DNA from: Tissierellia bacterium
Lineage (GTDB): Bacteria; Bacillota; Clostridia; Tissierellales; Peptoniphilaceae
Direction of reading: 5' to 3'
DNA length: 47,442 nucleotides
Assembly (NCBI GenBank): GCA_012728335.1
Contig: JAAYFG010000029.1
Span: forward strand, 1 to 47,442
This document shows, piece after piece, positions 1 through 47,442 of the stretch; within the stretch, counting starts at the first letter, position 1, and each line of letters starts with the position of its first letter. The notes beneath the pieces were generated by a model. It was not told where the DNA came from, did no database searches, and saw only the letters and a list, made by a program, of their open reading frames with translations. The position numbers and the translations under genes were made by a program.

Positions 1-6
1 AGATAG

Positions 7-561
7 TACCATTTCCAAGTTGCTGTATTTGGTTCATTATTTGGAAGCTTACAAAACTCGATCGTTAGAGTGATGGATCCTAATGAATACGACGCTTTAT
101 TAGGTACTCTGGTGGCTAGCTTTGAAAACATAAATTCAAGTTTAATTCTTATATCTATAGGACTATTAATCATATTGACTATATTTTTAAGAAAAGATTT
201 ACAGCTATTAGATGTTATATCACTTGGAAGAAATCAAGCTATTAATTTAGGTGTAGACTACAATAAATCCATAAGAAGATTACTAATGGGAGTTACCATT
301 TGTATTTCTATATCTACTGCCATGGTAGGACCTGTAACATTTTTAGGTCTAATCGTAGCGAATTTATCAAGAGAGTTTCTAAAAACATATAAACATAAAT
401 TCATTATCACAGGAGCAGCTCTATTTGGAATGCTATTTCTAGTAGGAGGCCAATTTATAGTGGAGCATATATTTACTTATTCAGTGCCTGTAAGTGTGTT
501 TATATCAGTTAGTGGGGGAATTTATTTCCTATATTTATTAATAAAACAAAGGAGTGTTTAA
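7..561 (+). CDS. Iron-siderophore ABC transporter permease, C-terminal part (FecCD family)
   Basis: This is the C-terminal part of a FecCD-family membrane permease that passes ferric-siderophore through the inner membrane. It has several hydrophobic segments, the family block around DPNEYD, and the TAMVGPVTFLGLIVANLSRE stretch that contacts the ATPase. The segment FGSLFGSLQNSIVRVMDPNE, upstream of the first ATG at 70, already looks like this family, so the ATG at 70 is internal and the real start lies left of the window. Reading left in the same frame meets a TAG at 4-6, so the reading frame is interrupted there by a stop, a frameshift or poor sequence at the edge. The ATPase gene follows after 3 bases, and a binding lipoprotein follows that. 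The order resembles the Bacillus YclNOPQ petrobactin system, but the siderophore cannot be read from sequence. Confidence 0.85.
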   Translation, partial: YHFQVAVFGSLFGSLQNSIVRVMDPNEYDALLGTLVASFENINSSLILISIGLLIILTIFLRKDLQLLDVISLGRNQAINLGVDYNKSIRRLLMGVTICISISTAMVGPVTFLGLIVANLSREFLKTYKHKFIITGAALFGMLFLVGGQFIVEHIFTYSVPVSVFISVSGGIYFLYLLIKQRSV

Positions 562-564
562 TAA

Positions 565-1317
565 ATGAAAATAAAAAATTTGTTGAAAAAATACGATAAT
601 AAAGTCGTAGTTGATGATATAGATTTCGAGATACCAAAAGGAAAAGTCCTATCATTAATTGGTCCAAACGGTGCTGGTAAATCGACTGTTATGGGAGTTA
701 TATCGAGATTAATCCATAAAGATGGTGGAGATGTTGAATTTGATGGAAAAGATATTACTAAGTGGAAAAGCGGTGATCTTTCTAAAAGATTAGCGATTCT
801 AACACAAAGTAATCATTTACAAATGAAATTAACAGTTCAAGAGCTAGTATCATTTGGGAGATTTCCTTACTCTAAAGGAAGGCATACACCAGAAGATCTA
901 GAAATTATTGAAAAAGCGATTGAATATATGGAGCTAGGTGATTTTAGGGATAGATATATCGATGAATTATCTGGCGGACAAAGACAAAGGGCATATATAG
1001 CAATGGTAATAGCCCAAGATACAGATTATGTATTACTTGATGAGCCTACAAATAATCTTGACATATATCATTCTACAAATATGATGAAAACGGTAAGAAA
1101 GCTATGTGATGAACTAGGTAAAACAATAATCCTAGTGCTTCATGAGATAAATTTTGCTGCTTTCTATTCAGATTATATATGTGCCATGAAAGATGCCAAG
1201 ATAGCAAAATTTGGCACAGTGGATGAAGTAATAAATAAAGAGACTTTATCTGAAATATACGAAGTGGATTTTGAGGTAATGAATATCCAAGGTAAACCAC
1301 TATCTATATATTATTAA
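565..1317 (+). CDS. Iron-siderophore ABC transporter ATP-binding protein
   Basis: This is the 250-residue cytoplasmic ATPase that powers ferric-siderophore import (FecE/YclP-like). Walker A GPNGAGKST is at residues 33-41, the signature LSGGQ at 135-139, Walker B VLLDE at 156-160, and a switch histidine sits in VLHEINFA. The length is normal for the family. The start ATG at 565 follows an AGGAGTG that lies inside the end of the permease gene, only 3 bases after its stop, so the two are probably translationally coupled. The substrate-binding lipoprotein gene follows after 15 bases. Iron-responsive control is plausible, but no Fur box was recognised inside the window because the operon promoter lies to the left. 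Confidence 0.93.
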   Translation: MKIKNLLKKYDNKVVVDDIDFEIPKGKVLSLIGPNGAGKSTVMGVISRLIHKDGGDVEFDGKDITKWKSGDLSKRLAILTQSNHLQMKLTVQELVSFGRFPYSKGRHTPEDLEIIEKAIEYMELGDFRDRYIDELSGGQRQRAYIAMVIAQDTDYVLLDEPTNNLDIYHSTNMMKTVRKLCDELGKTIILVLHEINFAAFYSDYICAMKDAKIAKFGTVDEVINKETLSEIYEVDFEVMNIQGKPLSIYY

Positions 1318-1332
1318 AATAAGGAGAATTAT

Positions 1333-2343
1333 ATGAGAAAATTCATAACATTAATATTAACATTTATTCTAGTTTTATCACTTGCAGCTTGTGGTCAATC
1401 TAGCGAAAATACAAAAGTAGAAGAACCAAAAAATGAGACAACTACTAATGAGCAACCTACTGCAAAAGAACCGAAAAGAATACCAGTTATCGGACTTGAT
1501 GAAGAATCTAAAGAGGTTGAAACATATATAGCGAAAGATCCACAAAGAATAGCAGTCCTTGATCTAGCATCATTAGATATACTTAAATCACTTGGATTAG
1601 CTGATAGAGTAGTGGGCGTTACTACAACACAAATACCATATCTTCAAGATGTGGTAACTAAAGAAGGTGTAAAAAACATAGGTACGCTAAAATCACCAGA
1701 CCTCGAAGCAATCATGGAATTAGAACCAGACTTAATTCTAATGGGTGGTAGAGCAGGTGAATTTTACAAACAACTATATCAAATAGCACCAACTTTAAGA
1801 TTGTCGACATATAAAGATAAGGGCGTTGTTGAGAGTACAAAAATCAATTCGCAAAAGATAGCTTCTATATTTGGGCTGGAAGAAAAGGTTGATGAGCTTT
1901 TCCAAGGATTCGATACTAGAATTCAGGCACTAAAAGAAAAGGCAAAAGGCAAGACAGCCATAGTAGGTATAGTGACTAATGGTGGTTTTAATGTAGCTGG
2001 TAACGATGGAAGATTATCGCTTGTTGGTAGAGAAATCGGTTTTGAAAATATCGGAGTTGAATCAGATACACAAACAGTAGCACATGGAAATGAAGCGTCA
2101 TTTGAATTTATAGTTCAAAAAAATCCTGACTATATCTTTGTCCTAGATAGAGATGCAGCAATAGCTACAGAAGGAGCTCAATTAGCAAAAGATATCATGG
2201 AAAATGAATTAGTTAAAAGCACAGATGCTTACAAAGATGGAAACCTAGTAATAGTTGAAAACTCAGCTGTTTGGTATACTGCTGAAGGTGGCATCAGCGC
2301 CCTAGACATCATGCTAAAAGACTTAGAAAGCACTGTAAAATAA
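1333..2343 (+). CDS. Siderophore-binding lipoprotein of the iron ABC transporter
   Basis: This is a 336-residue extracellular solute-binding protein of the FatB/YclQ/CeuE type that captures ferric siderophore and delivers it to the permease. The N-terminus is a lipoprotein signal peptide with lipobox LAAC and Cys20 as the predicted lipidated residue. A short charged, low-complexity linker (about residues 22-50) follows, then the periplasmic-binding-protein fold with the typical RIAVLDLASLDILKSLGL and LEAIMELEPDLILMGGR segments. The start ATG at 1333 has AGGAG just upstream. It is the last gene of the importer operon; 157 bases without a convincing terminator separate it from the next gene. 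Confidence 0.93.
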   Translation: MRKFITLILTFILVLSLAACGQSSENTKVEEPKNETTTNEQPTAKEPKRIPVIGLDEESKEVETYIAKDPQRIAVLDLASLDILKSLGLADRVVGVTTTQIPYLQDVVTKEGVKNIGTLKSPDLEAIMELEPDLILMGGRAGEFYKQLYQIAPTLRLSTYKDKGVVESTKINSQKIASIFGLEEKVDELFQGFDTRIQALKEKAKGKTAIVGIVTNGGFNVAGNDGRLSLVGREIGFENIGVESDTQTVAHGNEASFEFIVQKNPDYIFVLDRDAAIATEGAQLAKDIMENELVKSTDAYKDGNLVIVENSAVWYTAEGGISALDIMLKDLESTVK

Positions 2344-2500
2344 CGTTTCGATAACAAATTTTTACGAATCTGGTTCTCAGGACTTTAGAAACCCATTTCA
2401 AAAGTTCATCACTGAGCTATTGTGAAAATGCAATCTAAATCTAATAAAGATGACATTTTACAATTTAAAGGGTAAAATATCATCATAATAGGAGGTGTCT

Positions 2501-3373
2501 ATGAAAAAAGCAAAAGTAATGTTTATAGTGCTTGTCCTAATTTTGATACTAACATCTTGTATACGCGCAAATACACCTGATGGAACAGCAGAATTAAATG
2601 AAAGAGAAACTAAACAAGACAATTATATAGAAAAAGAAGATGTAAAAACTCCAGTTGAAAAACCAGAACCAGAACCAGAACCAGAACCTGAGCCTGAACC
2701 AGAGCCAGAACCAGAGCCTGAGCCAGAACCTGAACCAGAGCCAGAACCTGAACCTGAACGAACTGGTCCAGAAGTAGATACTTATAATGGTATTAATTTG
2801 AACTATCCAAATTGGAAGTCCGTAATTTTTAGAGATGATTACTTAACTATAGTAAATAAAACATATAAACTATCTGCATATTATGAACCAAGCGATTTAG
2901 TGGATGTAAATAGAGAGTATATTACCTATGGAACGGCTACGATGAGAAAACCAGCTTATGATGCATTTGTAAAGATGAGAGAAGCAGCAAGCGCTGAAGG
3001 ATTAACGCTAAATATCTCAAATTCTTATAGGTCATATGCAACACAAAAAAGAATTTACCTAGCATACTTAGATAGCGATTCTCAAGATAATGTTGATACA
3101 TATTCTGCAAGACCGGGTCACTCAGAGCACCAACTTGGATTAGCGGCAGACTTTGCTGCAGGAAGCAGAAGTTTGTATGCCTTTAACGGAACAGCAGAGC
3201 AACAATGGATGGAAAACAATGCTCATAAGTATGGATTCATACTTAGATACATGCCAAATACATCTCATATCACTGGATATATCTATGAATCATGGCATTA
3301 TAGGTATGTAGGAGATCAGGCAGAGCAAATTAAAAATTCAGGATTAACTTTAGAAGAATATTTAGGATATTAA
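2501..3373 (+). CDS. VanY-like D-alanyl-D-alanine carboxypeptidase lipoprotein with Pro-Glu repeat
   Basis: This is a peptidase M15B (VanY family) zinc carboxypeptidase predicted to trim the terminal D-Ala of peptidoglycan stem peptides outside the cell. I start it at ATG 2501, after GGAGGTG, rather than at the GTG six bases upstream, which lies within that ribosome site. Residues 1-20 form a lipoprotein signal ending in LTSC (Cys20). A spacer follows with 16 Pro-Glu pairs (about residues 55-86), probably an extended wall-spanning stalk. The catalytic domain carries SARPGHSEHQLGLAADF (zinc His/Asp motif) and ESWHYRYVG (catalytic and zinc-binding His), as in VanY. A strong hairpin terminator follows, so the gene is transcribed on its own. 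Confidence 0.9.
   Translation: MKKAKVMFIVLVLILILTSCIRANTPDGTAELNERETKQDNYIEKEDVKTPVEKPEPEPEPEPEPEPEPEPEPEPEPEPEPEPEPERTGPEVDTYNGINLNYPNWKSVIFRDDYLTIVNKTYKLSAYYEPSDLVDVNREYITYGTATMRKPAYDAFVKMREAASAEGLTLNISNSYRSYATQKRIYLAYLDSDSQDNVDTYSARPGHSEHQLGLAADFAAGSRSLYAFNGTAEQQWMENNAHKYGFILRYMPNTSHITGYIYESWHYRYVGDQAEQIKNSGLTLEEYLGY
2663..2758 (+). repeat. Hexamer repeat encoding (Pro-Glu)16
   Basis: Sixteen tandem in-frame copies of CC(A/T)GA(A/G) encode alternating Pro and Glu in the stalk of the VanY-like lipoprotein. Synonymous variation (CCA/CCT, GAA/GAG) breaks up perfect identity. Copy-number changes would stay in frame and alter only stalk length. Confidence 0.97.
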
Positions 3374-3377
3374 AGAT

Positions 3378-3413
3378 AATGATATGTCAGTAATGGCATA
3401 TCATTTTTTTTTG
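3378..3413 (+). terminator. Rho-independent terminator after the carboxypeptidase gene
   Basis: A perfect 9-bp stem, AATGATATG with CATATCATT, has a 10-base loop and is followed by nine T. It ends the vanY-like transcript and separates it from the tad operon. Confidence 0.85.
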
Positions 3414-3563
3414 GTAAAATATCAAAATATATTTGATTTTGGTCTAAATATTTTTAGAAATGAGCATTTGTCCTAAAGTTGTCCTGATTGTATTAAGAAT
3501 TGTTCACAAAAATGATAATAATTGATAGGGTAAAATGTTGTACAATGTGCTTAGGTGATAAAG

Positions 3564-4457
3564 TTGAAAAAAATATATGTAGCCATGAGTGACAAATCGT
3601 ATGAATCTAGTTTTATTAAATCAATAAGACGTAGATTTAAAGGCGATTTAGAAATTATCCAATTAAATATTAAATCTATGATTATGGAGAAAAGCTCTTT
3701 TCTTATTACTGATAATCTGGAAATCAATTTTGATAATACAATTTTGATGACTGATAATAAGGAAGGTAGCGGGATTTACAAATATCAGGCAGTATCTGAA
3801 ATTTATTTGCAAATAACGAAAAAGATAAATGAACTTCAAAACATAGATAAATCTACAAAGATCATATCCTTCTTAAATATCAATTTCCAAATAGGTAGAA
3901 ACAAATTTGTAGAAAACTTGATTAATGCAATGAAAGAAAAAGACAAAATTTTAAGTATTAATCTTAATGAAATACTTTCTAGTGTGGAAATTGCTGAAAA
4001 ATCTACTATAAGAGACCTATACTTTTTTGAGAAAATCGTTGGTGGTTTAAACCTCGATGATATCGTAATTAAGTCAAATGGCTGTGATTATCTTAACGGA
4101 TATCAAAGTTTTGACTTAAAAGAAAATGAGTACTCACTTGTCATCTCAAAACTCTCAAAGATTCTCCACAAGTCCAAATATGACTATACATTTATAGATA
4201 CTAACTTTATACCTAGTGAACATATTCTATCCATCCTTAAACAATCTAACATAATATTCCTTTTCTACAGCAACGACTTCGATTATGAATATGTATATTC
4301 AATTCTAAAATACTTCAAAGAAAACAATTATTCGAATACCCAAACTATAATATTTTCGATAGGTCAAAAAACACCAAAAAACAAAGAATCAATCCATCTT
4401 TACTCATTGAATGAGATACACAAAATCGAGGAAATAATTGAAATTATCAGACGATAA
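3564..4457 (+). CDS. TadZ/CpaE-like protein of the tad pilus locus
   Basis: This is the first gene of the tad pilus operon and holds the TadZ/CpaE position, which places the pilus machine at the cell pole or membrane. I start it at TTG 3564, six bases after AGGTG; a GTG at 3555 overlaps that site. The protein alternates strands and helices and ends with segments such as YDYTFIDTNFI and SNIIFLFYSND, which resemble the Asp-containing strand of MinD/CpaE ATPases. At the Walker A position it has FLNINFQIGRNKF, without the Gly-Lys-Thr/Ser of an active P-loop, so it is probably a non-hydrolysing relative. The assignment rests mainly on position and weak fold resemblance. It overlaps tadA by 20 bases. 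Confidence 0.6.
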   Translation: MKKIYVAMSDKSYESSFIKSIRRRFKGDLEIIQLNIKSMIMEKSSFLITDNLEINFDNTILMTDNKEGSGIYKYQAVSEIYLQITKKINELQNIDKSTKIISFLNINFQIGRNKFVENLINAMKEKDKILSINLNEILSSVEIAEKSTIRDLYFFEKIVGGLNLDDIVIKSNGCDYLNGYQSFDLKENEYSLVISKLSKILHKSKYDYTFIDTNFIPSEHILSILKQSNIIFLFYSNDFDYEYVYSILKYFKENNYSNTQTIIFSIGQKTPKNKESIHLYSLNEIHKIEEIIEIIRR

Positions 4458-5649
4458 ACTCATGATATTTACTCTAGCTAAAGATCATATCCTAAAAGAA
4501 AGTATAAGTGAGCTAAGTGACCAACAATTAAAGCTTTTTGTAAACAAAATATGCCTTCAAAAAATGGAACAAGAAAAGCTAAGATTTGACTATGAAACTA
4601 TATACGAGATATCAATACAGATATTTTATAGGATAAGAGGATATGGAGTATTAGAAAATCTCCTATCGGATGACGAAATTAGTGAGATTATGGTTAATGA
4701 CATTGAAAATATTTTTATCGAAAAACATGGACATATTATAAAATCGAATTATGAAATTGAAGATCTGAAGGAATATTATCGAATTATCCAAAAGATTGTA
4801 AGTAAATCAGGAAGAGAGGTGAACTTGTCAAATCCAATAGTAGATGCAAGATTAGAGGATGGTTCCAGAGTTAATATAGTACTTCCACCAATCGCAAAAG
4901 AACAACCAATAATGACTATAAGAAAATTCCCTAAACATAACATAGATATAAATTTTCTGATTAGAAACAAGACCATTTCACAGGAAGTGGCAGATTTCAT
5001 TGAAATATTGGTAAGGACCAAACATAATATTTTGGTTGGTGGAGGAACTTCATCTGGAAAAACAACATTTTTGAATGCTATGACAGAATTTATAGGAGAT
5101 GACGAGAGAATTGTCACCATTGAAGATTCAAGGGAGCTACAAATAATTAATAAGAAAAATTTATTAAGTTTAGAAACGAGAAATTCTAATACTTCGAATC
5201 GAGGACTTATAGAGATTAGTGAGCTTATTAAAAATTCACTTCGTATGAGACCAGACAGGATAATTGTTGGAGAGGTTCGTTCAAAAGAGACAATTGATAT
5301 GTTAACTGCATTAAACACAGGACATGATGGAGGTATCACAACTGCACATGCGAATTCAACAATTGATATGCTATCAAGGCTTGAGACTATGGTATTAAGG
5401 TCTGATTTAAATATACCTTTAGAAGCTGTAAAGAGGATGATTGGGTCTTCTTTAGAGATATTAATTCATCTAGCAAAAGTAGAAAATGGTATGCGAAAGG
5501 TAGTAGAGATAAGCGAGATTTACCTAGAAGAAGATAAAGTATGTATTAATAAGTTATATGATTATAACTATGAAACAAAACAGTTGGAAAAAACAGGAAA
5601 TCAAATGATAAGAGATCAGAAAATAAAAGGATGGTATTATGGCTCATAA
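4438..5649 (+). CDS. tadA: Tad secretion ATPase TadA/CpaF
   Basis: This is the hexameric traffic ATPase (GspE/VirB11 superfamily, CpaF type) that drives assembly of the Flp/Tad pilus at the cytoplasmic face of the membrane. Walker A GGTSSGKT is at residues 202-209, the Asp box VTIEDSREL at about 227-234, Walker B MRPDRIIVGEVRS at about 270-282, and the His-box TTAHANS at 301-307. The 403-residue length is typical. The best start is TTG 4438, six bases after GAGG, overlapping the end of the TadZ-like gene; ATG 4462 has no visible ribosome site. The tadB start overlaps its end by 11 bases, so the genes are coupled. Confidence 0.94.
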   Translation: MKLSDDKLMIFTLAKDHILKESISELSDQQLKLFVNKICLQKMEQEKLRFDYETIYEISIQIFYRIRGYGVLENLLSDDEISEIMVNDIENIFIEKHGHIIKSNYEIEDLKEYYRIIQKIVSKSGREVNLSNPIVDARLEDGSRVNIVLPPIAKEQPIMTIRKFPKHNIDINFLIRNKTISQEVADFIEILVRTKHNILVGGGTSSGKTTFLNAMTEFIGDDERIVTIEDSRELQIINKKNLLSLETRNSNTSNRGLIEISELIKNSLRMRPDRIIVGEVRSKETIDMLTALNTGHDGGITTAHANSTIDMLSRLETMVLRSDLNIPLEAVKRMIGSSLEILIHLAKVENGMRKVVEISEIYLEEDKVCINKLYDYNYETKQLEKTGNQMIRDQKIKGWYYGS

Positions 5650-6349
5650 CAATAAAACATCAATTAATAGCTTTTTCATATCATTTGTTCTTTTTAGTTT
5701 CTATGCTCAAATATTTTTTCAAAATGTTCTTATATCAATAATACTTGGAGTACTTATAAGCATAAAATTTAAAAGGATTTTCTATGATCTAATAATAAAG
5801 AAACAAAATCGCAATAACATAATTATGTTTCGAGACTTTCTAGATATATTTAACACATCGATAATGTCTGGCAATAATTTTTATGAATCTATGGTAGCGA
5901 CCAAAGACGAGATAACTGTCCTATATGATAGAAATTCAAAAATTGCAAAGGCAATAACTGAGTTAGTTGAAAATCTAGATAATGGGATAATACAAAATGA
6001 TGCTTTACTGATTTTTGGCGACAGTCTTGGTTTTGATGAAGCTAGAATATTTGCGCAAACTATGCAAATGGGCTTAGACTCAGGAATGGAAATTAGGGAA
6101 GTAATAAGTATCACTAAGGATCAACTTACTGATCAGATAAATATGGAGCTTGATATTAGGACAAATCTGGATTCTAGTAAAAGGGAATTTCTGATAATGA
6201 TGATATTACCTTTGATCATCATTACATTACTAAATCTAACTAATATAAGAGAATTAAACTTTATGGACTATATTATACGAATGGTTGTATTTGGGTTTAT
6301 TGTTTTCTCGTTGTACCTGGGGGAGTTGATAGTCAATTTGGAGGTCTGA
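5639..6349 (+). CDS. tadB: Tad pilus inner-membrane protein TadB
   Basis: This is a 236-residue integral membrane protein with a type II secretion F (T2SF) domain, the first of the two platform proteins that work with TadA. Hydrophobic segments lie near residues 10-45 and again at about 185-232 (MMILPLIIITLLNL and MVVFGFIVFSLYL). The cytoplasmic middle has the helical T2SF features, with an acidic LVENLDNG and an FAQTMQMGLDSG segment. It is flanked by tadA (11-base overlap) and tadC (the stop and start share one base), the usual tad order. Identification combines membrane pattern and context. Confidence 0.85.
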   Translation: MAHNNKTSINSFFISFVLFSFYAQIFFQNVLISIILGVLISIKFKRIFYDLIIKKQNRNNIIMFRDFLDIFNTSIMSGNNFYESMVATKDEITVLYDRNSKIAKAITELVENLDNGIIQNDALLIFGDSLGFDEARIFAQTMQMGLDSGMEIREVISITKDQLTDQINMELDIRTNLDSSKREFLIMMILPLIIITLLNLTNIRELNFMDYIIRMVVFGFIVFSLYLGELIVNLEV

Positions 6350-7203
6350 TGAAACTATTACCAATTATTATGTCAACTGTTATGGCATCTTTATATGTGA
6401 TAATAACGATAATATATAAAGATGAATATGATATTCTTATCGAAAAAGTAGAGGATAAAAGGTCACTAAAAGCGATTTATTTACCGTTTATGATATTCAT
6501 ATCAAAAAATATAAAGAATCAATCAAGGTTGTTAAGCTTTGATGCAAGAAAATCCATCCAGTACTTTGAAGATAAAAGATACTATAAATACTATGAACTG
6601 TTATTTGTATCTAAAAAAATTGCACTAATTTATTTTTCCATATTACTTCTATTGTTTTTTATATCCGTAATTAGTATTCCAATATTGATGATTTTTATTC
6701 CCATAATAGCTATTCTTATTTTTCTTTTAGTAGATAATCAACAACATCTCAAATATAAATCAATTAAAAATGATATGAAAGATCAATTACCTATGTTGCT
6801 TACAAGTCTATCTCTATTAATAGAATCAGGAATAGGATATAGAAGGTCTATTGAATTAATAACAAATAGTTCTAACGATGTATTATCCAAGGAAATAAAG
6901 GCTGTCTTAGACAGTATAGATAATGGAAAAGATGAGATTGATGCATATATGCAGCTTACTTTTTTTAGTGAGGATTTGTTGATAAGAAAGTTCATATCAT
7001 TAATCATACAAAACCTATACAAAGGAACAGAGGACTTTTCATTTTCACTTAAAAGTCTAAAGGATGAGGCTTGGAAGGTTAGAAAATCAAATATAATTAA
7101 CAAGACAAAGAAAGCAAGCCAAAAGCTATTAATGCCAAATCTAATAATATTTGCATCGATAATGGTAATGGTTATGCTGCCGATACTACTAAATGTGATC
7201 TAG
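6349..7203 (+). CDS. tadC: Tad pilus inner-membrane protein TadC
   Basis: This is a 284-residue second T2SF-domain membrane protein of the Tad platform. It has an N-terminal segment near 1-20, a paired hydrophobic region around 90-128 and a C-terminal segment at about 262-284. The central cytoplasmic domain carries DQLPMLLTSLSLLIESGIGY, typical of TadC. The start ATG directly follows GGAGGTCTG at the end of tadB. It ends in TAG 8 bases before the pilin-like gene; this TAG is clearly used as a stop in this organism. Confidence 0.85.
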   Translation: MKLLPIIMSTVMASLYVIITIIYKDEYDILIEKVEDKRSLKAIYLPFMIFISKNIKNQSRLLSFDARKSIQYFEDKRYYKYYELLFVSKKIALIYFSILLLLFFISVISIPILMIFIPIIAILIFLLVDNQQHLKYKSIKNDMKDQLPMLLTSLSLLIESGIGYRRSIELITNSSNDVLSKEIKAVLDSIDNGKDEIDAYMQLTFFSEDLLIRKFISLIIQNLYKGTEDFSFSLKSLKDEAWKVRKSNIINKTKKASQKLLMPNLIIFASIMVMVMLPILLNVI

Positions 7204-7211
7204 GAGGATAT

Positions 7212-7400
7212 ATGAAATATATGAATACTTTTAGCTTAATTAAAGCTAAGTTATTGGATGATAAAGGGGAGGTAAATATGATAGCGATAGTATTAATACT
7301 GATAGTTGTTATCATGCTTGCCATAATATTTAAAGACAGTATGGAATCCTTGCTAAAGGGTATTTTTGAAAGAATACAAAGTGATGTTGAAGGATTTTAA
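7212..7400 (+). CDS. Flp1-like small pilin
   Basis: This 62-residue pilin-like protein is the probable major subunit of the pilus. The N-terminal leader ends in DDKGEVN, followed by the hydrophobic helix MIAIVLILIVVIMLAIIF (about residues 23-40) and a short amphipathic tail. This matches the Flp1-like pilin family of Gram-positive tad loci. The predicted processing site for the prepilin peptidase encoded at 12308-12835 is after Gly in KG|E. AGGAGG lies upstream of ATG 7212. It overlaps the next gene by 35 bases, which suggests coupled translation. Confidence 0.8.
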   Translation: MKYMNTFSLIKAKLLDDKGEVNMIAIVLILIVVIMLAIIFKDSMESLLKGIFERIQSDVEGF

Positions 7401-7815
7401 AACTGTTATAAAAAGTGAAAAAGGAGCTGTTGAATTTATCGAGACATCTATTGTTTTCAGCATAATTTTCTTTCTGATTTCAATGTTATTGATTATCACA
7501 CTTTTTACTATTAACAAGATTACATATAAAGAACAAAACTATATGCAATCTTTAGATATCTTAAACAACCAAGAAACAGACAACTCAAGAATTGTTAAAT
7601 CTAAAGGCTTGATATTTACAAAAGCATCACTAAAAGATGATTCAAAAACAGTGGTTGAAAAAAGAATTAATACACATGAATTCTTAAGAAAAATAGATTT
7701 ATCAAAAGATATAGTTAATGAACTTGCAAAATTGAAAATCAATGGTAAGTCTATTAGTTCAATTGTTGATAGATATATAAACTCAGCAAAAAAGTTAGGT
7801 GACATATTAAAATGA
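7366..7815 (+). CDS. TadE-like pseudopilin
   Basis: This 149-residue protein has an N-terminal pseudopilin signature: SEKGAVEFIETSIVFSIIFF, a charged leader ending in Lys-Gly, then a Glu-containing hydrophobic helix of about 22 residues. The rest is hydrophilic and probably lies outside the membrane. This architecture is TadE-like, a minor pseudopilin processed by the same peptidase as the pilin. The start is uncertain: TTG 7366 has AAGGG five bases upstream, while ATG 7384 has no good ribosome site. Both lie inside the end of the preceding pilin gene. The stop overlaps the next gene's ATG. Confidence 0.75.
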   Translation: MKEYKVMLKDFKTVIKSEKGAVEFIETSIVFSIIFFLISMLLIITLFTINKITYKEQNYMQSLDILNNQETDNSRIVKSKGLIFTKASLKDDSKTVVEKRINTHEFLRKIDLSKDIVNELAKLKINGKSISSIVDRYINSAKKLGDILK

Positions 7816-10802
7816 TAAAAAACACTAAAGGAATTATCTCAATTTTTCTAGCACTCATTATCATGCCAACTTATATGTTTGCTATCATATCTATTGATAT
7901 AGCGAGACTATATGCAGCATCTAATTATCTAAGATTAGCAAATGAAGCTGCTATAAGTTCTAGATTTCTAAATTTTGATAGGAATCTTTATGATAAGTAT
8001 GGATTACTCGGCATTAAAAAAGATAAAATGATTATATTGGAAACGAAAGAAATAGTTGAGAAAAACTTATATCCTATGTCAGAAAATGATAATCTAAACA
8101 ACTTAAAAATCTTGGATTTTAGATTAGATTTTGATGATGATTCTAATTTGCTAGCTTCTAATAATTTAGAAGAACAGATTATTACTCAAATGAGTTATAA
8201 GGCACCTATCAAGGTCATTAATGGATTCATTAATCTTTTAGATATTATGAAGACTTCAAAAAGCTATAATCAGGTACTAAGCAAAAAAATTAAATACAAT
8301 GAAGAAATTGACAAATTTACTAGCAAAAGGGATGAATTGTCCAATGCTCTAATCAAATATAGTCAAAATTCAAAACTAATAAATGAAAAGTTTTTTAGCT
8401 ATAAGAAAGAATCAAAAGAACTTAAGAAAAAAATAATTACATCAAATGAAGAGTCAAACGCCCTAATAGTTAAAAAGACTAAATTTAGTGAAGATGAGAA
8501 AAACAACTTATCGAAATTTTATAAATCAATATTAACTGAGGATTTTACTCTACAATTGGTCAATTTACATACTTTCATTAAGGATAACATTATAGATGAG
8601 ATTTTGTCAGAAAAAAAGAACTCCTTCATTAGCCAGTATTCTAAGATTAAGATGCCATTTGAAAAGCTCATTAGCATAAACCAGATAGAACCTATAAAAT
8701 ATACGTTTCTTGCTAATGATAAAGAATATGATATAAAGATTATACTGAATGATATACAAAATGTATTGGAGCAAATGTTAAAGGTTAATGAAGAAAACCT
8801 TAGCAAAAGTACTCAAATGTTTCTTGAAAAGTATGTCGTAGTAAATGACTCCATAACTGAGCAAACAGGCTTTGTAGAAAAAATCAATGAATATCTTGTT
8901 ACGTTAAACGCAGATAATAATGCTTTAGAAAAAGCTCTGAATGATTGGAAAAGCTCCATCGATAAGATAGAAGATAAGGATGTAAAAACACAATTCAAAT
9001 CAGAATACACATTTACTAGTAAGAAATTTTCTGATGAGAATATCCAAGCGCTTAAAAACCAGATCAATCGAGATAAAGACAAGTTAATCTTAATGAGGGA
9101 ATTTGTTGGTGATATTTCACCACAGGAGCTAGGAGTACTTTTAGAAGACGTCAATGAATATGCGATAATAGATAACTATGAAGTTTTTGACAAAATTGGG
9201 TAGCTAAATACGCTAGAAAAATATGCTTTATTTAAGGGATTAGTAACTACTGATATAAAACCAGCAGTAACTAAAACTGAAAAAAATGAAGCAAGAAAGA
9301 ACATAAATAAGATAAAAGCTTTCAACAAAGAGAACAATACACAAAGTAACATCAAGTCTAGTTTATATGATTATATTGATAAAAATAGAGCTGAATTAAT
9401 TTTGAAAAGTCGGATCAATGAGTTAGAAAAACATACAAAACTAAGCGCTATTGAGATTGACAATCATAAAGATCTAGGAAGCATCTTAGAGGATTCTAAT
9501 CAGAATATGAAACTATCCAAAAACAATGATACTCTACTAAATAGCATCCTTATCGCTGAATACATTAGCGATAATTTCTCTAATAAGTTTTCGAATGAGC
9601 AAAACGTATTTACTACTCAAAAAGAATTCATTTTATTTGGCTCAGATAGATTAGATGCAAATGTAGCAAAGACGAATGCACTAATATTTGGTACTAGAAT
9701 GGGATTAAATTCAATTTATGCTTTCACTAATCCAACTATTAGAAAAGAAGCGTTGATGATATCAACTGCATTAGCAGGTTGGACAGGCGTAGGAGTTCCC
9801 TTGATGGAAGCTTTAGTAGTTTCTATGATGTCTTTTGGTGAAAGTCTCGTAGATATGAGTAAATTGAATGAAAATAAAAGTGTTGAAGGTTTTAAGAACA
9901 ATGCTACTTGGCAGGTATCTATATTAGGGTTACAAAACATGATTAAAAGCCAAGCTAGTGAGCTTGCAAAAAAAAGCATCGATAATATTTTTGATAGATT
10001 GGAAGACTTATCTAATAAAGGGGTTGATACTGTTTCCGATACCCTAGATGAATTTATAGCACAAAGCCATGATGGAATTATTCAAAGTATAAATGGGACA
10101 ATAATAATTCCAATTCAAAACAGTATCATGCAAATAATATCTAGTCCAATAGGTGATTTATCCAACCAGATTAATGAGTTATTTATAGAGTTAAACAATT
10201 TGGCTAGTAGTGAAGAAAACTCTTTTATTAGAAACATTAAGATTAAGGCAGTCAATTACTTAGAAACTAACTATATAAACAAGATACAAGAACTTTTGAC
10301 AAACCCTAAAGAGATTACAAACCAATATCTCATTGATTTCATTGAGGGATTAACTGAAGATGTTGAGGAACTAATTAAAGGCCAGATTAAAAATTATTCA
10401 AACCAATTTAAAGCTGACATATCTTCAATACTATCAGAAAAAAAAGAAAATTATAAACAAATCGCAACTGATAAGATAAATGAGTACCTTGGGAAGTTTT
10501 CTCAAAATGAAAGTAAAAAGTTATCCATGTTTAATCAATCAGCACTTAGTTTTAACTACGATGATTATCTAAAATTAATGTTGGTATTTGGTCTAAATGG
10601 CTCCGGTAGAAATGATATCTTAAGAAGGGTGGCATTGGTGATAGATTATGAGATGAAAAAACTCGATTCTTCTTTTGATATAACTAATGTTTACATTGAA
10701 GCATCGATCACCACTACAGCAAATGTAAAAATGTTTTTAGATGTATTGCCAGGGGTTAATAGAATCAAGAAAATAGAAAATACTTTAGAAATGAAATATT
10801 AA
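7812..10802 (+). pseudogene. Large TadG/DUF5702-type pilus protein gene, interrupted by one in-frame TAG
   Basis: Two long open segments, 7812-9200 and 9204-10802, lie in the same frame and are separated only by TAG at 9201-9203; the 200 bases after the stop stay open in that frame. The N-terminus has a TadE/TadG-like leader and helix (NTKGIISIFLALIIMPTYMF) followed by ARLYAASNYLRLANEAAISS and LYDKYGLLG, typical of DUF5702 proteins. The C-terminal part (LSFNYDDYLKLMLVFGLNG, then SFDITNVYIEASI) is the end of the same family. The whole would be 996 residues with coiled-coil-rich middle sections, probably extracellular and membrane-anchored. As written it is a nonsense mutant or contains a base error. 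The downstream half has only a weak internal TTG at 9402, so independent translation is unlikely. Confidence 0.8.
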
Positions 10803-10810
10803 GAGGTAAT

Positions 10811-11263
10811 ATGAAAAAACTAATTTTAATTATTATGATATTGTTGTTATTTGTGACAGGATGTGATGACACAAAAGCTATGAGAGTTGTTGATCTAGAT
10901 GGTGTAAGTATAAATTTACCAAATAATTGGGCGAGAAAGAATGGTTCTAATGGCACATACCTAACGGATTTAAAGCAAGTGATATTATATGACAGCCTTG
11001 ATAAAGGTATGAATAATCAAGACATATTTAGTTATATCAAATCTAGTCTAAATTTTTATGATTTAGGTAAATTTCCGAGATCTTCACGTCTAGTAGTAGA
11101 TGTCGCAGAGAAAGATTTCGAAACAATTCTGTCTGGCCATATCAATGAGAGTAAACTAAATTTTAAGATAATAATTTTTGAAAATACTAGAACTAATTTT
11201 CTAATCGTTGTTGGTGATGATATGGAAGCGGTTGAAAAATTATATGATCAAATCATCAAGTAA
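10811..11263 (+). CDS. Small lipoprotein of the tad locus, function unknown
   Basis: This 150-residue protein has a lipoprotein signal peptide ending in VTGC (Cys18 lipidated), so it is anchored on the outer face of the membrane. The mature part contains VDLDGVSINLPNNWARKNG, reminiscent of the small alpha/beta PsbP-like or stress-type lipoproteins in which a sentence such as VSINLPNNW opens the domain. I do not recognise a specific family. It sits 8 bases behind the broken DUF5702-type gene and its end overlaps the next pseudopilin gene, so it is part of the pilus operon. A role as pilus assembly or anchoring lipoprotein (pilotin-like) is a guess from position. Confidence 0.7.
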   Translation: MKKLILIIMILLLFVTGCDDTKAMRVVDLDGVSINLPNNWARKNGSNGTYLTDLKQVILYDSLDKGMNNQDIFSYIKSSLNFYDLGKFPRSSRLVVDVAEKDFETILSGHINESKLNFKIIIFENTRTNFLIVVGDDMEAVEKLYDQIIK

Positions 11264-12311
11264 AGGGATCATAACCATTGAAGCATCTTTAGTATTGAGC
11301 GTGTTCTTTTTAGGTTTCATATTTCTTATAAATCTATCAATAAGTGTTTTTGCTGAATCTCAAACTAAAAAAGCGCTCAATTCAATGGCTCTTGAACTCG
11401 CCCACTATTCATATATCCTAGAAGAACTAAATCTTCTCGAAATAAGCGCTACTAGTGATGAAATATCTATTCTTGAGTCATCGGGTAAGATTATCAACAA
11501 AGAAGTTATAGAAAAACCTGATGATATTGACTTAGCATATATTTATAAGCAATTTAAAGAATTATTGCTAGATAAAACGACACAAAATATCAAGAAGTTA
11601 CTTTACAACAACCTGCTTAAAAAAATGGCGAAAGCTCATCTTATTAAATCATCTAGTTTGGTAGAAAAAAGCGTGGTAGCCGGTTATGACGGGATGGATT
11701 TTACTGAATCAAAAATTCATCAAAATACTGGTGAGATTGAATTAAATCTTAAATATAAACTCTCTGTAAGCGGTTTTAGTAGATTCAAAATTACTAGAAA
11801 TATAAGTCAGACTGCCTTTGTGAAGACAAATAATATGATTAAGCAATCAATTAAAGTAAATAAAAGTATATGGCATGAGAGCAACTTTGATAGAGGTAGA
11901 TTTTTTGTAGAATATTTTAAAAAGCACGCAAATGATCAGGTGATTAAGTCTGGTCAAGGTTTGGACTTTTTTGACCCAAGTACAAACACTGTTAAACAAA
12001 TGCACTCACTTAATATATTCAAGCCTTCCTATTCTGATATGAATGATGGAAACTATATACTTAAAGCTGATGAAACACAAAAAATCATAACTAAATATTA
12101 TAAAGATATGCTAGAAAATATAGTAAAAACAAATGGTAGGGTACTCTTAAATGATAATAGCTCAATAACATTGAATAGTGATATAAATACGACTTTAATT
12201 CTTGTAGTACCCAACGAGGCAGTTAAGTATAGCGCTTTTAACGCTTTAATTGACGATTTAAGAGCAGCTGGAGTTAGCGTAGAGTTATTTCACATGGAGG
12301 ATGCCTTATGA
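11244..12311 (+). CDS. TadE/TadG-like pseudopilin, large
   Basis: This is a membrane-anchored pseudopilin of about 355 residues. Starting at ATG 11244 gives a short leader, then SSKGIITIEASLVLSVFFLG: Lys-Gly before a helix with Glu at +5, the classic prepilin-peptidase and TadE signature. The remaining 300 residues are hydrophilic and predicted outside the membrane. An open frame extends 36 bases further upstream, but those residues would spoil the leader. The gene starts inside the preceding lipoprotein gene and overlaps the prepilin peptidase gene by 4 bases, consistent with coupled translation. Confidence 0.75.
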   Translation: MIKSSSKGIITIEASLVLSVFFLGFIFLINLSISVFAESQTKKALNSMALELAHYSYILEELNLLEISATSDEISILESSGKIINKEVIEKPDDIDLAYIYKQFKELLLDKTTQNIKKLLYNNLLKKMAKAHLIKSSSLVEKSVVAGYDGMDFTESKIHQNTGEIELNLKYKLSVSGFSRFKITRNISQTAFVKTNNMIKQSIKVNKSIWHESNFDRGRFFVEYFKKHANDQVIKSGQGLDFFDPSTNTVKQMHSLNIFKPSYSDMNDGNYILKADETQKIITKYYKDMLENIVKTNGRVLLNDNSSITLNSDINTTLILVVPNEAVKYSAFNALIDDLRAAGVSVELFHMEDAL

Positions 12312-12835
12312 CCCTAATTTTTGCGATTTTCAGCCTATATGCTTTATTCAAAAGATATGAAGACATTAAACTTTCTACTTATCAAGCTATATCAATGAGT
12401 CTTTTGTTGGTAGGAACTAGTTGTATACATGTGAAGGAACAAATCGCGATTATCCTAATGCTTCATATAAGCATTATTGATATAAAGGAAAATATCATCC
12501 CTAATATTTTGAGTGTCCTGATATTCATTTTAGGTACAAATTACTTTTCCGTAGATATGACAATTGAGACAATAATTTCATTAATTTTTTTATTTATACT
12601 TGCATTAACATCTATCGTATCAGGTTCTATAGGATTTGGTGATATCAAATTACTCATCGCACTATATATTTTCTTAGGCTCCAATAGATTTATAGGACTT
12701 CTTTTTTATCTTTGTCTGTTTTTATTTCTCGCATCAATATCATTGTTTTTTACAAGGAATGCATCAAAAAAGCAAACATTTGCTATGGCGCCTGCTATAT
12801 TTGTAGCATTTATATTAGTAATTTTTGGAGGTTAA
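12308..12835 (+). CDS. Prepilin peptidase (A24 family, TadV/CpaA-like)
   Basis: This is a 175-residue polytopic membrane aspartyl protease that cleaves the leaders of the Flp1-like and TadE-like proteins. Both catalytic aspartate motifs are visible: SIIDIKENIIPN (first Asp, with the downstream Pro of the family) and GFGDIKLL (the GxGD motif). Hydrophobic segments fill most of the remainder, and the length fits the short CpaA/TadV subgroup without an N-methyltransferase domain. It overlaps the preceding pseudopilin gene by 4 bases and abuts the WG-repeat gene directly. Confidence 0.88.
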   Translation: MTLIFAIFSLYALFKRYEDIKLSTYQAISMSLLLVGTSCIHVKEQIAIILMLHISIIDIKENIIPNILSVLIFILGTNYFSVDMTIETIISLIFLFILALTSIVSGSIGFGDIKLLIALYIFLGSNRFIGLLFYLCLFLFLASISLFFTRNASKKQTFAMAPAIFVAFILVIFGG

Positions 12836-14089
12836 ATGAGAAAATTAATTATTGTTTTTTTAGCTTTATTAACTATTATCGCATGGAAAATATATTTTGA
12901 TACCAAATCAGATATTAAGCTTAAATATGAAAAAAACATTAGTGTAGCAGACCAACTATATGAGATGAATGCATATGATGACTCTATTGATCTTTATATA
13001 GAGGCAAATAAAATTATTCCAAATGATAAGTCTAAAGAAAGAATACTTGAGATTTATCTGATTAAAAAGGAATATGAGAATGCAGCAACTTTTGTATCTT
13101 CTATTGAAGGGGAAATAAAACATAGCCTAACAGAAAAATATTTAAATCATCTAATAGCTGTTAAAGAATACAAACAGATAAATAAGTTCATAAAAGAAAA
13201 CAGTTTTAGTGATTTCGCAAAAATTAAACGTATTATCAAAAAGCATTTCACCATTTCTGATAGGAAATATGCTGATGTAATTCAGCTAGGTGAGCGAATG
13301 TTTTTAGTTAACGATGGTGTTTCTGACATGATTATTAATGATAAAGAAAGAGTTGTTTTCCCAAAAAAATATAATCAAATTATTGGCTTTGATGAAAATG
13401 CAAAGCTTGTTACAGTGAAGCAACAAGACGTCTTTGAAGTAGTAGATATTAAGGGGAATATAAAATCAAAAATAAAGGCAAAAGATATATATCGTTTCAA
13501 TGATGAATATTATGTTTGTAGGGAAGAGAAAAGCTATGTGTTACTTAACCGCTTAAATGAGATAAACCATACATCAGAATATATATCAAATGTAAGTGAT
13601 GGTATGTTTGTATCAGTAAAATCAAATGTCATTAGTGTTATGAACAAAAATCTAAAAGTACTAGCTCCTATAGAAGGCAATAAAGTGAAAGTAAATCAAG
13701 ATAATACGGCCATTTTTGGAGATAGACTTGTAGTAGAACAAAATGGTGCGTTTATTTACAATATTAAAGATAAAACAAGGTCGAAAAATTTTGAAGATGT
13801 AGATTTTCCTAATGGAAGCTTAATTGCGGTAAAAAAGGATGGGAAATGGGGTTTTATTGATAATGAATTCAATCCAATAATTGATTTTAAATACGACTAT
13901 GCAAAGTCTTTCTCTGAGGATATTGGATATGTTTACAGTGAAAATGCTTGGAAATTTATTGATCAAAAAGGTGAATTCTTAGAAGAGGTTGCTTATGAGC
14001 AGATATTACCATTCAATAAGATAGGCATAGGGTTTATTAAGCAAGACGGTTTATGGAGTATGATAAAAATGGCTACGATGGAGGAATGA
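12836..14089 (+). CDS. Membrane-anchored WG-repeat protein of the tad locus
   Basis: This 417-residue protein has an N-terminal membrane segment (IIVFLALLTIIAWKIYF), then a helical region with TPR-like spacing (about residues 25-130), then repeated beta-hairpin units. Late units such as KKDGKWGFIDNEFNPIIDF show the canonical Trp-Gly WG repeat (KxGKWGFID...); earlier units are degenerate. WG repeats are presumed protein- or wall-binding modules. Its membership in the pilus operon suggests a surface or scaffold role, but no enzymatic function is visible. The start ATG follows GGAGG. It shares a boundary with the next gene. Confidence 0.75.
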   Translation: MRKLIIVFLALLTIIAWKIYFDTKSDIKLKYEKNISVADQLYEMNAYDDSIDLYIEANKIIPNDKSKERILEIYLIKKEYENAATFVSSIEGEIKHSLTEKYLNHLIAVKEYKQINKFIKENSFSDFAKIKRIIKKHFTISDRKYADVIQLGERMFLVNDGVSDMIINDKERVVFPKKYNQIIGFDENAKLVTVKQQDVFEVVDIKGNIKSKIKAKDIYRFNDEYYVCREEKSYVLLNRLNEINHTSEYISNVSDGMFVSVKSNVISVMNKNLKVLAPIEGNKVKVNQDNTAIFGDRLVVEQNGAFIYNIKDKTRSKNFEDVDFPNGSLIAVKKDGKWGFIDNEFNPIIDFKYDYAKSFSEDIGYVYSENAWKFIDQKGEFLEEVAYEQILPFNKIGIGFIKQDGLWSMIKMATMEE

Positions 14090-14766
14090 TGAAAGAATTT
14101 TTAGTCGATATAAGTAATTCGAATGATTTAATGATAAATATGATGCTAAACAATAAAATAGAATGTTTAGTAGATTTTTCTATGGAGAAAAATATCATTC
14201 GATATAACCTTGAGGGCTTAGTAACACCAAAAGAAAAGTATATAGAAAAGATTAGCTATGAAGATATCTTTGATGTGCTAGCACAAAGTCTAGAGATAAT
14301 TTCATATATGGAAAACTATCTTATCAGCATTGAGCAAATTGATTTTTCAATGAAGAATATATTTTTCGATGAATTAGGTATCATAAAAATTGTTCTAGAT
14401 CCATTTCGTGATGAGGTCTCTAGCTTAAATGAGTTGTTTTATCAGCTTTTTGGAAATTTTAAGCTCCAAGTAGATGGGCATGCTCAAGAGTTACTGACAC
14501 TATACAATTTCTTTAAACAGGATAGCCCAAATCTAGAAAGACTGGGTGAAATGCTAGAAATTAAAAACTTAGAAGTCAATACAGTAGCTACTAAAGAATT
14601 AGTGTTTGACAGAGAGAACAATTTAGATATAATTAATGATGGTAATAAAAAAGTGTCTGAAAAAAAAGATAAAAAAAGTTATCTAGATAAAATATTTGGT
14701 GTATTTAGCAAGAAAGAGTATAAGCTTAAGTCCCTTAATTTAGACATTCGGATACCTAAAAAATAA
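14089..14766 (+). CDS. DUF6382-like cytoplasmic protein of the tad locus
   Basis: This soluble protein of about 225 residues is the last gene of the pilus operon. I choose ATG 14089, four bases after GGAGG; ATG 14086 sits too close to that site. The N-terminal 150 residues resemble the DUF6382 domain that in related tad loci precedes an FHA phosphopeptide-binding domain: a strand-rich start, then a helical region with IFFDELGIIKIVLDPFRDEV. This resembles a degenerate kinase-like fold, which is my inference. The C-terminus is a short lysine-rich linker and no FHA domain follows, so it is either a short form or truncated. No frameshifted FHA remnant was seen downstream. Confidence 0.6.
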   Translation: MKEFLVDISNSNDLMINMMLNNKIECLVDFSMEKNIIRYNLEGLVTPKEKYIEKISYEDIFDVLAQSLEIISYMENYLISIEQIDFSMKNIFFDELGIIKIVLDPFRDEVSSLNELFYQLFGNFKLQVDGHAQELLTLYNFFKQDSPNLERLGEMLEIKNLEVNTVATKELVFDRENNLDIINDGNKKVSEKKDKKSYLDKIFGVFSKKEYKLKSLNLDIRIPKK

Positions 14767-14781
14767 ATTTCAAAAAAATAT

Positions 14782-14810
14782 TTGACAACTACCAAAAAGT
14801 GTTGTAATAT
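14782..14810 (+). promoter_or_regulatory. Sigma-A promoter P1 upstream of the tRNA cluster
   Basis: A perfect -35 TTGACA (14782-14787), a 17-base spacer and -10 TAATAT (14805-14810). It lies just after the pilus operon and about 115 bases before tRNA-Glu. Confidence 0.8.
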
Positions 14811-14878
14811 ATAAAAGTACTTCACGAGGAAATCTAAGTGAAAAAGTACAGAAAAATTAAAAATGAATAAAAAAAATG

Positions 14879-14907
14879 TTGACAACAAATCATCTGAATG
14901 ATAAACT
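14879..14907 (+). promoter_or_regulatory. Sigma-A promoter P2 directly upstream of tRNA-Glu
   Basis: A perfect -35 TTGACA (14879-14884), a 17-base spacer and -10 TAAACT (14902-14907), a four-of-six match. The predicted transcription start lies about 12 bases before the tRNA. It forms a tandem pair with the stronger upstream promoter. Confidence 0.65.
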
Positions 14908-14925
14908 AATAAAGTCACTTGATGA

Positions 14926-15000
14926 GGCCCTATGGTCAAGCGGTTAAGACATCGCCCTTTCACGGCGGTAACCCGGGTTCGAATCCCGGTGGGGTCACCA
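14926..15000 (+). tRNA. tRNA-Glu (anticodon TTC)
   Basis: A 75-base cloverleaf with acceptor GGCCCTA paired to TGGGGTC, anticodon loop CTTTCAC, T-arm GGTTCGAATCCC and an encoded CCA end. It is the first of five tRNA genes on one strand. Confidence 0.97.
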
Positions 15001-15135
15001 TAATGACCTAACAGAAATCTATGATTTCGTAGTAGGTCATATGCAACGAAATCCAAATCTTTGATTTGGTTAATGTAGTTGCCAATTGGACTATACTAGA
15101 TGAATAGTAATATGTGACGAAGTAATAAATAATAA

Positions 15136-15211
<76 letters not shown>

Positions 15212-15229
15212 TATTATTTTTATATATTT

Positions 15230-15315
15230 GGAGGAGTACCCAAGTTGGCCAAAGGGGACGGACTGTAAATCCGTTAGCTAAGCTTTCAGTGGTTCGAATC
15301 CGCTCTCCTCCACCA
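15230..15315 (+). tRNA. tRNA-Tyr (anticodon GTA)
   Basis: An 86-base tRNA with a long variable arm (TAGCTAAGCTTTCA), as expected for bacterial tRNA-Tyr. Acceptor GGAGGAG pairs with CTCCTCC, the anticodon loop is CTGTAAA and the CCA end is encoded. Confidence 0.97.
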
Positions 15316-15336
15316 AAATTTAATTTAATAAAACAT

Positions 15337-15411
15337 GCGGAAGTGGCTCAGTGGTAGAGCATCGCCTTGCCAAGGCGAGGGTCGCGAGTTCGAATCTCGT
15401 CTTCCGCTCCA
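15337..15411 (+). tRNA. tRNA-Gly (anticodon GCC)
   Basis: A 75-base cloverleaf with acceptor GCGGAAG paired to CTTCCGC, anticodon loop TTGCCAA between CGCC and GGCG, T-arm GTTCGAATC and encoded CCA. Confidence 0.97.
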
Positions 15412-15435
15412 TTTTTGTATTTAAGAATATTTTTT

Positions 15436-15512
15436 GTACCATTAGCTCAGCTGGATAGAGCGTCTGGCTACGGACCAGAAGGCCAGGGGTTCGAATCCTC
15501 TATGGTACACCA
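15436..15512 (+). tRNA. tRNA-Arg (anticodon ACG)
   Basis: A 77-base cloverleaf with acceptor GTACCAT paired to ATGGTAC, anticodon loop CTACGGA, T-arm GGTTCGAATCC and encoded CCA. The ACG anticodon implies modification to inosine for CGN decoding. It is the last gene before the cluster's terminator. Confidence 0.97.
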
Positions 15513-15517
15513 TAAGT

Positions 15518-15553
15518 AAAGCCCAGAGTATATTTTACTCATGGGCTTTTTTA
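15518..15553 (+). terminator. Rho-independent terminator of the tRNA cluster
   Basis: The stem AAAGCCCA/TGGGCTTT extends through GAGTA/TACTC with one bulged A and is followed by a T-run. It lies six bases after tRNA-Arg. Confidence 0.9.
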
Positions 15554-15616
15554 GTACCTAAATATAGAATATGATAAAATTCATAATGATATGCTGCCAT
15601 AATAATAATTAAAATA

Positions 15617-15645
15617 TTGACCTATTAGTTTTTTACCGCTATAAT
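15617..15645 (+). promoter_or_regulatory. Sigma-A promoter of xdhC-mocA
   Basis: -35 TTGACC (15617-15622), a 17-base spacer and a perfect -10 TATAAT (15640-15645), about 65 bases before the xdhC start codon. Confidence 0.8.
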
Positions 15646-15711
15646 CAAGTAGAGAATTATAAGTTAAACTTTAAAACTAATTACTATACTTTTTTTTGAA
15701 AGGAGATATTT

Positions 15712-16668
15712 ATGATTAAAGTAATAAGAAATTCTTTTGAACTTTTTAATGAAAAAAGACCTTTTTATATTGTTACAATTATAGATAAGACAGGTTCTTC
15801 GTCTAGAGAAATAGGAACAAGTATGATAGTTACAGAAAATGGTTTGGAATTTGGGACTATTGGTGGTGGACTCAAAGAGTTTAAAGCAATAGAGTATGGT
15901 CAATCAATCATAGATGATAAAATAAGCTGTAATAAAAAAATTCAAATGACAAAAGATGAAGCTGAGAGAACTGGAATGGCGTGTGGTGGAATGAATGTTC
16001 TGCGTTACGAATATATAGATCCTTCTAATCAGGTCAATGGAGAATATTTTGAGGAGATAATAAATAAATATGCTGATAATAAAGTCGAATTAGTGTATGC
16101 ATTAGATGACGATATAGGATTTAGTATCAGAATAAATGATGAAATTAGAAACTTCAGTAAGAGTAGTAATTTAAAGTCTGATAATCTATTTAGTCTAAAA
16201 ATAAAAGAGGAGATAATGGTATACATATTTGGTGGGGGACATGTGACAAAAGCATTGGTTCCAATATTAGATTATCTAAATATTAAGACTACAATAGTTG
16301 AAGATAGGGAAGATTTTTTAATTCAAGACAATTTTCCTAAATCTAAATTGATTTTAAAAGACTTTTCAGATTTAGGCAATTTACCAATAAAGGAAAAAGA
16401 TTACATATGTATTATGACTAGAGGACATAAATATGACAATCAAGTTTTATTGCAAGTAATTTTGAAAGAACCTAAATATATAGGTGTAATAGGCAAAGTT
16501 GCAAAAGCTAAAGCATTATATAATTTATTGGAAGAAAAAGGGTTGTCTGAGCTTGCTAAAGACAGGGTTTTTTCTCCAGTAGGCTTACCTATTGGTGCAC
16601 AAACTCCCGAAGAAATTGGTATTAGCATAGCTTCTCAAATAGTGCAGATTTATAGAAGTGATAAATGA
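15712..16668 (+). CDS. xdhC: XdhC/CoxI family molybdenum hydroxylase maturation protein
   Basis: This 318-residue XdhC/CoxI family protein is a chaperone thought to mediate sulfuration and insertion of the molybdenum cofactor into xanthine-dehydrogenase-type hydroxylases. The N-terminal domain has the family's FGTIGGGLKEFKAIEYG and TGMACGGMN segments, with the conserved Cys. The C-terminal Rossmann-like domain starts at MVYIFGGGHVTKALVPIL and contains ICIMTRGHKYDN and GVIGKVAKA. AGGAGA precedes ATG 15712. It is co-transcribed with mocA and lies upstream of the hydroxylase it probably serves (17658-21215). Confidence 0.9.
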   Translation: MIKVIRNSFELFNEKRPFYIVTIIDKTGSSSREIGTSMIVTENGLEFGTIGGGLKEFKAIEYGQSIIDDKISCNKKIQMTKDEAERTGMACGGMNVLRYEYIDPSNQVNGEYFEEIINKYADNKVELVYALDDDIGFSIRINDEIRNFSKSSNLKSDNLFSLKIKEEIMVYIFGGGHVTKALVPILDYLNIKTTIVEDREDFLIQDNFPKSKLILKDFSDLGNLPIKEKDYICIMTRGHKYDNQVLLQVILKEPKYIGVIGKVAKAKALYNLLEEKGLSELAKDRVFSPVGLPIGAQTPEEIGISIASQIVQIYRSDK

Positions 16669-16695
16669 TGGTTGTTTGTTTTATAGGAGGTAAAT

Positions 16696-17268
16696 ATGAG
16701 TATTAGTGCTATAATAATGGCTTCCGGTATGTCAGAACGAATGGGAGAAGATAAGCTAAAACTTTTATATAAGGGAAAGCCAATTTTTCAATATGTAGTA
16801 GATATAGTTAAAGATTTGGATTTTGTTGATAAAATTATTGTAACTAATGATGAAGAGATAACAAAATATTCTGTGGATAATGGATTAAGAGCAATAAAAA
16901 ATGACAATTTCCGTGTCGGTAAGAGTGAAAGCATAAAAATTGGTGTAAAAAATTCTTCAAAAGATACTTCTGGGTATATGTTTTTTGTATCAGATCAACC
17001 ACTTTTATCTAAGAAGACTGTAATTCAGCTGATTAACTGTTTTGAGCAGAACAATGACAAAATTGTATATCCACTATTTAATGGCAAAAAAGGAACTCCA
17101 ACAATATTCCCTATTAAACATAAAGAAAGCTTTTTTGAGTTAAAAGGAAATCAAGGAGGACTTATATTAATAGATGCAGATAACTCTATAAGTGTTAGAA
17201 TTGACACAGAAGAAGAGCATTTTGACATTGATACTAAAGAAGACTATAAAAAATTAACAAGTGAATAA
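16696..17268 (+). CDS. mocA: MocA-like molybdenum cofactor nucleotidyltransferase
   Basis: This 190-residue NTP-transferase-fold protein has the signature AIIMASGMSERMGEDKLKL at residues 5-23, a catalytic Asp in FVSDQPLL and a C-terminal FDIDTKEDYKKL. These are hallmarks of MocA-like enzymes, which join CTP to molybdopterin to form the molybdopterin cytosine dinucleotide used by CoxL-type hydroxylases. AGGAGG precedes ATG 16696. Together with xdhC it suggests that the neighbouring hydroxylase carries the dinucleotide form of the cofactor; that link is inference. The molybdopterin biosynthesis genes themselves are not in this window. Confidence 0.85.
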   Translation: MSISAIIMASGMSERMGEDKLKLLYKGKPIFQYVVDIVKDLDFVDKIIVTNDEEITKYSVDNGLRAIKNDNFRVGKSESIKIGVKNSSKDTSGYMFFVSDQPLLSKKTVIQLINCFEQNNDKIVYPLFNGKKGTPTIFPIKHKESFFELKGNQGGLILIDADNSISVRIDTEEEHFDIDTKEDYKKLTSE

Positions 17269-17282
17269 TAAAATAAATTCTA

Positions 17283-17320
17283 AAAACTCTTAAATATTTT
17301 TAAATATTTAAGAGTTTTTT
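17283..17320 (+). terminator. Rho-independent terminator after mocA
   Basis: A perfect 17-bp stem AAAACTCTTAAATATTT/AAATATTTAAGAGTTTT with a 2-base loop and further T. The stem is AT-rich but long. It separates the maturation genes from the hydroxylase operon. Confidence 0.85.
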
Positions 17321-17657
17321 AATACAGACAATAAAATACGATAAAATTAGTCATTAAATGTAAAACGTCTTATTTTATTGTTGATTTTAATGAGAAAGTA
17401 TGAACTTTTAGCTAAAAACACTTAAAAAATTTATGATTAAACTTAAACATGTTCTATAATGATGTTTTTTAATGACGATTTACATTTGATAAGTGAAGAA
17501 AATGTCTCAAAAGTCGATGAAATGCACATCTATCACGAAATGATAATGAATAATTAAAAAAGGTGTGCTATTATTAAGTTAATGAGTAATTAGTTTACTA
17601 AAGTAGGATGGTTTAAAGCGAATAAGTGTATATTTCTATTCGGGGGTGGAAGTTATG
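17321..17657. other. Intergenic region upstream of the molybdenum hydroxylase operon
   Basis: About 337 bases without a gene. It must contain the promoter of the 17658-24282 operon, but no TTGACA/TATAAT pair with good spacing was found. TATAAT occurs at 17455-17460 with only a weak TTATGA upstream, and TATTAT lies near 17570 without a recognisable -35. That is compatible with an activator-dependent promoter. No tRNA, hairpin or repeat was recognised. Confidence 0.5.
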
Positions 17658-18113
17658 ATGATTAATGTAGTAATAAATGATGAAAGAATTAGTGTAGAAG
17701 CTGATCCTCTAAAGAGGTTAATCGATTTTTTGAGAGATGATTTAGGATTAACTGGTACTAAAGAGGGTTGTTCAGAAGGTGAATGTGGTGCTTGTACAGT
17801 TATTTTAGACGGGGTTGCAGTTACTTCATGTACAGTATTGACAGGACAGGTAAATAATTCAGAAGTTATAACGATTGAAGGATTAGAAAAATCAGGTGAA
17901 CTTGACATACTTCAAACAAAATTCATAGAACACGGCGCTGTTCAATGTGGTTTTTGTACACCAGGATTTATAATGAGTGCGAAAGCGTTAATGATGAAGA
18001 AAAAGAATCCTACTTTAAGTGAAATTAAAACAGCTATTGAAGGCAATTTATGTAGATGCACAGGATTTGTAAAAATAGTCGAAGCAATTGATGCTGCTTG
18101 CAAGGAGGTATAG
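17658..18113 (+). CDS. Molybdenum hydroxylase, [2Fe-2S] subunit
   Basis: This small electron-transfer subunit (about 151 residues, CoxS/XdhC-type) belongs to a three-gene xanthine-dehydrogenase-family hydroxylase. The N-terminal plant-type ferredoxin motif GCSEGECGACTV and the C-terminal motif CGFCTPG...CRCTG hold the two [2Fe-2S] clusters that carry electrons from molybdenum to FAD. Tandem ATGs at 17655 and 17658 follow GGGGGTGGA; the second has the better spacing. The FAD subunit gene follows after 2 bases. No selenocysteine codon is involved. Confidence 0.95.
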   Translation: MINVVINDERISVEADPLKRLIDFLRDDLGLTGTKEGCSEGECGACTVILDGVAVTSCTVLTGQVNNSEVITIEGLEKSGELDILQTKFIEHGAVQCGFCTPGFIMSAKALMMKKKNPTLSEIKTAIEGNLCRCTGFVKIVEAIDAACKEV

Positions 18114-18115
18114 AT

Positions 18116-18964
18116 ATGTTTTATGCTCCAGAAAATGAAATAGAATTAATTGAATCTTTAAAGCTAGCAGATGATAAAACCTACATTATCGCAGGTGGAA
18201 CAGATTTAATTATAAAACTGAAAAACCGTAAAATTATAGACTACAGCATAATTGATATAAGTAAAATGCAGTCATGGAACTATTTGACTGAAGATGACGA
18301 TAATTATTACATAGGACCACTTATAACAATGACTGAGCTTTGTGACAACGATACCGTAAAGGAAAAATTACCTGCTATATATTGGGCTGCAAAGGAACTA
18401 GGGTCTACACAAATTAGGAATAAAGCAACAATTGGTGGTAATATTTCTAATGCCTCTCAATCAGCAGATACGCTTTTAAGTCTGTATGCATATGATGCCA
18501 AGATAAAGATTATAAATAGTTTAGGAGAAGAAAAAATCGTTGGAATAGAGGATTTTGTTGTAGGAAGAGAGAAAACGATTTTAAACCTCGGAGAAGCAGT
18601 TAAAGAGATAATTATAAAGAAAAAAGATAGAATTAGTACATTTAAAAAAGTCGGCTCAAGAAAAGCAGTAACAATTTCAAAAGTGAGTTGTGCTGTAGAA
18701 TTGCTGAAAAAGGACGAATTAGTTGGAAATATAAGAGTGTTTCTAGGTGCTGTAGGAATAAAACCTGTACGGGCAGAGTTGTTAGAAGCAGAGTTTTCAG
18801 GTAAGAAATTATCAGATGTAAGTCTTGATAGACTAAGAGAAGCAGCATTTAACGAAGTTGAAAAAGCGATACCTACTAGAGATTCCAGATTCTATAAAAG
18901 AGTTGCTATAGAGGGATTAATAGAGGAAGTGTTAGGAGATTTGATGCGCTATGAAAAACTATAA
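18116..18964 (+). CDS. Molybdenum hydroxylase, FAD-binding subunit
   Basis: This 282-residue FAD subunit (CoxM/XdhB type) passes electrons from the [2Fe-2S] clusters to the terminal acceptor. The FAD-binding loops YIIAGGTDLIIKLK and IRNKATIGGNISNASQSADT are present, and the CO-dehydrogenase flavoprotein C-terminal domain begins around VGSRKAVTISKVSCA. The second loop reads QSADTLLSL where many members have SPAADTxPAL, within family variation. The start ATG 18116 follows AAGGAGG at the end of the preceding gene. It overlaps the large subunit gene by 14 bases. Confidence 0.94.
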   Translation: MFYAPENEIELIESLKLADDKTYIIAGGTDLIIKLKNRKIIDYSIIDISKMQSWNYLTEDDDNYYIGPLITMTELCDNDTVKEKLPAIYWAAKELGSTQIRNKATIGGNISNASQSADTLLSLYAYDAKIKIINSLGEEKIVGIEDFVVGREKTILNLGEAVKEIIIKKKDRISTFKKVGSRKAVTISKVSCAVELLKKDELVGNIRVFLGAVGIKPVRAELLEAEFSGKKLSDVSLDRLREAAFNEVEKAIPTRDSRFYKRVAIEGLIEEVLGDLMRYEKL

Positions 18965-21215
18965 ATATGTAGGTAAGAGTATAACTAGAGATGATAGTTT
19001 AACTAGAGTTACCGGTGAAGCAAAATTCCTTGCAGATGTTAAAAAACAAAATATGCTATACGGAAAACTTATTTTAAGTGAACGTCCACACGCTGAAGTA
19101 GATTTTGATTTTGAAGAAGCATTGAAAATAGATGGTATAGTAGCTATCTATACATATAAAGATGTTCCTAAAATAGCTTATAACTCTATGGAGTGGTTTA
19201 CTGGAGTAACTGGTAAAAGAGATGAATATATTTTAAATGAGAAAGCAAGATATGTTGGTGATAGGATTGCTTTAGTAGTTGGAGAGACTAAAGAAATAGT
19301 TGAATATGCTATTAAGAAAGTCAAAGTAATATACACTGATCTTCCGGTAGTTGTAGGAATTGAAGAAGCAAAAAAAGATGAACATATAGTTCAAAGTGAA
19401 ACTAATCTAGGATTTAGAAAATACATCGAAACTGGAGATTATGAAAAAGCTAAAAGTGAAGCTGATTTTGTAGTAACAGATGTAGGTTCAACTCCAAGAA
19501 CTCATCACTTAGCAATTGAACCACATATTGCACTGGGTGAAATAGATGATTATGGGAATTTAGTAGTGTCTACTCCTTGTCAAATGGTATTCACTGTGCA
19601 AATGCACTTAGCTAGAGTCTTAGAAATTCCATTTTCAAAAGTAAGAGTTATTAAAGCAAATATGGGTGGATCATTTGGTGGAAAACAACAACCTATATTA
19701 GAAATGACTGCTGGCTTTGCTACTTGGAAATTAAAGAGACCTGTTATGGTTTATATGGATAGAGAACAGAGCATAATTGGTACTGTTACTAGAAATCCGA
19801 CTAAACAAAGAATAGAACTAGCAGTAAAAAAAGATGGTACTATTCTAGGACGGAAAGTTGAAGTTGAAATAGACGGTGGAGCATATGATACCAATAATTC
19901 AAGTGTAACAAATGCTTTAGCAAAGAAACTGTTCAGACTGTATAAATTTCAAAATCAAAAATTTATCGGTGAAGCATATTTTACTAACGCATTATTTGGA
20001 GGAGCTGCAAGGGCATATGGTGGTCCACAAGCACATGCTATAACAGAGATAAATATATCAAATGCTGCTAAAAAAATTGGAAGGGATCCTTGTGAATTCA
20101 GACTTAAGAATTTAATTGATCCATATGACGAAGATCCAGCAGGAGGACCGAATTTAGGAAAAGCAGCAATTAAAGAATGTATTATTGAAGGAATGGAAGC
20201 ATTTAATTGGAAAGAAAAATTTAATCACATAAGAGAGCAAGAAACTGAAAGATATGCTTATGGAGTAGGCGTAGCTGCAGTAACTCATAGTACTGGATAT
20301 TGGGGAACCTTCCCAGACTTTACCAATGTTGAAATGGTTTTAAGTGGTGACGGAACTGTATTGGCAAAAGTCGCAGTTCATGAGCAAGGCTGTGGTACTA
20401 TAACGAGTCTAACTCAAATGGCAGCGGAAGCACTGGATTTAGATGTAAGTAAAATAAATGTTACTGAAGCTGATACTTTCATAACTCCTTATGATTCGGC
20501 AGGGACACAAGCAAGTCGTGTTACATCGGTAAGCGGCGGGGCTTTGAAAGAGGCTGGAGAGAAGATCGTAGAAAAACTTTTTGACACTCTTCACAGAGTA
20601 AAAGGTTTAAACATAGAAGATTTAAATACTGACAATGGAATTGTAAAAGTGAAAAACTCTAGTGAAGAATACACTTATGGTGAAATCGCAATGATGAGAG
20701 AAAAGCATCTTCAAGATTATTTATCAGTATATGTAAATCATGAATCAACAGGAAATCCTGCATCATTGGCAGCATGTTTTGCTGAAGTTAAAGTTGATAA
20801 GAAGACAGGATTTGTAGAAGTAACAGATCTATTATCAGTACACGATATAGGTAAAGCGATAAATCCTATGTTAGTAGAAGGACAGATTCATGGAGGAACT
20901 CAATTTATATTGGGGATGGCCCTTTGTGAAGAGATAGTAATTGATTCTAAAGGATATGTTAAAAATGCTACACTTTCTAAATACCATACTTTAAATGTTC
21001 AAGATATGCCATATGTAAGAAGTATCTTAATAGAAAGTGAAGATGAATTAACGCCTTATGGAGTAAAGAGTATTGGTGAAATATCTGCAGTTGCACCTGG
21101 ACCAGCAGTAATTAATGCAATTAATCATGCATTGGGAACCAATATCACTGATTATCCTGCTAATCCAGAGAGGATAATTCAAAGCTTAGAAGAATTGAAG
21201 AAAGGAGAAGATTAA
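18951..21215 (+). CDS. Molybdenum hydroxylase, molybdopterin-binding catalytic subunit
   Basis: This 754-residue catalytic subunit of the xanthine dehydrogenase/CoxL superfamily hydroxylates carbons, typically in N-heteroaromatic rings, using water. Visible features are the N-terminal a/b hammerhead domain (VTGEAKFLADV), NMGGSFGGKQQP (cofactor contact), GGAARAYGGPQAHAITE (the FRGFG-like substrate/cofactor loop) and GVKSIGEISAVAPGPA with catalytic Glu710. The substrate-defining Arg of true xanthine dehydrogenases was not identified, and no Sec codon is present. Genes for an MIO-less lyase and a betaine transporter follow directly (1-base and 12-base gaps), so the substrate may be a product of that lyase, perhaps thiourocanate. 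Purine or nicotinate hydroxylase are alternatives. Confidence 0.93.
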   Translation: MKNYKYVGKSITRDDSLTRVTGEAKFLADVKKQNMLYGKLILSERPHAEVDFDFEEALKIDGIVAIYTYKDVPKIAYNSMEWFTGVTGKRDEYILNEKARYVGDRIALVVGETKEIVEYAIKKVKVIYTDLPVVVGIEEAKKDEHIVQSETNLGFRKYIETGDYEKAKSEADFVVTDVGSTPRTHHLAIEPHIALGEIDDYGNLVVSTPCQMVFTVQMHLARVLEIPFSKVRVIKANMGGSFGGKQQPILEMTAGFATWKLKRPVMVYMDREQSIIGTVTRNPTKQRIELAVKKDGTILGRKVEVEIDGGAYDTNNSSVTNALAKKLFRLYKFQNQKFIGEAYFTNALFGGAARAYGGPQAHAITEINISNAAKKIGRDPCEFRLKNLIDPYDEDPAGGPNLGKAAIKECIIEGMEAFNWKEKFNHIREQETERYAYGVGVAAVTHSTGYWGTFPDFTNVEMVLSGDGTVLAKVAVHEQGCGTITSLTQMAAEALDLDVSKINVTEADTFITPYDSAGTQASRVTSVSGGALKEAGEKIVEKLFDTLHRVKGLNIEDLNTDNGIVKVKNSSEEYTYGEIAMMREKHLQDYLSVYVNHESTGNPASLAACFAEVKVDKKTGFVEVTDLLSVHDIGKAINPMLVEGQIHGGTQFILGMALCEEIVIDSKGYVKNATLSKYHTLNVQDMPYVRSILIESEDELTPYGVKSIGEISAVAPGPAVINAINHALGTNITDYPANPERIIQSLEELKKGED

Positions 21216-21216
21216 C

Positions 21217-22713
21217 ATGGAAGTATTAAGACTAACCGGAGATCCCATAAGTATTCAAGATGTATATGATGTAGCATATCATTATAAACAAGTGGAGATA
21301 TCTGAAGAAGCAGAAGAAAGAGTTAGGGCTGCTAGGCAAGTACTTTTCAATATGGCGGCTGAGGGGAAACCTGTTTATGGATTAAACAGAGGAGTTGGCT
21401 GGAATAAGGATAAAGAATTTGATCAAGACTTCTTTGAAACATACAACAGAAATTTACTTAACAGTCACTGCTTAGGAGTTGAACCGTATCATCCAGATGA
21501 ACAGGTAAGAGCAATTCTATTGATAAGACTAAACAAGGCATTGACAGGACATACGGGAATTTCATGTGATTTATTATATCATTATAGAGACTTTCTTAAC
21601 TTCAAAATTCATCCGAGAGTTCCTATGAGATCTTCAATAGGTGAAGGAGATATAACGACTCTTTCTCATATTGGATTGGCATTTATAGGAGAAGAAAACG
21701 TAAGCTATGACGGGAAAATAATGAATTCAAAAGAAGCAATGGATTTAGTTGGGCTTAAACCTGCAACACTTGGACCAAAAGACGGTCTTAGCATAGTATC
21801 ATGTAACGCTCAAGGTGAAGCAATGACAGCTATATTACTAAAAGAATTAAAAGACATCATTGATATGTCTACGCTGATATTCTGCTTAAGTCTTGAAGGA
21901 CTAAATGGCGTAATGGAACAATTGAGAGAAGATGTAAATGAAGTTAGAGGCATAAAAGGGCAAAAGTTTGTAGCAACACAATGTAGAGAACACTTGGAAG
22001 GCAGTTTTCTTCATGAGCCTGATCCAGAAAGAGCGCTTCAAGATCCTTTGAGTTTCAGATGCGCGCATTCGGTAAATGGATCGCTGTACGATGCAATGGA
22101 CTATGTACTTGGTCAACTTTGTGTTTCAATGAACACTACAGATGATAACCCTTGTATAATAATTGAAGAGAATTCATCATTTGTAAGTGCAAACTTTGAA
22201 ATCACTTCATTGGCTATAGGGGTGGAAATGCTTGCAACTGCAATAAGTCATCTATCAAAAACTTCGTGCTATAGAATGATAAAATTAGCAGACCCAGAGT
22301 TTACTAAATTAAACAGATTCTTAACACCAAAAGAAGTAGATACTATAGCATATGGTACTATTCAAAAAACTTTCACTATGCTAGATACTCAAAATAGGGG
22401 ATTGGCAAATCCTTCTTCAATGGACTTTTATTCATTGGCAGGAACCATAGAGGATCATGCAAGTAATCTTCCATTGGCAACGTATAAAATGTTCCAAATG
22501 CTAGATAATATAAGATATATTATCGGGATAGAAGCGATGCACGCGGCACAAGCAGTAGATTTAAGAGGTAATATGAACCTTGGTAAAAATACTAAGAAAG
22601 CATATGAAATCATAAGGGAAGCAATTCCTTTTTATGATAAAGATAGGAACTTAAGCATTGATATTAAAAAAGCTTATGAACTTATCAAGTCAAAGAAATT
22701 ATTAGATATATAA
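21217..22713 (+). CDS. MIO-less aromatic amino acid lyase homologue, probable ergothionase
   Basis: This 498-residue member of the HutH/PAL superfamily has YGLNRGVGWNKDK (residues 54-66, where HAL has YGVNTGFG), ITTLSHIGLAFIGEE, PKDGLSIVSCNAQGEA and IEDHASN (matching HAL QEDHVSM). The Ala-Ser-Gly triad that cyclises to the MIO electrophile is absent: GxxGASGDLAPL becomes SSIGEGDITTL (residues 139-149), one residue shorter, with no Ser. Histidine ammonia-lyase chemistry is therefore unlikely. Ergothionase, which eliminates trimethylamine from ergothioneine to give thiourocanate, is a lyase of this superfamily reported to use acid/base catalysis instead. The adjacent BCCT transporter fits a betaine substrate. 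It is in one operon with the hydroxylase. Confidence 0.8.
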   Translation: MEVLRLTGDPISIQDVYDVAYHYKQVEISEEAEERVRAARQVLFNMAAEGKPVYGLNRGVGWNKDKEFDQDFFETYNRNLLNSHCLGVEPYHPDEQVRAILLIRLNKALTGHTGISCDLLYHYRDFLNFKIHPRVPMRSSIGEGDITTLSHIGLAFIGEENVSYDGKIMNSKEAMDLVGLKPATLGPKDGLSIVSCNAQGEAMTAILLKELKDIIDMSTLIFCLSLEGLNGVMEQLREDVNEVRGIKGQKFVATQCREHLEGSFLHEPDPERALQDPLSFRCAHSVNGSLYDAMDYVLGQLCVSMNTTDDNPCIIIEENSSFVSANFEITSLAIGVEMLATAISHLSKTSCYRMIKLADPEFTKLNRFLTPKEVDTIAYGTIQKTFTMLDTQNRGLANPSSMDFYSLAGTIEDHASNLPLATYKMFQMLDNIRYIIGIEAMHAAQAVDLRGNMNLGKNTKKAYEIIREAIPFYDKDRNLSIDIKKAYELIKSKKLLDI

Positions 22714-22725
22714 GGAGGTACTAAA

Positions 22726-24282
22726 ATGAGTGGCAAGAAATTAGATAAGAAAAACATTCGTTGGCAAGTATTTATTCCAGGTTTTGCTCGGACTTTATTA
22801 GCAGCAATTTATGGAATAGTAGATAGCCAAGGATTAGCAAAGGTAGCAAATGCGTTTTTCAACTGGTCGCTTGACAGATTCGGATGGTTCTATCAAATCA
22901 TTGTATTAGTAAGTTTATTCTTCGTAATAGCACTTTTATTTTCTAACAAAGGATCTATCAGAATCGGTGGTAAAGATGCAAAACCAAAATTTCCGTTTTG
23001 GACTTGGTTTGCAATGGCGCTTACAGGAGGCGTTTCAGCAGGAATCGTAACTTGGGGAGCTAATGAGCCATTGATTTACTTTGGTAATGTCTACGGGGAA
23101 TTAGACGCTCTAGGAATACAGGCATTTACTGATGAAGCAGCAAGGTTTGCAATAGGTAGATCATTTTACAACTGGTCTTTTATTCCGTATGCAATTTATG
23201 GACTTACAGGAGTGATTACAGCATATGTGTACTTTAATAAGAAACAAAGACTAGCGGTAACTTCTACCCTACAACCACTTTTTGGAGATAGAATAATGAC
23301 TGGTGGAGTTTCACATGGTATCGACACATTATCACTATTAGGTAATGTATTAGGCTTAAGTTCAGGACTAAGTGCATGTATAATCATAGTAACAACTGGA
23401 TTAAACTTCTCCTATAATGTACCAGATACACTATTGTTATTCGTGTTAGTTGGGTCCTTGATCATATTCTTATACACATTTTCTACATACATAGGGCTTG
23501 AAAAAGGATTACAGAAATTGGCAGGAGTAAATGCCTATTTTTACTATGGACTATTGATATTCTTAGTAGTAATAGGACCATCATTGTTTATATTTAAAAA
23601 CACTACAGCAGGATTAGCAACATGGTTCCAAAACTTCTTTGGATGGGGACTGGATCCTAATACCATAGGAGGACCTGCATTGGTAAATTCTTGGACATTA
23701 TTTGACTGGGCAGTTTGGATTGCATATGCTCCAGTAACTGGTATATTCCTAGGACAAATATCTTACGGAAGAACTATTAGAGAATTCTTAATAGTAAATG
23801 TTATCCTTCCAGCTACATTTGGTATCGTATGGTTTGGAGTTTGGGGTAATAGTGCTATTCATATGCAAATGGCAGGAGAAGTAGACTTAGTAGGTACAAT
23901 AGCCAATCAAAATGCGGTTACAGCATTATGGCAGTTCCTTCAAAATCTTCCATTTGGATTAGGGACTATAGTAATACCTATAAACCTATTAGTAGTAATA
24001 ATATCTTTCGTTACAGCAGCTGATGCAACATCTAATAACGTAGCATCACTTTGTATCAAAGACGTTCCAATAGGATCAGAAGCACCAGGATTCTTAAAAG
24101 CTATTTGGGGTGTAACAATAGGAGTTATAGCTATAGTATTAGCAGCATTTGGTGGTACAGAGCAAGGCGTAGAAGGTATGAAAGCGCTCGGTGCAGCAGG
24201 AGGATTCTTCGTGCTCTTCGTGTTCGTACTACAAGTAATATCTGCAATCAAGATGTTCTTTATAGATGAAGTAGTTGAATAA
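22726..24282 (+). CDS. BCCT family betaine/trimethylammonium transporter
   Basis: This 518-residue transporter has about 12 membrane helices and belongs to the betaine/carnitine/choline transporter family. It carries family motifs SAGIVTWGANEPLIYFGN (the GxGxVFWGxxEP motif of the substrate helix) and WAVWIAYAPVTGIFLGQISYGRTIREF (helix 8 with its Trp box). The extended charged tail typical of osmosensing BetP-type members is missing, so it is more likely a catabolic uptake system or a substrate/product antiporter. Directly behind the ergothionase-like gene (12 bases, with AAGGAGG), it is the candidate importer of ergothioneine or another betaine. A strong terminator follows. Confidence 0.92.
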   Translation: MSGKKLDKKNIRWQVFIPGFARTLLAAIYGIVDSQGLAKVANAFFNWSLDRFGWFYQIIVLVSLFFVIALLFSNKGSIRIGGKDAKPKFPFWTWFAMALTGGVSAGIVTWGANEPLIYFGNVYGELDALGIQAFTDEAARFAIGRSFYNWSFIPYAIYGLTGVITAYVYFNKKQRLAVTSTLQPLFGDRIMTGGVSHGIDTLSLLGNVLGLSSGLSACIIIVTTGLNFSYNVPDTLLLFVLVGSLIIFLYTFSTYIGLEKGLQKLAGVNAYFYYGLLIFLVVIGPSLFIFKNTTAGLATWFQNFFGWGLDPNTIGGPALVNSWTLFDWAVWIAYAPVTGIFLGQISYGRTIREFLIVNVILPATFGIVWFGVWGNSAIHMQMAGEVDLVGTIANQNAVTALWQFLQNLPFGLGTIVIPINLLVVIISFVTAADATSNNVASLCIKDVPIGSEAPGFLKAIWGVTIGVIAIVLAAFGGTEQGVEGMKALGAAGGFFVLFVFVLQVISAIKMFFIDEVVE

Positions 24283-24287
24283 TAAAA

Positions 24288-24336
24288 AAAGAAAATAGTC
24301 CTATTACCTCAAGGTAATAAGACTATTTTCTTTACT
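24288..24336. terminator. Bidirectional terminator between the BCCT gene and lysR
   Basis: The stem AAAGAAAATAGTC/GACTATTTTCTTT continues, after one mismatch, through TATTACCT/AGGTAATA with a 2-base loop. A-rich and T-rich flanks let it serve both convergent transcripts. Confidence 0.92.
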
Positions 24337-24397
24337 AAAAATAAAGTTATTAAGAAAATGTTATTAGAAATAATAGAACATAATGATTCTTTACACA

Positions 24398-25318
24398 CTA
24401 TACTTTGAAAAGATTATTTATTTCATTAATAAAATCTTTAGCTATTTCTGACAAGTAATAATCTTCTCTTTTAATCCAACCTATTATGGATTTTATATTT
24501 ACATCATTTAGCACTAAGGTTCTTAGATTATCTGTTATATTTGAATTATAAGCACATCGAGTATCAGAACTGATATAGTAGGCATCTGTATGTTTAAGAA
24601 GTTCATAAATAGCAGAGCGTGAATTTACTATAAACTTATTATTGTTGACTGGAATTTTTAGTCTAGAAAATATGTCAGAATAGGGGCCTATATTTAAGTG
24701 GGAATGTACGATCATAGGAAAATTTGATAAATAATTCACGTTTATATTATCGTTATCTAAGTTAAAAAGAGGATTACCCTCGCCAACTAAGACACATATG
24801 TTCAGTTCAGACAAAGGAAAGAACTGAATTTTTTTTGTTTTAAATTGTTGCATATAAAATTTTTTATAACAATCCCAAATTCTGAAAACACCTAAATCAA
24901 CTTGTCCATTTGCAACATAGTCAATAGTCTCATCTCCAAGACCATCAAATTGGTGTATATGAATACCAGAGAGACGGTTTAATTTATACATATCACTACA
25001 TATGTTAGATACAAATCTAAAACCATTACTTGAAACGCTGAAATCTGAATAGTTTGAAGTAGTATTTTTTATTAGTAAGTGATTTAGTTGCATTATTTGA
25101 TCATAAATAGGAATTATGTATGAAACGAAATCGTTTCCAAAAGAAGTTAGCGATACCCCTTGATTGTTGCGTATGAAAATTTGTTTATTTAATTCGCTCT
25201 CTAATTTTATAATAGAGTTTGAGAGAGCTGATTGGGAAACATATAAATTTTTTGCTGCTTGGTTAATTGATTTTGTTTTTGCAACCTCTAAAACATATTT
25301 AAATTGTTCAAAAGTCAT
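24398..25318 (-). CDS. LysR family transcriptional regulator
   Basis: This 306-residue LysR-type regulator has an N-terminal winged helix-turn-helix (MTFEQFKYVLEVAKTKSINQ then AAKNLYVSQSALSNSIIKLE) and a C-terminal effector domain of periplasmic-binding fold. It is transcribed divergently from the SSS symporter operon (125-base gap) and convergently with the Mo-hydroxylase/lyase/BCCT operon. Such genes usually control the divergent promoter, with a pathway intermediate as inducer. It could regulate both flanking operons. The effector domain is somewhat diverged (motif QVDLGVFRIWD rather than xLDLxI) but intact. Confidence 0.92.
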   Translation of the reverse strand: MTFEQFKYVLEVAKTKSINQAAKNLYVSQSALSNSIIKLESELNKQIFIRNNQGVSLTSFGNDFVSYIIPIYDQIMQLNHLLIKNTTSNYSDFSVSSNGFRFVSNICSDMYKLNRLSGIHIHQFDGLGDETIDYVANGQVDLGVFRIWDCYKKFYMQQFKTKKIQFFPLSELNICVLVGEGNPLFNLDNDNINVNYLSNFPMIVHSHLNIGPYSDIFSRLKIPVNNNKFIVNSRSAIYELLKHTDAYYISSDTRCAYNSNITDNLRTLVLNDVNIKSIIGWIKREDYYLSEIAKDFINEINNLFKV

Positions 25319-25350
25319 ACTAACACCTCATTACATATAACCGTAATACG

Positions 25351-25379
25351 ATTATATAATAACCAAATTGAATAATCAA
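25351..25379 (-). promoter_or_regulatory. lysR promoter overlapping twin palindromes
   Basis: On the minus strand, -35 TTGATT (25379-25374), a 17-base spacer and a perfect -10 TATAAT (25356-25351). The -10 lies inside palindrome ATTATATAAT (25351-25360), which recurs identically at 25379-25388, 28 bases centre to centre. The two copies are candidate LysR binding elements for autoregulation and divergent control. Confidence 0.6.
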
Positions 25380-25443
25380 TTATATAATAAGTTTGTAAGG
25401 GTGAGATTTGTGTCTAATATTTATTTGATCGAGGAGGGATACT

Positions 25444-26835
25444 GTGGTTAGTTTTTTAGACTGGATAGTGATAATTGGATACATGTTGGCAATGGTAGGA
25501 ATAGGAGTGTATTTTAAAACAAGCGAAAGTTTAAGTTCTTTTGCAATTGCAGATAAAAAGCTAGGCTTATCTGTTTTAACTGCAACTTTATTGGCAACTG
25601 CAGTGGGAGGGGGTTCGCTTACTGGTGGTGTAGGTAACAGCTTTGCTAGTGGGCTTATAGAAGCTCCAAAAGTTATTATATTATTAGGAATAAATATCTT
25701 TATGGGGTTATTTGTAGCTAAAAAAATGAGAGATGTGGGAGGATTTACTGCACCAGAGATGCTAGGAAGAGTCTATGGAAAAAACTGTCAATTTATTGGT
25801 GGAATCTTTTGTTCTATTTATATGATGGGAGCAGGACCAGCAATGCAATCTATTGCATTGGGAAGTTGTATACACGTGATGCTTGGTATAGATATGAAAT
25901 TAGGTATGATAATAGGTATGATTTTAATACTAGCATATACTTTGACAAGTGGTATGTGGGGAGTAGCGATGACGGATTATGTTCAATTCATTTTTTTAAC
26001 TTTAGGAGTATTAATTACTACATTCTTTATCTTCAAAGATGCAGGAGGATGGGAGTCTATTTCTTCAAATGTTCCAGCAGAACATTTGAAAGTAGATACA
26101 ACTGGTGCATTGAAAATAATTGCTGCAACATCATTACCAGTATTGATTGATGGAAATCGTTATGCACGTTTCTATTCTGCAAAAGATGGGAATACAGCTA
26201 GATTAGGTACTTTAATAGCTTCCATACCTCAAAGTTTACTAATTATACTAACTATAGTTTTAGGTATGGCAGCTGTAAATTTATTACCTGCTGATACCCA
26301 TAAGGATGTAGTTTTTTCAACATTATTGCTTAATTATTTACCTTCAGGAATAAAAGGTATTTGTATAGCTGCGTTAATTGCCGCAATAATGTCAACAGCT
26401 GATTCATACATGTTAACAGGAGCTACAAACTTTTCAGTGGACATTTATAAAACAAAAATAAATCCTAATGCTAGTGATAAGCAAATGTTAATTGTTACAA
26501 AAATTGGTGTACTAGCCATAGGGTTGATAGGGTTGGGTTTTGCATTAGTTTTGCCTGATATAATGTCTGTTTGGACTTTAAGCTCTACTGCTTATGTCGG
26601 AGGATGCCTAGTTCCAATGCTGTATGGTATTTTTTTCAATAAAAAGAAATCCTATAAAGCGGCATTAATAGCGATGTTGTGTGGTGGAACACTAGCATTA
26701 GTTCTTGATATGAAAGGATTTGTTTTCTTGGGCCTTCCAGCTATAGTATATGGAGTGATATTGAGTGCTATTTTATTGTTTGCAATAACTCCGTTTGCTA
26801 AGGATGCAAAATATGTCGATGTAAGGAACAAATGA
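25444..26835 (+). CDS. Sodium:solute symporter (SSS family)
   Basis: This 463-residue polytopic symporter of the SSS family has about 13 predicted helices. Features include ATLLATAVGGGSLTGGVGNSF in the first substrate/sodium region and AALIAAIMSTADSYMLTGATNFSVDIY, the classical SSS helix-8 signature. The start is GTG 25444 after GAGGAGGG. Substrate cannot be read from sequence: proline, pantothenate, short acids and nucleobases are all transported by relatives. As first gene of the LysR-linked operon with ring-opening hydrolases it may import a related small nitrogenous acid. A 35-residue membrane peptide gene follows after 14 bases. Confidence 0.9.
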   Translation: MVSFLDWIVIIGYMLAMVGIGVYFKTSESLSSFAIADKKLGLSVLTATLLATAVGGGSLTGGVGNSFASGLIEAPKVIILLGINIFMGLFVAKKMRDVGGFTAPEMLGRVYGKNCQFIGGIFCSIYMMGAGPAMQSIALGSCIHVMLGIDMKLGMIIGMILILAYTLTSGMWGVAMTDYVQFIFLTLGVLITTFFIFKDAGGWESISSNVPAEHLKVDTTGALKIIAATSLPVLIDGNRYARFYSAKDGNTARLGTLIASIPQSLLIILTIVLGMAAVNLLPADTHKDVVFSTLLLNYLPSGIKGICIAALIAAIMSTADSYMLTGATNFSVDIYKTKINPNASDKQMLIVTKIGVLAIGLIGLGFALVLPDIMSVWTLSSTAYVGGCLVPMLYGIFFNKKKSYKAALIAMLCGGTLALVLDMKGFVFLGLPAIVYGVILSAILLFAITPFAKDAKYVDVRNK

Positions 26836-26849
26836 ATTAGGAGGTAGTC

Positions 26850-26957
26850 ATGGATACTTTAGTTTATGCTATTATTTTAATAATGTTAGGTTTTGTAATT
26901 TGGATGATTTATCAGTTTATAAGAGAGTGGCCAAATTACTCAAGAAAGAAAAAATGA
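26850..26957 (+). CDS. 35-residue single-pass membrane peptide, possible symporter accessory
   Basis: This short open frame has a strong ribosome site (GGAGG, then ATG 26850) and encodes 35 residues: one hydrophobic helix (about residues 4-22, YAIILIMLGFVIWMIYQF) and a basic tail ending SRKKK. Positive charge at the C-terminal end suggests a tail facing the cytoplasm. Position, 14 bases behind the SSS gene, recalls small accessory subunits encoded next to other symporters. I do not recognise the family. It is below the length many gene callers accept. Confidence 0.65.
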   Translation: MDTLVYAIILIMLGFVIWMIYQFIREWPNYSRKKK

Positions 26958-26981
26958 TAGTTATTGTTAGAGGAGTGTAAA

Positions 26982-27704
26982 ATGAAACCTATTATATTAG
27001 TTACTGCAGGTATAGAAATTAATGTTAGAGAATATGAGCAACTATATTTATATAAAAACTATTCTGATTCAATTATTAATGCAGGCGGAATACCAATTAT
27101 TCCTTGTACAAAAAATAAAAGTATGTTGAATGAATTAATTAGTATATCTCAAGGATTGGTATTAACTGGTGGAGGGGATATTCTACCAAGTAAATATGGG
27201 CAATTAAATAGAGGGAAATGCTACGACTATAATATTTGGAGAGATGAATTAGAGATAGATATATGTAAAGAGTTTATAAAGAATAATAAACCTATTTTAG
27301 GGATATGTAGAGGGATGCAAATAATAAATATTGTTCTTGGAGGGACATTAATACAGGACATAAGTAACGATATTGGAATTGAACATAAATACGATAGCTT
27401 ACATTCAGTATATTCTATTGAAGGATATTGGATAAATAAGTTGTTAGGAGATACTTTTATAGTAAATAGCTATCATCATCAAGCAATTGAGCAGTTAGGA
27501 GATAGTTTAATATCCATTGCTTTTTCAGAAAATGGGAAGATCATTGAAGCAATACAACATGAAAACTTACCAATAATAGGAGTTCAATGGCATCCTGAAA
27601 GAATGATAGGTGATAATAGAATAAGATCTAATAAAGGCAGTATGGAGGAAATATTCAAGTATCTAATATATTTAGCAAAAACAAATGTAAACATTGATAA
27701 TTGA
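26982..27704 (+). CDS. PuuD-like C26 family gamma-glutamyl hydrolase / class I amidotransferase-fold amidase
   Basis: This 240-residue protein of peptidase family C26 is related to gamma-glutamyl-GABA hydrolase PuuD. The start is ATG 26982 after AGGAG. It carries GLVLTGGGDILPSKYG, the nucleophile elbow ILGICRGMQIINIVLGGTL with catalytic Cys, YHHQAIEQLG and IIGVQWHPERM with the catalytic His and Glu. No synthase domain is fused, so it acts as a hydrolase. No polyamine genes are nearby; with the ATC-hydrolase-like genes that follow, it may cleave a glutamyl or carbamoyl-type amide arising in the same pathway. The exact substrate is unknown. Confidence 0.85.
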   Translation: MKPIILVTAGIEINVREYEQLYLYKNYSDSIINAGGIPIIPCTKNKSMLNELISISQGLVLTGGGDILPSKYGQLNRGKCYDYNIWRDELEIDICKEFIKNNKPILGICRGMQIINIVLGGTLIQDISNDIGIEHKYDSLHSVYSIEGYWINKLLGDTFIVNSYHHQAIEQLGDSLISIAFSENGKIIEAIQHENLPIIGVQWHPERMIGDNRIRSNKGSMEEIFKYLIYLAKTNVNIDN

Positions 27705-27756
27705 ATCATTAACTACATAGAATAAATTTTACAATGTAATATCAGAGGAGGGTATT

Positions 27757-28587
27757 ATGAACGGAATCGATGAATTAGAAATCCAAAACTTGCACGATAC
27801 TTGGTGTATATTATACGGTTCTCTATCCAAAATATTTGATAAAAGTACTACTGGCGAAGCATTATTAAGAAACGCAATTAGATTATACGGAAGTTTTATT
27901 GGGAGGAAAGAGTTAGATAGTCATATGCAAAATATGATTAAACCTAATGTAAAAAATTTTTTTATATTTCCGTATAACAGGTTTTATGATCCTAGATTAT
28001 ACGTAAATAAACAAAACTTAAATGAACAAGTTGGAATATTTGATGTATTGAGATGTCCTTTTGCCAATTTTTTTAGAAACTCTAATGATAGTATCAACGG
28101 AAAAATTTTCTGTGAAGAATTTATGCATTCTTGTTTTAAAGAATATTCAAAAGACATAGCTCAAGTCAACATATCAGAAATGCTATCTGATAAAACATAT
28201 AATTATTGCAGAATTGCTATATATTATAGACCAGGTAATGTAGGTTTAGAAGAATACAAACAACACTTTGATTCATTTAATGAAACCAATATAGAAACTA
28301 ATGGAGTTTCACAAAATAAATTATTAGCAAGAAAAATTTGGAATGAAAACTCTAGTCTTTTAGTTGAAGCTTTTTGTATTATAAATAATAATGATGAAAA
28401 AATTACAAATGCGCTAATAGAAACGGCAGAAATTATATCTAGTTTATTAGAGAAACATTCAATAAACACTAATAATGAAATAAATCTTGAATTTATAAGA
28501 AATAATTGTTCTATTAACATTGACTGTGACGAAACAAAGATATTTAGCATATTTAAGAAAACACTTCTTAAGCAGTTAAATATTTAG
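27757..28587 (+). CDS. ATC hydrolase family protein, copy 1
   Basis: This 276-residue protein is related to L-2-amino-thiazoline-4-carboxylic acid hydrolase, the Pseudomonas enzyme that opens a thiazoline ring to N-carbamoyl-cysteine. Recognisable family elements are GEALLRNAIRLYG at the N-terminal helix, RCPFANFF, a central FCEEF with paired acidic residues, AQVNISEML, and NYCRIAIYYR at the end of the domain. The tail of about 90 residues is helical and less conserved. GAGGAGGG precedes ATG 27757. It is a tandem paralogue of the next gene: both share CPxA, CEEF, QVN and YC. Which ring compound it acts on is not known. Confidence 0.75.
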   Translation: MNGIDELEIQNLHDTWCILYGSLSKIFDKSTTGEALLRNAIRLYGSFIGRKELDSHMQNMIKPNVKNFFIFPYNRFYDPRLYVNKQNLNEQVGIFDVLRCPFANFFRNSNDSINGKIFCEEFMHSCFKEYSKDIAQVNISEMLSDKTYNYCRIAIYYRPGNVGLEEYKQHFDSFNETNIETNGVSQNKLLARKIWNENSSLLVEAFCIINNNDEKITNALIETAEIISSLLEKHSINTNNEINLEFIRNNCSINIDCDETKIFSIFKKTLLKQLNI

Positions 28588-28598
28588 GAGGAGTTAGT

Positions 28599-29492
28599 AT
28601 GTATTCAAAGTTTGAAAAAGAAATTATCAATATGCAAGATAGTTATACTTTAATGTATGGTTTCATATCTGAAACTATAATTAACGAATTGGGTGAAATA
28701 GGAGATTTAATAGTACGTGAAGGGACACGTAGATATGGAAGAGATAGAGGAATAAAAAGACGAGAAGAACATATTAAAAATAATATCAATGTAAATATGC
28801 TCAGTCTCTTCTCAATATCAAGTGATTTACCATCTGATCCTAGATTTAAAAGGAATTTATCTAAATTAACCGAGGAGGAAAGAAATTCTCACACATTAGT
28901 ATGCCCGATGGCCGACATCTGGAGCAAATATGGAATGAAAAAAATTGGAAGAATATATTGCGAAGAATTCCACAAAGCAAGTTATGAAGAGTATGGCTTT
29001 GGATATACACAAGTAAATTTATCTAAAACTCTGACTCAAGATGGCGATAACTATTGTGATTTTCACGTTGTTTTAAGAAAAAGCAATGTCCCCCCAGAAT
29101 TAAGGGATGTTTGCTTTCATGAAGTAGAATGTAATGACAATGAGGACATTAAGGAAAATGATTCGATTTATGCTAAAGAAGGATTTTCATCACTATGTAT
29201 ACGAGTATATTATTACATTTTAGAGGTATTACAAGAGTATTCACCAGAATTAGCAGAAAAAATTATATTAAAATCTTTAGAATTATGGGCTGAAAATTCG
29301 TACAATAGATTGAAAGAGTCGTCTTTTGTAAGAGGTGAAAATCTTGACTATGAATTTGTTAACAATAATTTTCCTTTAAAAATTGATATTAACACAGAGC
29401 CATTATGGGAAAAGTATAACAAATATAATTGCAAATTATTGTTCCAAAAAGGTTTTTATAATAATTTTCTACCTAAATTTAAAAATGAATAA
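28599..29492 (+). CDS. ATC hydrolase family protein, copy 2
   Basis: This 297-residue paralogue of the preceding gene is closer to the ATC-hydrolase family consensus: GDLIVREGTRRYGRDRGIKR, VCPMADIWSKYG, IGRIYCEEFHKASYEEYGFG, TQVNLSKTLTQDGDNYCDFHV. The Cys and Glu/His residues of these blocks are the likely active-site or metal-binding positions; which ones are catalytic is not visible. It lies 11 bases behind copy 1 with AGGAGGAG before ATG. Divergence between copies suggests two different subunits or two steps rather than simple gene dosage. It is the last gene of the operon and a terminator follows. Confidence 0.8.
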   Translation: MYSKFEKEIINMQDSYTLMYGFISETIINELGEIGDLIVREGTRRYGRDRGIKRREEHIKNNINVNMLSLFSISSDLPSDPRFKRNLSKLTEEERNSHTLVCPMADIWSKYGMKKIGRIYCEEFHKASYEEYGFGYTQVNLSKTLTQDGDNYCDFHVVLRKSNVPPELRDVCFHEVECNDNEDIKENDSIYAKEGFSSLCIRVYYYILEVLQEYSPELAEKIILKSLELWAENSYNRLKESSFVRGENLDYEFVNNNFPLKIDINTEPLWEKYNKYNCKLLFQKGFYNNFLPKFKNE

Positions 29493-29504
29493 TGAATAAT
29501 AAAA

Positions 29505-29550
29505 AATATAAACACTGATATTAAGTTATCGATATCAGTATTTATATTTT
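29505..29550 (+). terminator. Terminator at the end of the SSS/ATC-hydrolase operon
   Basis: AATATAAA/TTTATATT and ACTGATAT/ATATCAGT form one long stem with a single C-A mismatch, a 10-base loop and a short T-run. The stem is AT-rich. Confidence 0.7.
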
Positions 29551-29593
29551 ATTGTAAATAAGATATTTACAATAAATCTTTATAATATTTTAT

Positions 29594-29648
29594 GTATGAA
29601 AAACCTCTTGATTAAGATGAAAATGCTTAATCAAGAGGTTTTTTCATA
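29594..29648. terminator. Strong second hairpin between the ATC-hydrolase operon and the Rrf2 gene
   Basis: The core stem AAAACCTCTTGATTAAG/CTTAATCAAGAGGTTTT (17 bp, loop ATGAAAATG) extends through TATG/CATA with one extra T. A-run and T-run flank it on both sides. No gene converges from the right, so it is a back-up terminator or a remnant element. Confidence 0.75.
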
Positions 29649-29665
29649 TAAAAGCCATAAATATA

Positions 29666-29694
29666 TTGACTTCATAGACAAAAAGAAGTATTAT
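29666..29694 (+). promoter_or_regulatory. Promoter of the Rrf2-iscS-iscU operon
   Basis: -35 TTGACT (29666-29671), a 17-base spacer and -10 TATTAT (29689-29694), about 50 bases upstream of the regulator's ATG 29743. It is placed just after the double terminator. Confidence 0.7.
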
Positions 29695-29702
29695 ATTTAT
29701 GT

Positions 29703-29727
29703 AATACCAACTAAAAAGCTTGGTATT
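29703..29727. promoter_or_regulatory. Inverted repeat in the leader of the Rrf2 gene, candidate operator
   Basis: Perfect 8-base arms AATACCAA (29703-29710) and TTGGTATT (29720-29727) around a 9-base centre. The repeat lies at the predicted transcription start and just before the ribosome site, a fitting place for autorepression by the encoded Rrf2 protein. Confidence 0.5.
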
Positions 29728-29742
29728 GAATGGAGTGATATT

Positions 29743-30147
29743 ATGAAACTATCTACAAAAGGAAGATATGGACTTTTAGCCATGTATAGATTGCGTGAAT
29801 CTCATGGTGACGGTCCTTTACCTCTTAATAGAATTGCCGAAGATGAAAACCTGTCTGAAGCATATTTAGAGCAATTATTTGCGTCTCTAAAGAAAGCTGA
29901 ATTAATTAACAGTATACGTGGTGCACAAGGTGGTTATGTATTGGCTAGGGATCCTGCTGATATTAAGATAGGTGATATTTTAAGAGCTCTTGAAGGAGAT
30001 ATAGAATTAAGTTGTTGTCCTGACGATTCAGACGAAGTTAACGAAACCTGTATTAAGGGAAATGACTGTGCAATGAAAAACATTTTAGATAAAATAAAGG
30101 CAAGTTTTGACGAAGTAGTAGATTCTATAAGCTTAGCTGATATGTAA
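29743..30147 (+). CDS. Rrf2 family (IscR-like) transcriptional regulator
   Basis: This 134-residue Rrf2 regulator has a winged helix-turn-helix (MKLSTKGRYGLLAMYRLRES, LNRIAEDENLSEAYLEQLF) and the conserved GAQGGYVLARDP wing. Cys residues at 91, 92, 103 and 109 lie where IscR binds its [2Fe-2S] cluster, so it can probably sense iron-sulfur status; CymR-type members lack these. The true start is ATG 29743 after GGAGTG; the open frame extends 147 bases further left through the terminator hairpin and is not coding there. It heads the operon with iscS and iscU and probably represses it. Confidence 0.92.
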   Translation: MKLSTKGRYGLLAMYRLRESHGDGPLPLNRIAEDENLSEAYLEQLFASLKKAELINSIRGAQGGYVLARDPADIKIGDILRALEGDIELSCCPDDSDEVNETCIKGNDCAMKNILDKIKASFDEVVDSISLADM

Positions 30148-30163
30148 TATAGGGGGAAAATTA

Positions 30164-31351
30164 ATGGGCAAAATGATTTACATGGACAATGCTGCAACTA
30201 CAAGGGTGAATGAAGACGTTTTTGAAGCAATGATCCCGTATTATAAAGAAGAATTTGGTAACGCCTCAAGTATTTATGAAATTGGACAAAATTCTAGGAA
30301 AGCTGTTGAAAATGCTAGAAATAGCGTAGCTAAATTTTTAGGTGCTGATCCTAAGGAAATATACTTTACTTCTGGTGGAACTGAATCTGACAACTGGGCT
30401 ATTAGAGGAATAGCTGAAGCTTTGAAAAATAAAGGTAATCACATAATTACTTCTAAAATAGAACATCATGCTGTATTACATGTGTGTGAGTATTTAGAAA
30501 AACATGGTTATGATGTAACTTATTTAGATGTTGACAGTGAAGGCATTGTAGACTTAAATCAATTGGAAAATGCTATAACTGATAAAACGATATTAATTAC
30601 TATTATGTTTGCAAATAACGAAATAGGAACAATTCAACCTATTAAAAAAATTGGTGAAATTGCGACTAAACACAATGTACTTTTCCATACTGATGCTGTT
30701 CAGGCTGTTGGGGCTGTAGATATAAATGTTAAAGAAATGGGAATAGACTTACTTTCACTTTCAGGACATAAAATAAATGGTCCTAAGGGAATAGGTGCTC
30801 TTTATATTAGAAGAGGAATCAATATTCAACCATTTATGATAGGTGGGGCACAAGAGAGAAGAAAAAGAGGCGGTACTGAAAACGTACCGGGAATAGTTGG
30901 TCTTGGAAAAGCAATTGAGATTAAAGCTGCTCACCTTGAAGAAAACAAAGCGAAATTATCTGAAATGAGAGACTATTTAATTGAGCAAATACTTGAAAAA
31001 GTTCCTTATACTAGATTAAATGGTGCTACTGGTGAAAATAGATTACCTGGTAATGTAAATGTTTGTTTCGAATTCATTGAAGGTGAATCGATGCTATTAT
31101 TATTAAATATGCATGGAATTGCAGGTTCGAGTGGAAGTGCATGTACTTCGGGAAGTTTGGACCCGTCACATGTTTTACTAGCTATAGGCTTACCGCATGA
31201 AATAGCACATGGTTCACTTAGACTTAGTATAAGTATTGATAACACGAAAGAAGAAATTGATTTTGTCGTAGAGAATCTGGCTAAAATCATTAATAGACTT
31301 AGAGAGATGAGCCCTCTATACGAGGATTTCATAAAGGGGGAAAATAAATAA
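30164..31351 (+). CDS. Cysteine desulfurase (NifS/IscS)
   Basis: This 395-residue PLP-dependent enzyme converts cysteine to alanine and a protein persulfide, the sulfur donor for iron-sulfur clusters and tRNA thiolation. MDNAATTRVN opens the protein, Lys203 in SLSGHKINGPKG holds PLP, and the catalytic Cys327 lies in SSGSACTSGSLDPSHVL. AGGGGGA precedes ATG 30164. It sits between the Rrf2 regulator (16-base gap) and the scaffold gene, whose ATG overlaps its stop by one base. The sulfur carrier could also sulfurate the molybdenum cofactor handled by XdhC; that is an inference from general knowledge. Confidence 0.95.
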   Translation: MGKMIYMDNAATTRVNEDVFEAMIPYYKEEFGNASSIYEIGQNSRKAVENARNSVAKFLGADPKEIYFTSGGTESDNWAIRGIAEALKNKGNHIITSKIEHHAVLHVCEYLEKHGYDVTYLDVDSEGIVDLNQLENAITDKTILITIMFANNEIGTIQPIKKIGEIATKHNVLFHTDAVQAVGAVDINVKEMGIDLLSLSGHKINGPKGIGALYIRRGINIQPFMIGGAQERRKRGGTENVPGIVGLGKAIEIKAAHLEENKAKLSEMRDYLIEQILEKVPYTRLNGATGENRLPGNVNVCFEFIEGESMLLLLNMHGIAGSSGSACTSGSLDPSHVLLAIGLPHEIAHGSLRLSISIDNTKEEIDFVVENLAKIINRLREMSPLYEDFIKGENK

Positions 31352-31791
31352 TGATGTATTCTGAAAAAGTTATGGATCACTTCATGAATCCTAGAAATGT
31401 TGGAGAAATAGACAATGCTGACGGTGTTGGCGAAGTTGGTAATGCAACGTGTGGAGATATAATGAAGATTTATTTGAAAATTGATGATGATAAAATTACT
31501 GATGCTAAATTCAAAACTTTTGGATGTGGCTCTGCTATAGCATCATCAAGTATGGCAACTGAATTAATTATTGGCAAATCGATTGAAGAAGTAATGGAAT
31601 TTACTAATAAGGCAGTTGTTGAAGCTCTTGATGGACTTCCACCAGTGAAAGTACACTGCTCAGTACTTGCTGAGCAAGCTGTAAAGTCTGCATTACTAGA
31701 CTATTCACAAAAAACAGGAAGGCATATTGAAGGTTTAGATGATTTTGATTTTGATGATGAACACCTTCATGATGACATACACGAAGATTAA
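31351..31791 (+). CDS. Iron-sulfur cluster assembly scaffold NifU/IscU
   Basis: This 146-residue scaffold assembles [2Fe-2S]/[4Fe-4S] clusters with the adjacent desulfurase. Ligands Cys34 (NATCGD), Cys59 (TFGCGSA) and Cys103 (VHCSVLAEQA) are all present, with the conserved Asp36. The start ATG 31351 overlaps the desulfurase stop and lies 10 bases after AAAGGGGG; a second ATG follows at once. The C-terminal tail is acidic and rich in Asp and His (FDFDDEHLHDDIHED), an extension not essential to the fold. A terminator follows. Confidence 0.94.
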   Translation: MMYSEKVMDHFMNPRNVGEIDNADGVGEVGNATCGDIMKIYLKIDDDKITDAKFKTFGCGSAIASSSMATELIIGKSIEEVMEFTNKAVVEALDGLPPVKVHCSVLAEQAVKSALLDYSQKTGRHIEGLDDFDFDDEHLHDDIHED

Positions 31792-31794
31792 TAG

Positions 31795-31825
31795 AAACTC
31801 AGGCATTTATGCCTGAGTTTTTATA
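31795..31825 (+). terminator. Terminator of the iscS-iscU operon
   Basis: A perfect 12-bp stem AAACTCAGGCAT/ATGCCTGAGTTT with a 2-base loop and a T-run, immediately after the scaffold gene. Confidence 0.92.
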
Positions 31826-31872
31826 GATTTTTCTCCGAGTTTATACTATAATTAGATAGATAGAGGTGAAAT

Positions 31873-33114
31873 ATGGAAAACATAGATTTGAAAACAATAC
31901 AGTTCCCACAGATTCTTATGAATTTAATCGGGATTTTGATAGTACTGTTTTTGTTCTTCGCGATATATTATCTAATTAATATAGGGAACAAACAGATACC
32001 AAGACAAAAGAGAATCTCTTTTGACCTTATTCAAATATTTAAAATAATAGTAGGTATAATAGCCATATTTATAGTACATAGAATAATCAGTAAATACACT
32101 ATAATAGGCGATGTGATTTCGTCTACTATTTTATCAATAATAATAGCCTATGTAGTAACTCCTTTTGTGGATTTGATGGAGAAAAAAGGGATACAGAGGA
32201 AATTTGGAATTATTATAATATATGTAACAGTTGTACTAGTTTTAGGGATATTGATATTTATAGTAGTCCCAAAGACAAGTTCAGAGATAACGAAACTAAC
32301 CAGTGGACTGCCAGGTTATATCGATCGGATATCCGAGCAATTTACTGAATTGAGTGATAGTTACAGCGATGTGTTAGGCTCAAATTTTGAGAAGATAACT
32401 GATGCAGTAGATAATAGTTTTGATATGATATTAGAGGGCTTTAAGAACTTCATGACCAATTCTATTTCGAAGGCTACTGTATTTGCAAGTGCTCTAGTAG
32501 GAAAAGTATTTGGATTCTTACTAACTCTTATTATTACATTCTACTTTGTAGTAGATAAGGAAAAGTACACTAGCTATATAAAAGAAAAAATACCGGCAAA
32601 ATACAATGAAGACTTTAAGTTTTTAGGAACTGAAATAAATGAAGTACTATATGAATTCGTGAGAGGACGAGCCATTTTAGCTCTTTTTGTAGGAGCTTCA
32701 ACTGCCATTATGTTGCTTATATTGAGAGTTGAATTTGCCATAGTAATTGGAGTAATTACTTGTATAGCAGACATTATTCCTTATATTGGACCTTTCTTAG
32801 GATTTATTCCGGCTTTTATATTTGCATTATTACAATCACCTATGAAAGCACTTTGGGTTGGAGTTTTCTTTGTATTATTACAATGGGTAGAAAACAATAT
32901 ACTTGCTCCTAAGATAATAGGCGATAAGACAGGACTTCCGCCATTGGTGATATTCCTATCTATAATTATAGGTGGTAGTGTATTCGGTGTTTGGGGAATG
33001 ATTATTTCTGTTCCTCTTACTGCAGTGAGTATAATACTGTTTAAATTCGGTAGAGAGAAATACAAAGAGAGAAAGATACAAAAAGAAAAAGAAATGAATA
33101 TGGACAGAATGTAG
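31873..33114 (+). CDS. AI-2E family transporter (PF01594, PerM-like)
   Basis: This 413-residue membrane protein of the AI-2E/PerM family has an N-terminal helix pair, a central extracytoplasmic region with LPGYIDRISEQFTELSDSYS, and a C-terminal block GVITCIADIIPYIGPFLGFI and WVENNILAPKIIGDKTGLPP that is diagnostic of the family. Relatives export autoinducer-2 or act in sodium/proton exchange or lipid homeostasis, so the substrate is open. A possible weak promoter (TAGATT, 17 bases, TATAAT at 31847-31852) lies between the preceding terminator and this gene. It is monocistronic: a terminator follows. Confidence 0.9.
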   Translation: MENIDLKTIQFPQILMNLIGILIVLFLFFAIYYLINIGNKQIPRQKRISFDLIQIFKIIVGIIAIFIVHRIISKYTIIGDVISSTILSIIIAYVVTPFVDLMEKKGIQRKFGIIIIYVTVVLVLGILIFIVVPKTSSEITKLTSGLPGYIDRISEQFTELSDSYSDVLGSNFEKITDAVDNSFDMILEGFKNFMTNSISKATVFASALVGKVFGFLLTLIITFYFVVDKEKYTSYIKEKIPAKYNEDFKFLGTEINEVLYEFVRGRAILALFVGASTAIMLLILRVEFAIVIGVITCIADIIPYIGPFLGFIPAFIFALLQSPMKALWVGVFFVLLQWVENNILAPKIIGDKTGLPPLVIFLSIIIGGSVFGVWGMIISVPLTAVSIILFKFGREKYKERKIQKEKEMNMDRM

Positions 33115-33124
33115 ATGATTGAAT

Positions 33125-33157
33125 ATACTCCTTGTAGTTTTTCAAGGAGTATTTTTA
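33125..33157 (+). terminator. Terminator after the AI-2E family gene
   Basis: A perfect 10-bp stem ATACTCCTTG/CAAGGAGTAT with an 8-base T-rich loop and a following T-run. It lies between this gene and alaS. Confidence 0.88.
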
Positions 33158-33176
33158 CTAAATAAAGAGGTGTAAG

Positions 33177-35804
33177 ATGAAAAGATTAGGGTTACATGAA
33201 GTTAGAACCGAGTATTTAAATTTTTTTGAATCGAAGAAACATTTAGTAGTGCCGAGTTTCTCATTAGTTCCACAAAATGATAAATCACTACTACTTATTG
33301 GTGCGGGAATGGCTCCACTAAAAAAATACTTTACAGGTGAATTAGTTCCACCTGCAACGAGAATGGCAAGCTGCCAAAAATGTATTAGAACTGGCGATAT
33401 TGAAAATGTAGGAAAGACAGACAGACATGCTACTTTCTTTGAAATGTTAGGGAACTTCTCTTTTGGAGATTATTTTAAAGTAGAAGCAGTTGAATGGGCA
33501 TGGGAATTCTTAACTGTGAACCTTGAGATAGAAAAAGAAAAGTTATGGGTTACAGTGTTCCATGAAGATGATGAAGCTTTTGATATTTGGGAACAAAAAA
33601 TAGGCGTACCACCAGAGAAAATTGTAAGGCTAGGAAAAGAAGATAATTTCTGGGAACTAGAAGTAGGACCATCTGGTCCATGTTCTGAAATCTTCGTAGA
33701 TAGAGGAGAAGAATATGGTTGTGGTGATCCAAATTGTAAACCAGGATGCGAGTGTGACAGATTTATAGAAGTTTGGAACCTAGTATTCACTCAATTTGAT
33801 AAAGACGAACAAGGTGTGTACCATAGACTTTCTAATCCTAATATTGATACAGGTATGGGTCTCGAGAGAATGGCTACTGTACTTGAAGGCGCTAACAATA
33901 TATTTGAAATAGAAGCGATTAAAGACATCATAAGAAAAATTGAAGAAGTAGCAAATTATAAATACGGCTCAGACGAACAAAAAGACGTTTCAGTAAGAGT
34001 AATTACTGACCACGTTAGAGCTATGACATTCTTAGTTTCAGACAGTGTTATCCCTAGTAATGAAGGTAGAGGATATGTACTGAGAAGACTTATGAGAAGA
34101 GCAGCAAGACATGGAAAACTATTAGGTATTAAAGGCGAATTTCTATCTGAAGTAGCTCAAGTAGTAATAGATTCTTGGGGTAAGGAATATACTGAATTAG
34201 TTGAAAAACAAGACATGATTAAGTCGGTTATTATAAATGAAGAAGAGAAATTCTCTGAAACCATAGAGCAAGGAATCCACATTTTAGAAAACTATATTGT
34301 AGAATTAGAAGCAAATAGTGAAACTGTTCTTTCTGGTGAAAAAGCATTTAAACTTAGTGACACATATGGCTTCCCTATAGATTTAACTAAAGAAATCCTT
34401 TCAGAAAAAGGACTTTTGGTCAATGAAGAGGAATATGAAGCTGAATTGAAAGCTCAAAGAGATAGAGCGAGAGCTGCAAGAGATGACGGAGATAATATAG
34501 GATGGCATTCACAAAACACAGATGATTTAAACCTTGAACCAACAGAATTTTTAGGCTATTCAGAAACTTCTGCAGATGCAAAAGTAGTTATGCTAATGCT
34601 AGATAATGAAGAAGTATCAAGCTTATCAGCTGGCGATACAGGAGTTATTATCTTAGACAGAACTCCTTTCTATGGTGAATCAGGAGGTCAAAAAGGCGAT
34701 ACAGGAGTTATTAGAAATGATAATTTTGAAGCCGAAGTTCTGGACACTAGAAAAGTTGGAAAAGAAGTGTTCTTCCACATTGTTAAAGTAAATAGTGGAA
34801 GTATTGAAAAAGAAGCTTCTGTAAATGCTGAAATCAATAGAAGAATGAGAAATGATATAGTAAGAAATCACACTGCTACACATTTACTTCACAAGGCTTT
34901 AAAAGTAGTACTTGGAGAGCATGTAAATCAAGCTGGTAGTGAAATACATCCTAATAGATTTAGATTTGACTTTTCTCATTTCCAAGCAGTTTCTAAAGAA
35001 GACTTAGCAAAAATTGAAAGACTAGTGAATGAATATATTTATAGCGACACTGATACAGTGATATATGAATTGCCAGTTTCAGAAGCTTTTAGCTCTGGAG
35101 CAATTGGACTTTTTGAAAACAAGTATAGCGATATGGTACGTATAGTTGAAATTCCAGGAATCTCAAAGGAGCTGTGTGGTGGTACTCATGTTGGAAATAC
35201 TTCTGAAATAGGTATGTTTAAAATACTAAGTGAATCAGGTATTGCATCAGGTACTAGAAGAATTGAAGCTATAACAGGAATGCATGTATATGAACATATG
35301 CTAAATCTTGAAGATAGAGAAAATGAAGTAGTAAGTGTTCTTAAAGCTACTAGAGACACTATTATTGATAGAGCAAAAACTCTATTAGATGACAATAAAA
35401 ACTTAAATAAGTCATTAGAAGATATGAAAGTTCAATCACTTAATAGTGAAATAGATGAAATACTTGCTAATAAAGAAGTAGTTGGTAGCGTGAATCTAAT
35501 CACTCATAAATTTGAAGGTGTAGATGTAGATAACCTTAGAAATCTTGCTGACCAATTGAGAGATAAAACTGAAAATGCTATAATAGTATTAGCGACAGTT
35601 AATGACGATAAATTGAACTTCGTAAGTGCTGTAGATAAGAACTTAGTTAAAGAAGGATTTTCAGCTGGCAATATCATAAGAGAAGTTGCTAAAGTAACAG
35701 GTGGTGGCGGTGGTGGTAGACCGGATATGGCTACTGCAGGTGGAAAAGACATTACTAAAGTTGAATCTGCACTGAGAACTGTTAAGGATTTAATTAGAAA
35801 ATAG
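33177..35804 (+). CDS. alaS: Alanyl-tRNA synthetase
   Basis: This 875-residue class II synthetase charges tRNA-Ala. The catalytic domain has SFSLVPQNDKSLLLIGAGMA, FEMLGNFSFGDYFK (motif 2 region) and DTGMGLERM. The editing domain carries both zinc/editing motifs RNHTATHLLH (HxxxH) and ELCGGTHVGNTSEIG (CxxxH). The C-terminal DHHA1 domain ends in GGGGGGRPDMATAGG. Length is normal. It opens the conserved Firmicutes block alaS-ireB-ruvX-DUF1292. GAGGTG precedes ATG 33177, 20 bases after a terminator, so its promoter probably lies within or upstream of that hairpin; no T-box leader fits in the gap. Confidence 0.97.
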   Translation: MKRLGLHEVRTEYLNFFESKKHLVVPSFSLVPQNDKSLLLIGAGMAPLKKYFTGELVPPATRMASCQKCIRTGDIENVGKTDRHATFFEMLGNFSFGDYFKVEAVEWAWEFLTVNLEIEKEKLWVTVFHEDDEAFDIWEQKIGVPPEKIVRLGKEDNFWELEVGPSGPCSEIFVDRGEEYGCGDPNCKPGCECDRFIEVWNLVFTQFDKDEQGVYHRLSNPNIDTGMGLERMATVLEGANNIFEIEAIKDIIRKIEEVANYKYGSDEQKDVSVRVITDHVRAMTFLVSDSVIPSNEGRGYVLRRLMRRAARHGKLLGIKGEFLSEVAQVVIDSWGKEYTELVEKQDMIKSVIINEEEKFSETIEQGIHILENYIVELEANSETVLSGEKAFKLSDTYGFPIDLTKEILSEKGLLVNEEEYEAELKAQRDRARAARDDGDNIGWHSQNTDDLNLEPTEFLGYSETSADAKVVMLMLDNEEVSSLSAGDTGVIILDRTPFYGESGGQKGDTGVIRNDNFEAEVLDTRKVGKEVFFHIVKVNSGSIEKEASVNAEINRRMRNDIVRNHTATHLLHKALKVVLGEHVNQAGSEIHPNRFRFDFSHFQAVSKEDLAKIERLVNEYIYSDTDTVIYELPVSEAFSSGAIGLFENKYSDMVRIVEIPGISKELCGGTHVGNTSEIGMFKILSESGIASGTRRIEAITGMHVYEHMLNLEDRENEVVSVLKATRDTIIDRAKTLLDDNKNLNKSLEDMKVQSLNSEIDEILANKEVVGSVNLITHKFEGVDVDNLRNLADQLRDKTENAIIVLATVNDDKLNFVSAVDKNLVKEGFSAGNIIREVAKVTGGGGGGRPDMATAGGKDITKVESALRTVKDLIRK

Positions 35805-35842
35805 TATAGAAATATGTTATAATAATAGAAAGAGGTGTTATT

Positions 35843-36097
35843 ATGAGCGATAAATTTATGGAAACTGTAAGAGTTGAAAAATTAAAAGGTGAAGAACCTA
35901 CGAAGAAAGATGTACTAAGAAGTGTATATAATTCATTGGAAGAAAAGGGATATGATCCTTATGATCAGGTAATCGGCTATATCCTATCTGGAGACCCAAC
36001 TTATATCACCAGTCATAATAATGCTAGAAATATTATTAGGGATATAGACAGAGAAGATCTATTAAAAGAAATGCTAGAAAGCTATTTAAGTGAATAG
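35843..36097 (+). CDS. IreB family regulatory phosphoprotein
   Basis: This 84-residue protein of the IreB family (formerly DUF965/UPF0297, B. subtilis YrzL) contains the family blocks KDVLRSVYNSLEEKGYDPYDQ, GYILSGDPTYITSHNNARN and IRDIDREDLLKEM. In Enterococcus IreB is phosphorylated by the kinase IreK on N-terminal threonines; here Thr residues at positions 8 and 20 are candidates. It has the usual place behind alaS. AGAGGTG precedes ATG. A terminator separates it from the next genes. Confidence 0.94.
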   Translation: MSDKFMETVRVEKLKGEEPTKKDVLRSVYNSLEEKGYDPYDQVIGYILSGDPTYITSHNNARNIIRDIDREDLLKEMLESYLSE

Positions 36098-36105
36098 TAA
36101 TTACT

Positions 36106-36133
36106 AGAGATGGACTTTGTCCATCTCTATTTT
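36106..36133 (+). terminator. Terminator after ireB
   Basis: A perfect 10-bp stem AGAGATGGAC/GTCCATCTCT with a 3-base loop followed by ATTTT. Confidence 0.88.
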
Positions 36134-36150
36134 AAATATTGGACAGAGAT

Positions 36151-37098
36151 ATGGAATATAAAAAACTAGGAAATACGGACATAGAAGTAAGTAAATTATG
36201 TTTTGGCTCGCTGACAATTACGCCATCGCAGGCAAATTTATCAATCAGTGAAGGGTCAAGGCTTATTAATTTTGCCTATGACAACGGAATAAATTTTATA
36301 GATACTGCTGAGATCTATGAAAATTATGAATATATAAGAGAAGCATTGAAGTATATACCAAGGGATAAGTTTGTAATAACATCTAAAACATACGCTTATA
36401 CTAGTGAGATGGCTGATGAAAGTTTAAACCTGGCTTTAAAAGAACTAGGAACTGATTATATCGATCTTTTCTTGTTGCATGAACAAGAGAGTGAAATGAC
36501 ATTAAAAGGTCATTACGAGGCGTTAGAACGCCTATTTGCATTGAAGGAAAAAGGGTATATAAGAGGTGTGGGAATTTCAACGCATAAAATTGCTGCACTT
36601 AAGGCTTCAGAGCAGTTTAAAGAGATAGAAGTAATTCATCCCATGATAAATAAATACGGTTTAGGAATTCTAGATGGCACTCGTGATGAAATGCTAGATG
36701 AAATAAAAAAAGCTAGAACTCGTGGGGTGGGTATTTATGCAATGAAAGTCATAGGCGGGGGACATTTAATAAGTGAAGCTGACGAAGCGATTAAATGGGC
36801 TAATAATATAGAATACTTTGATTCTATGGCAATAGGTATGCAGTCGGAAGAGGAAGTCTTAAATAATATCGCCATTATTAACAATCGGGAAGTTTCTCTA
36901 GAAATAAAGTCGAAGCTGAGAACTCATAATAGGACGATTGATGTTGAAGACTATTGTATTGCTTGTGGAAATTGCGAAAAAAGATGTCAAGCAGAAGCTA
37001 TAAAAGTGATAGATGGAATGGCAAGAATCAACGAGAATTGCATTATGTGTGGATATTGTGCGACTGTATGTCCTGAATTTTGCATAAAAGTTTATTAA
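36151..37098 (+). CDS. Aldo/keto reductase with C-terminal 4Fe-4S ferredoxin domain
   Basis: This is a two-domain protein of about 315 residues. Residues 1-260 are an aldo/keto reductase barrel: YKKLGNTDIEVSKLCFGSL, INFIDTAEIYENYEYI (catalytic Asp and Tyr), VITSKTYAY (catalytic Lys region) and LFLLHEQESEM. The C-terminal part has two [4Fe-4S] sets, CIACGNCEKRC and CIMCGYCATVC, suggesting ferredoxin-linked rather than purely NADPH-linked electron transfer. The start is taken at ATG 36151; an in-frame TTG at 36139 lies closer to the terminator. No clear ribosome site is visible. The substrate is unknown. It lies 9 bases before ruvX, inside the otherwise conserved alaS-ruvX block. Confidence 0.88.
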   Translation: MEYKKLGNTDIEVSKLCFGSLTITPSQANLSISEGSRLINFAYDNGINFIDTAEIYENYEYIREALKYIPRDKFVITSKTYAYTSEMADESLNLALKELGTDYIDLFLLHEQESEMTLKGHYEALERLFALKEKGYIRGVGISTHKIAALKASEQFKEIEVIHPMINKYGLGILDGTRDEMLDEIKKARTRGVGIYAMKVIGGGHLISEADEAIKWANNIEYFDSMAIGMQSEEEVLNNIAIINNREVSLEIKSKLRTHNRTIDVEDYCIACGNCEKRCQAEAIKVIDGMARINENCIMCGYCATVCPEFCIKVY

Positions 37099-37107
37099 GA
37101 GGTGTTT

Positions 37108-37521
37108 ATGAAACGAATATTAGGACTCGATGTTGGTGATAAGACCATCGGAGTTAGTGTAAGTGACTTAATGGGTATAACTGCACAAGGTGTAGAAACT
37201 ATTATTAGAAAAAGTAATAGAGAAGACTATGAGAGATTGAAAGAACTGATAGATCAATACGAAATTGAAGATGTGGTAGTTGGACTACCAAAAAATATGA
37301 ATGGAACCATAGGCCCACAAGGGGAGAAAACGATTAAATTTGCAAATAAGTTGAAAAATAAATTTCAAATTAATATAATATACCAAGATGAGCGTATGAC
37401 CTCAATGACAGCGGAAAGAGTTTTGATTGAAGGGTCTGTAAGAAGAGAAAATAGAAAGAAATATATAGATAAAGTAGCGGCAGTAATAATATTGCAGTCT
37501 TATTTGGATTCTATAAGTTAG
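37108..37521 (+). CDS. ruvX: Putative Holliday junction resolvase / pre-16S rRNA nuclease YqgF
   Basis: This 137-residue RNase H-fold nuclease of the RuvX/YqgF family carries ILGLDVGDKTIGVSVSD (first catalytic Asp), VVVGLPKNMNGTIGPQ, YQDERMTSMTAERVL and a C-terminal DKVAAVIILQSYLD with the last acidic residue. In Escherichia coli the protein matures 16S rRNA. AGAGGTG precedes ATG 37108. Gene order with DUF1292 downstream is as in other Firmicutes. Confidence 0.93.
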   Translation: MKRILGLDVGDKTIGVSVSDLMGITAQGVETIIRKSNREDYERLKELIDQYEIEDVVVGLPKNMNGTIGPQGEKTIKFANKLKNKFQINIIYQDERMTSMTAERVLIEGSVRRENRKKYIDKVAAVIILQSYLDSIS

Positions 37522-37532
37522 GAGGCGAAAAT

Positions 37533-37778
37533 ATGCAAAAACATGTTTTTATTGATGAACTTGGAAATCCTGTTGAATTTATAATAAAGGCAAAATTTAG
37601 TTTAGATGATACGGATTATGTAGTGATGTTGCCAGCAGATGATATTGACTCACCAACTTATATACTTAGAGTTGATATGGATGATGAAGGTGATGAAATT
37701 TTAGTGGGAATCGATGATGACGAGTTAGAGGAAGCGAAAACGGCGTATGAAGAGTTGAAACAAGAACAAATTCAATAG
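37533..37778 (+). CDS. DUF1292 family protein (YrzB-like)
   Basis: This 81-residue acidic protein of the DUF1292 family has characteristic strands: DELGNPVEFIIKAKFSLDDT, DYVVMLPADD, YILRVDMDDEGDEILVGIDD. Function is unknown, but the gene nearly always follows ruvX in Firmicutes, as here. AGGAGG precedes ATG 37533. Confidence 0.9.
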   Translation: MQKHVFIDELGNPVEFIIKAKFSLDDTDYVVMLPADDIDSPTYILRVDMDDEGDEILVGIDDDELEEAKTAYEELKQEQIQ

Positions 37779-37786
37779 GTGATAAT

Positions 37787-38248
37787 ATGGATTATAATTT
37801 AGAAAAAGCGAAGGAAATATTAAAGGACAATGATTATAAATTTACTTGGCAAAGAAAGTTAATATTGGAATTTCTTTCTGAGAATACGGATAAACACTTG
37901 TCTTGTGATGAGATTTATGATTCAATAGTTGCTGAAAACCCAGAGATCGGTATAGCAACCATTTATAGAAATATCCTTACTTTTGAAAAGTTAAACATAG
38001 TTACTAAACTTAATTTAAACGACGGGATAAGTAGGTATGAATTAAATGATTTTTCTGAAGAAGGACATCAACATCACCATTTAATATGTGTAAATTGCGG
38101 CAAGATTATAGAAGTTAAAAAGGACTTGCTGGATAATCTTGAGCAAATGATAGAGAAGGATTTAGAGTTTAAAGTAAAAGACCATAGCCTTAAATTTTAT
38201 GGCTATTGTTCGGAATGTAATAATTTAATGGAAAATAAGGAGAAGTAA
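37787..38248 (+). CDS. Fur family metalloregulator
   Basis: This 153-residue Fur-family repressor has a winged helix (TWQRKLILEFLSENTDKHLS, IGIATIYRNILTFEKL), the metal-site sequence EEGHQHHHLICVNCGKIIEV and a second CxxC (YCSECN). The two CxxC pairs form the structural zinc site. Whether it senses iron, zinc or peroxide (PerR) cannot be decided from sequence. It occupies the place where mltG or similar genes lie in Bacillus. GGTGATA precedes ATG 37787 and its stop overlaps the RNase J start. Confidence 0.92.
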   Translation: MDYNLEKAKEILKDNDYKFTWQRKLILEFLSENTDKHLSCDEIYDSIVAENPEIGIATIYRNILTFEKLNIVTKLNLNDGISRYELNDFSEEGHQHHHLICVNCGKIIEVKKDLLDNLEQMIEKDLEFKVKDHSLKFYGYCSECNNLMENKEK

Positions 38249-39909
38249 TGACAAAACACAAATTGAAAGTAATTCCACTAGGTGGAATGAAGGAAATCGG
38301 AAAAAATATCACTGTATTTGAATATAGAGATGATATTGTTATTTTAGATTGCGGTTTAACTTTCCCAGAGGACGAAATGTTAGGGATAGATATCGTAATT
38401 CCAGATATAAGCTATTTAGTAAAGAACAGAAAAAAGATAAGAGGACTTGTGATCACTCATGGTCATGAGGACCACATTGGAGGAATTCCATATTTACTAA
38501 AGAGAATTAATGTGCCTATATACGGTACAAAATTGACACTAGGACTGTTGGAAAACAAATTGAAAGAACATAAATTAGGTGATGTAGACCTTAATGTAGT
38601 TAACTATGGAGATATAGTAAAACTAGGTAAAATGGAAGTTGAGTTTATAAAAGTTACTCATAGTATTCCTGACTCTGCAGCAATTGCTCTAAAGACTCCT
38701 GTTGGAACGGTAATTCATACTGGAGACTTTAAAGTTGATTTCACACCTATAGCTGGAAATTCAATAGATCTAAATAGACTGGCAGAATATGGCTCAAAAG
38801 GTGTATTATTATTGATGAGTGATAGTACAAATGCTGATAGACCTGGGTATGCTATGAGTGAAAAAACGGTAGGGGACACATTTAACAATTTATTTGTTAA
38901 ATATAACGATTCTAGAATCATAATAGCAACTTTTGCATCAAATGTTCATAGAATTCAACAGATTATTTATGCAGCAGAAAACCATGGAAGAAAAGTTATC
39001 CTTTCAGGTAGATCCATGTTAAATGTAATGGGAACTGCTAAAGAACTAGGATATTTAGATGTAAAAGAAGACACTATTATAGATATTAGAGATATGCATA
39101 AATACGATCCAAGCGAATTGGTAATAATTACGACAGGCTCACAAGGAGAGCCACTAAGTGCTCTTACTAGAATTGCCTTTGGAGAACACAGAAAAATTGA
39201 ACTTCATCCAGATGATTTAGTAATTCTTTCAGCTAATCCAATTCCAGGTAATGAAAAAGCAGTTACTAGGGTAATTAATGCGCTTATGGAAAGTGGAAAC
39301 AAAGTAATTTATAAATCTCTTTCGGAAATTCACGTATCTGGTCACGCTTGTCAGGAAGAGCTTAAGCTTATCCATAGCATAGTAAAACCACAGTATTTCT
39401 TACCGGCACACGGCGAGACAATGCATTTAATAAGTCATGCAAAGCTAAGTATGGACTTGGGAATGCCTGAAGAAAATATCTTCATAGTAGAAAATGGTGA
39501 TGTTTTAGAGTTCGGTGGTAAAGGTGTTACACACGGGTCACCAGTTGAATCAGGAAATATTCTTGTAGATGGTCTGGGAATAGGTGATGTTGGAAATATA
39601 GTTTTAAGAGATAGAAAACATCTTTCAGAAGATGGACTTATAGTTGTAGTAGTTACCATTTCTAAAAAGGATGGAAAGATCATTGCTGGTCCAGATATAA
39701 TATCTAGAGGATTTGTTTATGTAAGAGAATCTGGAGATTTGATGGATGAGGCTAGAAATGTGGTTAAAGGCGTGTTAGACGACTGTGAAGCAAAACACAT
39801 AACAGATTGGGGTACGCTTAAAAACAATGTTAAAGACAGCTTAAGAACGTTCATCTTTGCAGAGATAAAGAGAAATCCAATGATTCTTCCAATTATCATG
39901 GAAGTGTAA
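38248..39909 (+). CDS. rnj: Ribonuclease J
   Basis: This 553-residue metallo-beta-lactamase/beta-CASP ribonuclease has endo- and 5'-exonuclease activity and a role in RNA turnover and maturation. The metal site is THGHEDHIGG (HxHxDH); GDFKVDFTP, LMSDSTNADRPG, beta-CASP STFASNVHRIQQI-like FASNVHRIQQI, and HVSGHACQEELK, LPAHGE complete the set. Length is typical of RNase J1/J2. It overlaps the fur gene by one base and lies 13 bases before trmR. Confidence 0.95.
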   Translation: MTKHKLKVIPLGGMKEIGKNITVFEYRDDIVILDCGLTFPEDEMLGIDIVIPDISYLVKNRKKIRGLVITHGHEDHIGGIPYLLKRINVPIYGTKLTLGLLENKLKEHKLGDVDLNVVNYGDIVKLGKMEVEFIKVTHSIPDSAAIALKTPVGTVIHTGDFKVDFTPIAGNSIDLNRLAEYGSKGVLLLMSDSTNADRPGYAMSEKTVGDTFNNLFVKYNDSRIIIATFASNVHRIQQIIYAAENHGRKVILSGRSMLNVMGTAKELGYLDVKEDTIIDIRDMHKYDPSELVIITTGSQGEPLSALTRIAFGEHRKIELHPDDLVILSANPIPGNEKAVTRVINALMESGNKVIYKSLSEIHVSGHACQEELKLIHSIVKPQYFLPAHGETMHLISHAKLSMDLGMPEENIFIVENGDVLEFGGKGVTHGSPVESGNILVDGLGIGDVGNIVLRDRKHLSEDGLIVVVVTISKKDGKIIAGPDIISRGFVYVRESGDLMDEARNVVKGVLDDCEAKHITDWGTLKNNVKDSLRTFIFAEIKRNPMILPIIMEV

Positions 39910-39922
39910 AAGAGTTGATTAA

Positions 39923-40567
39923 ATGTCAAATATAAATGAAGAATATATAGATGAGTATATAAGAAATCTAGTTCCAGATAGAAATGAACTCTTGACGGAA
40001 CTAGAGAAATATGCAGATGAAAACCATGTTCCTATTATTGAGCCTGAAGTAGGTCAGTTTATAAAAACTATCATTAGGACCAAAAGACCAAAAAGAGTTT
40101 TAGAGCTTGGAACAGCAATAGGTTATAGTGGAATTCATATTTTGGAGTCTTCAGATTCCATAGAGCAATTAGTTACTATGGAAATAAGAGAAGATATAGC
40201 TAATATTGCATTGGAGAACTTCAAAAAAGCTAATTTAGAAGATAAGGTTGAATTGATGGTTGGAGATGCGTGTGAATTGCTTCCAACTGTGGATTCAAAA
40301 TTCGATTTAATATTTATAGATGCTGCTAAAGGACAGTATAATCTGTTTTTTAAAGAGGCACAAAGACTATTAAATGATGATGGAATCATAATCTGTGACA
40401 ATATCCTTTTTAGGGGAATGGTGGCGACTGATGAATTGGTCATTAGAAGAAAGAAGACCATAGTAAAAAGACTTAGAACATTCCTAAAGGACATAATGGA
40501 AACAGAAGGTTATACTTCATCAATATTGCCAATAGGCGATGGCATTGCAATAATATTGAAAGGATGA
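39923..40567 (+). CDS. trmR: Class I SAM O-methyltransferase, TrmR-like (tRNA 5-hydroxyuridine methyltransferase)
   Basis: This 214-residue SAM-dependent O-methyltransferase of family 3 has RVLELGTAIGYSGIHILES (SAM-binding motif I), VTMEIREDIANIA, FDLIFIDAAKGQYNLFF (Asp of motif with metal) and GIIICDNILFRGMV. B. subtilis YrrM (TrmR) makes 5-methoxyuridine at tRNA position 34, and here the gene sits directly before the U32 protease homologue that makes the 5-hydroxyuridine precursor, as in yrrM-yrrN-yrrO. This context supports the tRNA role over a small-molecule one. Confidence 0.87.
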   Translation: MSNINEEYIDEYIRNLVPDRNELLTELEKYADENHVPIIEPEVGQFIKTIIRTKRPKRVLELGTAIGYSGIHILESSDSIEQLVTMEIREDIANIALENFKKANLEDKVELMVGDACELLPTVDSKFDLIFIDAAKGQYNLFFKEAQRLLNDDGIIICDNILFRGMVATDELVIRRKKTIVKRLRTFLKDIMETEGYTSSILPIGDGIAIILKG

Positions 40568-40572
40568 TTCAT

Positions 40573-41814
40573 TTGAAAAAAGTCGAGCTTCTTGCACCTG
40601 CTGGAGATTTAAATAAACTGAAAACAGCAATAGAATACGGTGCAGATGCAGTCTATTTAGGTGGTGAAGCTTTTGGACTTAGAAAGTCTTCAAAGAACTT
40701 CTCCATTGAAGAGATAACTGAAGGTGTTAAATTTGCCCACGAAAGAGGCAAAAAAGTATATGTTACATTGAATATAATTCCTCATAATAGAGATATGGTT
40801 GGAATTGAAGATTATGTATTAGAACTTGAAAAAGCAGGAGTAGATGCAGTACTGGTTGCAGATCCTGGAATTTTTATGAAAGTTAAAAATACTTGTCCTA
40901 ATATGGAAATTCATATTAGCACTCAAGCAAGTGCAACAAACTATGATACTATTATGTTCTGGTATGAACTAGGCGCTAGGAGAGTAGTTATTGCAAGAGA
41001 ACTTTCACTTGAAGAAATAAAGGAAATAACTGATAAGATACCAGAAGATTTAGAGATAGAAGCGTTTGTTCACGGAGCTATGTGCATGTCCTATTCAGGC
41101 AGATGTCTATTAAGTAATTACATGACTGGTAGGGATGCAAACCTTGGTGACTGTGCTCATGCTTGTAGATATAAATACCATCTAGTAGAAGAGACTAGAC
41201 CTGGTGAATATATGCCAGTAGTTGAAGACGATGGTGGCACTTTTATTATGAACTCTAAAGACTTGTGCATGATAGAGTATTTAGACAAGATGATAGATGC
41301 TGGGATTGATAGCTTTAAAGTAGAAGGTAGAGTTAAGAGCCAATACTATGTATCGACAATTTTAAGAAGTTATCGTATGGCTATTGATGATTATTATAAA
41401 GACCCTGAAAATTATGTTTTCGACACATCTTTATTAGATGAGATAAAGAAAGCTAGCCACAGGGATTTTACGACTGGGTTCTTTTTTGGACAACCAGATG
41501 AAAGCGCACAAGTATATCACACAAGTGGATATATTAGAGGATATGATTTTGTAGGAACTATTATGGATTATGACGAAGAAACTAAATTTGCCACTGTAGA
41601 GCAGAGAAATAGAATGTTCTTAGGTGATGAAATAGAAGTCTTCGGACCGAGTGAGAGACATTTTACACAAGTAATCAGTGAAATGTATGATGAAAGTGGA
41701 AACCCAATTGAAGTGGCACCACATGCCCAACAAATTATTAGAATTAAGATGGATCAACCTGTTAGAAAGAATTTCTTTATGAGAAAGCCTAGAGAGGATG
41801 ATAAGTTTGAATAA
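40573..41814 (+). CDS. U32 peptidase family protein, TrhP-like (tRNA hydroxylation)
   Basis: This U32 family protein of about 413 residues is homologous to YrrO/TrhP, which is needed with prephenate to form 5-hydroxyuridine at wobble position 34 of tRNA. Features are VELLAPAGDLNKLKTAIEYG, ADAVYLGGEAFGLR, IHISTQASATN, EAFVHGAMCMSYSGRCLLSN with the family Cys residues, and a C-terminal barrel (FVGTIMDYDEE, MFLGDEIEVFG). I prefer TTG 40573, nine bases after AAAGG; ATG 40564 abuts that site. Bacillus has two such genes here (yrrN, yrrO); only one is present. The uridine kinase gene starts within its end. Confidence 0.88.
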   Translation: MKKVELLAPAGDLNKLKTAIEYGADAVYLGGEAFGLRKSSKNFSIEEITEGVKFAHERGKKVYVTLNIIPHNRDMVGIEDYVLELEKAGVDAVLVADPGIFMKVKNTCPNMEIHISTQASATNYDTIMFWYELGARRVVIARELSLEEIKEITDKIPEDLEIEAFVHGAMCMSYSGRCLLSNYMTGRDANLGDCAHACRYKYHLVEETRPGEYMPVVEDDGGTFIMNSKDLCMIEYLDKMIDAGIDSFKVEGRVKSQYYVSTILRSYRMAIDDYYKDPENYVFDTSLLDEIKKASHRDFTTGFFFGQPDESAQVYHTSGYIRGYDFVGTIMDYDEETKFATVEQRNRMFLGDEIEVFGPSERHFTQVISEMYDESGNPIEVAPHAQQIIRIKMDQPVRKNFFMRKPREDDKFE

Positions 41815-42427
41815 ACCTGTATTAATTGGAATTTGTGGAGGAACTGGTTCAGGTAAATCTACCATAACTGAAGAACTATTAGCTGGAATACCAAAGGAGA
41901 GAGTAGTTATTATTGAGCAGGATTCTTATTATAAGGATCAGTGAGATCTTCCTTTTGAAGAAAGAGTAAAGACTAATTATGACCATCCTTTTGCTTTCGA
42001 CAATGAGCTCTTGATTGAACATTTAAAAATGCTTATTTCAGGAGAATCAATAGAAAAGCCTGAATATGATTTTGAAAATCACATTAGAAAAGAAGACACT
42101 GTTAAAGTGGAGCCAAGAGATATTATAATTTTGGAAGGTATTCTTATTCTGTCAGAAGAACAGCTAAGAGACTTACTGGATATTAAGATTTTCGTAGATA
42201 CTGATGCTGATGTGAGGATCATAAGAAGAATTCTTAGGGATATTAAAGACAGAGGTAGGACTCTGGAATCTGTAATACTTCAGTATTTAAGTACTGTTAG
42301 ACCTGCTCATTTACAGTTTGTTGAGCCTTCTAAAAAGTATGCTGATATCATAGTTCCAGAAGGTGGACAAAACAAAGTGGCAATAGATATAATAACTACA
42401 AAAATAAAATCGATAATCGAAAATTAG
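41807..42427 (+). pseudogene. udk: Uridine kinase gene with in-frame TGA
   Basis: The frame reads VLIGICGGTGSGKSTITEEL (Walker A), then EQDSYYKDQ, TGA at 41942-41944, then [19 protein letters not shown] and on through [28 protein letters not shown] and [17 protein letters not shown] without further damage. Intact homologues have a residue (usually Ser) at the TGA position, so a single substitution such as TCA to TGA explains it. The downstream open part lacks the P-loop and cannot be an active kinase. I start at TTG 41807, nine bases after GAGAGG; ATG 41798 abuts that site. Uridine kinase phosphorylates uridine/cytidine for salvage. It is either a fresh nonsense mutation or a sequencing error. 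Confidence 0.88.
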
Positions 42428-42430
42428 TAT

Positions 42431-42459
42431 TTGACAAAGATTACTTTGTCGTATATACT
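42431..42459 (+). promoter_or_regulatory. Sigma-A promoter of the infC-rpmI-rplT operon
   Basis: A perfect -35 TTGACA (42431-42436), a 17-base spacer and -10 TATACT (42454-42459). Transcription would start near 42466, giving a leader of about 145 bases before infC. Confidence 0.85.
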
Positions 42460-42465
42460 TATAAA

Positions 42466-42584
42466 GTGATGTTGTAAGAAGAAGTATCCGCTTCTCACCT
42501 CGTGGCGATTGAGCCTAAAGGTTTATAAATAAACGAGTATTAATTACTATGTTATTTGAGTGCGGGTATTTTACCCGCTTTTTT
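42466..42584 (+). ncRNA. Ribosomal protein leader (L20-type attenuator) before infC
   Basis: The untranslated leader between the promoter and infC contains the segment CCGCTTCTCACCTCGTGGCG and ends in a terminator hairpin. Position and form fit the L20 leader by which Firmicutes repress infC-rpmI-rplT through L20 binding. I recognise it mainly by context and have not folded it; an Rfam search is the test. Confidence 0.6.
42562..42584 (+). terminator. Attenuator terminator in the infC leader
   Basis: A 7-bp stem GCGGGTA/TACCCGC with a 3-base loop and six T, 28 bases upstream of the infC start. Placed between promoter and operon, it acts as the regulated terminator of the leader. Confidence 0.85.
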
Positions 42585-42612
42585 ATTTGCATAAATTTGG
42601 AGGTGCTTAAAT

Positions 42613-43125
42613 ATTAAAGAACTTCAGATCAATGAAGAGATACGTGATAAGGAGATAAGATTAATAGGAGATGAAGGCGAACAATTAGGAGTTATGACTC
42701 CTAGACAAGCTATGGAACTAGCAATTGAAAAGAGATTAGATCTTGTAAAAATTGCACCTAATGCTAAGCCACCTGTTTGTAAAATCATGGATTATGGCAA
42801 GTACAAATACGAAGCCACTAAGAGAGAAAAAGAATCCAAGAAGAAACAAAAGGTCATCAATGTTAAGGAAATTAGACTTTCTCCGAATATCGAGTCACAC
42901 GACCTTTCTGTTAAGGCCAATAGAACTATTGATTTCTTAAAAAATGGCGACAGAGTTAAAGTGTCTGTGAGATTTAGAGGTAGAGAGATGGGAAGAACAG
43001 AATTAGGACGTGAAGTATTGGATGATTTCATAGAGCTTACTTCTGAATATGGAGCAGTAGACAAAAAACCAAAATTAGAGGGAAGAAATATGACTATGTT
43101 CTTGTCCCCTAAGTCGAATAAATAG
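42613..43125 (+). CDS. infC: Translation initiation factor IF-3, with ATT start codon
   Basis: This is IF-3 (171 residues from the ATT start). It binds the 30S subunit, prevents premature 50S joining and proofreads the start codon. The open frame continues upstream of the first ATG (42694) as [19 protein letters not shown], the conserved N-terminus, so the true start is ATT 42613, seven bases after GGAGGTG. An AUU start is the classical feature that lets IF-3 limit its own synthesis. [15 protein letters not shown] and the C-terminal [15 protein letters not shown] confirm identity. It heads infC-rpmI-rplT. Confidence 0.96.
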
Positions 43126-43138
43126 GAGGAGTATTTTA

Positions 43139-43330
43139 ATGGGAAAAATGAAAACTCATAAGGGCTCTGCGAAGAGATTCAAGAGAACTGGTACAGGCAA
43201 ACTTAGAAGATATAAGGCATATAAAAGCCATATTACAGGAAAAAAATCTCCAAAGCGTATTAGGAATTTGAGAAAAGGTACTTTGGTGAGTAAATCGGAT
43301 CAAAAAAGAATTGATCACATGATTCCATAA
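43139..43330 (+). CDS. rpmI: Ribosomal protein L35
   Basis: This 63-residue basic 50S subunit protein has typical [20 protein letters not shown] and [19 protein letters not shown] sequences. GGAGGAG precedes ATG 43139. It lies between infC and rplT in the standard order. Confidence 0.97.
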
Positions 43331-43351
43331 TTAGTTTAGGAGGATATACAA

Positions 43352-43702
43352 ATGGCAAGAGTAAAAAGAGGCGTTAATACGCATAAAAGACATAAAAGAG
43401 TCTTAAAACAATCCAAAGGATATTTTGGTGCAAAGAGTAAACAATTTAAGACAGCTAATCAAGCAGTAATGAAATCATTAAACTATGCATACATTGGTAG
43501 AAAACATAGAAAAAGAGATTTCAGAAAACTTTGGATTCAAAGAATTAATGCAGCGGCAAGACTTAATGGTCTAAGCTATAACAAATTCATTAATGGCTTA
43601 AGAAAAGCTAATGTTGAAGTTAACAGAAAAATGCTTTCTGAAATGGCTATACATGACGCAGAAGGATTTGCTAAATTAGTTGAATTAGCTAAAGAACAAT
43701 AA
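43352..43702 (+). CDS. rplT: Ribosomal protein L20
   Basis: This 116-residue protein is required early in 50S assembly and probably represses this operon through the leader. It has [40 protein letters not shown] and [16 protein letters not shown], as expected. GGAGG precedes ATG 43352. A terminator begins at its stop codon. Confidence 0.97.
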
Positions 43703-43726
43703 AAGTTCCGCGAGGGACTTTTTTTT
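43703..43726 (+). terminator. Terminator after rplT
   Basis: A 7-bp stem AAGTTCC/GGGACTT (one T-G pair) with GCGA tetraloop and eight T, directly after the rplT stop codon. Confidence 0.88.
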
Positions 43727-43760
43727 CTTTAAATTTTATGATTTAAAGGGATGGAGAATA

Positions 43761-45104
43761 ATGACAGCATTTAATAGAAAATCGAATAAATCACATTTAA
43801 GTCCACCACTATTTCTTCTATTAGGTTTTGCCTTAGTAATAATGGTGGGTACATTTTTATTAAATTTACCTATGTCATCACAAAATGGTGAACCTGTGGG
43901 CTTAGTAAATGCATTTTTCACTGCATCGTCTGCAACTTGTGTAACAGGACTTACAGTTGTGGATACAGCCGCTCACTGGACAGATTTTGGACATGTGGTA
44001 ATAATAACTATGATACAGATAGGCGGACTAGGTCTGATGACTTTTTCTGTACTTTTCTCTATATTATTAGGTAAGAGTATAGGACTTTCTGATAGATTAA
44101 TCATTAAAGAACAGTTTAATCTAGATACTTTAAATGGACTGGTTAAACTATTGAAATATGTAGTACTTATAGCATTTGTAATAGAGGGTATAGGATCTTT
44201 GATTTTTGCTACTAAGTTTATTCCTATGTATGGATTTGGAAGAGGTCTATGGACTTCGATTTTCCATGGGATATCAAGTTTTTGTAATGCAGGATTCAGT
44301 ACGATTCCAGGAAATATTGAACCTTTTAAGAGTGATTTATTAATTAATATCAATATTATGTTGTTGGTAATATTTGGTGGTCTTGGATTTAGCGTAATAG
44401 TAGAAATTTTCAGTAAGAGAAAATTTAGCAAACTATCTGTTCAGGCCAAATTAGTTTTGATAATATCTACTGCCCTTATTTTAATAGGTGCAATAGGTTT
44501 TTTCTTGATGGAAAGAACGAATATGGAAACTATTGGAGGCGAAGGTTTATATACTCAAACACTTCAATCTTTTTTCCAATCAGTAGTTGCTAGAACTGCA
44601 GGGTTTAACTCAGTGAATCTAGCAGGACTTAGGGATTCAACTGCACTTTTATTGGTCATAATGATGTTTGTAGGTGGGTCTCCAGGGTCAACGGCTGGAG
44701 GGTTAAAAACTACAACTGTTGCTACACTTTTCCTTGCAACTTTTTCAGTTATTAGAGGAGAAAAGGACACTGTAGTATTCAACAGAAAGATAGCAGATGA
44801 AACCATAAGGAAATCATTGGCTATTATCGTAATAGCGATATCTCTTATTATAATGATAACTTTGATATTGAGCATAACAGAGGATTTTTCATATATAGAT
44901 ATACTCTATGAAACTGTATCCGCTTATGGTACAGTAGGTGTAACGAAAGGCATTACACCTGAATTATCAAATATTGGTAAAATTATATTGTCTTGCACTA
45001 TGTATATCGGTAGAGTAGGTTCGTTGACAATGGCTTTTGCTTTTGGAAGAAAGCTTAAACTTACGAAACTATCGTATGCAGAAACTAATATAAGTGTAGG
45101 ATAA
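43761..45104 (+). CDS. Potassium transporter membrane subunit (KtrB/TrkH family)
   Basis: This 447-residue integral membrane subunit of a Ktr/Trk potassium uptake system has four pore-type repeats visible: ASSATCVTGLTVVDT, GISSFCNAGFSTIPG, ARTAGFNSVNL (with GGSPGSTAGGLKTTT following) and SAYGTVGVTKGITPE. The Gly in each P-loop is the filter residue. It transports potassium with sodium or by membrane potential, gated by the RCK subunit encoded 18 bases downstream. The start is ATG 43761. Confidence 0.93.
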   Translation: MTAFNRKSNKSHLSPPLFLLLGFALVIMVGTFLLNLPMSSQNGEPVGLVNAFFTASSATCVTGLTVVDTAAHWTDFGHVVIITMIQIGGLGLMTFSVLFSILLGKSIGLSDRLIIKEQFNLDTLNGLVKLLKYVVLIAFVIEGIGSLIFATKFIPMYGFGRGLWTSIFHGISSFCNAGFSTIPGNIEPFKSDLLININIMLLVIFGGLGFSVIVEIFSKRKFSKLSVQAKLVLIISTALILIGAIGFFLMERTNMETIGGEGLYTQTLQSFFQSVVARTAGFNSVNLAGLRDSTALLLVIMMFVGGSPGSTAGGLKTTTVATLFLATFSVIRGEKDTVVFNRKIADETIRKSLAIIVIAISLIIMITLILSITEDFSYIDILYETVSAYGTVGVTKGITPELSNIGKIILSCTMYIGRVGSLTMAFAFGRKLKLTKLSYAETNISVG

Positions 45105-45122
45105 TTGTAAATAGGAGGAAAT

Positions 45123-45770
45123 ATGAAATCATATATAGTTTTTGGTTGTGGAAGATTTGGAGAAGCAGTAGCTAAGACACTTTACGAATTAGGATATGAT
45201 GTTTTGGCAGTAGATGGAGATTTGCAAAAAATACAAGACATAACTCCATATGTGACAGATGCAATACAATGCGACATTTTGGATGAATCGGCATTAGATG
45301 AATTGGGAGTAAGCAATTTCGATGTTGCAGTTATAGCAATAGGGGCAAATCTTGAAGCTTCAATTATTTCAACTATTTACGCTAAAGAACAAGGCGTTAA
45401 AAAAGTTGTTGCTAAAGCGACTTCAGGGCTTCAAGGAACGGTTTTAGAAAAACTTGGAGTAGATATGGTAATCTATCCTGAAAGGGAAATGGGGACCAGA
45501 CTTGCGCATATTTTAGCTAGTAATAGCATTATAGACTATGCCTATTTTTCAAATGACTATGGAATAATTGAAATTGTAATACCAGAAAAATGGATTGGAA
45601 AGACGCTTTCCGAAATAGATTTTAGAAATAAGTATAAAGCGACCGTAATAGCTATTAAAAGAAATGGCAAATTTATAATCACTCCAGTATCGGATGAAAA
45701 ATTCTTAGAGGGCGACAATTTAGTAATCATGGGAAATGAAAAAGACTTAGTCGTAATTGAATCGCTATGA
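45123..45770 (+). CDS. Potassium uptake regulatory subunit (KtrA/TrkA family)
   Basis: This 215-residue peripheral RCK protein has an N-terminal Rossmann domain for nucleotide binding (YIVFGCGRFGEAVAKTLYEL, DVLAVDGD) and a C-terminal TrkA-C domain (EIVIPEKWIGKTLSEIDFR ... FLEGDNLVIMGNEKDL). It gates the membrane subunit encoded just before it. AGGAGG precedes ATG 45123 and its end overlaps the next gene by four bases. Confidence 0.94.
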   Translation: MKSYIVFGCGRFGEAVAKTLYELGYDVLAVDGDLQKIQDITPYVTDAIQCDILDESALDELGVSNFDVAVIAIGANLEASIISTIYAKEQGVKKVVAKATSGLQGTVLEKLGVDMVIYPEREMGTRLAHILASNSIIDYAYFSNDYGIIEIVIPEKWIGKTLSEIDFRNKYKATVIAIKRNGKFIITPVSDEKFLEGDNLVIMGNEKDLVVIESL

Positions 45771-46558
45771 TAATTACATCTAGAGAGAATGGAAAGTATA
45801 AATTCATCAACTCGTTAAAAGTGAAGAAAAATAGGACTAGAGAGAAGAAATTCATCTTAGAGGGTGAAAAAGTTATAGTTGAGTCTTTAGAATTAAATGG
45901 TGTAGTTAAGGAAATTGCATTTTCTAAATCATTTTTTGAAAACTCAAAAAATACGGATACTGTAAACAGTATTATCAACCATAAACTGGAATACAGTATT
46001 TTCACTGATGAGTTGTTTAATAAACTAAGTGAAACTATGACTCCTCAGGGAATATTAGCAGTTTGCAAATCAAATTTACGTGAAGTAGACACGATTCTTC
46101 CATTTGGTAGATATATACTTGTAGACGGATTAAATGATCCAGGTAATCTTGGTGGAATTATTAGATCCATAGATGCTTTTGGACTTGACGGAATCATAAT
46201 AGGACCGGGAACGGTGGATCCTTATAATGATAAAGTAATCCGTTCTACAATGGCATCAATATTTAGAGTACTAATTTATAAGATGGACTCTAAGGAACAA
46301 ATAATGGATTTGAAAAAGTTGAAATTCAAGATATTTTCTGCGAGTCTAAGAAAATCTGTCAGTATTTATGAAGCTGAATTAAGCGATAATTTTGTCTTGA
46401 TAATAGGCAATGAAGCTAATGGTGTTTCAGAATACTTGGAAGATAGCTCTGATGAGAGTATAAGTATACCTATTATTGGAGATGCTGAATCACTAAATGC
46501 GAATGTTGCAGCATCAATATTTATGTATGAATCGACAAAACAACGTGGTGGAAAGTAA
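45767..46558 (+). CDS. SpoU/TrmH family RNA 2'-O-methyltransferase
   Basis: This 263-residue SPOUT methyltransferase has an N-terminal substrate-binding domain (TREKKFILEGEKVIVESLEL, a SpoU_sub_bind sequence) and a C-terminal knot with DPGNLGGIIRSIDAFGLDGI, VIRSTMASIFR, LIIGNEANGVS and SIPIIGDAESLNANVAASI. These three motifs bind SAM and rRNA or tRNA ribose. RlmB or a related 23S rRNA enzyme is likely; the exact nucleotide is not readable. It overlaps ktrA by four bases and the next gene by one. Confidence 0.92.
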   Translation: MIITSRENGKYKFINSLKVKKNRTREKKFILEGEKVIVESLELNGVVKEIAFSKSFFENSKNTDTVNSIINHKLEYSIFTDELFNKLSETMTPQGILAVCKSNLREVDTILPFGRYILVDGLNDPGNLGGIIRSIDAFGLDGIIIGPGTVDPYNDKVIRSTMASIFRVLIYKMDSKEQIMDLKKLKFKIFSASLRKSVSIYEAELSDNFVLIIGNEANGVSEYLEDSSDESISIPIIGDAESLNANVAASIFMYESTKQRGGK

Positions 46559-47259
46559 TGGCAAAGATATGTATATGTGATGTAAAAGCGCCAAAAAAGA
46601 TAATAGATAGTCTTATTAAACGAGGATACGAAATTGTGCCCTCGTTTAATTTAAATGCGTTAAATGGTGGTCTGAAAACACATCCTGATATTCAGATTTT
46701 CAAAATTGATGATAAAAGGGTTATAGTTGAACCAAATACATTAGAGCATTATAAATCTCATTTAAGCAGATATGGAATACAAGTAATTTCAGGCGCGACC
46801 ATATTAGATAATAAATATCCTAGTGACATCGCATATAATATTGCCATGATAGGAAATAGTGTCATACATAATTTAAAATACACTGATAAAAATATTAGCA
46901 ATTTACTTGAAGGTAAGAAGCGTATAAATATTGCACAAGGATATTCTAAATGCAGTATTGTGACACTCCCCAATGGATTTATTACTTCAGATGTGGGAAT
47001 ATACAAGAAGATAGAAAATGAATTCAAATACTCTCTACTAATTGAGAATGGTCATATTGAACTATCTGGATACGATTATGGTTTTTTAGGTGGTGCCACT
47101 GGATATGATGATAAATTATATTTTGCAGGCAGTATAGAAAACCATCCATCATATGAATTGATTCACAGGTTTTTAGAGGGAAATGGGATTGATTACGTAT
47201 CACTTTCTGACGAAAAATTGGTAGATATAGGGACTTTGATGTTTTTAAGTGATAGTTAA
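46558..47259 (+). CDS. Conserved protein of unknown function (DUF6873-like)
   Basis: This 233-residue soluble protein has repeated strand-helix units, for example ICICDVKAPKKIIDSLIKRG, GFITSDVGIYKKIEN and GFLGGATGYDDKLYFAGSIE, with conserved Asp and Gly clusters. It resembles the DUF6873 family, for which a GME (amidinotransferase-like) fold has been suggested; this is recalled family knowledge and not certain. The catalytic Cys of amidinotransferases was not identified. It is probably co-transcribed with the potassium and methyltransferase genes (one-base overlap). The following 92 bases precede hisS. Confidence 0.6.
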   Translation: MAKICICDVKAPKKIIDSLIKRGYEIVPSFNLNALNGGLKTHPDIQIFKIDDKRVIVEPNTLEHYKSHLSRYGIQVISGATILDNKYPSDIAYNIAMIGNSVIHNLKYTDKNISNLLEGKKRINIAQGYSKCSIVTLPNGFITSDVGIYKKIENEFKYSLLIENGHIELSGYDYGFLGGATGYDDKLYFAGSIENHPSYELIHRFLEGNGIDYVSLSDEKLVDIGTLMFLSDS

Positions 47260-47351
47260 ATTACTGGCATTCTTTAAAGTGTGGACTTGATTTTAATTAG
47301 ATTTAATGATAGAGTATTATCAAAATAAAAAAAGAGAGGAGAGGTGAAAGT

Positions 47352-47442
47352 ATGATTAATATAGTAACGCCATCTACGTTGCCAGGTTTTATGGAATTAA
47401 TGCCACAAGATCAAATACTATTCAACAAGATGATGGACACTA
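47352..47442 (+). CDS. hisS: Histidyl-tRNA synthetase, N-terminal fragment
   Basis: Only the first 30 codons are inside the window (MINIVTPSTLPGFMELMPQD ...). This N-terminus, with TPSTLPGFMEL and a following QILFNKMMDT helix, resembles class II histidyl-tRNA synthetases of related Firmicutes. GAGAGGTG precedes ATG 47352. The catalytic motifs lie outside, so a HisZ-type paralogue is not ruled out. Confidence 0.65.
   Translation, partial: MINIVTPSTLPGFMELMPQDQILFNKMMDT

Follow-up and report, generated by a model that had tools for sequence, protein, structure and literature searches.

A symporter-linked operon encoding two ATC-hydrolase-like proteins in a Tissierellia bacterium

The name 'ATC hydrolase' rests on short enzymes from Pseudomonas, the L-2-amino-thiazoline-4-carboxylate (ATC) hydrolases of the AtcB type. 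C26/PuuD-family hydrolases, in turn, act on gamma-glutamyl amides. The V4R/TRAPP/H-NOX fold, often a ligand-binding or scaffold domain, occurs in sensors such as MopR, which contains zinc. In one report, the ATC hydrolase, V4R and heme-NO-binding domains are described as alike, with a three-cysteine cluster common to V4R and ATC hydrolase domains (PMC5847659). For gut ergothioneine breakdown, two further reports cite cleavage of the C–S bond by a xanthine-oxidase homologue (PMC12771579) and release of H2S by a thiourocanate desulfhydrase (PMC13405746).

Here we describe an operon in a 47,442-nucleotide stretch of DNA from a Tissierellia bacterium, the whole of which is referred to as the window and in which an ergothioneine module lies directly upstream of genes for two long ATC-hydrolase-like proteins, termed a and b.

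Layout and recurrence of the operon

The original prediction listed five genes: an SSS symporter, a small membrane peptide, a C26 hydrolase and two ATC-hydrolase paralogues. All parts were present by profile or BLAST match (Table 1), with intergenic gaps of 11 to 52 bases. For the C26 gene, a TTG at 26964 is the first possible start, and the ATG at 26982 is the better one. The lysR gene falls just outside the range covered by that prediction (25444–29492).

Table 1. Features of the operon and its flanks, with positions in the window
Feature	Position	Strand	Evidence or remark
T-run hairpin separating the ergothionase/BCCT operon from lysR, probable terminator	24288..24333		20-pair stem; fold z-score -9.4
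LysR-type regulator	24398..25318	-	HTH_1 61.1 bits; divergent from the operon
Palindrome between lysR and the symporter gene, candidate LysR binding site	25335..25357		11-nt arms, 91% complementary, 1 nt apart
SSS/SSF sodium:solute symporter	25444..26835	+	PF00474 118.9 bits, cut-off 22.8
35-aa single-helix membrane peptide	26850..26957	+	Likely a small symporter subunit
C26 (class I glutamine-amidotransferase-like) hydrolase	26982..27704	+	PF07722 173.2 bits, cut-off 20.5
Protein a, ATC-hydrolase-like long form	27757..28587	+	Homologue of b; in the a clade of the tree
Protein b, ATC-hydrolase-like long form	28599..29492	+	PF14196 47.6 bits, cut-off 28.1
Hairpin 3' of protein b, probable terminator	29496..29555	+	-17.3 kcal/mol, z-score -5.6
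Second hairpin, ahead of the next operon	29593..29650	+	-28.8 kcal/mol, z-score -10.0

Scanning genomes with four aligned long-form sequences yielded 30 loci and, with the addition of locus L025, 31 other loci; counts out of 32 also include the window. Two of these loci, in Bacterium 1xD42-67 (L032) and an uncultured Firmicutes (L037), carry this five-gene operon with its order kept, the LysR gene in the same place and the 35-aa peptide after the symporter. Identity to the window is 55% and 54% for LysR, 75% and 74% for the symporter, and 48% and 46% for C26 (L032 and L037, respectively). Because the order LysR, SSF, C26, a, b repeats in both, the operon is more than a chance arrangement, which bears out its earlier description as a coherent, LysR-linked catabolic set with a dedicated symporter. 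That the set is undescribed also agrees with our literature searches, in which we found no description of such an operon.

Overall, few genomes carry long forms. Apart from the window's genome, in which a and b were the only ATC homologues found, full-length copies occur in 2 of 397 phylum genomes. Searching 120 relatives gave weak matches only, in four genomes, and a plasmid search gave no match. The carriers are Lachnospiraceae, Oscillospiraceae and others, among them the culturable [Clostridium] asparagiforme and Oscillibacter valericigenes, with Emergencia having a single form. Loci L055 and L056 have identical ATC proteins; L057 comes from the same genome as L033 and was excluded from genome-level searches.

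Pairing, conservation and predicted fold of a and b

The two proteins had been predicted to be divergent tandem paralogues, and their adjacent genes indeed encode homologues with 27% identity over 275 columns (BLAST, E 2e-23). Protein a has no match in Pfam, PF14196 included, while 48 of 49 aligned relatives match PF14196. In a tree, 18 a proteins and 21 b proteins form separate clades (a split 93/83, b 100/99), a division that depends on midpoint rooting. Gene a lies directly upstream of gene b in all 18 tree loci, window included. The pair is present in 20 of 32 loci: these 18 together with L038 and L060, where antisense open reading frames masked the a gene of L038 and the L060 genes in the gene calls, so that they were recovered by tblastn only. 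Locus L050 has another pair type with a broken b. The remaining 11 loci have a single ATC-gene type, indicating that a is not always needed. The frequent pairing, the constant order of a before b and the separate clades suggest that a and b became paired long ago and probably form a two-subunit enzyme.

Conservation was counted in 55 of 58 proteins, leaving out three of fewer than 250 residues, two of which (a third, shorter type, in L033 and L050) lack R82. In b numbering, R82, C102, C121, E123 and C153 are invariant in all 55 full-length copies and E122 is present in 54. By contrast, all 21 b rows have H125, as against 1 of 18 a rows. Together, a and b look like an ancient two-subunit protein in which one subunit would have an altered active site.

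The first ~155 residues of the short AtcB-type enzymes are homologous to the long forms, and the three cysteines are common to both (55 of 55 long forms and 9 of 9 usable short forms). For the short forms, 16 rows were tried and nine counted; six were left out because the open reading frame lay on the opposite strand and one because it was the wrong frame, and L020–L022 were not included. The two groups differ in most other respects. Long forms have ~300 residues, as against ~170, with an extra helical C-terminal part, and occur as a tandem pair with operon partners unlike those of the short forms. At the position of b H125, the short forms have Asp in nine of nine rows, whereas the b rows have His in 21 of 21 and the long forms lack that Asp, carrying CEEFH and DPR motifs in its place. 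Conversely, the short forms lack R82 and mostly lack E122/E123. As the residues around the cysteines differ, a PF14196 match, or the ATC name, does not fix the substrate.

These differences bear on the possibility that the operon serves a true ATC pathway, in which L-ATC, the cyanide–cystine adduct, would be converted via N- or S-carbamoylcysteine to cysteine. The PF14196 match and the three common cysteines favour such a pathway, but the lack of the short-form Asp (present in nine of nine short forms) in the long forms, and of R82 and mostly E122/E123 in the short forms, speaks against it, as does the lack of a racemase or an M20-type carbamoyl-amino-acid hydrolase in the window operon. Taking these points together with the cysteine-related neighbours described below, we consider a true ATC pathway quite unlikely.

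AlphaFold2 models of both proteins were confident (pLDDT 94.3 for b and 92.7 for a). In structural comparisons, both N-terminal domains are predicted to adopt a V4R/TRAPP-like fold, with modest Z scores: the best match, 6aq3_E, gave Z 7.4 for b (151 residues, 4.1 Å) and Z 9.0 for a (150 residues, 4.0 Å). The matches cover residues ~4–167, and all top rows belong to the TRAPP/V4R/H-NOX group, comprising TRAPP/Bet3 subunits, MopR, PoxR, DmpR and H-NOX. A Foldseek search with the b model returned no E-value below 0.001, a viral fold library gave weak matches only, and a sequence search of solved structures with the ATC proteins gave nothing useful.

These fold matches would also suit a and b as non-enzymatic binding or scaffold proteins, comparable to V4R sensors and TRAPP subunits. 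The likeness to the sensor domains of MopR, PoxR and DmpR and to TRAPP extends to the predicted fold and the three-cysteine cluster, but a and b are not fused to a regulator, and transport and hydrolase genes often lie alongside. The strictly invariant set of R, C, C, E and C also argues for an enzyme, and a founding family member is reported to be a purified hydrolase. We therefore regard a purely binding or scaffolding role as very unlikely, and retain a hydrolase as the preferred reading.

Relation to the neighbouring ergothioneine genes

The upstream operon had been presumed to act on ergothioneine, and this identification stands: its lyase scores 935.5 bits against the solved ergothionase 6s7j and is itself an ergothionase that has lost the Ala-Ser-Gly MIO motif, with GEGD replacing the ASGD that the HutH of its own genome retains. 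The original prediction went further and proposed that the ATC hydrolases open a thiohydantoin-like ring derived from ergothioneine, namely that of a 2-thiohydantoin or hydantoin propionate. The genuine ergothionase operon next door favours such a role. Yet the ergothioneine module forms an operon of its own with its own hairpin end, and this hairpin and the convergent LysR gene divide the two operons.

Linkage elsewhere also speaks against it. Relatives of the window's ergothionase, BCCT, XDH-type, XdhC and MobA proteins were found at 0 of 31 ATC loci. Lyases of ergothionase grade (E below 1e-80) are not enriched in the genomes with ATC loci, at 1 of 30 as against 4 of 397 phylum genomes (Fisher p 0.31). 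The one further point in favour is the genome that carries L037 (G521): two genomes besides the window's share the exact operon, and this one has a 641-bit ergothionase match and its module on another contig. It is thus not literally true that the two operons never co-occur; co-occurrence stood in this one case, on different contigs, and was borne out neither by linkage in the 31 loci nor by enrichment. The ergothionase, BCCT and XDH-type module, for its part, is found again in L078 and L079 with no ATC genes close by. In L079 it includes a HutU-like gene, identified by eye and by a 36% match to the HutU of the window's genome.

The published route further weakens the proposal. The XDH-type genes in the window fit a role in thiourocanate desulfurisation; if sulfur is removed by a xanthine-oxidase homologue, as is reported, no thiohydantoin step is needed. 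The window's genome has HutU, with HutI next to it (by eye), for the resulting urocanate. These two enzymes may serve only histidine, since a canonical HutH is also present. On linkage, genome co-occurrence and the published route, the ergothioneine link was ruled out as the main reading, and we hold opening of an ergothioneine-derived ring by a and b to be highly improbable. The five-gene operon probably stands outside the neighbouring pathway, and separating the two avoids a false pathway assignment.

Partner genes and proposed function

In all 12 other SSF loci the symporter gene is followed by one for a peptide resembling the 35-aa product, which indicates a real gene. The peptide is likely a small subunit of the symporter and presumably what is called a 'symporter small accessory protein', with no fitting family in NCBIfam. 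SSF importers occur in 12 of 31 loci, and elsewhere the importers are mostly of the Opp or Pot ABC type. Long-form pairs accompany importers in many gut bacteria.

The C26 gene is strongly associated with the ATC genes: it lies near them in 11 of 31 loci, as against 0.26 expected (47 copies, 30 genomes; P 7e-15). Its catalytic Cys and His are present in 12 of 12 aligned copies and the Glu in 11 (Asp in L046). The window protein has the profile and triad of PuuD/C26 gamma-glutamyl hydrolases, but it scores under the PuuD equivalog cut-off (74.3 versus 266 bits) and, unlike PuuD, no polyamine genes were seen beside it. Elsewhere the company consists of other amide hydrolases, with D-aminoacylase-like genes in 6 of the 31 loci and two M20 types in six loci each; M20 or D-aminoacylase-like genes share a run with the ATC genes in L025, L035, L038, L040, L041, L042, L047, L049, L053 and L058. 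This company of importers and amide hydrolases fits import, opening of a ring or amide, and release of an amino acid. The five-gene operon belongs to a widespread gut-bacterial import-and-hydrolysis module around a paired enzyme.

Further neighbours give weak and conflicting hints about the product. On the cysteine side, relatives of L-cysteine desulfidase lie near L033, L040 and L044 (three seen, 0.20 expected, P 0.0011), and a CuyA/D-cysteine-desulfhydrase-type gene is the first in the L046 run (458.9, NCBIfam cut-off 450); both would suit a true ATC pathway. The window's own genome has three distant CuyA matches, none over the cut-off. On the aspartate side, asparaginase I and aspartate aminotransferase Ic type genes stand beside L032 and L050, the asparaginase scored in L032, the aminotransferase in L050 (619.8 versus 435) and their counterpart copies identified by eye. 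L050 also has an Asp/cysteate-racemase family gene that scores above the cut-off for cysteate racemase and above that for amino-acid racemases in general, and a nitrilase-superfamily gene is found in L032, L033 and L037. As candidate substrates we weighed cysteate, true ATC, beta-cyanoalanine and carboxymethylhydantoin; the neighbours hint at these without deciding among them.

The aspartate-type and nitrilase neighbours, together with the gamma-glutamyl amide activity of the C26 family, are compatible with a different division of labour, in which C26 would be the principal enzyme, with a gamma-glutamyl (or beta-aspartyl) compound as its substrate, while a and b would act on the released cysteine- or aspartate-like moiety, for example an aspartate-family amide. 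Against this, 20 of 31 ATC loci have no C26, and the asparaginase, aminotransferase, racemase and nitrilase neighbours are all missing from the window operon. We consider this order unlikely.

Our preferred reading, to which we give an even chance of being right, is that the LysR-controlled operon is separate from the ergothioneine genes and imports an amino-acid-derived heterocycle or an N-blocked amino acid and hydrolyses it in two steps, with a two-subunit V4R-fold enzyme taking part. The symporter and its 35-aa partner would take up this compound, the heterocycle being a five-membered one. Proteins a and b, a putative heterodimer, would open a C–N or C–S bond, with a metal probably held by C102, C121 and C153, acid–base groups supplied by E122/E123 (plus H125 in b only) and the substrate carboxylate held by R82/R160. 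The C26 amidase may then, or first, free the amino group, a role that M20 peptidases or D-aminoacylase-like enzymes would take over elsewhere.

More tentatively, a and b may represent a class of two-subunit V4R-fold metallohydrolase of which our literature searches gave no description. In it, b would have the full catalytic set and a would have lost the His. It would let gut Clostridia import a ring compound with sulfur or nitrogen in the ring, from the diet or the host, and open it to yield cysteine- or aspartate-type amino acids. If a and b are two-subunit ring-opening hydrolases, the common 'ATC hydrolase' annotation of such proteins would be misleading, and a nutrient route in the gut would become testable.

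ATC-hydrolase-like gene arrangements

A third kind of pair of long-form ATC-hydrolase-like genes, with one short partner (215–274 aa), was found at three loci in other genomes (L033, L039 and L050), where it occurs in place of the tandem a/b pair or alongside it. At L044 (3–4045), a row close to an a/b pair comprises genes for a short ATC-like protein, a fumarate-reductase-like flavoprotein, a small ferredoxin-like protein and a cysteine desulfidase relative; L035 encodes a similar flavoprotein. The L046 operon (7293–11975) runs CuyA/D-cysteine-desulfhydrase type, C26, ATC a, ATC b and YeiH-type exporter, and a divergent Opp operon there ends with a second PALP-like gene, identified by eye.

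Ergothionase modules and neighbouring genes

The ergothionase–BCCT–XDH-type module recurs at L078 (G521:C5) and L079 (G368:C22), the latter including a 547-aa HutU-like protein, a candidate dedicated hydratase. A 1,017-aa large regulator-like gene adjoins the BCCT–ergothionase genes of L078 and resembles an 877-aa one immediately preceding HutU and HutI in the window's own genome (L086 on C3, 5241–11505).

Probable ergothioneine genes of the window

Features of the probable ergothioneine gene set
Feature	Lies within	Remark
XdhC-like and MobA-like maturation genes	15712–24282	Identified by eye
XDH-type enzyme	15712–24282	Three subunits
Ergothionase	15712–24282	Without MIO motif
BCCT transporter	15712–24282	

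Together, these genes are likely to constitute a complete set for converting ergothioneine to urocanate and H2S.
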